A DNA stretch of 64,000 nucleotides from Mesostigma viride. Lineage: Eukaryota > Streptophyta > Mesostigmatophyceae > Mesostigmatales > Mesostigmataceae. Positions 1 through 64,000 of this stretch are shown here, piece after piece (the first letter of the stretch is position 1; the number at the start of each line of letters is the position of its first letter). A program made the translations under genes and the position numbers. The stretch is from positions 69,501 through 133,500 of the forward strand of contig RPFO01001922.1 of NCBI GenBank assembly GCA_009746045.1, in the 5' to 3' direction. The notes below the pieces were generated by a model that was not told the DNA's origin, searched no databases, and was given only the letters and a program-made list of their open reading frames with translations.

Positions 1-255
1 AAGGTTTTATCATGATGTACTTTACTCCCCCCCCCCCGCGCCACTTCCCCTGCGTTTTGCCACCGGAACTCCAAGCAGAGAGTTGCCTTTTTTAATACAC
101 TTAAGATATAAAGTGTTTGTTTGTTTTCTCACAGGGCGACGACCCCGTGCCCACATGAGTTAATTAATTAATTTTGTTTGTTTGTTTGTTGAGTCCAGTC
201 CTCAGCCCCCGGAGTTAATTAATTAATTTTCTTTTGTTTTTTTTATGGTTTTCAG

Positions 256-497
256 CCAGAACATTTTCCAGAAGCTAGTTATTTATTTAAAACTTCTAAT
301 GCGGACGGTGTACAGGGAAACGATTCGCCAGTGATTGCGGAAATGATCAACCGTCTGGCCCTGTTGTTCAGCACTGACTCTGAAGTTCGACGGTCAGCTC
401 TCGTACTCGTGGCAAAATGTTTCCGTACAGTAGCTTTCTGCCGCAAGCTTCTTGATGTACATGTAGACGCGGGGACTGGACTGAAGTCAACATTGTT
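256..497 (+). CDS. Probable internal exon of an upstream gene (partial)
   Basis: An open stretch of 242 nt starts right after a pyrimidine-rich acceptor (TTTTCAG) and ends at a GTACGT donor. It encodes about 80 residues that look like alpha-helical repeats, with a leucine- and alanine-rich heptad-like pattern (for example RLALLFSTDSEVRRSALVL). The feel is that of an armadillo/HEAT-type segment, and there is a weak likeness to the N-terminal repeats of Integrator subunit 7, too weak to assign. The other exons would lie to the left of the window. No convincing next exon was found before the epsin start at 1178. It could be a chance ORF, but composition and splice signals favour a real exon. Confidence 0.4.
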
Positions 498-499
498 GT

Positions 500-665
500 A
501 CGTTGTTGTTGTTGTTGTTGTGTCCCATGCCGCACATGGGCAGCAGAGAATCTATAGTGGCCGAGGGCCGGAGCATCTACGTACAACCAATATATCCGGC
601 CCTCGGCCACTATAGATTCTCTGCTGCCCATGTGCGGCGTGGGACACAACAGTAACAACAACGTA
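500..665. repeat. Inverted pair of a short SINE-like retroelement 3' end (hairpin)
   Basis: A left arm at about 520-571 and a right arm at about 596-647 are near-perfect reverse complements around a loop of about 24 bp. Each arm ends in the motif GTGCGGCGTGGGACACAAC followed by an AAC-type tail, seen as (GTT)n on the left and AAC-rich sequence on the right. The same terminal motif recurs at 22675-22733 and 29087-29135. I read this as two copies of one short retroelement placed tail-outward, or as a fold-back element. No coding potential. Confidence 0.6.
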
Positions 666-1177
666 GATGCACCGTATAGTTAGAACTTGAGCTTTTTTCG
701 TACCTCCTTATTTATTGAGTCTTCTAAGAGGAAGATACTCGTACATACGCATGTGGGTACTTGGCGGATTTGAGACGTTCGTGGCCTGGACGGGTGCATG
801 ATGGGAGCGCTTTGCTTGCCACATAAAAAACGGCCAGCAGTAGTAGCTGGCAGTCTGCAAGGCGTCCTGTTTTACTCCCCCTGCGAACAGCACATTCGAC
901 GCGACCAGACACGATGGACGTTGCAGAGAGAGCCTGAAGGACGCGCCATGCTTTTCTTGCCCTCGGTCAGATAGCACACGGCAAGCACGAAGGCCTGCCA
1001 CCGCGGGGTGCCAAAAGGAGGGGGACATTTCTGTGGGGTCGGGAGTTGGAGTGTGTGTGCTCCTCTTCCGAAACAGCTTGGCTACATAAGCGTGGTTGGG
1101 TCGTTGTGCATAGGCGTCGGAGGGCAGGGGATTCCAGCTTGGGGATTTCTTTCCCGTCGGGCCAGAGATTTGCAGCC

Positions 1178-13155
<11,978 letters not shown>

Positions 13156-13918
13156 GCAGGCCGCACGCCACGTGCTGCGTTCTTTTGTTGCGGCGCAAAC
13201 TTCACTATCTCACGAAACACGATAACAATGCTCTTCCTGCCTCTGTCAATATCTACCCCGGGCCGAGGATGTGAACGCACAGGATGTCAAGGCATATGTC
13301 TGCCTTGCATGCCTAGAGAGTGGGGCATGGATAGTGGATGCGCATGGGGCAGGCCGGGTTATGATGGGTGCAGAGCTGCCACCGTTGGAGCGCCAGCCAG
13401 CAAGAATAACCCTGGCTTTGCAGGGTGATGTAACCCTGGCTTTGCAGGGTGTATGTTGTTGCCAGTTTAATGATGTACCACTGCCAGTTTAACCCTGGCC
13501 GAGGGAAGTCCACTGTCATTAGCTTCCAGTTGAATCATTTGAGCCTTTGTTGATGTTGATGTCATATGTTGTGCACAAAAGTAAGCAGTGTCTGCTTCTG
13601 CAGATCGTTGGCAAGTGCAGATGTTGGCCTCTTGAGCCATTTCAAATTTTATTCACATAGTGTTGCTTTTTTGCACCGGCCTGTTTTCATCATTCTTATA
13701 TCATTTTATCAATGAAACAAGACATTATCAATCACATGAATATCCGCATGCTCACTGCATATATTGTCAGTAAGACAACCAGCGTGCTGCCCAGAAAACT
13801 AATCTGCAGAATCTGGTTTCTCAAACCGGCCTGCCATCATCTTGTATCGAATTCGATCGATATGTCACTGTCACGTTATTAGGTTAGAGTTGAGACAACG
13901 TCATGTTCCATTGCATCA
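13156..13918. other. Region downstream of the epsin gene; no gene seen
   Basis: About 760 bp with no convincing ORF. A TGTAA (green-algal-type poly(A) signal) lies near 13428, about 275 bp after the stop. A short direct repeat (CCTGGCTTTGCAGGGT) occurs at about 13410-13450. The 3' UTR probably ends somewhere here. Confidence 0.4.
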
Positions 13919-14530
13919 CAAGATTAATTAATGAGCACGTGACTGCGTCACGTGGGTGCCAATGCAGAGTGAAGGAACCTTCAACCCTATATATACACAG
14001 CGAGAAGGAGGGAGGGCGCCCTAGCTTCTCTCACTGCCGCAAGTGGGCAGGCCACATGCAGAGCGCTCTCTCCACAGCATGGTGCATGCCCGGGCGTAAC
14101 ACTGTGGGTGCAATACAACCAATGCAATACCATAGGTAGGCTGACGCATAGCTTATGCTACAAAGGTGAGGTGGGCTCAAGACGTCGGCTAAGGCGAAAG
14201 CTGATGACCACAAGGTGCCAGAGCTAATTGAAGGTACTGTAACGCTGTGCGCTAATGTCATTTAAGTGCTGTAATGCCTAAGCTATATCCCATAACCGAT
14301 TGCCCCCATCCAGACAACTAGCTTGAATGCTCTATCCCGGGGGAGCCCCGGGGGGCTTCCACAGTTTCTTGTTGACATAAAGGTCCCCGCCCCGCCAGTA
14401 CACTTTGGGCTTCTCGGGGTTGGTCTTGTACGTAGCGTCCGGATGTAGTCGGGCCACTGATCGCGCGGCGTTGCTGCTGCTGGGCTGGCGTCAGGTCGTC
14501 GTCAAGCGACCAGGAGGTGTTCACCACCCA
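13919..14530 (-). mobile_element. LINE family 1 (ORF1-only) 5'-truncated copy
   Basis: On the minus strand: the ORF1 C-terminus (LDDDLTPAQQQQRR motif, about 14330-14530), a diverged 3' UTR, then an ATTAATTAAT tail at 13922-13931. It matches the copies at 16105, 19582 and 21948. Frameshifted and non-coding now. Confidence 0.7.
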
Positions 14531-14615
14531 ACATACTTACATATATAGTGTCGAGTTCATGCAGATTTTTTCCAACACACCCTAACCTTGCTTGCCATGC
14601 GGCAAGCTTCCTAGA

Positions 14616-15095
14616 TATCAAGGAGACAACCAGCGCAGGCCAGAAATCGGGAGAATCCGGACCATGGTAGCTCGAGCCTGCCGTTATCTTGTCCGCGTGT
14701 TCGAGTCGTTCAGGATGATGAATATGAATGGTGATGGAAATGTGTACTAGCCTTGTGCATTGAAATTATGGCTGGCTTACGTGTAGAGCGACTAGATGAC
14801 CTAGAGGGTGGGGCCGGAAACAGCTTGCTTGATCAGGGCGTGTGTTTCGAGCTTAACTGGCCGGGAGTGTCTAGTGGTGAGCACCATTGCTGCGATCGCT
14901 CTCCCACCATTTACGAGGAAATACCCGAAAATGGAAAACCACTGAAAAGGTCTAGCTAGTCAGTCATTACGTTAGCCATGCCATGATTCCAAACGTCCAA
15001 GAACTGCACACTGTGCAAAGGCAAAAGTCCCTAGATATAATTGAGGCTTCCTAGATATAATTGACTTTTGGCCTGCGCTGGTTGTCTCCTTGATA
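14616..15095. mobile_element. MITE-1: non-autonomous inverted-repeat element
   Basis: The left end TATCAAGGAGACAACCAGCG (14616) continues with CAGGCCA and has its reverse complement at 15066-15095. A GCTTCCTAGATAT block lies just outside or inside both ends. The interior shows no transposase. End fragments recur at 7365, 10137 and 50383, so this is a dispersed family in this genome. Confidence 0.65.
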
Positions 15096-15107
15096 ATTGG
15101 ATACATA

Positions 15108-15223
15108 AACACGCCCCGCCCGTTGGGGAGTGACGTGGAGCACGGCCAAATTAAGTGCGCATGTGCACAGCAGGACGGGGGCAGAGACCCCCCCTTCCCT
15201 AGCTCATGCCACTGGCATGCCAC
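15108..15223 (-). mobile_element. LINE family 1 3'-end fragment
   Basis: The minus strand carries the family 1 3' terminus: GGCATGCCA...GGCAGAGACCCCC-type 3' UTR and a CTCCCCAAC...G stem, in reverse. It is highly degenerate. Confidence 0.5.
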
Positions 15224-16100
15224 GAGTGCAATTAAATTACATTAAAAATTAAATTACAACATGACGTACTCCGTTGGGAGATCATGTAGCACATATTCCT
15301 TGTTGGATTCTGAGATGGAGGTGGACGAAGCCGCGAAACCGAACTAAGCTAACTCTAATCTTTAATCTAATCTAGAAAAACCTAACTACTCTACTCAGCA
15401 ATGCGCCCCTTCCTCTTGGGGTGGGGTGGCTTGCCCACACTGAGGGGCTGGCGTGTGAGCCTGGACAATCGTCTGCCACCTCTTCTTGTTCTGCATGGCA
15501 GTCCAAGCAAGAGAGAGAGAGCGAATGCGGAGTTCAAACGGGGCTGCATGGGACCACTAGACTAGGTCGGCCAGCAACATCTGTGTGTAGTTCATGGCAG
15601 GTTTACCTAGCTTTCTGGGAATGTCCTTGGGGCCAGGCCGGCCAGGTCAGGATATGCCGCCGCCTGGTTGGCCAAGCCGCTGGCCGGGGGCCGGCCAAAC
15701 CAAGGGCGGCGGTGTCTACCTGCCACTGGTACGACTAAGATGTCCTACTACGAATGCTATCCGGCTACGCTGCCTAATCTCGTTCGAAATGCGAGGCATA
15801 CCCTGATACATCTAGACTCTAATGAACTACGTGTGGAAAACCCTACATTCAGGACCTGTCGGAGCATCCTGTAAACCATGCCGTCCAGCCGCGGGCGGCC
15901 AGCGTGTCCATGAGCGTCCATGCCTCGGCGCCATACCTGAGCACCGGGAGACTGACCGGGACCTTGAAGAGCATTCGATCGCTTGCGGTGCTCGCCCAGG
16001 CCGGGCCTTCGAGTGCCAGTAGGTTTTGAGCGAACGCAGCTTAGCCCAGGCCAGGCCGGTGCGGATGTCCACGTTGTCGGCGGTGTCAGGGAGCATGCTC
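15224..16100 (-). pseudogene. L1-like LINE ORF2 C-terminus plus 3' end (decayed)
   Basis: Minus-strand frames read the region after the reverse transcriptase: an RYGAEAWTL block (the usual LLYGAExWTL of LINE ORF2), LDGMVYRMLRQVL, and a C-terminal KRRWQTIVQAH. Several frameshifts and stops are present. The 3' UTR is only about 150 bp and ends at 15224-15260 in an AATTTAATT-type tail. Its last ~45 bases (TATGTGCTACAT...CTCCCAACGGAG...) closely match the ends of the ORF1-only family 2 copies, which marks this as the likely autonomous partner. Confidence 0.65.
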
Positions 16101-16104
16101 CCTA

Positions 16105-17914
16105 GCTAGCAGTTTGAAGCGATCACGGAACTCGACCTCCTTCCCGGCGACAGAATGTTCTTCCTGGAGCCTCGAGTGGCAGGGGCTGTCGCCGCAGGAA
16201 GTCGTCGAGGTCCTCCAGTTCCTCGCACAGGAAAGGAAGCTCTTCATGCCCCAGAAGGGGGGCCGGGCGGCTATCGACTACCGCGACAGTCCTGGCTCTA
16301 CACTTATGAAGAAACACGCCAACGCCTGTTTACTGTCAAGATGATCTTGACCAGCCAAGTGCTACCAGCGCAGCCTCGGCGACCTCAGCAGAGCGCTCAG
16401 CGCCCCCGCCCCCGCACAGCAGGCAGCCCCCTCGATCGGCTCCCTCCCTCTGCAAGGATGACATCCGCGCAGTGTTGGAGGAGCACGTGTCAGACCTGGC
16501 CGCTGGCCGAGAAGATATGACATCGCTGAACACCACGCTCAACACGGTCGAGGCCCGGGTCTCCAATGTGGAAACCCGGGTCGTCCACAAGCTACAACCC
16601 CAGTTCACGGCGCTACACACCGCGGCGCAGGCTTTGGACACGCACGCTGCACTTGTCTCTCGCCTTAACCATGCAGGTGGACTGAGGGCAAGTGCGGCGT
16701 GCTCATGAAGAAGCTTGAAGCCATCATGCACCGCCCACACCGAGGCCCTGGCCACACAGGTCCCAAAGCGGATAGCGGAGCAGACAGCCAACCATCGCAT
16801 CCCAGCCACCCCGGCTGAGGATGCTGGTGACCTCCCGCCGCTCTCCTATGCGGACCTGCTGCGCCGGTCAGCAACCGCCTCCACCACCGACGCCATCGCC
16901 ACGAAGCTCCAGGAGCTGGAGGACCACCGCCAGGCCCAGCAACGGGAGGTCATGCACCGACCGCGCTCGATCGATCGCCGCGAGTGCCGAGTGGTGCTAC
17001 ATCGCTTCCCCCAGAAGCCAGGTGAGACGTCAACCTCCCTTGCTGACGAGCTCAAGAACCAGCTTCTTACCCTCATGGGCCTGGTAGGTGAGGTAGAACT
17101 GCGTGGGTGCCACCACCTTCCCCATAATAATAATTTCACGGGACAAGGCGGCTCCCCCACCATGGTCCTGCTCACCTTCCCCTCCCCTGAGGATAAGCAG
17201 CGGTTCCTCTCTCGTCGCAAGAGGTTGCACGACCTCATCTGGACGCTGGACGATGACCTGACCCCCGCTCAGCAACAGCAGCGACGCGACCTGTGGCCGG
17301 AATATCTCCCCCCGATAAGCAGGACCCCCAGAAGCCCAAGGTGTACTGGAGAGGCGGGGACCAGTTGGACCTGATGATCAACCACAAGATGTGGACGCCC
17401 CCAGCGGGCTAGAATAGCAATAGCCCTAGCTTGTATCCATATTGGTATAGTCACCGGCATGCAGCTAAGGCAGCCACTGATGCTTAGAATGTTTGCCTAG
17501 CTGTGCCAACATACCTAGTCACGTGCACCGCTAACGCACGGTACACAACCAGCCATAGCCTTAGCCTAGTCCCGTATAGTACAGCCATGCCGTGGACGTC
17601 CTGGCTATGATCAGATTACTACTTGCCCACGCTCCTTGTTATGCCATGCTCATGTACATGGGTCTTATTGCACCCACAGATTGCCGGATCGTTAGCGTGT
17701 CCGTTTAGCTAGCGTGCCCGAGTGCAGCTGTGGCATGCCTAAGGCATGAAGGAGGCTGGGGGTCTCTGCCCTTCATTTCTCCTGTTGCGCACACACAGGG
17801 ATTAAAAGCACTTCGGTGCTCCGTGACTCCCCCGACAACGGGAGCACGTGTTTAATTATTTAATTAATTAAATTAATAAATAAATAAATTAATTAATAAA
17901 TAAATTAATTAATT
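16105..17914 (+). mobile_element. LINE family 1 (ORF1-only) copy with decayed ORF1
   Basis: The ORF1 homologue runs from about 16112 to the stop at 17410, with several frameshifts relative to the open copy at 19998-21359. Recognisable parts are a helical segment (ECSSWSLEWQGLSPQEVVEVLQFL), a coiled coil, an RRM-like segment with VLLTFPSPEDKQRFLSRRKR, and the terminal LDDDLTPAQQQQRRDLWPEYL block. The ORF1 stop passes directly into a 3' UTR of about 440 bp. That ends in a CTCCC...GGGAG hairpin and a TTAA-rich tail (17851-17914). No ORF2 lies between. Confidence 0.75.
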
Positions 17915-17929
17915 CCCGTCGAGCAGCCG

Positions 17930-18658
17930 AGGCTAATCGGTGGGTGATTGCCGGTCGCCCAATTAATCACCTACGCCTCAGTTTTGACATTATAATCTCC
18001 AATCCCACCGCCCGCGCCTCCAGGCCCAGACAGTCCAGCCAGGTCTGGATGTGCTCGGGGCGCTAGCGATGAGGGTGGTATCATCCGCATAAATCAGGTC
18101 GGACAGGCCTGCGGTAACCAGGGCCACCAGCGCCGTACGTGTTCGCGCTCGTTAAGGATGTCCATGAGCCGGGCTCGAACCACGCACTAACAACGCAGTA
18201 AAGCGCGCACGTACGTGCCCGGCGCATGACGTGATCCACAACAATACTGAACAGATATGGGCCGGGACAGGACACAACCTTGCTAGTTGCCACACTACCC
18301 CGTACGTGGTGAAGGGGGAATGGTGGGCCGGGTGGTGCCTTCCGCAGTCCGCACTACTGCCTGTGAGCCCTCATCATACAGCCGGCAAATGGCAGCAATA
18401 AACGCTGGGGGCACACGATCCAGAGCTAGGATGGCCCAAAAGCCTTCCAGAGGACTGTGTCGAAAGCCTTGATATAGTCAACAAAAATGAAGACCAGCGG
18501 CCGGCCGGAAAACCATCAGGGCAAACGCGACGCACGTGCTCCATCAACCGACGCGCCACAAATACAGCCATGACAGTGTTACGGCCACGACGGAAACCCA
18601 TCTGAGACTCACCCAGGTGCTGGTCCAGCGCGGCGCAAAGCACCGCCTTCCCCACTCA
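17930..18658 (-). pseudogene. L1-like reverse transcriptase core fragment (frameshifted)
   Basis: On the minus strand, reading down from 18658: SQMGFRRGRNTVMAVFVARR (the usual GFRxGRsT block), then FVDYIKAFDTV (motif A, about 18455-18490). A decayed motif B region follows (SCPGPYLFSIVVDHVMRRA), then YADD (motif C, 18080-18091) and GLEIIMSKLR (motif D). Frames change at least three times. This is a remnant of the autonomous LINE that presumably mobilised the ORF1-only families. The upstream end abuts the family 2 copy on the opposite strand. Confidence 0.7.
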
Positions 18659-18659
18659 C

Positions 18660-19581
18660 ACCATCATCAACAACGCCATCGAACAGCACGTGACACCCCT
18701 GGCCGCAGATGTGGCGGCCATGGGCGGCACGTTGGCTGCCGAGCTTCCCATCCTCTCCTCCACCACCACCGCCACCTCCAAGCTCCTCGCCTCCATGCAC
18801 CTCCACCACAACCGACGCCCTCACGGCCCAGCTTCTCGCCATCGACAAGCGCCTGCAGGACAATGCCATAGCCATCGAATGCTTGCAGAACACCGCCGGC
18901 ATCACTGCTCAGGCGGTGAAGGACATCGCCGCTCGGCCAGCCCCTGCTGGCCCTGCCGGCGATGCTCCTCCCATCCCGACCTGGGCGGACATGCTTAAGC
19001 AACACGCCACCTCCACCACCTCCGCCGTCGCCGCCCAGCTTAAGCAGCAGACGCTGGACCTTCGCGAGGAGGCCGAGCTCGCCAAGCGCAGCCTTAACGT
19101 CATAGTCAAGCACTTCGACCCGCTGCAGGACGAGACCTCCGAGACCCTTGCCCTGGCGTTTGAGAACAAAATCCTTGTCCCCGTGGCTATCACTGGTAAG
19201 GGCAAGCCGCGGGGGGTGACCCGCCTTCCCCGCTCGCGGGGTAAGGCCGGCCCCTCCCCCTTGCTCCTCACCTTTGACACCATGGCGGATAAGATGGAGT
19301 TCCTCAAGTGTCGCAAGCGGCTTGGGGGGACCGCCTACACGCTGGACGACGACTTGACCTTGACGCAGCAACAACGGCGATGGGAGTTATGGCCGACCTA
19401 CCTCCAGCTTCGGCAGACGGCGGGGCAGAAGCCGGTCTACTGGAAGGGGGCGGACATCTACGTCGCCCACAAGCCCTGGCAGGCGACCCCTGCAACCCCA
19501 GCCACCCCAGCCACCCCAGCCTAGGGAATATAATATATAGCAGTAGTGTATAGACTAGAAAGCTTAGTGACGTGGCCATGT
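18660..19581 (+). mobile_element. LINE family 2 (ORF1-only) copy, one frameshift
   Basis: The ORF1 relative of the 24845-25723 protein: EQHVTPLA.DVAAMGGTLAAELP, then a frameshift near 18800, then an open frame to the stop at 19524 through RSLNVIVK, LLLTFDTMADKMEFLK and LDDDLTLTQQQRRWELWPTY. The 3' UTR is cut after about 57 bp, where the minus-strand family 1 copy begins. Confidence 0.7.
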
Positions 19582-21545
19582 ATTAATTAATTAATTAAAC
19601 TCGTGCTCCCGTTGGGGAGTCACGGAGCACCGAAGTGCTTTTAATCCCTGTGTGTGCACTACAGGAGAAAGGGCAGAGACCCCCAGTCTCCTTCATGCCA
19701 AAGGCATGCCACAGCTGCAATCGGGCGCGGCTAGCTAAAAGGACAGGCTAACGATCCGGCAAACTGTGGGTGCAATAAGACCCATGTGAGCATATCATAG
19801 CAAGGAGCGTGGGCAAGTAATCTGAACATAGCCAGGGCGTAGCATGGCTGTACTAGGACTAGGCTAAGGCTATGGCTGGTTGTGTACCGTGCGTTGGCGG
19901 CACGTGACTAGGTGTGTTGGCACAGCTAGGCGACATCTAGGCATGGCTGCCTTAGCGGCAGTGACGCCAATGGTTACAAGCTAGGGCTATTGCTATTCTA
20001 GCCCGCTGGGGGCGTCCACATCTTGTGGTTGATCATCAGGTCCCCGCCCCTCCAGTACACCTTGGGCTTCTGGGGGTCCTGCTTATGGCGGAGGTATTCC
20101 GGCCACAGGTCGCGTCGCTGCTGTTGCTGAGCGGGGGTGAGGTCGTCATCCAGCGTCCAGGTGAGGTCGTGCAACCGCTTGCGACGAGAGAGGAACCGCT
20201 GCTTATCCTCAGGGGAGGGGAAGGTGAGTAGGACTGGTGGGGGAGCCGCCTTGTCCCGTGAGTGGGGAAGGCGGTGGCACCCACGCAGTTCTACCTCACC
20301 TACCAGGCCCATGAGGGTAAGAAGCTGGTTCTTGAGCTCGTCAGCAAGAGAGGTTGACGTCTCACCTGGCTTCTGGGGGAAGCGACGTAGCACCACTCGG
20401 CACTCGCGGCGAGCGCGGTCGGTGACCTCCCGTTGCTGGGCCTGGCGGTGGTCCTCCAGCTCCTGGAGCTTTGTGGCGATGGCGTCGGTGGTGAAGGCGG
20501 TCGCTGACCGCAGCAGGTCCGCGTAGGAGAGCGGCGGGAGGTCGCCAGCATCCTGCCGGGGTGGCTGGGATGCAATGGTGGCCGTCTGCGCCGCTATCTT
20601 GGGGACCTGTGTGGCCAGGGCCTCGGTGTGGGCGGTGATGGCCTCAAGCTTCTTCAGGAGCACGCCACACTTGCCCTCCACCTGGTTAAGGCGAGAGACA
20701 AGTGCAGCATGCGTTTCCGAAGCCTGCGCCGTGGTGTGTAGCGCCGTGAACTGGGGTTGTAGCTTGTGGACGACCTTGGTTTCCACGTTGGAGACCCGGG
20801 CCTCGACTTTGTTGAGCGTGGTGTTCAGCGATATCAGCTGCTCGGCCAGCGGCCAGGTCACGTGCTCCTCCAGCACTGCGCGGATATCATCCTTGCCGAG
20901 GGAGGAAGCCGATGGGGCTGCCGGCTGTGCGGGGGCTGGGGTGCGGAGCGTTCTGGTGATGTCGCCGAGGCGGATCTGGAATTGGCTGGTCAGGATAATC
21001 AGGCGTTGTTCTACTTCGTCCAAAGCATAGAGCCAGGACATGTCTCCATTGTAGTCGATAGCCGCCCCCTCCTTGGGTACGAAGAGCTTCCGCTCCTGTT
21101 CGAGGAACTGGAGAACCTCGATGCATGCCTGCGGCGACAATGCTTGCCACCGGGTGAAGGCGAATCGTCGGTCGCCGGGGAGGAACTCGCTCCATTTTCG
21201 ATCGTGGCAGGGTTTCTTGGGCTCAGGCGAGGCGCTTGGCGAGGGTTTGGCGGGTAAGCCTGTCGGCTGAACAATGGCGAGGGCGAGAGGGTTGGGCTGG
21301 GCGCTGGGAAGCTGTGCCAGCTCCTTTTCCAGCCCTCGTTTTGCTTTGGTAGTCGTCATAGCTGGTCACGTGCGTAACTTTGTCTATACTGCGTGGCAGC
21401 CGTAACCGTTTATACTGGCAAGTGCGTCTTAGAAAGGCGCATCGAATGCAAGTGGTCTGACCGAATTTGGGGCTCAGACGCAAAAGATCTGAGCTCCGCC
21501 GTCAGCCATACCGCCGTCAGCCATTTTCGTCACGCATCAACCAAT
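19582..21545 (-). mobile_element. LINE family 1 (ORF1-only), near full-length copy
   Basis: From 5' to 3' on the minus strand: a 5' UTR of about 180 bp, an intact ORF1 (21359-19998), a 3' UTR of about 400 bp, a terminal CTCCC...GGGAG hairpin and a TTAA tail (19582-19598). Total length is about 1.96 kb. There is no reverse transcriptase or endonuclease, so the element must move with enzymes supplied elsewhere. It resembles mammalian HAL1 (half-L1) in concept. Confidence 0.75.
19998..21359 (-). CDS. L1-type ORF1 protein (nucleic-acid-binding, 453 aa), intact
   Basis: An open frame of 453 codons from an ATG at 21359. Residues 1-60 are basic and Pro-rich. About 60-130 hold a helical segment (WQALSPQACIEVLQFLEQERKLF). 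About 150-290 form a heptad-rich coiled coil (LNTTLNKVEARVSNVETKV). About 310-400 are RRM-like (ECRVVLRRFP, LLTFPSPEDKQRFL). About 400-445 are the C-terminal block LDDDLTPAQQQQRRDLWPEY with PKVYWRGGDLMIN. This matches ORF1 proteins of algal L1/Zepp-type LINEs, which trimerise, coat the element RNA and act as chaperones. It is the only uninterrupted family 1 ORF here, so this copy is relatively young or maintained. Confidence 0.8.
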   Translation of the reverse strand: MTTTKAKRGLEKELAQLPSAQPNPLALAIVQPTGLPAKPSPSASPEPKKPCHDRKWSEFLPGDRRFAFTRWQALSPQACIEVLQFLEQERKLFVPKEGAAIDYNGDMSWLYALDEVEQRLIILTSQFQIRLGDITRTLRTPAPAQPAAPSASSLGKDDIRAVLEEHVTWPLAEQLISLNTTLNKVEARVSNVETKVVHKLQPQFTALHTTAQASETHAALVSRLNQVEGKCGVLLKKLEAITAHTEALATQVPKIAAQTATIASQPPRQDAGDLPPLSYADLLRSATAFTTDAIATKLQELEDHRQAQQREVTDRARRECRVVLRRFPQKPGETSTSLADELKNQLLTLMGLVGEVELRGCHRLPHSRDKAAPPPVLLTFPSPEDKQRFLSRRKRLHDLTWTLDDDLTPAQQQQRRDLWPEYLRHKQDPQKPKVYWRGGDLMINHKMWTPPAG

Positions 21546-21936
21546 CAGCCATGTATGCCTACGTGATGGGCCCACACCCGCCCTTGCAATAGCCGTAGCA
21601 ATGTCGAGTCATGCTTTGCCCATGCAGGGAGTTACTCCCTGCTGAGAGGCCATGTGTACCCTAGCTATAGCCTAGCCACATACCTTCCACCCCATATGTC
21701 ATGCAGGCCTTCTAGGCCCTCTCCTCAAGCCCCCCCTGGGTGCCTGTGCTTGTTTAGGAGGCATGAACCATCATGGAGGTGCAGGTGCACCTCGTGCACC
21801 CAGATCAGGTGATAGTTGTACTTCCTACACCTGCAGGTTGTCGCCCTGATTGTATTACAAACCCATAGATGCCCCTTTCTCAGGGCTATGTGTTACATTT
21901 GCTCCCCACGGAGCTATGATTTTAATTAATTAATTA
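21546..21936 (+). mobile_element. LINE family 2 3'-end fragment
   Basis: Matches the 3' UTR of the 24660-26181 copy (TTTGCCCATGCAG.GAGTT, CTCAGGGCTATGTG, CTCCCCACGGAG) and ends in a TTAATTAATT tail at about 21912-21936. No coding sequence remains. Confidence 0.65.
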
Positions 21937-21947
21937 ATTAATTCCCC

Positions 21948-22658
21948 ACTCACGGGACAAGGCGGCTCCCCCACCAGTCCTGCTCACCTTCCCCTCCCGT
22001 GAGGACAAGCAGCGGTTCGGCTCTCTCGTCGCAAGCGGTTCCACGTCACCTCACCTGGACGCTGGACGACGACCTGACCCCCGCTCAGCAGCAGCAGCGA
22101 CGTGACCTGTGGCCTGAATACCTCCGCCACAATTAGCAGGACCCCCGGAAGCCCAAGGTGTACTGGAGGGGCGGGGACCTGATGATCAACCACAAGATGT
22201 GGACGCCCCCAGCGGGCTAGAATAGCTTGTAGCCCTAGCTTTACTTCAACGGTAGTCACTGCATGCCGCCATGGCAGCCATGCTTAGAATGTTTGCCTAG
22301 TTAAGTGCCACCTTACCTAGTCACGTGCACCGCTAACGCACGGTACACAACCAGCCATAGCCTTAGCTTAGTCCTTGTACAGCCATGCTACGTCCTGGCT
22401 TCGATCAGATTACTTGCCCACGCTCCTTGTTATGATATGCTCACATGGGTCTTATTGCACCCACAGGCTGCCGGATCGTTAGCGTGTCCGTTTAGCTAGC
22501 GCGCCCGAATGCAGCTGTGGCATATATGCCTTAGGCATGAAGGAGACTGGGGGTCTCTGCCCTTTCTCCTGTTGTGCACACACAGGGATTAAAAGCACTT
22601 CGGTGCTCCGTGACTCCCCATGCAACGGGAGCACGAGTTTAATTAATTAATTAATTAA
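21948..22658 (+). mobile_element. LINE family 1 (ORF1-only) 5'-truncated copy
   Basis: Begins inside ORF1 (GGGACAAGGCGGCTCCCCC), runs through the LDDDLTPAQQQQRRDL block to the shared stop at 22220, then a 3' UTR of about 415 bp, the terminal hairpin and a TTAA tail at 22638-22658. Frameshifts are present. Confidence 0.7.
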
Positions 22659-22661
22659 AGC

Positions 22662-22703
22662 CGCGGTGCAGCATCCGGCATGCTGCTGACTGCGGCGTGG
22701 GAC

Positions 22704-22733
<30 letters not shown>
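22662..22733 (+). mobile_element. SINE-like 3' end with (AAC)n tail
   Basis: TGCGGCGTGGGACACAAC followed by about 10 AAC units. It is the same terminus as in the hairpin at 500-665 and the insertion at 29087. Confidence 0.6.
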
Positions 22734-22737
<4 letters not shown>

Positions 22738-22739
22738 AA

Positions 22740-23650
22740 TGCATACGCATAAAGACCTTCAGCGCGGCGCTCTGGAGGCAGACACCCCGATCAGTTACCG
22801 GGGTCAGCAGCAGAGCCCTTCTTGTACAGCATAGGCTCGGATGGCCGTCTGCCCGACTCAGCAGGCGGAGCCGGCTCATCAGAGAGCAGGACACGGTTGC
22901 AGAACGCCGGCCTGCAGAAGATCGATCCCGCACCGCCGGGTCAGGGGTCTTCAGCAGCTCCGGCAGCAGACCTGAGGTGGTCGGCACCGACCGCCGCGCC
23001 GGACCGCAGGCGAGCAAGGGCGCCGTCCGATTCCTCCAAATTAGTGAAGGGCCAGGTGGACGACGTCGTTTGTGGCAAGGCGGGCAGCCCTCCTTCAAGG
23101 CGGGGACTTGGTAGTCCGCGGCCCGAAGGAGGGTGGCGCAGGCGGCGGGGGAGGTCCGGCAACACTGAGCTAGGCCCGGGCCGGCGGCCGCGGCCGTCTC
23201 GGGGTGAAGCAGCGGGGGGGAGGCGCGCGAGCCCGACCTGTCAAGGAAACATTGTGGGCCAACTGGCAGCGGTCAAGGCTGACTGGCGCCGCGCCGTCCC
23301 CCGTGTGCTCCACCGGCGGGGTGCGCTGCCGCCGGCCGCCAAGGCCGGTCGAGGTGGTACCACATGTCCTTGCGCCCTGGTTGCGAGCTTGGCAGGCCTT
23401 GACATCCGCGATGCACTGGGCCGCCTCTGCGTCCTGAACATATGTGCATAGGCGGCCTCCACAAGGGCGGCCTTGAGCACCGGTTTCGGCAGCGGGTCCC
23501 GATTATGCAAGCTTGCGGCGGCCATGCCGGGCGGCGCCAATTAAGACCTTGGGGTACGTCCTGGCGCCGGTAGAGCGGGCTGGGGCGTCGGCGAGGCATA
23601 TGACCGGCAGGTGCCGGGCCGCCAGCAACGGGCCGGCGCGTGTTAAGCAA
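22740..23650 (-). pseudogene. LINE ORF2 fragment: linker and start of the reverse transcriptase
   Basis: Minus-strand frames include a segment resembling the region before the RT (LPKPVLKAALVEAAYAHMF). This is followed by ALARLRSGAAVGADHLRSEL (the usual LKxGKAxGxDGLxxELL), and finally YKKGSAADPGN plus GVCLQSAALKVF (the KKGDxxDPxNYRGIxLxSxxxK block that opens the RT domain). The frame changes repeatedly. It is broken off before motif A. Confidence 0.6.
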
Positions 23651-23976
23651 TTAGCCTTCGACGTATAAAAGCAAATAGCCCGGCTAACTGCAAATTTGAC
23701 ACGCGAGAAGAGGATCGTTCGCTCGCCGCTAGCCCACTGCCAGCCCGCGCACTCACGAATTCCCAGCCTCCGCAGACTAACTACTCCAGCTCCCCCTGCA
23801 GGGGGCCGGCGTAATAATTACGGAGGCGGAGGCCATGGTCTCCGTAATTAAGCCCAATATTACGCCTCCGGCCCCTGGCTGGGCCGCGCAATTAGTCCTG
23901 CGCACTCTAGCTCTAGAGGCTCCGGCACCTGGCACTATTCCTGCTTAAGAGCGATCAGAATATTGACGCCGGGCCC

Positions 23977-24420
23977 GGCCCCCGTGCTCCTCACCTTTAA
24001 TTAAGTACATGGTGCCTGGCGGATAAGCTGTTGTTTCTTAAATGCCGCAATAAGCTCTCGGGGACTTCCTACACGCTGGACGACGACACATGACCCTGGC
24101 ACAGCAACAGCGGCGACGGGAGCTATGGCCGACCTACCTCCAGCTCCGGCAGAGCGCAGGGGGGAAACCGGTGTACTGGAGCCCTGGGGGCGGTCATACA
24201 TGCATGTCGACCACAAGCCCTGGCAGGCGCCCCCTGCCACCCCAGCAAACCCAGTCTAGCCTGGCAGAGCAGGTGTAGCTTACACCCTACCCTTGCAGGA
24301 AGTAGCCCAGAATTTATTAAAAGCCAGATGCCCCTTCTCAGGGATATGTGCTACATGTACTCCCAGCGGAGATAGGTTACAATTTAATTTAATTTAATTT
24401 AATTTAATTTAATTTAATTG
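23977..24420 (+). mobile_element. LINE family 2 5'-truncated copy with (AATTT)n tail
   Basis: The ORF1 C-terminus (LDDD, then LAQQQRRRELWPTYLQL) is interrupted by a 1-nt change near 24090. The 3' UTR ends in TATGTGCTACATGTACTCCC and a GGAG stem, then about seven AATTT units. Confidence 0.75.
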
Positions 24421-24659
24421 GATCTAGGGAATAGCTCACATGTAGTTTGTTTTGTTAGGGGCTTGCCTTCCCCTTGGCCATTCCTTGTTTCAATTGTTCA
24501 TCGACCAATTTTTCTGCATTGTCTTGATTATTTACATAAGTATTCGATCAAATTACCTATTAGTATTCGATCAAACTATTGATTAATATACACATCACAA
24601 CAACAACTAATTCATTGAATCGTATGATTCGTATCACGACATGAATCTAAGAGAGCCTC

Positions 24660-26181
24660 GCTTATTGAACTGTGCAAGCAGCTCTTCCATCAGGGTCGTC
24701 TCGTCAATGCTCAACAGCAGCGTCGCCCATACGAGTACATCTTCACCGCCCCCCGCCCCCGGCTAGCTGCAGATATACGCCCTCTTCTCCCTCCTTGGAC
24801 GCTCCATCTATGAGCTCTGGCCCCCCAAGCCCATCACCACCACCTTGACCGAATCCTCCATCCGCGACCTCCTTAAGGAAGCTTTCGAGCAGCACGTGAC
24901 CCCCCTTGCCACAGATGTGGCGGCAATGGGCGGCACGCTGGCTGCTGAGCTCCCCCCCATCACCACCGCCACCTCCACCCTCCTCGCCTCCTCCACCGCC
25001 ACCACCCCCTCCTCCGACGCCATCACCGCCCAGCTCCGCGACATCGACCAGCGTCTTAAGGACAATGCCATCGCTATCGAGGTCTTGCAGAACACCGCAG
25101 GCCTCACCGCCCAGGTGGTGAAGGACATTGCCGCCAAGCCAGCCCCTGCTGGCCTGGCCGGCGATGCTCCTCCCATCACAACCTGGGCGGACATGCTTAA
25201 GCAGCACACCACCTCACCCACCTCCGCCGTCGCAGCCCAGCTCCAGCGGCAGACGCTTGACCTCCGCGAGGAGGCCGAGCTTGCCAAGCGCAGCCTCAAC
25301 GTCATTGTCAAGAATCTCAAGATGGAGGAAGGTGAGAATTCCGAGAAGCTTGCGCGTGCTTTTGAGAGAGAAATCCTTGATCGCATGGGCCTTACTGGTG
25401 AGATCGAGCTGGTCGCCCACCGCCTTCCCCGCGCGCGGGGTAAGGCAGGGCCGCCCCCGCTCCTTCTCACCTTTAAGACCCCGGCGGACAAGATTTCTTT
25501 TCTCAGACGCCGCAAGCGGCTCGAGAAGACTCTCTTCACCCTTGATGACGACTTGACCCTGGCGCAGCAACAACGGCGACGGGAGCTATGGCCGACCTAC
25601 CTCCAGCTCCGGCAGACCAAGGCGGGCCAGCCGGTGTACTGGAAGGGGGCGGCCATCTACGTCGGCCACAAGCCCTGGCAGGCGACCCCCGCGACCCCGA
25701 CGACTCCAGACGCCCCAGCTTAGGGGAATACAGCAGTAGTAGTGTAGAATAGATAGACCGTGGCCATGTACATGTACGCCTCCTAGAGGCACTATCCCAG
25801 CTAAGCCACGCGCCTTAATTATTTAATCATGTACATGTGTGCCTATGATGAGCCACACTCCAGATGATGCCTAGCTTTATATAGTTATGCTGTGCCCATG
25901 CAGAGAGTTGCTCTCTGCTGAGATGCCACGCTCTAGTCTTGTATAGCCATGATGATCTTCCCCCTCACAGGCATGCTCCCCCCTTACCCGGGCATAGCGT
26001 GATAGACCATGAGGGTGCAGGTGCCCTGGTGCACCTAGAGCAGGGGTCCTTTACATCCCCACCCTTGCAGGAAGTAGCTTAGGATGTATGATAGGCCATA
26101 TGCCCCCTCTCAAGGGCTATGTGCTACATATACTCCCAACGGAGTTATGTTACAATTCAATTCAATTCAATTCAATCTAAG
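24660..26181 (+). mobile_element. LINE family 2 (ORF1-only), longest copy
   Basis: About 185 bp of 5' sequence, an intact ORF1 (24845-25723), a 3' UTR of about 430 bp, the TATGTGCTACATATACTCCC...GGAG terminus and an (AATTC)n tail at about 26152-26181. As in family 1, ORF1 is followed directly by the 3' UTR. The exact 5' boundary is uncertain. Confidence 0.7.
24845..25723 (+). CDS. L1-type ORF1 protein of family 2 (292 aa), intact
   Basis: An open frame of 292 codons. Residues 1-70 are helical with Ser/Thr spacers, about 60-160 are coiled-coil-like (LREEAELAKRSLNVIVKNL), about 150-230 are RRM-like (LLLTFKTPADKISFLRRRKR), and the C-terminus carries LDDDLTLAQQQRRRELWPTY with PVYWKGAAIYVGHKPW, ending in a short Pro/Thr tail. 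It shares its C-terminal architecture with the family 1 protein but is shorter and clearly diverged. Its role is presumably to bind element RNA. An ATG further upstream is possible, but stops interrupt the frame. Confidence 0.75.
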   Translation: MTESSIRDLLKEAFEQHVTPLATDVAAMGGTLAAELPPITTATSTLLASSTATTPSSDAITAQLRDIDQRLKDNAIAIEVLQNTAGLTAQVVKDIAAKPAPAGLAGDAPPITTWADMLKQHTTSPTSAVAAQLQRQTLDLREEAELAKRSLNVIVKNLKMEEGENSEKLARAFEREILDRMGLTGEIELVAHRLPRARGKAGPPPLLLTFKTPADKISFLRRRKRLEKTLFTLDDDLTLAQQQRRRELWPTYLQLRQTKAGQPVYWKGAAIYVGHKPWQATPATPTTPDAPA

Positions 26182-26236
26182 AGAAGAAAGCGAGGTGGAA
26201 TTCGAAAAGAAGGTTGCATGATCACTTTCCACCCGG

Positions 26237-28003
26237 TCATCCCCCCTCCTCGCCATCACTCTCATCCAAGGACTCAGCCCTCCTGGGGAGATAATCACAT
26301 CTGTACCGGTCTAACAAGGAAAGACTGGCATCCGTCACTTTACACATGCTCACATCCACCATCCGGAGCTCCCTGCAGGCGAGCGCGACCGCGCTCACAC
26401 CGGCATCCGTCACCCGAGAGTGAGACGCCACATCGAGCTCGTGTAACCAACGGCAGTGCTGACCCACCAGCTTGAGCGTCCTATCCGTAATTTTGTTGCC
26501 AGCGAGATCGAGCACTCGCAATCGCCGCCCAACTCCCTTGATCAATACCGCCACGTCCTTGTCCCGTAGAGCCCCGCAGCACGCCCGGAACACCCGCAGC
26601 CGAACACAGTAGCGACTAACCGCCGCCACCCCGCCCTGCGTCACGCACTCCGTCCAACTCACGTCCAGGTGCTCCAACTCACGGCATCCCCGCGCGAGCG
26701 CGACCAGGGTCCCTGCGTCGACCACCCGGAAGCAGCTAGACATGTCGAGTTGCCGCAGCTCAGGGCAGAAGGCCGCGACGGCCCTCATGCTGTCATCCGT
26801 GATTTCCGTGTCGGCGACCTTGAGCGTGCGCAGGTTGGGGCATCGCTCAGCGATGCACCGAACCCCAAAGTCGCCCACGTCGGGGCAACCAGAGACCGCC
26901 AGGTGTCGCAACTGCTTGCAACCGCCCGCGATCTCCTCGAGGCCCTCATCAGTGACGCCCACGCAACGACGCACATCCAAGTGTTGGAGCCACCAGCAGT
27001 AGTCTGAGATGGAGCCGAGACTTCGGTCGCTCGTAGGCGTCCTGGCCAGGGATAGTCGGCGGAATAATCCCACATTACCGGCCATTGAGCAGAGGAAGTC
27101 ATCGGTGATGTAGTCACACCAGGGGCCGTCCAGTTGTTCGAGGCGTCGACAGCGCTCCGCCACTATTTTCATGCTAGCTTCCGTCACGCTCTCAGGATCT
27201 GTCAAGCCCAATCGCATCAGCTCGGGGCAGTGCTGTGCTACCTGCCTGATTCCTGCATCGGTGACCTGGTCGGGGAGGACCAGCTGCCTGAGCTGCGGGC
27301 AGTTCCGGACGAGAGCGGTTATGCCGACATCGGTCGCGCTGGTGCTCCCCACGCCCACCGCCACCAAATGCCGGCAATGCTCGCTCAGCGCCACAAGGCT
27401 GTAATCGGTCACGTCCTCGCATTCACAGAGGAAGATCCGTTGTAGGTCCTTGCAGTGCTCTGCGATGGCAATAATGCTGGCGTCGGTCACGTCCCTGCAC
27501 CCGGACACGTCCACCGCCAGCAAATGCCGGCAAGACCTCGCAAGCGCCGTCAAGTCGGCATCTGTCACGTCCACGCACCCCGCGACGTTCAGGTACTCCA
27601 GCTCCCGGTAACGCCGGCCGATATCGTCCAGGGACAGGAAAGCGCTGAAGATATTCTCGTCGTTTCCCAGCCACGTCCACGCCAGCGCGGTGGCATCCCT
27701 CTCATTCCACCATTCCAGGTGATCCGCCCGCGCGGACGTGCTCAGGGTGACCAGGTGGGGGCACTTGTCCAGCAGCCAGGTCAGCCCGCGCTCGCCCGGG
27801 TGGCAGCCCCCCCCCGCGATGTCCTCCCCAAACAGCTCCGTCAAGGAATGGAGCGAGTCGTCGACCGCGGATTTGAAGGCGCGGCATGTGCGGCGGAGAC
27901 GTATGCGGTTGGGGATGGGGAGCGAGGACATCACGCGGGCGCCGATCCCAGGGACGGCCATGAGCCGCTCCAGGGTGACCTTTTGGGAGGAGCGGGTGAG
28001 CAT
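26237..28003 (-). CDS. F-box / leucine-rich-repeat protein, AMN1/FBXL-like (588 aa)
   Basis: A single uninterrupted frame. Residues about 15-55 resemble an F-box (LMAVPGIGARVMSSLPIPNR followed by RLRRTCRAFKSAV). From about 130 to 570 there are roughly 15 cysteine-containing LRRs of the pattern C..L..LDVSGC..VTD.G..A.A..C. The C-terminus is acidic (ESLDESDGEEGG). The expected role is substrate choice for an SCF-type ubiquitin ligase: the F-box contacts Skp1 and the LRR solenoid binds the target. The target is unknown. Unlike both neighbouring genes it has no introns, which could reflect retroposition or a different gene class. A family 2 LINE ends only about 55 bp beyond the stop codon on the opposite strand; read on the gene's strand, its end contains a TGTAA about 85 bp after the stop. 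The ATG at 28003 gives the longest frame and keeps the F-box intact. Confidence 0.85.
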   Translation of the reverse strand: MLTRSSQKVTLERLMAVPGIGARVMSSLPIPNRIRLRRTCRAFKSAVDDSLHSLTELFGEDIAGGGCHPGERGLTWLLDKCPHLVTLSTSARADHLEWWNERDATALAWTWLGNDENIFSAFLSLDDIGRRYRELEYLNVAGCVDVTDADLTALARSCRHLLAVDVSGCRDVTDASIIAIAEHCKDLQRIFLCECEDVTDYSLVALSEHCRHLVAVGVGSTSATDVGITALVRNCPQLRQLVLPDQVTDAGIRQVAQHCPELMRLGLTDPESVTEASMKIVAERCRRLEQLDGPWCDYITDDFLCSMAGNVGLFRRLSLARTPTSDRSLGSISDYCWWLQHLDVRRCVGVTDEGLEEIAGGCKQLRHLAVSGCPDVGDFGVRCIAERCPNLRTLKVADTEITDDSMRAVAAFCPELRQLDMSSCFRVVDAGTLVALARGCRELEHLDVSWTECVTQGGVAAVSRYCVRLRVFRACCGALRDKDVAVLIKGVGRRLRVLDLAGNKITDRTLKLVGQHCRWLHELDVASHSRVTDAGVSAVALACRELRMVDVSMCKVTDASLSLLDRYRCDYLPRRAESLDESDGEEGG

Positions 28004-29071
28004 GGTGGGTCTTTGGCAGGTCTCACGCGCGCTTTATGCGCGCGAGGGGTTTCGGCCACTCGTCAGGCTTGATTTGGGGAAACGGCCTGCCAACCTGAAC
28101 GGGAACCAAGGAGGACAATCGTCAAGCAACGCAGGAGAAAGCTGCCGTCAAGTTGCAGAAGCTCACCTCTACTTTCAGTGTCTCGTGGCAAAGCTCGTGA
28201 AGAACAGACGTCGCCGATGTCTGGCTTAGCAGCCATACCGCTGCACCCAAAATAATGACGTCCAACCACGGCGAGACCAGAGAGCGTAAAAAGAATTCGG
28301 TTGTTATTCATTCACGAAAATGGTATCGGTTTGGGTAAAGGGTTACATAAATCCTAAACAATCTCTGAGAACGCCAGTGCAACAAGGGAGCGCATAGCAA
28401 ATACAGGGAATTTACTGCTCGTCAAACATAATAACACGGCTTTGCCAGCAATCGAGTTTGGCACCCTGTAACTTTCGCATGCATGCAGAAGCGCACAACT
28501 AAACAGAGAGGCAACATTTGAAGTTCAAGAAGCGTCCAGACATACCGAGGCAGGTTAGAGAGTCTAAACATAGTATGCCGCACCCTAGAGCATGTAGGGG
28601 TGGCAAACTCGCGCATGACGATTAAACAGGAAGTCCCCAAACCATTGCAATTAGCAGTTCTAGGTTATGGTCCCAAATGGTAAGGGCTTGCTCTCTGACT
28701 GCAGAGTTTGTGTCAGGAACTGGGTCGCAGGCAGGTAGTGTCCGCTACATATTTGATCCGCGTTGTATATTGTTGGAAGCCCGCTGCCATCGTCAACAAA
28801 TTGCCATGCCAGCAGCGTGTATAACGCCTAATTTGCCGCCATAAATTTGTATTCCCGCGCCCCTTCGGCCGCGCCCGCGTCAGTCGCCCGTGTACATACC
28901 ATAATTTGGCACCAAGTTACGTCTATGCCTCCCGGCAAACCCCGCTGGAATTGTGATGCCTCCCGGCATTACCGAATTTCGGGGAAATGGGTATATTTTA
29001 TTAGCCAATTATGGAACAAAGAGGTGAGAGGGGGATGCATTACCGAATCTGTTACCCTCAAAGCAAGCTGA
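28004..29071. other. Intergenic region between divergent genes; no gene seen
   Basis: No convincing ORF, RNA gene or repeat family. It contains the presumed promoter of the F-box gene just above 28003. AT content rises around 28400-29060. The region on to 29807, beyond the small insertion at 29087, is similarly featureless and should hold the promoter of the gene starting at 29808. Confidence 0.4.
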
Positions 29072-29150
29072 AGTACGAAGCCCGAGTTCAGTTCAGTTCA
29101 GTTCAGTTGTTTCCCACGCCGCACATGGGCCGCAGAGTACGAAGCCCGAG
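29072..29150 (-). mobile_element. Tiny SINE-like insertion with 15-bp target-site duplication
   Basis: AGTACGAAGCCCGAG occurs at 29072-29086 and again at 29136-29150. Between the copies are 49 bp that read, on the minus strand, CTGCGGCCCATGTGCGGCGT, GGGAAACAAC and then a (TGAAC)n tail. This is the terminus also seen at 500-665 and 22662, so it is a severely 5'-truncated retroelement copy. Confidence 0.75.
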
Positions 29151-29807
29151 TACATGTACATAAATGCATTAACAGCGCCAGATTTCCGAGTAACGAAGTA
29201 CGAACGGTACCGCACGTAGAAATCAACAATAAGTATCGCGATCTGACAATAACATACTACCTACTGTGGTAGAAAATATGTGTGTCTATGATCGAATCGA
29301 GTTGCAGAGCCCAGGACCCCACTGGCCAACTTGCGTACTGCGTTGACAGATGGAACGGACGAACGGTCTCTTAAAAAAGAACTGCAGCAGACGCACGGCA
29401 ATTCTCAGCGCTGGGCTTGCCAAGTGCCAGTCGGTAGCCATGGCACTTGGATAAATTCGGCATTTTGTTTTCAGCAATACTTGGGAATCCATTATTCACT
29501 ACCACGTAAACGGCAGGGTAACAAGAAATGAAATCCATTTCAGCCTTGGATTGCTTTTCAACGAGCATGGATATACATGCTATATGAGTAAATATCATTT
29601 TAACATCAGCAATGTGAGTTCAAGACATAATCTTCCACCTAATCTTCCCCAGGAAAACGGGAAAAAATTATCGAGGACCTGTCTGCGTTCAGCTTGAAAG
29701 ATATGAATGAACGAGAATTTAGAAGGCTCCCTTTCGGGATTTTAGCAATGCCGAGGCTATGGCCGCTCGCTTTCAGAGATCTAACTTCCGGGCCGTGTCC
29801 ATAGCAA

Positions 29808-32800
29808 ATGTCGGGCAGGAAAGGGGCAAGGCCTGCTAGCAGTATTGGACTGGGCGACGCAAAGGGGCATTTAAGCAGGCACTACATCGTTGGGCCAAGG
29901 ACAGCCCAAGCCGCTAATGGCTTAGGCAGTTTGGTAGCCGCAACGCCGCCTATCAAGCCACCTAATCCTGTCCAGAGATCCGACTCGGCCAGTTCCCCGG
30001 GGGGTGATGCTAATTCTCCTCGTCCGTCGCTGCGGAAGGCTAAGCAGCGTTTTGTATCCGCGGCACACGCGGTCCGAGGAGAAAACGCGGACGTAACCAG
30101 TGCCTCCAAGCATGCGCCTTCGGACGGACAAACGCCCGGAGAAGGAGCCGGGGGCACGTCTCAAGGCCACGCATCAGACGGCATGGTCCCGTTGTCAGGC
30201 ATGCAGCGTGACTCCGTCTTCCAGGCCGCCACCGCGGTCCTGCAAGCGCAGGCAGTCGCGAACAAGGCAGCCAACGAAGGCTTGGACGAGTTCCACCCCG
30301 AGTTCATCGCGGCGGAGGCAAAGAAAACGATGGCCTCCCTCATCGAGCAGCACAGCGCCAGGACCGAGCAGCGCAATCCGGTCCGTGGATGGAAAGAATG
30401 TGTGCGACGCTCGCCTTCTGTCTCTTTGGCCACGTCAAGAACCGTTTTCTCGTGCCTTCATGTTTTCACTTGCCAAAGAAATAGCATAGACCCACAGTAT
30501 AATGACACAATTGCGTTGGGGAACCGCAGGGGTGGTTGGTGTGGTTACAATCCCTCCCCTCCCTCCCCTCCCTCCCCTCCCTCCCCTCCCTCCCCTCCCT
30601 CCCTCCCTCCCCCTCCCTCCCTCCCTCCCTCCCTCCTCCCTCCCTCCCCTCCCTCCCTCCCCTCCCTCCCTCCCTCCCCTCCCTCCCTCCCTCCCCTCCC
30701 TCCCTCCCTCCCCTCCCTCCCTCCCTCCCCTCCCTCCCTCCCTCCCCTCCCTCCCCTCCCTCCCTCCCTCCCCTCCCTCCCCTCCCTCCCCTCCCTCCCC
30801 TCCCTCCCCTCCCTCCCTCCCTCCCCTCCCTCCCCTCCCTCCCTCCCTCCCCTCCCTCCCTCCCTCCCCTCCCTCCCCTCCCTCCCCTCCCTCCCCTCCC
30901 TCCCTCCCTCCCCTCCCTCCCCTCCCTCCCCTCCCTCCCCTCCCTCCCTCCCTCCCCTCCCTCCCCTCCCTCCCTCCTCCCTCCCCTCCCTCCCCTCCCT
31001 CCCTCCCTCCCCTCCCTCCCCTCCCTCCCCTCCCTCCCTCCCTCCCCTCCCTCCCCTCCCTCCCCTCCCTCCCCTCCCTCCCCTCCTCCCTCTCCCTCCC
31101 TCCCCTCCTCCCTCCCTCCCCTCCCCTCCCTCCCTCCCCTCCCTCCCCTCCCTCCCCTCCCTCCTCCCTCCCCTCCCTCCCTCCCCCCCTCCCTCCCCCC
31201 TCCCTCCCTCCCTCCCCTCCCTCCCCTCCCTCCTCCCTCCCCTCCCTCCCTCCCTCCCCTCCCTCCCCTCCCTCCCTCCTCCCCTCCTCCCTCCCTCCCC
31301 TCCCTCCCCTCCCTCCCCTCCCTCCCCTCCCTCCCTCCCTCCCCTCCCTCCCCTCCCTCCCCTCCCTCCCCTCCCTCCCTCCCTCCCTCCCTCCCTCCCT
31401 CCCCTCCCTCCCTCCCTCCCCTCCCTCCCCTCCTCCCTCCCTCCCCTCCCTCCCTCCTCCCCTCCCTCCCCTCCCTCCCCTCTCCCGGCACTGTAATCCT
31501 GGTGTATGAGTGGCCCTTTGAAGTAACCCCTGAAATTGTTTCTTGAAGAGTTTATAAACGAAGTCCTTGAATAACCTGTTGAACAACCCCTTGATCAGCC
31601 CATGGAATAACCCCTGGATGAGTCTCTGAGTAACCTCCTGAATTCGCCCTTTTATAGCCGCTTCAAAACGTCGTGAGTAGCAGCCCTTGAATAGCCCCTT
31701 ACATGTCCCCTCTAATAGCTGATGGAGAGCAACCTCGAGGGCGTACTTACCCTCTTAAATAACCTCCTAAAGATCCCCTTATGTAAGTTATTTGGATTAC
31801 CCCCAAACACTGGCGGGAGAGCGACCTCAAGGGCTTGCTTACCCCTTATTTCACTTTTGAAATCCACCACAAACCCTAAACCCTAAACAGCGGAAGAGCG
31901 ACCTCAAGGGCTGAACCCCTGCAATAACCCTCACTTGCCCCCATCAACGGCCCTCTGATCGATGCCTTAAACCACAGCTGGAGAGCGACCTCCTCTTGTA
32001 GTGGCACCTTGCAATAACCGTTTGCTTAGCCCCTTTGAAGATTCCCTTAATAATCTCTTGAATAATCCCTCAGATAACCCCCTTGAACCGCGGCTTGAGA
32101 GTGACCTCAAAGGGCTTACTTACCTCATCAGATAATCTCTTCAGTAACCCTTATGTAACTTCCTGTGTGAACCTTCGAGCCACAGCTGGACAGCGGCCTC
32201 AAGGAGTGGCCCCCGGCCGTAACCCCTTACTTACCTACCCCCTTCAAAATGCCTTCAACCCCCCCACACACACACACAATTCACTAGCTGGAGAGCGACC
32301 TCAAGGGCTGGCTCAAGAACGTGCGCTCGCGCGCAGATCCCTGGGCGGAGGCACGCCGCGTGCAAGGGGACTTGGTGGATGATGACGATGCGGCACTGGG
32401 TGATGAGGACGATGAACCATGTGAGTGTGTTGTTATACTAGACTGGTGTAGGCCTGTTGTTCCGGAAAAAGGTGCTAGGGGACATGGTGGACTGGCGAGC
32501 CATGTGAGTGTCTGGTTACTATGGTCTGTTATTCTGGTATGTTGTTATTATAGTCATTTATTCTGGTATATTGTTATTATAGTCAGTTATACTGGTGTAG
32601 GCTTGCTGTGCTAGAACACTCTTACTGTACTCGACTAAGGGGACTTGGTGCGTACGATGGTGCCGCGCTGGGTGATGAAAATTATGAACCATGTGAGTTA
32701 CTGTATGTACTATCTTGTTATTATAGTACTGTACTAGAGCAAGGCGGGAGGCATCCTGGTCGAGGAGGAGGAGGAGGAGGAGGAGGAGGAGGAGGAGGAG

Positions 32801-35800
32801 GAGGAGGAGGAGGAGGAGGAGGAGGAGGAGGAGGAGGAGGAGGAGGAGGAGGAGGAGGAGGAGGAGGAGGATGCGCTGGGTGATGACGACGAGGATGCGA
32901 CTGTGGATGATGAGTTGTTGATGATACCTTGGCTGCTGAGAAAACGTTGCGCTGTACTGGAACCACAGACCTTGTGATTTACTAGTAGAGAGGCAATGCT
33001 GTGGCGCTTGATGATGACGGGGACGACGCACAGCCCGCTCCGATCCCCCACTCCCCACCCCATCCCCATGTCTGCGCTCGGATCCTTCTTTACATCGCTC
33101 TGCACGTATGCGACATTGGAACCGTTCCCGTCCCCAAGCCCCTCATAACTCTGTGCAAAGTAGAATATGTATCGATCTATGTAGATATAATGCATATCGA
33201 TCTATATGATGTACATCATGGCTTGAAGAGCTTCCCCTGTACACTCTGCCCCTTACTGCTCGCCGCCCGCCCCGCCCCTGACCAATGTCATCACCGTCAT
33301 TATAGTTTTCAATCCAAGTTCTAAATTGAGTTCATCACTATCGTTTCTAAACGTGTGTCCCCCTTCTCTCCCTTGCTGCTGCTTGCAGCCGGCCCCGCTG
33401 CTGGAAGTGCCGCCTCCTAACCTTCAAACCTTGGATGTTTGCTGCACGCGTGCATGTGCTTGTCGGGCCGCTTGTGTGTGCCCGGGATGGCTGGAATGAT
33501 GGTTTCATTTCTTTCCGTCGGTGTGGCTGCTGCACACATGCACATGTGCCTTCCGACGGATTTTCCTGTTGCTTGCAGCCGGACCCGCGGTGATGTCCAT
33601 GGGTGGTTGCTCTTTGAATAGTCGTCCCGATGATATTTACACGAATGTGCCTCCCTTCACCTTGCGCCGTCGTTCTTGCTTGCAGCCGGCCCCACGGTGG
33701 AGGTGCCATCCATGCCGGGTAGCCACGACTTGCGCTTTGACCTGGATGGCGACGCGGGTGGGCACGGGGCCAATCCGTGGCAGAAGGCCCGTTTTCTCAT
33801 GAAGCGGCAGAGGTGAGGGGGAGAATTCATAGGGGCAGGATAAATAGGGTAAGCAGTGATTCGATTATGGTTTTTGCACCGCGCCGCATGTGCCATATTG
33901 AAGATGAAAAGTCGGAAACTAGCTTTGCCTCGTCCAGTGCGTGGCTTTTAGCCAATCGAAAATGGGCGAGCGCGTTTGGCGAGCAAACGCCACTAATCGA
34001 AACCCTGCGGGGAGGATCGAGATAAAAGGGAACTGGAACGCCTAAGAGGCCCGCTTCCTGGTAAAATGGAAGAGGTGAGGAGCAGGATGAATGGCGGGAG
34101 GATAAATGGGGGAGGAAACAGATAGTAGGGAACGGGAACAAAGCCCGCTTCCTGATACAATTTTCAAAATGAGGGGCAGGAGAGGGATGACGGGAGGATG
34201 GGTAGGGGGTGGTGTGCGTGTGGTGGCACAGGGGCAGGAGAGGAGAGGACGGGAGAGGGATGAGGAGAGGACGGGAGAGGGATGGGGAGAGGATGGGAGA
34301 GGGATGAGGAGAGGACGGGAGAGGGATGAGGAGAGGACGGGAGAGGGATGAGGAGAGGACGGGAGAGGGATGAGGAGAGGACGGGAGAGGGATGAGGAGA
34401 GGTCGGGAGAGGGATGAGGAGAGGACGGGAGAGGGATGAGGAGAGGAGAGGACGGGAGAGGGATGAGGAGAGGACGGGAGAGGGATGAGGAGAGGACGGG
34501 AGAGGGATGAGGAGAGGACGGGAGAGGGATGGGGAGAGGACGGGAGAGGGATGAGGAGAGGACGGGAGAGGGATGAGGAGAGGACGGGAGAGGGATGAGG
34601 AGAGGACGGGAGAGGGATGAGGAGAGGTCGGGAGAGGGATGAGGAGAGGACGGGAGAGGGATGAGGAGAGGAGAGGACGGGAGAGGGATGAGGAGAGGAC
34701 GGGAGAGGGATGAGGAGAGGATGGGAGAGGGATGAGGAGAGGATGGGAGAGGGATGAGGAGAGAATGGGTAGGGGGTGGTGTGCGTGTGGTGGCACAGGG
34801 GCAGGAGAGGGATGACGGGAGAGGGATGAGGAGAGGATGGGAGAGGAATGAGGAGAGGACGGGAGAGGGATGAGGAGAGGATGGGTAGGGGGTGGTGTGC
34901 GTGTGGTGGCACAGGGGCAGGAGAGGAGAGGACGGGAGGATGGGTAGGGGGGTGGTGAAAATAACAGAGACAAGGCGTGGGCTGTGAAGTGGGTTGTGAA
35001 GGCATGGTGAAGACCCTAACCCAACCGCCGCCGCCCCGCCCTCATATCTCACGCCAACAGCGTCATCAGGCGCTGATGGAGGGCTCCAACCCTCGTGCTC
35101 TTGGTCTGTTGCCTGCCCCCTCTTCCCTTGCTTGCGCCTCCAATCCTCTCATCCTGCCGTAGCCAAACAACAAATTGTAAACTAAATGCTGCCGACTGGT
35201 GTGTATGTTTGGCATCCCTCGCGTGGCCAAGGCGCTGATGGAGAGGACACCCACGCTCTAAACCGCTCCTCTGGTCTGCCACTTATCTGCCCGTGGTCTT
35301 CAAAGAATTCGGTTCTGTCACCCTGCCCGAACATATACATTTCCCACCACTGGCGTGGTCAAGGCGCTAGAGAACCTGTTGGCTGCCCCTTCCCTTCCTC
35401 TCTGCCCCCTTGTCTGCCGTCGCCTTCCTTTCTGCCCCTAATGCTCGCCGTCACCACCATGGCCATCGCGCACATGGAAGGCCGACCCACCATTTTGTGC
35501 CCCCTAATGCTTGCCACCACCACGGTGGTCGACGCGCGGATGGCAGGCTGACCCACCTCATAGTGCCCTGGGTCTGTCGTTGGCCTTTCCTTCACTCCTT
35601 CCCCCCCCCCCCCCCCCCCCACACACATGTATATTTCTTGTGTTTTCATGTATTTATTTGTTTCTCACGTGGCCAGCGTGGTCAAGGCGCTGATGGAGGG
35701 CTCCAACGCGCGCAAGCCCAGCAGCAACCGCGCGGACATCCTGTGGGCGCAGACCGTGAGCAACGTCTCGCAGGAGACGAGCGCCAGCGTCAAGGGGCGG

Positions 35801-38800
35801 GTCATGACGACCGTGCAGCAGCACATGGACAAGCTCAAGAAGGGTGGGTGCGACTGCTCCGCACGTAGTTCTTGGTGCTTGTTACCGGTTGTCGATCGTG
35901 ATGACGACCGTGCAGCAGCACATGGACAAGCTCAAGAAGGGTGGGTGCGACTGCTCCGCACGTAGTTCTTGGTGCTTGTTACCGGATGTCGATCGTGATG
36001 ACGACCGTGCAGCAGCACATGGACAAGCGCAAGAAGGGTGGGTGCGACCACGATGCACGCGGCAAAGGTGGCTGCCTGACATTTTTCTAGGCCTGCAGGT
36101 ACCCGTACCTTTGCAAGTGTAAAGTGGCAAAGGTGGTTGACTTGATTTTTGCAGTGCTGGTACCTATGACTCCGTGTCCCTCCCTCCGTATTTTTCCCTT
36201 TGTCTTTGTTACTGGTTCCTTGTAACGGGTATTCCCTTTTCTCTGTCTTGTTTATTTTGCTGTTGTGCTTGTTACTGGTTGTCGAGTGTGATGACCGCCG
36301 TGCAGTAGCATATGGAGCAGCTCAAGGATGGTGGGTGCTCGAGCATGTCAACTCCGTATTTTCCTATGCCGTCTTTCAAACTGTATTTTCACTGTGTTTG
36401 TGCGTGTTCGGCATGTGATGATGACCGTTCAGCAAACCATGGTGCGGCTATATATTGAAATGGGGGCTCCACCGCCCGACATCCGGAGTCTCCCCCTCTC
36501 CCCCTCGCCCCCTCTCCCCCTCTCCCCCTCTCCCCCTCTCCCCTCGCCCCTCTCCCCTCTCCCCTCTCCCCTCTCCCCCTCTCCCCTCTCCCCTCTCCCC
36601 CTCGCCCCTCTCCCCTCTCCCCCTCTCCCCTCTCCCCCTCTCCCCTCTCCCCTCTCCCCTCTCTCCCCCTCTCCCCTCTCCCCCTCTCCCCTCTCCCCCT
36701 CTCCCCCTCTCCCCCTCTCCCCCTCTCCCTCTCCCCTCTCCCCTCTCCCCTCTCCCCTCTCCCCTCTCCCCCTCTCCCCTCTCCCCCTCTCCCCCTCTCC
36801 CCTCTCCCCCTCTCCCCCTCTCCCCCTCCCCCTCTCCCCCTCTCCCCTCTCCCCCCCTCTCCCCTCTCCCCCTCTCCCCTCTCCCCCTCTCCCCCTCCCC
36901 CCTCCCCCTTCCCCCTTCCCCTCTCCCCTCTCCCCCTCTCCCCTCTCCCCCTCTCCCCTCTCCCCCTCTCCCCTCTCCCCTCTCCCCCTCTCCCCCTCTC
37001 CCCCTCCCCCTCCCCTCTCCCCTCTCCCCTCTCCCCCTCTCCCCCTCTCCCCTCTCCCCCTCTCCCCCTCTCCCCTCTCCCCCTCTCCCCTCTCCCCTCT
37101 CCCCTCTCCCCCTCTCCCCCTCTCCCCCTCTCCCCCTCTCCCCCTCTCCCCTCTCCCCCTCTCCCCCTCTCCCCCTCCCCCTCTCCCCCTCTCCCCCTCT
37201 CCCCTCTCCCCCTCTCCCCTCTCCCCCTCTCCCCTCTCCCCCTCTCCCCCTCTCCCCCTCTCGCCCGCCCTCTCGCCCTCTCACACCTCGCCCTCTCGCC
37301 CTCTCTCGCCCTCCAGCCCTGTCTATTTCTCTTGATTCTCCAGGCAGAACCTCCCTGGAAATGTAGATCGAGTGTTATTACCCTTGTCACATGAACCCTG
37401 TCGTATTTTAGTCCATGGTGACTTACCCTGGGCCCGCTGGGTAGTTCTCGCGGACCAATCTCCTGGCGAAGGTTCTAGATCGGTCCATGCACAGCTTCAC
37501 CCCATGTGCAGTCCCGCAGGAGAGGTTGTCCCAGTCTATCTAGCAGATGTTCAACCGTTGCACTCTCTGACGGCTTATTTTGAATTCTTCATACTGCAGT
37601 ATTGACCTCGCGAGCATAGACTAGCAGCGCATCTACACAAATTTTTATGTGCGTTTTTTTTTTTCCAACTTTTTATGTATTCAAATATGTATGTGCTTTT
37701 CTGTGGAACAAGTGCATGTTTGATTATGGCAGACCTCGAAGGCCTATTTGATGCTTGCTCTTGCCTATAAACTGGTGTTTACTGTGTATGTATCATCCCT
37801 GATGTGATGGGTCATACTGTGTTTGACCCTTGCAGGCATGGAGGAGCAGTACAACAAGCAAATGTTTGACCGTGGTCTCGCGCTGGTGATGGCGCGCACA
37901 CGCGTGCGCAAGCTGCTGGCCCAGAAACAGCACGTGCGGGTGAGGGGGACATGCTGTCTGGTTCCTTGCCGTGTGGGAGGGTAGGCGATAGAGCCTACGG
38001 TATGCATAAGGTGTGGAGGGTACTGGAGAGTTCAGGGTGGGGGGAAAGCTGTGCTTGGGGACGAAGGGCATGGACTGTGGTATGAAGGGTACGGAGAAAA
38101 GTGCAGCGTTTGTGCACTCATGCACAGAATGTTGGTCCCAAGAATGCACAAGCGGGTGAGGGCGATGCTGCAGGGCACTACAACTGCCACACCGCCCCTT
38201 CTTTTAATCGGGCAAGGAGGGATTCGAACACCTGACGCCGTGGTTCGTAGCCGCATAAAGTCCTTGTCTTCAAATACCACCCGCATTTTTGCCAGTACTC
38301 GTTTCCCATCGACCTCTTGGGTTCTTCGTTGGCTCTTTTCAGCCACTTGTTGCTATGGGCAGTCTACGTGATTATGGGTACCGTGTCACTGCCTGCCGCG
38401 TCCCCTCCCCTCCATGCCAGTACTTGCTTGCTGCGAGGGCAGCATGCATGTCTCCCTCCTTTGGGGTTTCTCCCAAGGACTCCTTTTCTCCGTTTGTGGC
38501 TTGTCGTCTCCCTACTTCCTCGTCCCTCTTTTATCGTCCCTCCCTCCTTTTTCCCGTCCGCTTCCCCCCCCCCCCCCCTTTCCTCTTCTTCTTCCCGCTT
38601 CCCTTTCCTGAGTGTGCCAGGAAATGCTGGCCGCCTTTGCGGTGCATACTTTTTTTCTTTTCTTTCATTAATTTATTTTTCTTTTGTATTACGCACTCTT
38701 TCGGTCCCTCCTCGTCCTCTGTCTCACTATCTCCTCTGCCCACCATCAGGACATGCGGGCGGCCATGCCGCACCCTGTCCTTTTCCCTTGGTCCCTTTGT

Positions 38801-41800
38801 CTGAACCGTCATTCCCTCCTGTGGCTCTCGTTGCTCCTTCCTTTGTGTCCTCCGCGTCCTCTGACCATCACAACCACCTGCCAGGAGGTGCTGGCGGCGA
38901 TGCTGGCGCGCAAGTGGCGCATCTCAGCTCGGCTGCGTGCGACGACACGAGATACTCGGGCCCGCATCGCGTCGCTGAGGGAAGCCAACAAGGACCTGAC
39001 CGCCGGTGGGTGAAGAATGAGCGTGCATGCAATACGTGCATGCAATCACCCCAAACCCTGAACCTTGAGGGGGACATGATCGCCGGTGGGTTAGAAATAG
39101 ATGGGATCGTTTCACTGCTTGGCTGCGTGAGGTCACCCTAAATTTCATTTGATTAATTTAACTAATTTATTTGAACGAGCGAGGTTTGCTGGGGCCAAGG
39201 GCGTACAATCGGCTTCGTGCTGTTGCTACCTATGCGCCCACATCGCGTCGCTGAGGGAAGCCAGCAGGACCTGACCGCGGGTGGGTGACCTATGCATGGG
39301 CATTGATAAGCTCTCAACCCTAATAAGGGCCTGACCGTCGCTGGGTTACATATACATGGACATGGATAAAGCCTAAACCTAAAAAGGACCTGACCACCGG
39401 TGGGTGAAATATACATGAGCATGGATGAAGCTTAAACCCTAGAAAGGGGTACCCTATAGTGGATTTGCTACCTGCGCTCATTAATCAATAATCGATGAAA
39501 AATCAAACATTATGAAGGAAGTTGCGAACGCCCTTTGCTGCGACAGGGCATGGGCCGAGGGTGGGTGCTTTTTGCGGTGCAACCATGCAATGATGTGTGC
39601 AGCCTGGATGGTTATACCTGTAAGTTGGGAACCCTGCACTATTGTGCATCCCTGGGTGGTGGGTGGTCACTATAATTTAGTGTGGGCAAGTGTGCACCGG
39701 CACCCGTGAGCGAACAAAACAAGGACATGTTGTCATGTGTCCACTGGCCCTTGGCAACAATGGCATGTCATGACGGTCAATAATACTGCTATGCCTCTGT
39801 CATGTTTAAGCTGCTCGCTGTCACCTGATGTCCATCTGAAAAAGGGAGAGATCTGGCTGCATGCGATAGTCAGGTCCTATATTAGTGTGCAGTAAAGGGC
39901 ACAGCATTAACCATGCATGTGCGCGAACTCCGTTCTGCTCCCTCCAGATGTCCAGCTTAAGAAAGGAGAGATCTCGCTGCTGGAGCGCGTGCTGGAGGAC
40001 GTCACGCACAAGCTGTCGACCGCGCAGGAGGCGCTGCAGCAGGAGCGGTTGCAGAGTCTGCGTGACCGGGAGGTGGGTGGGATGACAAGAAGTGATGATA
40101 GGAGGGGTGGGTGGGATAGTACACTTAACTGGTATTTGTACTAGTACATTCATAAGTGCAGGGGTTAACACTAACACAACTACTACTAGTGCTAAGAAAA
40201 CGAAAAGTTTTTTCTTTGCGGGGGGGGGGGATGAGACGCCTGTCAGTAGCAAGAGCATGCAATCAATCCACATGATGACAGGCTGGAGCGGAGTCAGGCC
40301 CAGCGATTGCCTTAATACCGTTTCATGCCTTCATGTTTTGTGCCTTACCGTATTGCTTCCTTCTCTGAACTATTATCGTTCGTTTTTTCTTGACATTCCT
40401 CTGCCTTGGCATATCTCTTCATCCATCCAGCTTTCTTCCCCGCGCTCTCCTCATTTGCACTGTCCTTCCTCCCCCCCACACACACATTTGAACAGGGCCC
40501 GGACAATGATCCACGTGTCACAACTTTCTACGCTCACCCTCTGTCCACCACCCACGCCAGCCTTCTCTCTACACTCGTGGCCGCGCTTTCTTCATTCGTT
40601 ATCCTTCATTATTCGTCCTTCATTATCGTTGTTACTGTTATTATTATCCTGTACCATCTGTTTACTATCATGACCACCAGGGCCTGGACATCCAGTTGGC
40701 CCAGGTTTTATCCGTCGTTACTATCCTCACGAGTTTCTGTCATCATCCTCGTTTCCTCTGCCGTCACGTCTTTGTGAACGTGGCCTGGGCGTCCAAGTGC
40801 AGCGATGCTCACGGTCCCCTCGACTCCCAGTGTTTATGCTCTCTTCCTTTATTTTTATCAACGCCAGGGCCTGGATGGGCAGGTGGCCCAGATGAGCGCG
40901 CAGGCAGACGAGCAGTCGCGCGAGATGGGGGCGCTCGCGTTGGGGCGCGCCGAGTTGCTGGGGACGGTGGGGCAGCTGCGGTCCTTGAGCGACGGTGCGT
41001 GGTGGTTGTATTGTATGCTATATGAGGGCTAGAGTAGTGGATATGGGATGTGCCGAATTGCTGGGGACGGCGAGGTCACCTGCAGTCTTTGAGCGACGGT
41101 GTGTGGCACTAACTCGTATGTGTAGTAGAATACCAGGAATTACTCTACTAAATGAATTGTACGCCGAGCTGCTGGGAATGGTGGGCCAGCTGCGCTAATA
41201 TGATACTGTAGTATAAGATATAATACATAATAATAGGGTTACGTGGTTTGCCTGCTGTGTATACTAGTAGATGCACAATTCCTATTTAGTGTGTGTGATC
41301 ATGACCCATGGGTTGCTGCTTGCGACAGGGGGGCAGCAGTGCTCCTTCCCTATTACTATTATACTAGTAGTAGTATTATCACAGTGTATAGTAGTAGTAT
41401 TATAGTAGTATTACTATAGTGAAAATGAAAAGGTTCAAATGCGCAGTAGAAGTATTCCTTGACTGACAGTGCGTGGCAGTTTTTCAAACTAGCGATGCGG
41501 TATAGGTAGCTGCTAGTAGCCACGCTGTTTAGTAGCTACTAGCCATGCTGTATAGTAGCTACTTGCCAACTAGCCTTGCTGCCTAGTAGTGTAAAGTTGT
41601 GTTCGCTAGCCCTTCTGTTTCGCACTTCACTTGTGTAGCCACTCTCACTTTCATAGTCATCATTCGCTGCAAGTGTCTATGGTGGCGTTGGCTTTGGTTG
41701 GACTGCGGGCCGCCGCATGTATAGGTCAGAGGTCCTGCACTCTGATCCTAGTACCTTTCAAACGGTCCTGTGGGCGGTGCTCTGAACCGCTGGCAAATGC

Positions 41801-44800
41801 CCTTTGAGCTGATGCGGTAGACGGAAGGTGTCCACGCGATCCTCTTGAAAAAAAGGTTCATTTTAAAGAAAGATTTTTTCATTGCAGCTTTCACCTGGTT
41901 TATTTAATTGCTATTCGAAACCAATTTATATATATTTATTCGAAACCGATGTATGTTGGGACGGTTTGTGCCGGCAAACGGCCATACAGAGCTGATGCGC
42001 AAGCTCGAGGGCGTCCAGTCCATGCTGCAGCGGACGGGCAGCCCCGCCAGCACGCTCACGGAGGTGGCGGATGCCAGACGGGTGGCCACAGACATCGCTT
42101 CCGTGGTGTTTTGTGAGTGGTGCCTGTAGTGTCCTGTTGTGGCATGGCCTCACGTGGGGCTACACTACGCAGTGGGTGTCCTGTTTGTGGCGCGCATGGC
42201 CTCACGTGGGGTTGCAGCGCGCATCCTGTTTGTTTGTGGCGCGCATGGCCTCACGTGGGGTTGCAGCGCGCATCCTGTTTGTTTGTGGCGCGCATGGCCT
42301 CACGTGGGGTTGCAGCGCGCATCCTGTTTGTTTGTGGCGCGCATGGCCTCACGTGGGGTTGCAGCGCGCATCCTGTTTGTTTGTGGCGCGCATGGCCTCA
42401 CGTGGGGTTGCAGCGCGCATCCTGTTTGTTTGTGGCGCGCATGGCCTCACGTGGGGTTGCAGCGCGCATCCTGTTTGTTTGTGGCGCGCATGGCCTCACG
42501 TGGGGTTGCAGCGCGCATCCTGTTTGTTTGTGGCGCGCATGGCCTCACGTGGGGTTGCAGCGCGCATCCTGTTTGTTTGTGGCGCGCATGGCCTCACGTG
42601 GGGTTGCAGCGCGCATCCTGTTTGTTTGTGGCGCGCATGGCCTCACGTGGGGTTGCAGCGCGCATCCTGTTTGTTTGTGGCGCGCATGGCCTCACGTGGG
42701 GTTGCAGCGCGCATCCTGTTTGTTTGTGGCGCGCATGGCCTCACGTGGGGTTGCAGCGCGCATCCTGTTTGTTTGTGGCGCGCATGGCCTCACGTGGGGT
42801 TGCAGCGCGCATCCTGTTTGTTTGTGGCGCGCATGGCCTCACGTGGGGTTGCAGCGCGCATCCTGTTTGTGGCGCGCATGGCCTCACGTGGGGTTGCAGC
42901 GCGCATCCTGTTTGTGGCGCGCATGGCCTCACGTGGGGTTGCAGCGCGCATCCTGTTTGTGGCGCGCATGGCCTCACGTGGGGTTGCAGCGCGCATCCTG
43001 TTTGTTTGTGGCGCGCATGGCCTCACGTGGGGTTGCAGCGCGCATCCTGTTTGTTTGTGGCGCGCATGGCCTCACGTGGGGTTGCAGCGCGCATCCTGTT
43101 TGTTTGTGGCGCGCATGGCCTCACGTGGGGTTGCAGCGCGCATCCTGTTTGTGGCGCGCATGGCCTCACGTGGGGTTTTAAGAGTGATCGGAAGAGGCTG
43201 AGTCCTAGGGTTTCGTGGGTGCGGCAGCGTGCGCGTGCTGGTACCATGGATAGTGTGCAAGTGTACCCATGTGTGCATGCATGGTCACTATAGTGTAGTT
43301 TAGTGTGTGTGTGTGTGCGCGCATGGCATCAAGGTGTGCGCGGTCTTCCCCTGTGTGTTGTGCGCGCATGTATGGTGCCCCTTGGAACATTGAGGACTCA
43401 GGTGCATGTGTTTGTGATGGATGAGGGCAGTCACGGGGTCATCTGTCATTTAGTTATCTTAGGGCACCCGCTCGTTATTTCTCATACCTCCTTGCACCTG
43501 TGTTGTTTCGGTTTCCCGGTTTCTCCTCCTTGTCTTAGATGCAATACTTCGTGGAATCATTCACCCTGGATCGTCGCGTGCGCCGCAAGAGCATAGATAT
43601 TGAAAATCGCAGCCATGTGGTATATATACCTTTCCACCACTGAACTAAAATTACTCATCCTTGTGTGTCGTCCACACCGCAGCCACGGCGTCCTCGGGCG
43701 CGTCGGGCGGCGAGTGGGGCCGCGTGCGGGACCAGGTGGAGAAGGAGCGGGGGGCGCGCCAGCCGGCGCTCTCCCTGGCGTCCGAGAAGGCAGCCGCGCA
43801 GGTGATGTTTCTGGCAAGCAGTTCTACTAGTACAGTGTGCAGCTTGCAAGTCATGGAAACAAGCGAGCAAAGAATATTCGCGATATGCCACGAGACTTCT
43901 CTAGCTGATTGCTAGCAAAAGCGGCCCAGATGCTCGATTCTTCTCCTAATTTCTTCATCATGTAATACCAGTTGAATAAAGACCCTCGGCCAACCTGCTT
44001 TGTCCATGGTATAAACACAAAAGGTATCAGCACAGTCATCGCTGAAGAAACCTGTCTACTCCCCCCCCTCGCCCACGCGCCCCCCCCCTGGTACCCCACA
44101 GGCCCCTGCGACGGCGCCGGTGGCAGCCACACCCTCCCGACCGGTACCTGCGACGGCCGATGCCCCAACAGGACAGGGCAGGGAGTCAATATCCGCCGCC
44201 GCTGCCCCCAAGAACGCAGCACCCCCCATTCCTGGCAATGCACCGGAAGCCACGGCGTCCGGCGCCGCACAAGTCAGAATCATGGGTGGGTCAGGACCTG
44301 GCAACACGGTGCCACAGGGCTCGGCATCCGCAGCTCTCGGAGAGGTGCCAGCAGCAGGTGCGTCCCTTCCCCCAGTGGGAGCCGGGGCTGTGGGAGCGGG
44401 GGTAGGGGTTGCGGCAGCTCCTCAAGTGGCGGATGCCAGCTCGACGGGGCACCGGTCATCGGTGGGGGCGGACGGTCGACCCCCGGTCCCTCCCAGGGGG
44501 ATGGCAGAGCGCGAAGGGGGGGGCGGCGCGGCCGGTGGGTTGCATCGGTGGGGTCGTTGGGAAGGGGGTCATCGTCACAGGATTCGGACCGTTTGGAGGT
44601 CGGGAGTTTGTGGCTGCTTTTTACGCGGGATAATCGGCTGATTTATGTGTCACACATGCCTTCTGTATGTCGCCCGTGCAGGGATGCGGTGCCCGTGCAG
44701 GGATGTGGTGACATGGGCACTATCATATCTTCAACCTGCTTGTCTGCAACCTGCTTGTCCGCAACCTGCTTGTCTGCAACCTGCTTGTCTGCAACCTGCT

Positions 44801-47800
44801 TGTCTGCTTCTCGCCCCGGTCTCGCTTACTCTCCCACTCCCGCTCCCACTCGGTTGCTGCTTGTCCCTTTGTAGCGCCAATCCCTCTCTGCCCTTGCCTC
44901 ACCCGTCCAGGCACAGCACTTGCCCTGTCCTGTCACAGCACTTGTCCCACACTTGCACCGCACTGGTCCTGGCCTGGCCTGGCACTGCTATTTCTTTATG
45001 ATGCTAGCCTACTCTAGTTAATGTCGGCACTCTCCTTTATCGTTCCTTATCTCGCAATCTTCTCACGTTATTCTCCTTTCTGCGTGCTCCCTTCTCACCA
45101 CACCCCGCGCGGTCCTCCCCCAGCCACGTTCCCTTGTTACTTAATTAAATAATAGACACGTTCCCTTGTTACTTAATTAAATAATAGACACGTTCCCTTG
45201 TTACTTAATTAAATAATAGACACGTTCCCTTGTTGCTTAATTAAATAATAGAAACGTTCCCTTGTTACTTACTGCCCATCATGTCTGGCCTCGCTTCCTG
45301 CTCATCTGGCCTTGCCACTTGCTCTCGATTCTGTGCCTTGTCTTTTTCCTTTGTTTACTTTTTGTTTGGTTGTGCCCTTCTCCAACTGCCACCACTCCAG
45401 CAAGATCACCTCCGGCTACCGACAGCAACCACCCCGGCCATGTGTCCGCCGACAACGCGGCAGCCATGGCCGCTTCTCACCCTCCAGAGACGAGACCAGA
45501 GACGAGCAATGAGCGGGATCCCCCTGCAATGGTGCTCCGGGTGCCATCGTTCACCGTCAAGCCGCCCATCCCCGCCACCAATGCCGTCACCTCCAGTCCT
45601 CCAGCCGTGGGGCGAGGGAGAGAGGAAGCCGCCGCGTCCGCCGCCACCACAGCAGCGACAACCGCAGCGGATCCCAGTAGGCTCGAGGGTGCCCTCTCTA
45701 CTGCCCTGCGGGAAGGTAACCCCGAGGGGGCAGGCGTCTCATCATCAACACCGTCAAGAAGGCCATCCTTCAGCAGGACATCCGCTCAACACAGGGCTGC
45801 TCCGCCATCATCCGCGTTGGCGTCCAGTACTGCGGCTGCCGAAGCAGTCACGACGGTCGTAAGCTCATCCGGGGCAGCGACTTCCCACGTCGACCCTGCC
45901 ATGAGTACAAGAGATGCGACAAGCGGGGTGAGAGCCGGCAAGGCGGCAGACGCTGGGCCCAACGCCGCTGCGATGATGCCCGCGGATACATCAGCGGTCC
46001 CCCCCGAGGCGCCAGGTCGCAGCGGTCTTGGCGCCAGCCAAGCAGCGCCGCAGCGCCGGCCAAGCGGGATACTGCCGTCATCGGGGAGGCAGTCGCTCTC
46101 TTCGTCCTTGGACAACTCATCATCATCATCTGTAACTGCAGGATCGGCGGCAGTCGCGGCGGGCAATCTTTCTCCAAGCCCATCGCCAGGGGGGGAACTG
46201 GCTAACTCTCAGCTTCAGGCAGCAGCGGCAAGCAGGCAAGGGAAGGAACGGATGGACCACCAAGGGAAAGAGAGGGTTGAGATGAATGCGGTTCCGTCCA
46301 CCGTCACCAGGGCCCCTGCGAGTGCCGTGCTCCCTCCCGCGTCACCCAGCGTGGCGGAGAACGGCCCGTTAGAAACCCCCGGTGCTGGCCCCGCGAGCAG
46401 GTGGGCATGGCAGACCGATGGCCAGGTGGGGTCGCCATCGCATCCAGGCGGCGCTGCATACTCGGGGAGGGAGCTACAGCTTATGGAGAGAGTCTCTCAG
46501 GATGTGGGCACGGGTGGTGACTTCTTGCATTCGGATGATATGGACGGGGGTCGTCGGGAGAGGGGGGTACATGGGGGCGCGTCTGCAAGCATTATCGATG
46601 AGGCGAACGTGCCTGGTGAAAGGATGACGGATGCCAGAATGATGGCCAATGGTGATGGCATCTTGGGCTCGGCACCGGCTCGTCCCATCGGCGCCTCAGA
46701 CTCCGCATTTGCGGGGGTGAACCAGGAATTGCGCACCGATGCTGTCGGTTCTGGCGCGTCTGTAACAGATGCAGGTAGCGGTGGCGGCGGGGCAGGGGCG
46801 GCGGGACAGATGGAGAAACATGGGGGGGTTATAGACGCAGCCGATGGTCAATCCGCACCAGGGAACTCATTGGTGGGTGCTAGTAGGGTAACGACGCAGA
46901 CGGGGGATCCAATGGGGCTTATCGCCGGTGGGGAAATGGGCAAGGGGCAGGGAAAGGGCGGCTTGAGGGAATCTGCGGCGGCGGTCGGCATGACTCTGCC
47001 CCCGGGGGCCGAGCCCTCGATGCGGTCCCTAATCCTGCCCGGATCTGCAGCGGGGGATGGGCAACCCCGCAAGGGCACCAATGGGGATGTGCTGGCGCGT
47101 AATGGTCGGAACAATCTGTCCTCTACCTCGCTGGCGGGCACCCCTGGTGGGTCCCCTGCCCCCCCGAGCAGCCCTGGGGGCGTGGCCTCGATCGCCAGTT
47201 CTAAACATAGCGGGGGTACCCTGATGGCGTCGCGCTCGAGGGAGGATGGGGCGTCCACGCCGGATGGTGGGTCCCCTATGTATACCTATGAATTGTACAC
47301 CGATGAAATGTATATAACCTATGAAAATGATACCTAATTAATATATATACCTATGAAACAGATACCTATGAAACGCATACCTATGAAATAGATACCCATG
47401 AAATAGATACCTGTGAAATAGATACGTGGGAAATAGATACCTGTGAAATAGATACCTGTGAAATATATGCCTAAGAGCTAGATATTTAAGAAATAGATAC
47501 ATATGAAGTATACGCCTATGTAGTTCTTTGACGTTGTGAGTTACTAGACGGTGTAGTTATATTTGCTTTTCTAGAAATCAAGCAAAATGGCTGGCTTGCG
47601 AGGAAGCATTGCCTAGAGGTTGGGATAGTGATCCTTGCGTGTGCTTGTTGACTAGGTTGATTATGCAGCCACGAGACGTCTTCAGTTACTCCAAGACATA
47701 TGGCACGAAACCAGTCTCCACCCTCATTATAACAGGGTTACCCACTTTCCAGCCTTGACCACTATTTACCCTCGTCCACTTCTTACCCTCATCCACTCCT

Positions 47801-47952
47801 TACCTATACCCTTGACCACTATCCACCCTTGTCCACTCTTCACCCCCGTCATTTCATCCTACTCCGCATGCAGCAACGCAAAGCGCAAGCTGGTTGTCCC
47901 ATTGACACCGTTGCATGAGATGGCACACGACCACCCACAACCCTCATACATG

Positions 47953-47988
<36 letters not shown>

Positions 47989-50900
47989 CATTACTCAGAA
48001 AACAGATGGCATAAAGTCATTTTCTACTCTCGTCATTTCGCCCTTACCCACTTAACTTTCTGCGTCACGTCACCCTTGTCCAACTGCAGCATCGAGAAGT
48101 GCGCGACGCATCGCCAGCGACAGCACCTCCAGCAAGCTGCCTACCAGCATGCTCGCCCTCACCGACCTCTACGCGGACCTCATAGCCCGCCTGCCCTCCT
48201 CCGTCACCTGCCAGCGATGCGCCACCGCCGTGCCCCTCGCCAATGTGTTCTCCCCTATGGGTTCCTTGCCGCCGTATGTGGTACCCTCCATCATCCCACA
48301 GTCATCAACCTCTGGAGGAGGAGGAGGATCGGGCTCGGATAATACCAGTCAGAACAGTAACGGCAGTGCTTATTATAATAACCCTAACAACCCCGCATTC
48401 TTTTCTTCTTCGTCGTTGTCCATGCCAGCGATCCAGGGTCCTGGGTCCGGCACATCCACCCCAGGGTACCCTGCGATAGCCAGTGAGCACTCCTCGGCCA
48501 GCTCACCAAAACATCGGCCGCACACGGGAGGACGCGTGACCGGTGCGCCGATTCTAGCATCCCCGCCGACCTCCGCCCGCAAGCCCACGTCCATCAGCGG
48601 TGGTGGGTTCGTCGCCAGTTATTCCACCGCCGGGGCTAATGCCAGCGGGGCCGCAAGCTCCCAAAGACCCCGTGCTAACGCTACTGCCGCCAGCGGAGGC
48701 ACCACGGTCATCGTGGGCGTGCCAAGTGGCGGCGCGGCGACGGTCCAGGAGGCGGAGCGCGACGGCTCAGGTCGCTATAACACTGGCGACCATGGAAATG
48801 CCCTTCTCGCCTCTGGGGCTGGCGGTGGCTCTTCTGGCATCCGGCGCCCGATGAGCGCCTACGTGGCGACAGATGTCGGCGTGCGGGCGTACCAAGGGCT
48901 CAGCCCCAACGCGGTGTTAGGGCTGGGGTCGCTGGCAGGGTTGTCGACAGGGGGAGGGGGGGAGGGGGAGCTATCCAGGGGGGGAAACAGGGACGGCGCC
49001 GGGGTGATGGTGTATGGGGGGGACCGGGGCGGGGGGGGGGGGGGGGCAGCAACCCACGAGCCCAGATGGTGGGGGGGCGTCGCGGTTGGGTGCGCCCAAG
49101 CCCCTGTCGCTGCAGTCACCTAGGTAATGGGTAGTGTACTTTTATGGTTGTATTCCGTGCATGCTACCTGATGTGTGCATGGATGGATAATGTACTTGTA
49201 CAGCGGACTTGTACAGCGGACTTGTACAGCGGACTTGTACAGCGGACTTGTACAGCGTACTTGTACAGCGTACTTGTACAGCGTACTTGTACAGCGTACT
49301 TGTACAGCGTACTTGTATAGCGTACTTGTACAGCGTACTTGTATAGCGTACTTGTACAGCGTACTTGTACAGTGTACTTGTATAGTTTACTTGTATAGCG
49401 TGCTTGTATAGTGGACTTGATAGGTGGGTCATGCCGTTGGTTGTTTGGTTGGGTCACAAGAGTGGGTCGGTGAAGGGCAATGCTTCCCCAGGTGTGCATA
49501 CATGATGTCCTTGATAAGTGCATGAACTCCTGCAGTGGGTTGCTCGGTTGCATGCATGGATTCCATGCATTGATGGATGGACTTATGCATGGATGCATGC
49601 ATGACCTTCTGAGGTGTCGCCATGGCAAGCAGCACATAGTAAAACTAGATGCTGCTAACCTGCCCTGGTACGCTGGGATGGTTGCTGGTTGGTTTGTTGG
49701 GGATGGTAGGTTCAAAAGACCTTCGATTGACGTGGCTCCACCCGCCAACGCATGTGCATGGATCGAAAATCTACATGGATGGATGTTAGGTATATCAAGC
49801 GGGTGCAGTGCTTGTTTGGAGTGGGCGTTATAGAAGGTTGTCCTGGGTGGTTCCCCATTGGGGGGTAGCTTCCCCAGGTAGGTAGGCATGGATGGATGAG
49901 CTCCTTGTTGTGTAGGACAGTGTATACAGTTGGGTGTTTACTCGGGATAATGGCATAGGTCCACCAGGTACGTGCCCGTGTTCGGCCCGATGCCTTGTCG
50001 ATCTAAACCAACAGTTTAGGGCCTAGCGTTTGGGGTTTGGGGTTTGGGGTTTGGGGTTTGGGGTTTGGGGTTTGGGGTTTGGGGTTTGGGGTTTGGGGTT
50101 TGGGGTTTAGGGTTTATCACATCAACAGTATGCTCGACAGATTGAGGATCTGAATCAGCTGTATGGACACAGCTGAAGACGAGAATGGGATGACAGCATG
50201 ACAAATAGGTTGTAGAAGTAACATGCAAAGTACGTAGGGGACCACAGGACCTAAGCTCTTGGATGCTAATGTTACCAAACTTTCGAAGCATGCCACAGCT
50301 TTTCAACGCACGAAGTAGTTAGGTGGCGGTTGGGTTCCAGACATATTGCGACAAACGTGGATACGATCACCAGCAGGCTCGACCTACCATGGTCCGGATT
50401 CTCCAGAATTCTGGCCCGCGCCGGTTGTCTAGTTGTCATGCTTTTGTCGTGCTAACTAACGTTGTGTATGTTGTATATGAGATTAGCAGACTATTCTGTG
50501 CTATGCCCTCGCACACGCCACACGAGTTCTTACTTATTGTCAACGAACTCAGGACTGCTGAAGTTTGCAGTTCTAGTGCGTTTAATAATGCTCATGTTTG
50601 TGATGCTAATGCTTTTTGTAATGTGCTTCTTGTTGCTCCTTGTTCCGGCTTGCCCCTTGCCATGAAACCAACGGTCACCCCAACTACCAATTATCACAAC
50701 ACCGACCATCTCCGTGAATGCAATGGCAACTGGGCTGGCATGGCAACCGCCGGGGCATCGCCAGGGGTAGCGCGCGGGCGTCATCTGCGGCGCCAGCACG
50801 TGAAGTCCGCGACATGTTCCTGTACGAGAAGGACCCCTGGATGGCGTTCAAGGGAGGGCCGCTGCAGCCCAAGCCCCCGCCCACGCAGCCGCCCCCGGTG

Positions 50901-51131
50901 CCCGGGATGAGGGAGCAAGCGGTGGCCTATTATAACTATGTCATGGAGGCCGCCGAGAACAAGCAAGCGGGAAGTGGGGCTGTCCCAGGCGGTGACCCGG
51001 GGGGCGGGGACATTGTTTTGTCTCCGAGGCCCCCGCCGGGGTATTATGCGGATGGGGATTGGTCGGTCGTGAGCGGCAAGTCGGCATCACCGGCGGGTCG
51101 GACCGTCGGAAAGCCAACGAAAGCTAACTAG
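29808..51131 (+). CDS. Large coiled-coil protein of unknown function (14 exons, about 1805 aa)
   Basis: Exons: 29808-30380, 32288-32420, 33686-33812, 35677-35843, 37836-37939, 38885-39005, 39948-40072, 40868-40994, 41990-42112, 43683-43801, 44102-44534, 45401-47266, 48090-49123, 50765-51131. Every junction keeps phase if one surplus G is assumed in the G run at about 49029-49044; without that, exon 13 stops at 49121-49123. Residues 1-190 are Ser/Ala-rich. About 190-280 hold an acidic stretch ([16 protein letters not shown]) and [13 protein letters not shown]. About 280-535 are strongly helical and coiled-coil ([34 protein letters not shown]). About 575-1350 are low-complexity Ala/Pro/Ser/Gly. 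Exon 13 holds [18 protein letters not shown] with a CxxC pair, and the C-terminus has [16 protein letters not shown] do not recognise the family. A structural or scaffold role is only a guess. Confidence 0.7.
30547..31488. repeat. Polypyrimidine (CCCT)n/(CCCTC)n tract of about 940 bp in intron 1
   Basis: Essentially only C and T on the coding strand for some 940 bp, in alternating CCCT and CCCTC units. Because the units lack stops, all frames on both strands appear open, and none is coding. The tract could form H-DNA or, on the opposite strand, G-quadruplexes. Confidence 0.95.
31716..32287 (+). repeat. Array of about six upstream echoes of exon 2 start
   Basis: The exon 2 start (CTGGAGAGCGACCTCAAGGG at 32288) is preceded by degenerate copies at about 31722, 31809, 31887, 31977, 32086 and 32176, each followed by a GC(T)TACTTACC- or ACCCCT-like filler. 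Spacing is roughly 80-110 bp. Some copies keep an AG in front (CACAG-CTGGA). Confidence 0.85.
32668..32900 (+). repeat. Downstream echoes of exon 2 end with (GGA)n expansion
   Basis: The exon 2 end (GCACTGGGTGATGAGGACGA followed by TGAACCAT and GTGAGT) recurs at about 32672-32700 with an intact ATGAACCATGTGAGT. It recurs again at about 32872-32893 after about 108 bp of pure GGA repeats (32763-32871). In frame the GGA tract would encode poly-Glu, but no splice phase requires it. Confidence 0.8.
33372..33610 (+). repeat. Upstream echoes of exon 3 acceptor and start
   Basis: The true acceptor region (CTTGCTTGCAGCCGGCCCC at 33676-33694) is preceded by GCTTGCAGCCGGCCCC at about 33384-33399 and GCTTGCAGCCGGACCC at about 33571-33586. 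Both keep a perfect TTGCAG acceptor. Confidence 0.85.
34046..34180 (+). repeat. Downstream echoes of exon 3 end and donor
   Basis: AGGCCCGTTTTCTCATGAAG followed by CGGCAGAGGTGAG is echoed at about 34048-34082 (GGCCCGCTTCCTGG...GAAGAGGTGAG) and again, weaker, at about 34143-34175. Confidence 0.75.
34228..34960. repeat. Minisatellite GAGGAGAGGACGGGAGAGGG, purine-rich, about 730 bp
   Basis: Unit of about 21-22 bp with recurring variants (GACGGG, GATGGG, GTCGGG). A longer block with GGTGGTGTGCGTGTGGTGGC appears at about 34205, 34780 and 34890, giving a higher-order pattern. Opposite-strand ORFs of up to 392 codons here are repeat artefacts. Confidence 0.9.
35053..35376 (+). repeat. Three upstream echoes of exon 4 start
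   Basis: The exon 4 start (GTGGTCAAGGCGCTGATGGA at 35678) is echoed at about 35060-35092 (GGCGCTGATGGAGGGCTCCA), 35222-35245 (GTGGCCAAGGCGCTGATGGA) and 35356-35372 (GTGGTCAAGGCGCTAGA). Confidence 0.85.
35844..36450 (+). repeat. Four downstream echoes of exon 4 end and donor
   Basis: ATGACGACCGTGCAGCAGCA...AAGAAGG plus GTGGGTGCGAC is repeated almost exactly at about 35899-35953 and 35998-36045. Weaker copies lie at about 36289-36338 (with a stop codon) and 36419-36445. The first two keep perfect donors; using them would lengthen exon 4. Confidence 0.9.
36487..37262. repeat. (CCCCTCT)n polypyrimidine tract of about 775 bp in intron 4
   Basis: Alternating CCCCTCT and CCCCCTCT units, almost pure C/T on the coding strand. 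ORFs of more than 300 codons on both strands are artefacts. Confidence 0.95.
38209..38283 (-). pseudogene. Decayed tRNA-Arg(ACG)-like sequence, plastid type
   Basis: On the minus strand, 75 nt with acceptor ends that pair (CGGGTGG with TTGCCCG, using G-T pairs) and a 7-nt anticodon loop CTACGAA with anticodon ACG (plus-strand CGT at 38246-38248). The 3' half (GGCTACGAACCACGG, TTCGAATCCCTCC) matches the plastid trnR-ACG consensus as I know it. The D-arm and two T-stem pairs are broken, so I call it a pseudo-tRNA, perhaps nuclear plastid DNA. It lies in intron 5 of the large gene. Confidence 0.5.
39060..39415 (+). repeat. Four downstream echoes of exon 6 end and donor
   Basis: The exon 6 end (AAGGACCTGACCGCCG plus GTGGGTGA) is echoed at about 39071-39092, 39240-39290 (a long copy including CATCGCGTCGCTGAGGGAAG), 39326-39346 and 39384-39408. 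Each copy has a GTGGGT-like donor or a one-base variant. Confidence 0.85.
39826..39872 (+). repeat. Upstream echo of exon 7 start
   Basis: GATGTCCATCTGAAAAAGGG plus AGAGATCT echoes the exon 7 start ATGTCCAGCTTAAGAAAGGA plus GAGATCT, about 118 bp upstream of it. Confidence 0.8.
40679..40712 (+). repeat. Upstream echo of exon 8 acceptor and start
   Basis: CCAGGGCCTGGACATCCAGT plus TGGCCCAG mirrors the true acceptor and exon 8 start CCAGGGCCTGGATGGGCAGG plus TGGCCCAG at 40864. The copy keeps its AG. Confidence 0.8.
41040..41200 (+). repeat. Two downstream echoes of exon 8 end and donor
   Basis: The exon 8 segment GCCGAGTTGCTGGGGACGGT...TTGAGCGACG plus GTGCGTGG recurs at about 41053-41106 (TTTGAGCGACGGTGTGTGG) and in part at about 41162-41197 (GCCGAGCTGCTGGGAATGGT). 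Confidence 0.85.
42150..43185. repeat. 49-bp minisatellite, about 21 copies, in intron 9
   Basis: The unit contains GGCGCGCATGGCCTCACGTG, GGGTTGCAGCGCGCATCC and TGTTTGTTTGT. Four copies lack one TGTT (45 bp). Copies are nearly identical. The unit has no stop codon in any plus frame, hence three overlapping spurious ORFs of 354-384 codons. The first, diverged unit starts 40 bp after the exon 9 donor. Confidence 0.95.
44728..44815. repeat. 15-bp tandem repeat (CAACCTGCTTGTCTG), about 5-6 copies
   Basis: Short minisatellite in intron 11 of the large gene. Confidence 0.85.
45125..45272. repeat. 32-bp tandem repeat, about 4.6 copies, in intron 11
   Basis: Copies starting at 45125, 45157, 45189, 45221 and 45253 contain CACGTTCCCTTGTTACTTAA and TTAAATAATAGA. 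Confidence 0.9.
47280..47520. repeat. 15-16-bp degenerate repeat (ACCTATGAAATAGAT) in intron 12
   Basis: About 14 diverged copies begin 14 bp after the exon 12 donor at 47266. They make the exon ORF appear to run on to 47337, but the spliced frame leaves at 47266. Confidence 0.8.
47869..47902 (+). repeat. Upstream echo of exon 13 acceptor and start
   Basis: TGCAGCAACGCAAAGCGCAA echoes the real TGCAGCATCGAGAAGTGCGC at 48085. An acceptor-like TGCAG is kept, but splicing there leads to a stop. Confidence 0.6.
49190..49425. repeat. 13-bp minisatellite (ACTTGTACAGCGT/G), about 17 copies
   Basis: Intron 13 of the large gene, with CGG- and CGT-type variant units clustered separately. The rest of intron 13 (49426-50764) shows only the telomere-like repeat at 50022 and the MITE-1 end at 50383. 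Confidence 0.9.
50022..50117. repeat. Interstitial telomere-like heptamers (TTTGGGG)n ending in TTTAGGGTTTA
   Basis: About 11 units of GTTTGGG, with two TTTAGGG-type units at the end. TTTAGGG is the telomere repeat of plants and many algae, and the G-for-A change is uniform. Confidence 0.8.
50383..50437 (-). mobile_element. MITE-1 end fragment in intron 13
   Basis: Reverse orientation of the MITE-1 terminus (TACCATGGTCCGGATTCTCC, then GGCCCGCGCCGGTTGTCT). Confidence 0.65.
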
Positions 51132-51499
51132 TTTGGCCAGCGCGTTCGTGTCCAGAATTCGATAACTACTCCTAGACGCAAGGCGCTAACGGTGCCAACG
51201 GTCAGACCGTGGGAACGCTTACGGAAGCGGAGTGTGGCGTGTTAACGTCCAGGTTTTCTTTTCGAAGTGACCCCAAATTAACCAGTACGTGCGTTGTTAT
51301 TATTAGATCACAAGGCTTGTAGGACTAGATAACTAGGCTGATGTAGTAAGGTTGTTGATACACGAAATTGTGGAGTGTAGGAGCAGGGTAATACTTTCAT
51401 ATGTACAGATTTGCATGGGCTATCAATCAGAGCCCTAGGCTCAGAATAACCAGGTGATTTCACATGATCTCTTTGATGTGCCAAGTCACCTGAGCTTCC

Positions 51500-51812
51500 G
51501 TGATGAAAAAAATTAATAAAATTATAACATGCCTCTGTTGGGGGGTCATGTAGCACACATTCCATGGACTGATTAATGGGCGTGGGTGGTGACTGAGCCG
51601 CGGGAATCTAATCTATGCTAGGCTAATCTAGTCTAACAATCCTAGCTACCTATCTAACGCCTCCTCGGCTTGGGGGGGGGTCCTGCCCACAGGTTGAACA
51701 GGCTCTGGGCATGGACAATGGTTTGCCATCTCCGCTTGTCCTGCATATAGCGGTCCAAGCGAGGGAGAGAGAGTACGTGAATGTGATGCTCAAACTAGCC
51801 AGGGGCTGGGCC
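51500..51812 (-). pseudogene. L1-like LINE ORF2 C-terminus and 3' end (second copy)
   Basis: Minus strand: KRRWQTIVHAQ, PPP-rich C-terminus, stop, a short AATC/TAATC-rich 3' UTR, GTGTGCTACATGACCCCCC and an A/T-rich tail at 51505-51530. Closely parallel to 15224-15540. Confidence 0.6.
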
Positions 51813-53027
51813 TGTAAGTTGTCTCACTTAACTCGCGTTATTTCATAACGCAATTTTTTGCGTTGTGAGGTTATAACGCAAAAAATTGCGTTGTTAACAT
51901 GGGGTTCAAACAACTATTTCCCAATAGTTTCCGGGTCAAAGTAGTAGTTTCCAAAGAAGTTTACAACCCTAAGATCCTGTAAAAAAATACCTAGGGGCAT
52001 CGGACAAGAATGCCAGAAGAACTAACAAGATGTACACCACCAAAGTTAGGGTACTTCATGAGGACGACGACGGCGATGGCGGACAGATCATGTGCGTATT
52101 TTCAACCGTAGTACGCAATTATCGCGTGCCCGCGACCTACGGAAGTGACATCGTGGCTTTATTTTCGATAATTTCGAGGCCTGATATGTTATGGCTGGTT
52201 AGATGCGCAGGTTTGGGATCTGTATAGGGCTTTCATGGCCTTGTTCTGGCGCTAAGAGCTCGTATCGACCTCCAGGGCCAAGTAGATATCTGCCGGCATT
52301 TTACTTCCACTATTATCAACGGACTTCTAATTTATATTTGCTGAAATGATATCGTAAGTCAATGTGTGGGGTAAATCGCAAGGATCGTGCTGCTCGGATC
52401 AACAATGTGGGAACGGCGTCAGGTCTGTTCGCCGGTGGGTTGCGCCTGCACGGGGCAGAGCGGAGATCGCTTGCCAACTGTGGGTCTATGAAGTGGAACT
52501 TAGTGCCACAGCGTGTCACATACTCAGTTACGTCTAATCCATCTGTTTCTCGTCTTGTTCTTGCAACAACGCTTCCTTCTCTGGCCACATTTGTGGGAAG
52601 AAGCACGCTCAGGTCACACGTTTTAGAGCTGCTGTCAGTCTGGTGCAGGCAAGCAACTGTTGTCTAGTTACACGTGGGAAATAGCTTTTTTACATGAAGT
52701 GCTTTTGTTTCTATGCCCATTTCCCACCATAAAGGGGCGTTTCTGTGCAAGGTTTGCGCCATATTGATTATTCTTCTCGGTATGCACGGTGCGCAGATTG
52801 CCACCAAATGTTACCATTTCTTTTGCCAATAGCTTACCACCATAGGGGTAAGAAATAGCTGGCAGTGCACGTTCTGGTTTACACCAATGCTTTTGTGCTT
52901 TCCGTGCATGTTTTTTTAACACAGAAAATGCCTTCCCCGTGTGTGCCTTCCTTGCGTCTCTAAGCCTACCACCCCCCAACCTTTTGCTTGTCCATGCACA
53001 TATCATACTGCATATATATTAAAAATC
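51813..53027. other. Intergenic stretch; no gene seen
   Basis: Two adjacent palindromes, AACGCAATTTTTTGCGTT at about 51849 and AACGCAAAAAATTGCGTT at about 51874, form a nested inverted repeat. Small ORFs near 52030-52230 and 52316-52667 have no recognisable features. Confidence 0.4.
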
Positions 53028-53347
53028 GGTCCGGCTGGACCTGGAGGGCCGGCTGGACCTGGAGGGCCAGCGGGCCCCATGGTCGGCGCGGACCTGGACG
53101 TCATATTGGCGTCAGCGCTTGTCGGTGGCGCTGACTCGGGCCATGGCGGACATCATGCTCCGCCGTACGCGGGCTGATTTTGCGGTGCAGCAGGGCTATT
53201 AGGTTCCTCCCGTTAGGCGTTTCCATTGGTCTTATCGTACTTCGTAGTATAGAGCTTTGACATGGCTCTGTATATAGGTTTATAGCTGGGCGTTTGCTTT
53301 GGTTTGAGTGATTTCACTCTGCTGTAAGTAATTATATTTTTAATATA
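53028..53347 (+). mobile_element. RLE-LINE family A, 3'-end fragment
   Basis: The last ~45 codons of the endonuclease ORF (RTRADFAVQQGY, stop at about 53200) and its 3' UTR, ending in TAATATATAT. The 5' end is truncated and has a small duplication of CGGCTGGACCTGGAGGGCC. It faces the next element tail to tail, forming a long palindrome. Confidence 0.85.
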
Positions 53348-53483
53348 TATTAAAAATATAATTACTTACAGCAGAGTGAAATCACTCAAACCAAAGCAAA
53401 CGCCCAGCTATAAACCTCTATACAGAGCCATGTCAAATCTCTATACTACGATAAGACCAATGGAAACGCCTAACGGGAGGAAC

Positions 53484-55694
53484 CTAATAGCCCTGCTGCA
53501 CCGCAAAATCAGCCCGCGTACGGCGGAGCATGATGTCAGCCATGGCCCGAGTCAGCGCCACCGACAAGCGCTGACGCCAATATGACGTCCAGGTCCGCGC
53601 CGACCATGGGGCCCGCTGGCCCTCCAGGTCCAGCCGGTCCTCCCGGAGCCGGCAACACTCCTTGAAGAAGGCGGAGGTCAGGGGCCCCATGGCCCCAAAC
53701 TCCTCCAGGACAAAGGGCACCACACGATGGTGCCCGACGTCGCCGTAGGCCAGGAGCTTGGCCCGCTCCGCCCGGTCCGCCGTGTAACCTGCCGTGAGGG
53801 AGGCCCCAGCCACGTGGCTAAGAGCCAAGGGCCGCGCCACCGAAACGTCAATAAGCAGATGCCGGCCACCCCCCTCAAAGTCCAGCACCACGATGTCAGG
53901 CCGGTGGTTGGGGGAATAGAAGGCAGCGCCATCCGCATCCTCGGACCGGATGTTCGCGTGGGGGAAAACCGACCGAATCATGGCGAGCACCACCGTCAGG
54001 AGGACAGTGTGCAAATACAAATACCAATTCTGATTCTGTTGGCCCCCCATGCAGGCAAGGTAGTGAGTCCCCGTGGGATCCAGCGGCTGCCCACAGCTAC
54101 CACAAGGCCGCCCGGCCGGAACAAGAGGCTGCGGGGCAAATAGCTGGTGCCGGAGCGCCACCGAGTAGTGGCTGGGAGCCAAGGCGAATGGGGGGGCCAT
54201 GGGAAGAGCACGAAGGTACGCCGAGCCCACACTCCGCAAGGAAAGCGAGAACAGCCACGCACGTCCCTGGGCGTTGAGGTCCGCGAAAAGAGCAATCCAA
54301 TCAGCCGTGTGCAGAATACCCGCGTAGGTTTTCTGGTGTTTATCGATGACGCGAGCAGGGAATGCGGCGGGAGATTGAACGGAGGCGACCGAGGGAGTGC
54401 CGCGAGGGAGGTGGCGCTGTACCGCCTGAGCGGCACGGACGGGAGAACAGGCCTGCTGGATCTCAGCATAGGCCTCCTGGATGGCGGTGACGAAGGGCAA
54501 AGGGCTGCTGGGGTCCAGGAGGTCAGGCGCTGCCGTTGCCAAAAGGGGCAGGAGCCGGCAGCTTTCCGCCCACGACTGAGCGACGGAGCCCAAAAATGCT
54601 GCTGGGGCCAGCCGGGCGGCACGAGTCAGACCGCAGCCACCCATCCGTGCAGGCAGGGAGGCAATGCGAATAGCATGTGGCGGGAGGTCGGGGCCCGGGA
54701 CCAGCTGCGCCAAGGCCGACTGGATGCGTTCGTCGTGGCCCTCGGCGGCCAGCCGGACCTGAGCCGGAAGAGCGCCCCGGAGCCAGTGAACGACGCGAGG
54801 GTGAGCGCAAAACCACAGAAGCAGACCCTTGGTCTGCGAATCATGAAGGCGCGCAATCAAGGGCAGTACCTCAGTGCGTGCCTCGAGGGCGGCCCGCAGA
54901 GCATCGATGACAAACGCGGGGTCGCCAACCGGAACGCCGAGGACATCCAACCCATGGAGGCGCTCGTCCCGGCCCAAGAGCTGGGGCGGAAAGCCGGAGC
55001 AATCACCTTGGGGCGAGTACACCGCGCACTTGGCCAGGGTCAACTGGAGGTTGATGTCGGCCACCGCGGTCTGCAGTGCCAGCAGAGCCGCGGTGGTGTC
55101 CGGCACAGGGCCCAGAAGGTAGATATCATCCAAGTAGGCCTGAATAGCGACCGCCGGGTGGGCAGCATGGACCGCTTGGAGGCAACCCTGGAGGGGGGCG
55201 GCAAAGTACAGGGGTCCCAGGGGGTCCCCTTGCTGGGTGCCCGACCGCGACAGCAGGCCGCCGCGAGTGCCGTCCTCCATGATGTGAACCAGTTGGCCGG
55301 GCTGGCCGTAGCACACGGCTGTCCAAGCGTACAAGTCCTCGAAGGACTCCATGACGGCCGCAAACATGCTGGCGCGGGACAGACTGTTGAACGCGTTGTG
55401 GCAGTCGACCTTGACGACAGCGTGGGTGGGGTGGGCCTCGAGGTAGGCCTGCACCGAATGGATGAGGATATCCGCCCCGCCTGGAGTCGTCACCCCCAGC
55501 TGGGCCGCCACCGAGGTCTCACCCGCTGCGAGGGGCGGGCAGAAAAAGGCACGGAGCTCGGGCGCCTTTTGGCGGCAGATCACTTTGCCCACGAGCTTGC
55601 GGAGCACCTCACCGCAGGCGATCGGGCGCACCTTGCCCTCGGGGGGGGCAAGACACCCTTGAGCAGAGCGAGGAGGCGAGCGCCCGCTAACCAC
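53484..55694 (-). CDS. Reverse transcriptase plus restriction-like endonuclease (736 codons, 5' part in another frame)
   Basis: RT motifs: KVRPIACGEVLRKL (residues 21-34), motif A VKVDCHNAFNSL (94-105), motif B QQGDPLGPL (154-162), motif C YLDD (187-190), motif D KCAVY. Then comes a thumb/linker, a CCHC finger (CGSC...THYLAC, about 531-548) and a PD-(D/E)xK-type endonuclease (RPDIVVLDF with LLIDVSV, about 598-620). This order is that of LINEs with a C-terminal restriction-like endonuclease (R2/NeSL/CRE-type), which nick a specific target and prime reverse transcription there. The true protein starts upstream: the frame is lost at a run of eight G near 55640. The nominal start codon is therefore not real. 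Confidence 0.88.
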   Translation of the reverse strand: MVSGRSPPRSAQGCLAPPEGKVRPIACGEVLRKLVGKVICRQKAPELRAFFCPPLAAGETSVAAQLGVTTPGGADILIHSVQAYLEAHPTHAVVKVDCHNAFNSLSRASMFAAVMESFEDLYAWTAVCYGQPGQLVHIMEDGTRGGLLSRSGTQQGDPLGPLYFAAPLQGCLQAVHAAHPAVAIQAYLDDIYLLGPVPDTTAALLALQTAVADINLQLTLAKCAVYSPQGDCSGFPPQLLGRDERLHGLDVLGVPVGDPAFVIDALRAALEARTEVLPLIARLHDSQTKGLLLWFCAHPRVVHWLRGALPAQVRLAAEGHDERIQSALAQLVPGPDLPPHAIRIASLPARMGGCGLTRAARLAPAAFLGSVAQSWAESCRLLPLLATAAPDLLDPSSPLPFVTAIQEAYAEIQQACSPVRAAQAVQRHLPRGTPSVASVQSPAAFPARVIDKHQKTYAGILHTADWIALFADLNAQGRAWLFSLSLRSVGSAYLRALPMAPPFALAPSHYSVALRHQLFAPQPLVPAGRPCGSCGQPLDPTGTHYLACMGGQQNQNWYLYLHTVLLTVVLAMIRSVFPHANIRSEDADGAAFYSPNHRPDIVVLDFEGGGRHLLIDVSVARPLALSHVAGASLTAGYTADRAERAKLLAYGDVGHHRVVPFVLEEFGAMGPLTSAFFKECCRLREDRLDLEGQRAPWSARTWTSYWRQRLSVALTRAMADIMLRRTRADFAVQQGY

Positions 55695-57283
55695 TCGCGC
55701 GCAGCGGGAGGAACGCGACCAGCCGCCAGGTCAATGAGGGTGTCAAAGAGAATGTCCTCGCCCCCATGCCCCACCAGGACCTCCAAGTGCTCGTAGCGCC
55801 AGCCCGACGGCCCGGTAGAGGAAGCCCGCGGGACCGCACGCATCACCTCCAGGAAGCAGTCGCGGTCCAGCCGGAGGGGGGCCGGCAGGGGGTCCGGCAC
55901 GGGCAGCTGGAATCCGGGCTCCGCAGGGTGAAGAGCCTCCAAGGCCGCCAGGGTAGCCGCATTGGCGGGGGCCAGCTTGGCCATTTCCAAGCGGGTCATG
56001 GCCCGGCTGAGCTGCCCCTCGCGGACGAGGCGGATGACGTCGGCGGCCACCCGCTCGAAGTTGACCTCCCCCGACAGCCGGGCCGTGCGCGGGGGCGGCA
56101 CGCCAAACAGCCCCTCCCAGTCCCCCTGCAGAAAGCGTCGGCAACGGGCAATAACCGCACCCTGGAGGCCGCGCACACCACGCCCGAGAGGGGTGAGGAG
56201 CAGGCGGGGGGTCACCATGTGCAGTTTAAAGCCCAGCGGGTCGTCCGGAGCGGCGTGCATGCGCCGGAGAGAAACGATTGCACATTGCGCGAAAAGGCTA
56301 CGCGCGCGGTGGGGGAGGTCGGTCAGGGTAGACGTCGGGTTGATGGCGCATGCATCCCAGGGAACCGTGTCAAGCCAACGCCAACTGGCCGAGTAGTCGG
56401 GCGGCGGGGGCTGGGAGCCGGTGGGAGCCGAGGCGGGAGGGGGGGAGGGGGCCGGGACTGCTGGCCGGTTGAGGGGCCGTTGAGCAACACAGGCGCGCGC
56501 GTGCTGAGCGCGCCCGTGAATGGAGTACACCCGCTGGCAGTGAGCTTCCGGGCACCGGTAACAGCTCATGGCCTGCAGATCCGCCGCGCCGAGATCGGGG
56601 TGCACAGCGCGAAGGTGCTGGCAGAGGAGGTTACGGTTGTGGAACACACCAGCACACGGGGACCCCGTGGGAAGCAGCACGGCACACCGGTGAAGGCCGT
56701 CGGCGGGCGCTGAGTGGCGGGGAGCGGCGCCAGCAAAGGCAGGACGTGGGGCCTGCGGCGTCTCCCCAGCCGGGCCGGCAGGCGCGCGCACCACGACCCG
56801 ACCAGCGCCCGGCATGCCCGCCGGGGCCACGGAGGAGGCAGTGCCCACCGGGGAGACCCCCAGCGGAGGGGGATCGAGAACGCCGGCGCCCCTCCCAGGG
56901 GGACTCGCCAGCGCGCCCGCGACCACCCCAGGCCCCGGCAACGAGGCCGGGGGCGGCGGCCGAGGGGTCGGGGAGGCAGCTGGCCCCGGGGCCCGGTGGG
57001 GACCCGGCAGGGGACCCAGCGAGACCGGGGGCGGGCCGAGAGGAAGCGCAGTCCCAGGGGGCGGCACAACAGCCCGGCACAACGGGCAGCGCGGCACGGA
57101 GTGGAGCAAGCTGCGCGCGATGCACGCTTGATGGAATGTGTGGCCGCACGCGGGCAGGCGACACAAGCCATCCCCCGGCCGGAAGGGCTCAAGGCAGATG
57201 GCACAGGAGCCCGACTCGGGGTCGTCCCCCTCCAGAAGGGACCGGACATGAGGGGGGGCGGGTCCCAGCCGGCCTCCCAGCAA
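55580..57283 (-). CDS. RING-H2 and C2H2 finger segment joined to RT N-terminus (family A LINE)
   Basis: An open frame of 567 codons. Residues about 25-75 are a RING-H2 finger (CAIC, then ACGHTFHQAC, then CPLC), with eight ligands in the C3H2C3 order. About 195-275 hold two C2H2-like fingers (CAGVFHNRNLLCQHLRAVH; CYRC...H...H). The rest leads into the RT (SSTGPSGWRYEHLEVL, the block before motif 1), then goes out of frame near 55640. RING-H2 domains usually act as E3 ubiquitin ligases. In a LINE it could mark host factors or be merely structural. The fingers probably help target binding. Confidence 0.82.
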   Translation of the reverse strand: MLGGRLGPAPPHVRSLLEGDDPESGSCAICLEPFRPGDGLCRLPACGHTFHQACIARSLLHSVPRCPLCRAVVPPPGTALPLGPPPVSLGPLPGPHRAPGPAASPTPRPPPPASLPGPGVVAGALASPPGRGAGVLDPPPLGVSPVGTASSVAPAGMPGAGRVVVRAPAGPAGETPQAPRPAFAGAAPRHSAPADGLHRCAVLLPTGSPCAGVFHNRNLLCQHLRAVHPDLGAADLQAMSCYRCPEAHCQRVYSIHGRAQHARACVAQRPLNRPAVPAPSPPPASAPTGSQPPPPDYSASWRWLDTVPWDACAINPTSTLTDLPHRARSLFAQCAIVSLRRMHAAPDDPLGFKLHMVTPRLLLTPLGRGVRGLQGAVIARCRRFLQGDWEGLFGVPPPRTARLSGEVNFERVAADVIRLVREGQLSRAMTRLEMAKLAPANAATLAALEALHPAEPGFQLPVPDPLPAPLRLDRDCFLEVMRAVPRASSTGPSGWRYEHLEVLVGHGGEDILFDTLIDLAAGRVPPAAREWLAGARLLALLKGVLPPPRARCARSPAVRCSASSWAK

Positions 57284-57792
57284 CCCGGGAGAGCAGCAAT
57301 CTGGGCGCGCGAGAGGATGCCGACCGGTTGGTCAGCCGCGGGGTGCCATTCGTGCGGGATGCCTGCCAACTCCAGGATGTCGTGGAGGAAGGCAGAAACA
57401 GGCGTCCCCGCGGTTAGGGGCTGGGCGCGCCCGGCCGAGTCCACCAAGATGGCCTGGCCGCCCTGAACCGCGATGGGGGCCCCGAACTCCACACGCAGCA
57501 TGGCGGCCTGCGCCAGGCTGAGGGAGGTGATGAGAAAGCCCCCACTGGCAACCGGGCCGGGAGGCGGGGCCTGGGCGTCCAAGAAGAGGCGAAGCTGCCG
57601 CGGGGACATGAGGCCCAGGTCGGCGCCGCCCGCGAGGTAGGCCGCCCGCACCGAGACCTGTGCGTCTCGAGCCACCGCCGTGACGAACTCGACCACCTCC
57701 TGACCCACCCGCTCGTCCAGGGAAAGCAGCTCTTCCTGCCGGGCGGCCGGGAGATGCCACGGCAGCCGGCAGCCGGCGTGATATCCTTCCAA
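57236..57792 (-). CDS. N-terminal domain of family A LINE protein (partial, frameshifted)
   Basis: EGYHAGCRLPWHLPAARQEE, LGLMSPRQLRLFLDAQAPPP, MLRVEFGAPIAVQGGQAILV and a segment ending VGILSRAQIAALPGCWEAGW. I do not recognise this domain. The same sequence, in frame, occupies 63440-64000. The RING frame takes over at about 57240-57280 after an indel. Confidence 0.7.
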
Positions 57793-57799
57793 GACTGCA

Positions 57800-59238
57800 T
57801 ATATATTTTCATTGAGAATGATAGATTACGGAGGTGAGATAGGCATGCAACATAAGGAAAAACCCGAGAACTGGGAGAATAACCCTGAAGAAATTAATAG
57901 TAATCTGACACAGACATCCAAGGATCACGCCAGCGGCACAAGGTACAACTAACTATACATCACAAAACTACACGCAGCAACAGCGCTGCCGGCCCACCAT
58001 GCAGGCCTGGAAGGAATCTAGACCGCATGGGTCGCGACAAAGTCGGCCCGGGTGCGGCGGAATAACACATCAGCCACGGTGCGAGTGAGGGCGAGTGACA
58101 GACGCTGCCGCCAATACGAGGACCACGTGCGGGCCGACCACGGGGCGGTCTGACCCTCGAGGTCGAGGCGGTCTTCACGGCGCTGGCAGCACTCGTGGAA
58201 AAACTCCGCTGTCTTGGGGCCCATGGCCCCGAACTCCTCAAGGACAAAGGGGATGACCCGGTGGGGCCCCACATTGCCGTAGGAGGCAAACTTGTCGCGC
58301 TCAGCCACAGCGGCAGCAGCGCCGGCATCCACAGCCGCCCGGAGGATGTGGCGACCGGAAAGCGGCCGAGCCACGGAGACATCGATGAGCAGGTGGCAAC
58401 CCTGCCCGTCGTAGTCAAGCACGGTAATGTCGGGGCGGTGGTTGGGTGAGTAGAGGGCGGCCCCATCCGCGTCCTCGCACTTAATGGTGGAGTGGGGAAA
58501 GACCGACCGAACCATGGCACACACCACCCGGAGGAGAGCGGTATGGAGATAGAGGAACCAGTTCTGGTTCTGCTGGCCACCCATGCACGCGATGTAGTGC
58601 GTCCCAGTAGTATCCAGAGCAAGCCCGCAGCTGCCGCAGGACGCACCCGCCGTGATGAGAGGTTGCGGGGCAAAGAGCTGGTGGCGGAGAGCGATGGCGT
58701 AAAGGGCCGGAACCAGTGTGAACAAAGGGCTCATGGGGAGGGCGCGCAGGAATGCGGACCCCACGCTCCCCTCAAGGGAAACGGAGTGAAGCCAAGCCTT
58801 CCCCTGATCGTTCAAGCTCGCATGCAGACCCATCCAGTCGGCACAGTGTAGTATACCCGCGTAGGTCTTTTGTTGTTTTTCATGAACGCAGGCAGGGAAG
58901 ACACTAGGACTGACGACAGTGGACACGCCGGGCGTGCCCCGGGGCAGGCGACGGTGGACGGCCTGAGCGGGGCGGACGAGGTCGCAAGCCTGCTGGATCC
59001 CGAGGTAAGAATCCTGCACAGCCTGCACAAAGGGAAAGGGGGATGGGGTGACCAAGTCGGGAATGGCGCTGACGGCGCTGGGGACCAACCGGCGGATCTC
59101 CGCCCAGGCCTGAGCAACAGAGCCAAGGAAGGCGGCGGGGGCGAGGCGGGCGGCGCGGGTGAGCCCACACCCGCCCATGCGGCAGGGGAGGGTGGCCAAG
59201 CGCATGGAGTGAGCTGGCAGGCTAGGGCCGGGGAGGAG
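57800..59238 (-). mobile_element. RLE-LINE family B, 5'-truncated copy
   Basis: A second family, similar in protein to family A but clearly diverged. It carries the region after the RT, the CCHC finger, the endonuclease and a 3' UTR ending in TCTCAATGAA next to ATATATAT. The 5' truncation lies at about 59237, next to CATATATATACTG. Confidence 0.85.
58018..59237 (-). CDS. C-terminal CCHC finger and restriction-like endonuclease, family B (partial)
   Basis: About 405 codons remain: RMGGCGLTRAARLAPAAFLG, KTYAGILHCADW, the finger CGSCGLALDTTGTHYIACMG, then SPNHRPDITVLDYDG with HLLIDVSVARP, and a C-terminal helix-rich tail (RTRADFVATHAV). The frame is open throughout. The upstream extension to 59304 runs into the neighbouring element and is not part of the protein. 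Roughly 60 percent or more of residues look shared with family A by eye. Confidence 0.8.
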
Positions 59239-59244
59239 CATATA

Positions 59245-59686
59245 TATACTGACTACCGGGCGGAGCGGGCCAAGCTCCTGGCCTACGGCGACGTCGGGCA
59301 CCATCGTGTGGTGCCCTTTGTCCTGGAGGAGTTTGGGGCCATGGGGCCCCTGACCTCCGCCTTCTTCAAGGAGTGTTGCCGGCTCCGGGAGGATCGGCTG
59401 GACCTGGAGGGCCAGCGGGCCCCATGGTCGGCGCGGACCTGGACGTCATATTGGCGTCAGCGCTTGTCGGTGGCGCTGACTCGGGCCATGGCTGACATCA
59501 TGCTCCGCCGTACGCGGGCTGATTTTGCGGTGCAGCAGGGCTATTAGGTTCCTCCCGTTAGGCGTTTCCATTGGTCTTATCGTAGTATAGAGCTTTGACA
59601 TGGCTCTGTATATAGGTTTATAGCTGGGCGTTTGCTTTGGTTTGAGTGATTTCACTCTGCTGTAAGTAATTATATTTTTAATATAT
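59245..59686 (+). mobile_element. RLE-LINE family A, 3' fragment with target duplication
   Basis: Encodes the last ~100 residues (RAERAKLLAYGDVGHHRVVP to VQQGY, stop at about 59547) and the 3' UTR. ATATATACTGAC lies immediately before the fragment (about 59233-59244) and again after its tail (about 59686-59697), which is a target-site duplication. Confidence 0.85.
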
Positions 59687-59717
59687 ATATACTGACCCAA
59701 CCACTGCATATATATAC

Positions 59718-60357
59718 TCACCCAACCACCGCCCCGACATTACCGTGCTTGACTACGACGGGCAGGGTTGCCACCTGCTCATCGATGTCTCCGTGGCTCG
59801 GCCGCTTTCCGGTCGCCACATCCTCCGGGCGGCTGTGGATGCCGGCGCTGCTGCCGCTGTGGCTGAGCGCGACAAGTTTGCCTCCTACGGCAATGTGGGG
59901 CCCCACCGGGTCATCCCCTTTGTCCTTGAGGAGTTCGGGGCCATGGGCCCCAAGACAGCGGAGTTTTTCCACGAGTGCTGCCAGCGCCGTGAAGACCGCC
60001 TCGACCTCGAGGGTCAGACCGCCCCGTGGTCGGCCCGCACGTGGTCCTCGTATTGGCGGCAGCGTCTGTCACTCGCCCTCACTCGCACCGTGGCTGATGT
60101 GTTATTCCGCCGCACCCGGGCCGACTTTGTCGCGACCCACGCGGTCTAGATTCCTTCCAGGCCTGCATGGTGGGCCGGCAGCGCTGTTGCTGCGTGTAGT
60201 TTTGTGATGTATAGTTAGTTGTACCTTGTGCCGCTGGCGTGATCCTTGGATGTCTGTGTCAGATTACTATTAATTTCTTCAGGGTTATTCTCCCAGTCAT
60301 CGGTTTTTTCCTTATGTTGCATGCCTATCTCACCTTCGTAATCTATCATTCTCAATG
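59718..60357 (+). mobile_element. RLE-LINE family B, 3' fragment with target duplication
   Basis: Starts within the endonuclease (NHRPDITVLDYDG), ends with stop at about 60149, then a 3' UTR to TCTCAATGAA. It is flanked by ATATATATACT on both sides (about 59706-59717 and 60358-60369). Matches 57800-58450 in reverse. Confidence 0.85.
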
Positions 60358-60370
60358 AATATATATACTG

Positions 60371-62477
60371 CACAACATGCGTGGACGATAGGAATTATAG
60401 CACCGGCGGGCTTCCAAGTGCCGGACGGCAGGCGGTACCACCATTCCGTGGCAGCTTGGCCCAGTTTGCTACCGGCTGGCACACGTTTTCAGTGAATTTT
60501 GGGCTCCAGATTTAAATGCAACGTGCGGTTTGAGGCAGGGGAAAACATGCGTGGACGATAGGAATTATAGCACCGGCGGGCTTCAAAGTGCCGGACGGCA
60601 GGCGGTACCACCATTCCGTGGCAGCTTGGCCCAGTTTGCTACCGGCTGGCACACGTTTTCAGTGAATTTTGGGCTCCAGATTTAAATGCAACGTGCGGTT
60701 TGAGGCAGGGGAAAACATGCGTGGACGATAGGAATTATAGCACCGGCGGGCTTCAAAGTGCCGGACGGCAGGCGGTACCACCATTCCGTGGCAGCTTGGC
60801 CCAGTTTGCTACCGGCTGGCACACGTTTTCAGTGAATTTTGGGCTCCAGATTTAAATGCAACGTGCGGTTTGAGGCAGGGGAAAACATGCGTGGACGATA
60901 GGAATTATAGCACCGGCGGGCTTCAAAGTGCCGGACGGCAGGCGGTACCACCATTCCGTGGCAGCTTGGCCCAGTTTGCTACCGGCTGGCACACGTTTTC
61001 AGTGAATTTTGGGCTCCAGATTTAAATGCAACGTGCGGTTTGAGGCAGGGGAAAACATGCGTGGACGATAGGAATTATAGCACCGGCGGGCTTCAAAGTG
61101 CCGGACGGCAGGCGGTACCACCATTCCGTGGCAGCTTGGCCCAGTTTGCTACCGGCTGGCACACGTTTTCAGTGAATTTTGGGCTCCAGATTTAAATGCA
61201 ACGTGCGGTTTGAGGCAGGGGAAAACATGCGTGGACGATAGGAATTATAGCACCGGCGGGCTTCAAAGTGCCGGACGGCAGGCGGTACCACCATTCCGTG
61301 GCAGCTTGGCCCAGTTTGCTACCGGCTGGCACACGTTTTCAGTGAATTTTGGGCTCCAGATTTAAATGCAACGTGCGGTTTGAGGCAGGGGAAAACATGC
61401 GTGGACGATAGGAATTATAGCACCGGCGGGCTTCAAAGTGCCGGACGGCAGGCGGTACCACCATTCCGTGGCAGCTTGGCCCAGTTTGCTACCGGCTGGC
61501 ACACGTTTTCAGTGAATTTTGGGCTCCAGATTTAAATGCAACGTGCGGTTTGAGGCAGGGGAAAACATGCGTGGACGATAGGAATTATAGCACCGGCGGG
61601 CTTCAAAGTGCCGGACGGCAGGCGGTACCACCATTCCGTGGCAGCTTGGCCCAGTTTGCTACCGGCTGGCACACGTTTTCAGTGAATTTTGGGCTCCAGA
61701 TTTAAATGCAACGTGCGGTTTGAGGCAGGGGAAAACATGCGTGGACGATAGGAATTATAGCACCGGCGGGCTTCAAAGTGCCGGACGGCAGGCGGTACCA
61801 CCATTCCGTGGCAGCTTGGCCCAGTTTGCTACCGGCTGGCACACGTTTTCAGTGAATTTTGGGCTCCAGATTTAAATGCAACGTGCGGTTTGAGGCAGGG
61901 GAAAACATGCGTGGACGATAGGAATTATAGCACCGGCGGGCTTCAAAGTGCCGGACGGCAGGCGGTACCACCATTCCGTGGCAGCTTGGCCCAGTTTGCT
62001 ACCGGCTGGCACACGTTTTCAGTGAATTTTGGGCTCCAGATTTAAATGCAACGTGCGGTTTGAGGCAGGGGAAAACATGCGTGGACGATAGGAATTATAG
62101 CACCGGCGGGCTTCAAAGTGCCGGACGGCAGGCGGTACCACCATTCCGTGGCAGCTTGGCCCAGTTTGCTACCGGCTGGCACACGTTTTCAGTGAATTTT
62201 GGGCTCCAGATTTAAATGCAACGTGCGGTTTGAGGCAGGGGAAAACATGCGTGGACGATAGGAATTATAGCACCGGCGGGCTTCAAAGTGCCGGACGGCA
62301 GGCGGTACCACCATTCCGTGGCAGCTTGGCCCAGTTTGCTACCGGCTGGCACACGTTTTCAGTGAATTTTGGGCTCCAGATTTAAATGCAACGTGCGGTT
62401 TGAGGCAGGGGAAAACATGCGTGGACGATAGGAATTATAGCACCGGCGGGCTTCAAAGTGCCGGACGGCAGGCGGTA
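60371..62477 (+). repeat. 170-bp tandem monomers, 12 full plus a 67-bp partial
   Basis: Monomers start at 60371, 60541, 60711 and every 170 bp to 62411. The last stops after GGCGGTACC at 62477 and passes into the LINE leader. The only difference I noticed between monomers is one base in the first copy (CTTCCAAG versus CTTCAAAG) plus its first few bases. No long ORF. By position this is a 5' UTR monomer array, comparable in layout to mouse L1 promoter monomers. Confidence 0.9.
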
Positions 62478-62587
62478 CCGCGACCGCAGCGCGTTGGGGG
62501 GCTGCCGCCCCCCAAACCCCCCGCGTGGGGGGCTCCGCCCCCCACACCCCCCGCCCCCCCCCTCGGTGGCTGCCACGCCTGCCCTGA

Positions 62588-63352
62588 TTGTTCATGGACG
62601 ACCCACGACCCCCTTCGCCCAACGGCTCCCCCGCTCCCCGGTTGGCGCCTCGGCGGTCCTCTCGGCTTGCGGCCCTTCTTGCGGAGGTGGGCGACCCGGC
62701 TGCGGGGGGCTCGGGCGCCCCGGTCTCCCCCTCCTTGGTCTGCGAGGTCTGCCGGAGCGGGCACCGCGGGCACCACATGTTAGTTTGTGATGCTTGCAAT
62801 TCCGGGTGGCACTTGCAGTGTCTTACTCCCCGGCTCTACCGGGTCCCGCCGGGCTCCTGGACGTGCCCGCGCTGTCCCCCCCGGCGGGCCCCCGGGCTGC
62901 CCTCCCCGCTGGGTGCTCCGGCCCCCTGCCCCGTGTGCCCCCCTGCCGAGGCCCTCGGGGCGGGCCGTGGCCTGCCCGATGGGGCCGCCGTTGCTCGGGC
63001 CCTGGCGCCCTCGGCCCCGGGGCCCCACCCGTCGCCTGGCCCCGCCGACGGGGGCGCGGCGCTGTCGCCTGGGCTGGCCCGGCCGACCCCCGGCGGGCCT
63101 GGCGACCCCGGCGCCCGCCCCCGGCCCCTCGCTCCCCGACGCTCTGGCCTCCCTTCCCCCGGCCGCGGTTGGCCACCCAGCCGCCACCCCCGTCCTTGCC
63201 GCGTGGGACGGCGGCCCCCGGGCCCACGCGTTCACCTCGTGGCCGCCCTCGCACATTGTCGGCGTGGTGGGCCGCGCCACCTTTTCTTGGGCGTACTGCC
63301 CTTTGTTGCTGGACGCGGTCGGGCTCCAGGCCGCCTTCCCCTCGCTCCCTAG
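62588..63352 (+). CDS. PHD-finger N-terminus of the family A LINE protein
   Basis: From an ATG at about 62588 or 62594: basic Pro/Arg-rich start (RLAPRRSSRLAALL), then a PHD finger at residues about 50-100 with CEVC, CDAC, HLQC and CPRC in the Cys4-His-Cys3 order, followed by Pro/Ala-rich sequence. After about 63080 the likely coding frame moves to another frame (ALASLPPAAVGHPAATPVLA, then WPPSHIVGVVGRATFSWAYC, to about 63415) and then back at a C-rich run into the domain at 63420-64000. PHD fingers read histone H3 tails, so this one may steer integration or RNP binding to chromatin. I infer this and do not see it. Confidence 0.7.
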   Translation: MFMDDPRPPSPNGSPAPRLAPRRSSRLAALLAEVGDPAAGGSGAPVSPSLVCEVCRSGHRGHHMLVCDACNSGWHLQCLTPRLYRVPPGSWTCPRCPPRRAPGLPSPLGAPAPCPVCPPAEALGAGRGLPDGAAVARALAPSAPGPHPSPGPADGGAALSPGLARPTPGGPGDPGARPRPLAPRRSGLPSPGRGWPPSRHPRPCRVGRRPPGPRVHLVAALAHCRRGGPRHLFLGVLPFVAGRGRAPGRLPLAP

Positions 63353-63415
63353 GCCCCCGGCCTTCCTGGCCCTAGTTGCGCAGGTGCGGGCGACATTTCT
63401 TTCCGCCGCCCCCCG

Positions 63416-64000
63416 GTGACGGCCTCGACTCTTTGGGGGTATGTCTTGGAAGGATATCACGCCGGCTGCCGGCTGCCGTGGCATCTCCCGGCCGCCCGGC
63501 AGGAAGAGCTGCTTTCCCTGGACGAGCGGGTGGGTCAGGAGGTGGTCGAGTTCGTCACGGCGGTGGCTCGAGACGCACAGGTCTCGGTGCGGGCGGCCTA
63601 CCTCGCGGGCGGCGCCGACCTGGGCCTCATGTCCCCGCGGCAGCTTCGCCTCTTCTTGGACGCCCAGGCCCCGCCTCCCGGCCCGGTTGCCAGTGGGGGC
63701 TTTCTCATCACCTCCCTCAGCCTGGCGCAGGCCGCCATGCTGCGTGTGGAGTTCGGGGCCCCCATCGCGGTTCAGGGCGGCCAGGCCATCTTGGTGGACT
63801 CGGCCGGGCGCGCCCAGCCCCTAACCGCGGGGACGCCTGTTTCTGCCTTCCTCCACGACATCCTGGAGTTGGCAGGCATCCCGCACGAATGGCACCCCGC
63901 GGCTGACCAACCGGTCGGCATCCTCTCGCGCGCCCAGATTGCCGCTCTCCCGGGTTGCTGGGAGGCCGGCTGGGACCCGCCCCCCCTCATGTCCGGTCCC
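63416..64000 (+). CDS. N-terminal domain of family A LINE protein (continues off the window)
   Basis: Open frame VTASTLWGYVLEGYHAGCRL through LDERVGQEVVEFVTAVARDA to PLMSGP at the window edge. It is the plus-strand twin of 57236-57792. No start codon of its own is needed: it continues the PHD ORF after two homopolymer frame changes. Function unknown. Confidence 0.7.
   Translation, partial: MTASTLWGYVLEGYHAGCRLPWHLPAARQEELLSLDERVGQEVVEFVTAVARDAQVSVRAAYLAGGADLGLMSPRQLRLFLDAQAPPPGPVASGGFLITSLSLAQAAMLRVEFGAPIAVQGGQAILVDSAGRAQPLTAGTPVSAFLHDILELAGIPHEWHPAADQPVGILSRAQIAALPGCWEAGWDPPPLMSGP

Follow-up and report, generated by a model that had tools for sequence, protein, structure and literature searches.

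Copies of exon edges in the adjoining introns of two Mesostigma viride genes

The introns of two genes in a 64,000-nucleotide stretch of Mesostigma viride DNA (contig RPFO01001922.1, positions 69,501 to 133,500 of the forward strand; hereafter the window) contain degenerate copies of the edges of the exons that they adjoin. The copies are in direct orientation, cross the splice junction and lie on the matching side, copies of exon starts being found upstream and copies of exon ends downstream. Probably, these echoes are the remains of short head-to-tail duplications that crossed a splice junction and were tolerated since the protein was unchanged. Our confidence is not higher because of two best matches located in mid-exon and because of a mismatch in the repeat families internal to the introns, both described below.

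The two genes and the copies of their exon edges

The sample consisted of the two genes of this one window, A and B, with 23 introns and 46 junctions. A Pfam ENTH domain was found in gene A (E=3.6e-45), which is therefore called epsin-like. The gene models are:

1178..13155, + strand: gene A, ENTH/epsin-like, 11 exons, single open frame, 589 aa
+ strand, gene A exons 1-6: 1178-1218, 1848-1964, 3477-3555, 4641-4724, 5445-5590, 6244-6353
+ strand, gene A exons 7-11: 6906-7068, 9262-9435, 11003-11633, 12314-12419, 13037-13155
29808..51130, + strand: gene B, 14 exons, from reading frame and GT..AG sites; last junction uncertain
+ strand, gene B exons 1-5: 29808-30380, 32288-32420, 33686-33812, 35677-35843, 37836-37939
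+ strand, gene B exons 6-10: 38885-39005, 39948-40072, 40868-40994, 41990-42112, 43683-43801
+ strand, gene B exons 11-14: 44102-44534, 45401-47266, 48090-49123, 50765-51130

Exons 1-10 of gene B form a single open frame, which yielded no Pfam match, and exons 11 and 12 extend the same frame. Reading of the frame showed that exon 13 meets a TAG at its proposed donor, so that exon 14, which is in a different frame, has no in-frame join. A run of 16 Gs at 49031-49046, within exon 13, may cause this break; it could be polymorphic or reflect an error in homopolymer length. For exon 1 the proposed donor, GTCCGT, is a weak guess. The junction search revealed no echo at these uncertain junctions (exon 1 donor, exon 13/14).

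Among seven further open frames scanned for families, three were above the cut-off (F-box/LRR, reverse transcriptase and RING) and four, one being gene B exon 12, had no family above it. The F-box/LRR frame (598 aa, 26237-28033, minus strand) is apparently without introns; the reverse transcriptase (RVT_1, 6.8e-11) and RING finger frames lie at 53484-57331 on the minus strand, and fragments resembling them, read by eye, occur on the opposite strand near 59240-59640. No relatives of the ENTH part or of the reverse transcriptase were found in viral contigs, nor a relative of one exon among plasmids; Rfam (gathering threshold) and tRNA scans were empty. The window also carries several arrays: long C/T-rich arrays (TCCC and TCTCCCCC type) at 30551-31482 and 36489-37305, in gene B introns 1 and 4; soon after gene B exon 9, some 20 copies (98%) of a 49-bp unit at 42182-43177, only weakly similar to the end of that exon (best score 83); GTTTGGG followed by TTTAGGG repeats at 50028-50115 in gene B intron 13, which we take to be telomere-like; and a 170-bp satellite-like tandem array at 60374-62479 (12.4 copies, 99%).

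Each junction was represented by a query of 50 exon and 30 intron bases and searched in the adjoining intron, scores of at least 100 being called strong. Strong copies were obtained for 18 of the 46 junctions, versus 0 of 46 in reverse-complemented introns and 0 of 42 in wrong-side introns (Fisher 1.3e-6), in agreement with the matching-side rule proposed in the first-pass annotation of this DNA. Shuffled controls, which that annotation had suggested, gave the same answer for the junctions of these two genes: 42 of 1840 dinucleotide-shuffled queries reached 100, a mean of 1.05 per 46 junctions. At a score of at least 120 the real junctions gave 17 of 46 and the shuffled queries 3 of 1840; at 80 or more, the counts were 26 of 46 for real junctions, 5 of 46 for reverse complements and 2 of 42 for wrong-side introns. 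These data confirm that exon-edge copies in the adjoining introns are real. The pattern had been described for the 14-exon gene B, where it is indeed present (13 of 26 junctions with strong echoes), but it extends to gene A (5 of 20). The copies are:

31723..31742, +: gene B exon 2 start, copy 1 of 6; exon-query match
31799..31841, +: gene B exon 2 start, copy 2 of 6, AG changed to GG; score 143
31891..31943, +: gene B exon 2 start, copy 3 of 6, AG retained; exon-query match
31978..31992, +: gene B exon 2 start, copy 4 of 6, AG retained; exon-query match
32094..32122, +: gene B exon 2 start, copy 5 of 6, AG changed to GG; exon-query match
32186..32220, +: gene B exon 2 start, copy 6 of 6, AG retained; exon-query match
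32644..32720, +: gene B exon 2 end and donor; score 191
33358..33411, +: gene B exon 3 start with intron flank, AG retained; score 134
33563..33600, +: gene B exon 3 start, second copy; family member
34045..34104, +: gene B exon 3 end and donor; score 147 (2 of 21 other introns score as high with an exon-only query)
35045..35095, +: gene B exon 4 start, AG retained; score 165
35222..35266, +: gene B exon 4 start, AG changed to CG; exon-query match
35354..35368, +: gene B exon 4 start, AG changed to GG; exon-query match
35525..35549, +: gene B exon 4 start, weak, AG changed to AC; exon-query match
35898..35970, +: gene B exon 4 end and donor, 97-bp tandem unit; score 356 (TRF 35804-36048, 98%)
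35995..36037, +: gene B exon 4 end, tandem copy 2; TRF and exon-query match
36284..36330, +: gene B exon 4 end, copy 3, more diverged; exon-query match
36410..36442, +: gene B exon 4 end, partial copy 4, without junction; exon-query match
37589..37646, +: gene B exon 5 start, AG changed to GA; score 122
38115..38174, +: gene B exon 5 end and donor; score 124
39209..39303, +: gene B exon 6 end and donor, the longest (105 of 121 exon bases aligned); score 242
39316..39340, +: gene B exon 6 end, GT changed to CT; exon-query match
39376..39399, +: gene B exon 6 end, GT retained; exon-query match
39811..39866, +: gene B exon 7 start, AG changed to TG; score 144
40661..40706, +: gene B exon 8 start, AG retained; score 122
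41050..41106, +: gene B exon 8 end and donor; score 199
41162..41196, +: gene B exon 8 end, copy 2, without junction; exon-query match
41789..41843, +: gene B exon 9 start, AG changed to TG; score 113 (1 of 21 other introns scores as high with an exon-only query)
3567..3618, +: gene A exon 3 end and donor, 47-bp tandem unit; score 233 (TRF 3520-3616, 96%)
4433..4502, +: gene A exon 4 start with intron flank, AG changed to AT; score 268
4579..4600, +: gene A exon 4 start, weaker second copy; score 71
4805..4879, +: gene A exon 4 end and donor; score 154
9474..9538, +: gene A exon 8 end and donor; score 130
12478..12529, +: gene A exon 10 end and donor; score 134

Upstream of gene B exons, the first-pass annotation had counted about six copies for exon 2, two for exon 3, three for exon 4 and one each for exons 7, 8 and 13. 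Six were found for exon 2, two for exon 3 (the second merely as a family member), four for exon 4 and one for each of exons 7 and 8; the exon 13 copy, with a score of 94, is within chance. Downstream, a single clear copy was found for exon 2, where two had been claimed (the other is short of the junction, and further matches fall in a GAG array), and likewise for exon 3, the second of its two not being clear. The four claimed for exon 4 are three and a partial one; for exon 6, also credited with four, three are clear and one is weak, and an extra family member lies at 39053-39111; both copies of the exon 8 end were present, with a weak third. The copies on both sides of gene B exon 5, upstream of exon 9 and in gene A had been overlooked.

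The specificity of the matches was also assessed with exon bases alone. With 40 exon bases as query, scores reached 200 in matching-side introns and were at most 65 on the wrong side and 70 for reverse complements. In other introns these 40-base edges scored at most 77, except the starts of gene A exon 9 (103) and gene B exon 9 (88). For two edges of gene B, the end of exon 3 and the start of exon 9, such exon-only queries did at least as well in some other introns, and both edges owe their place in the strong set to the intron bases added to the query. When low-complexity tiles were left out (41 of the 46 edges remaining), 40-bp exon tiles scored at least 75 in the adjoining intron in 14 of 41 cases at the edge, 5 of 38 at 20 bp, 1 of 24 at 40 bp, 0 of 13 at 60 bp and 0 in all deeper bins; the deeper tiles come from longer exons, mostly also without an edge echo, which makes those at 40-60 bp the more suitable control. 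In these two genes, edge copies thus outnumber copies of exon interiors, a comparison on which the first-pass annotation had staked its reading.

That the matches reflect chance and low-complexity sequence has a negligible probability. This reading does apply to many faint matches: 80-bp exon queries at a score of 65 gave 58 matches on the matching side versus 26 in reverse complements and 23 on the wrong side, so that many weak matches are noise and the weakest listed copies, such as that of exon 13, are unsupported. At a score of at least 100, however, both controls were empty, and the shuffles gave about one junction in 46. Chance is therefore refuted for the strong set and may account for single weak copies.

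Structure, decay and proposed origin of the copies

All 18 best copies cross the junction, with 22-50 exon and 8-30 intron bases aligned; as 50 and 30 bases are the query maximum, the alignment spans are bounded there. Insertion of processed RNA was rejected as a source, since it would bring no intron sequence and all 18 best copies include intron bases. With whole exons as query, no copy of an entire exon with both splice sites was found among the 18 junctions, the largest (gene B exon 6) having the 105 of 121 bases listed above. In this search two of the 18 junctions, those at the end of gene A exon 8 and of gene B exon 3, had their best match in mid-exon, and the best match of the gene B exon 5 start stopped 11 bases before the junction.

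The two youngest copies are contiguous tandem repeats, of 47 bp (96%) and 97 bp (98%) as delimited by TRF; head-to-tail contiguity is seen for these two, and the older copies are heavily decayed. Over the 18 copies, identity was 554/674 (0.82) for exon-derived parts and 226/321 (0.70) for intron parts beyond the splice site, both figures being somewhat high as they come from local alignments. The intron identity is close to the square of the exon identity (0.704 found versus 0.822 squared = 0.676), as expected if the exon is held fixed, so that exon-derived parts diverge on one branch and intron parts on two. The same divergence bears on an assembly or sequencing artefact, which we judge highly improbable. 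Sequence errors are possible in gene B, where exon 13 with its 16-G run lacks an in-frame join to exon 14. However, divergence from the exon amounts to 5-32% of bases in most of the 18 best copies and frequently includes indels, unlike an assembly duplication, and only the 47-bp and 97-bp repeats are near-identical to their source.

Under the proposed origin, a short unit of roughly 50-200 bp would be duplicated head-to-tail across a splice junction. If the unit spanned a donor, the first copy would still end the exon and the second, with exon end and donor, would fall in the intron; if it spanned an acceptor, the last copy would still begin the exon and the earlier one would lie upstream. The protein would be unchanged solely if the exon-side site stayed in use, and selection would then keep the event; duplications within exons would alter the protein and be removed. 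Copies would thereby be forced to the matching side and the intron would lengthen. With the exon held constant by selection and the intron copy decaying, old events would be left as isolated exon edges. The matching-side rule would thus require no special mechanism, because selection on the protein would account for it. The first-pass annotation had proposed just such repeated tandem duplication over splice junctions with the exon-side site kept, and the direct orientation, the crossing of the junction and the contiguity of the two youngest copies bear it out; duplications of this kind would therefore make introns grow. We infer the unit size of the older events, the mechanism (replication slippage or unequal exchange) and the filtering by selection.

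Splice junctions and intron interiors as sites of duplication

Junctions could be preferred sites of duplication, through breaks, R-loops or repair, with introns growing mainly from their ends; we regard this as rather unlikely. Direct local duplication is frequent in the introns: outside large arrays, and with exon-edge copies included, 198 of 875 intron 40-mers had a direct copy within 1 kb at a score of 75, versus 21 of 875 for inverted copies. In three intergenic stretches taken as transposon-free (13160-14600, 28050-29760 and 51140-52950) such copies are about nine times rarer (6 of 238 40-mers). Pseudo-junctions placed within introns gave copies at a score of 100 at a frequency of 0.213 (n=1354; 0.178 of 1002 outside arrays), versus 0.391 for real junctions; detection alone is expected to give about a two-fold excess, since on the exon side change accumulates along a single branch. 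Flat 40-mer self-similarity with distance from the junction was discarded as evidence against a focus, many of the windows having proved to be members of exon-edge families. Clustering yielded 19 families with a junction and 25 without; the routine used for the simulation gave 26 internal families in 26.1 kb.

Forward simulations assumed uniform tandem duplication in random introns, with protected exons, balancing deletions and hand-set parameters. Over nine uniform settings, junction families arose at 21-71% of junctions, the real share being 18-19 of 46, but settings that match this share tend to overproduce internal families (1.2-1.8 per kb at modest rates versus the real 26 in 26.1 kb). 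With real intron lengths and the same routine, seven uniform settings gave means of 11-14 junction hits per 46 versus 18 found; the probability of at least 18 was 0.01-0.14 over these settings, whose coverage was 0.34-0.52 (real, 0.35), and 0-0.06 for draws with coverage 0.30-0.42.

The discrepancy is larger in gene B introns 1-9, where junction families occur at 14 of 18 junctions versus 5 internal families (13 and 6 by the simulation's routine). The 13 junctions compare with simulated means of 4.5-5.7 (P<=0.0005 under all seven uniform settings), and a uniform process fits at a very high rate alone, at which coverage is about 0.8 versus the real 0.41. Purely uniform duplication may therefore fall short in these introns. 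A six-fold enrichment on junctions gave at least 14 of 18 at coverage of at most 0.55 in 58% of draws, whereas four uniform settings gave no such draw. However, (i) these introns were picked post hoc, after the data had been seen; (ii) a uniform process at a low rate accounts for gene A together with gene B introns 10-13, where 20 families are internal and 5 of 28 junctions have one; (iii) the six-fold model also misses the low internal count (P=0.0024 for at least 14 junctions with at most 5 internal families); (iv) the internal count is depressed in gene B introns, whose large arrays were either merged or discarded for low complexity; and (v) an exon copy diverges from its source half as fast as two intron copies do from each other, by itself easing its detection. 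Overall, the junction excess is mild, and that of gene B introns 1-9 is strong but post hoc. It thus seems doubtful that duplications are several-fold denser on junctions than in interiors and that exon edges seed intron growth in this lineage; if they did, every intron would be a dated growth record, read against an unchanging exon.

Copied splice sites and comparison with known systems

The copied sites might act in splicing as decoys or alternative sites under selection, a role suggested by the first-pass annotation that we find very unlikely. By weight matrix, 14 junction-reaching donor copies resemble real donors (mean 8.30 versus 8.55 bits; background GT, -0.35), and 16 acceptor-side copies averaged 1.07 bits versus 3.44 for real acceptors. 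In the best copy per junction, GT was kept at 10 of 10 donors and AG at 3 of 8 acceptors (Fisher 0.0065), and GT within the exon parts of the same donor copies survived in 10 of 19. Best-copy counts are, however, biased toward copies with a surviving site. When copies were chosen without the six site-adjacent exon bases (the 18 junctions at a score of at least 100 only, 2 of 28 matches being too far from the junction to read), GT was kept in 13 of 18 and AG in 4 of 8 (Fisher 0.38), versus neutral expectations of 11.8 and 5.5. The donor/acceptor asymmetry, 10 of 10 versus 3 of 8, or 13 of 16 versus 6 of 16 with two doubtful rows included, was discarded, having vanished with this less biased choice. 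If used, none of the 14 copied donors and none of the 16 copied acceptors (0 of 30 in all) would give a frame-neutral, stop-free product. Matches scoring below 68 or ending more than one base from the junction were omitted from the frame, weight-matrix and 16-row site counts, and the weak gene B exon 9 end and exon 10 end copies from the frame and weight-matrix counts. A splicing role is thus not supported, survival fitting the neutral expectation in the least biased count, though not in the best-copy count, and we do not claim selection on the copied sites. For gene finders the copies call for caution, as junction-reaching copied donors score like true ones.

Three known arrangements were set aside. 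NAGNAG and GYNGYN tandem splice sites need a second site a few bases off, and the 30 junction-reaching copies lie 47-616 bp from the real site. Tandem exon duplication, as in mutually exclusive exons, would leave whole-exon copies, of which the 18 junctions have none. Introner elements do not fit the two genes, whose exon edges match strongly in the adjoining intron and not in the other introns of these two genes. Intronic minisatellites are direct tandem arrays with decaying units. The echoes resemble them in this respect, but one end of the array is here an exon edge, apparently held constant by selection.

The first-pass annotation knew of no standard name for the pattern. This is partly right: among the matches listed, no paper describes systematic exon-edge copies in introns. 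However, boundary-crossing tandem duplication is in print (PMC4974935), and intron gain by tandem duplication is a standard model, reviewed in PMC3443670, in which an exonic AGGT is duplicated. As in that model, duplication and splicing conceal the extra copy from the protein; unlike there, where the exonic AGGT gives rise to a new intron, the unit here contains an existing splice site, and the copies sit inside introns possessing splice sites of their own. In Drosophila, tandem duplication and intron sliding are described (PMC2891723). There too, local duplications around introns are tolerated as splicing restores the coding sequence; those introns are new or moved, whereas here copies accumulate within the intron.

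According to PMC4974935, the sources of new intron DNA are seldom identified. In the two genes studied here the source is still visible at roughly two-fifths of the junctions. Provided that the ancestral unit survives almost intact in the exon edge, an echo would time the turnover of introns inside a single genome as a one-branch clock, and echo counts would measure intron lengthening. Two features of junction-spanning tandem duplication are present: copies are direct and local (0 of 46 in reverse complement at a score of at least 100), and exon and intron sequence are joined in the copied unit in 18 of 18. The potato RdRp gene (PMC4974935) offers a parallel, a tandem genomic duplication over an intron-exon boundary by which a new intron was formed. 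As in potato, the duplications described here span the boundary and copy the splice signals along; unlike in potato, where one gene acquired a new intron, they have left copies within introns already present, and have done so at 18 of 46 junctions.
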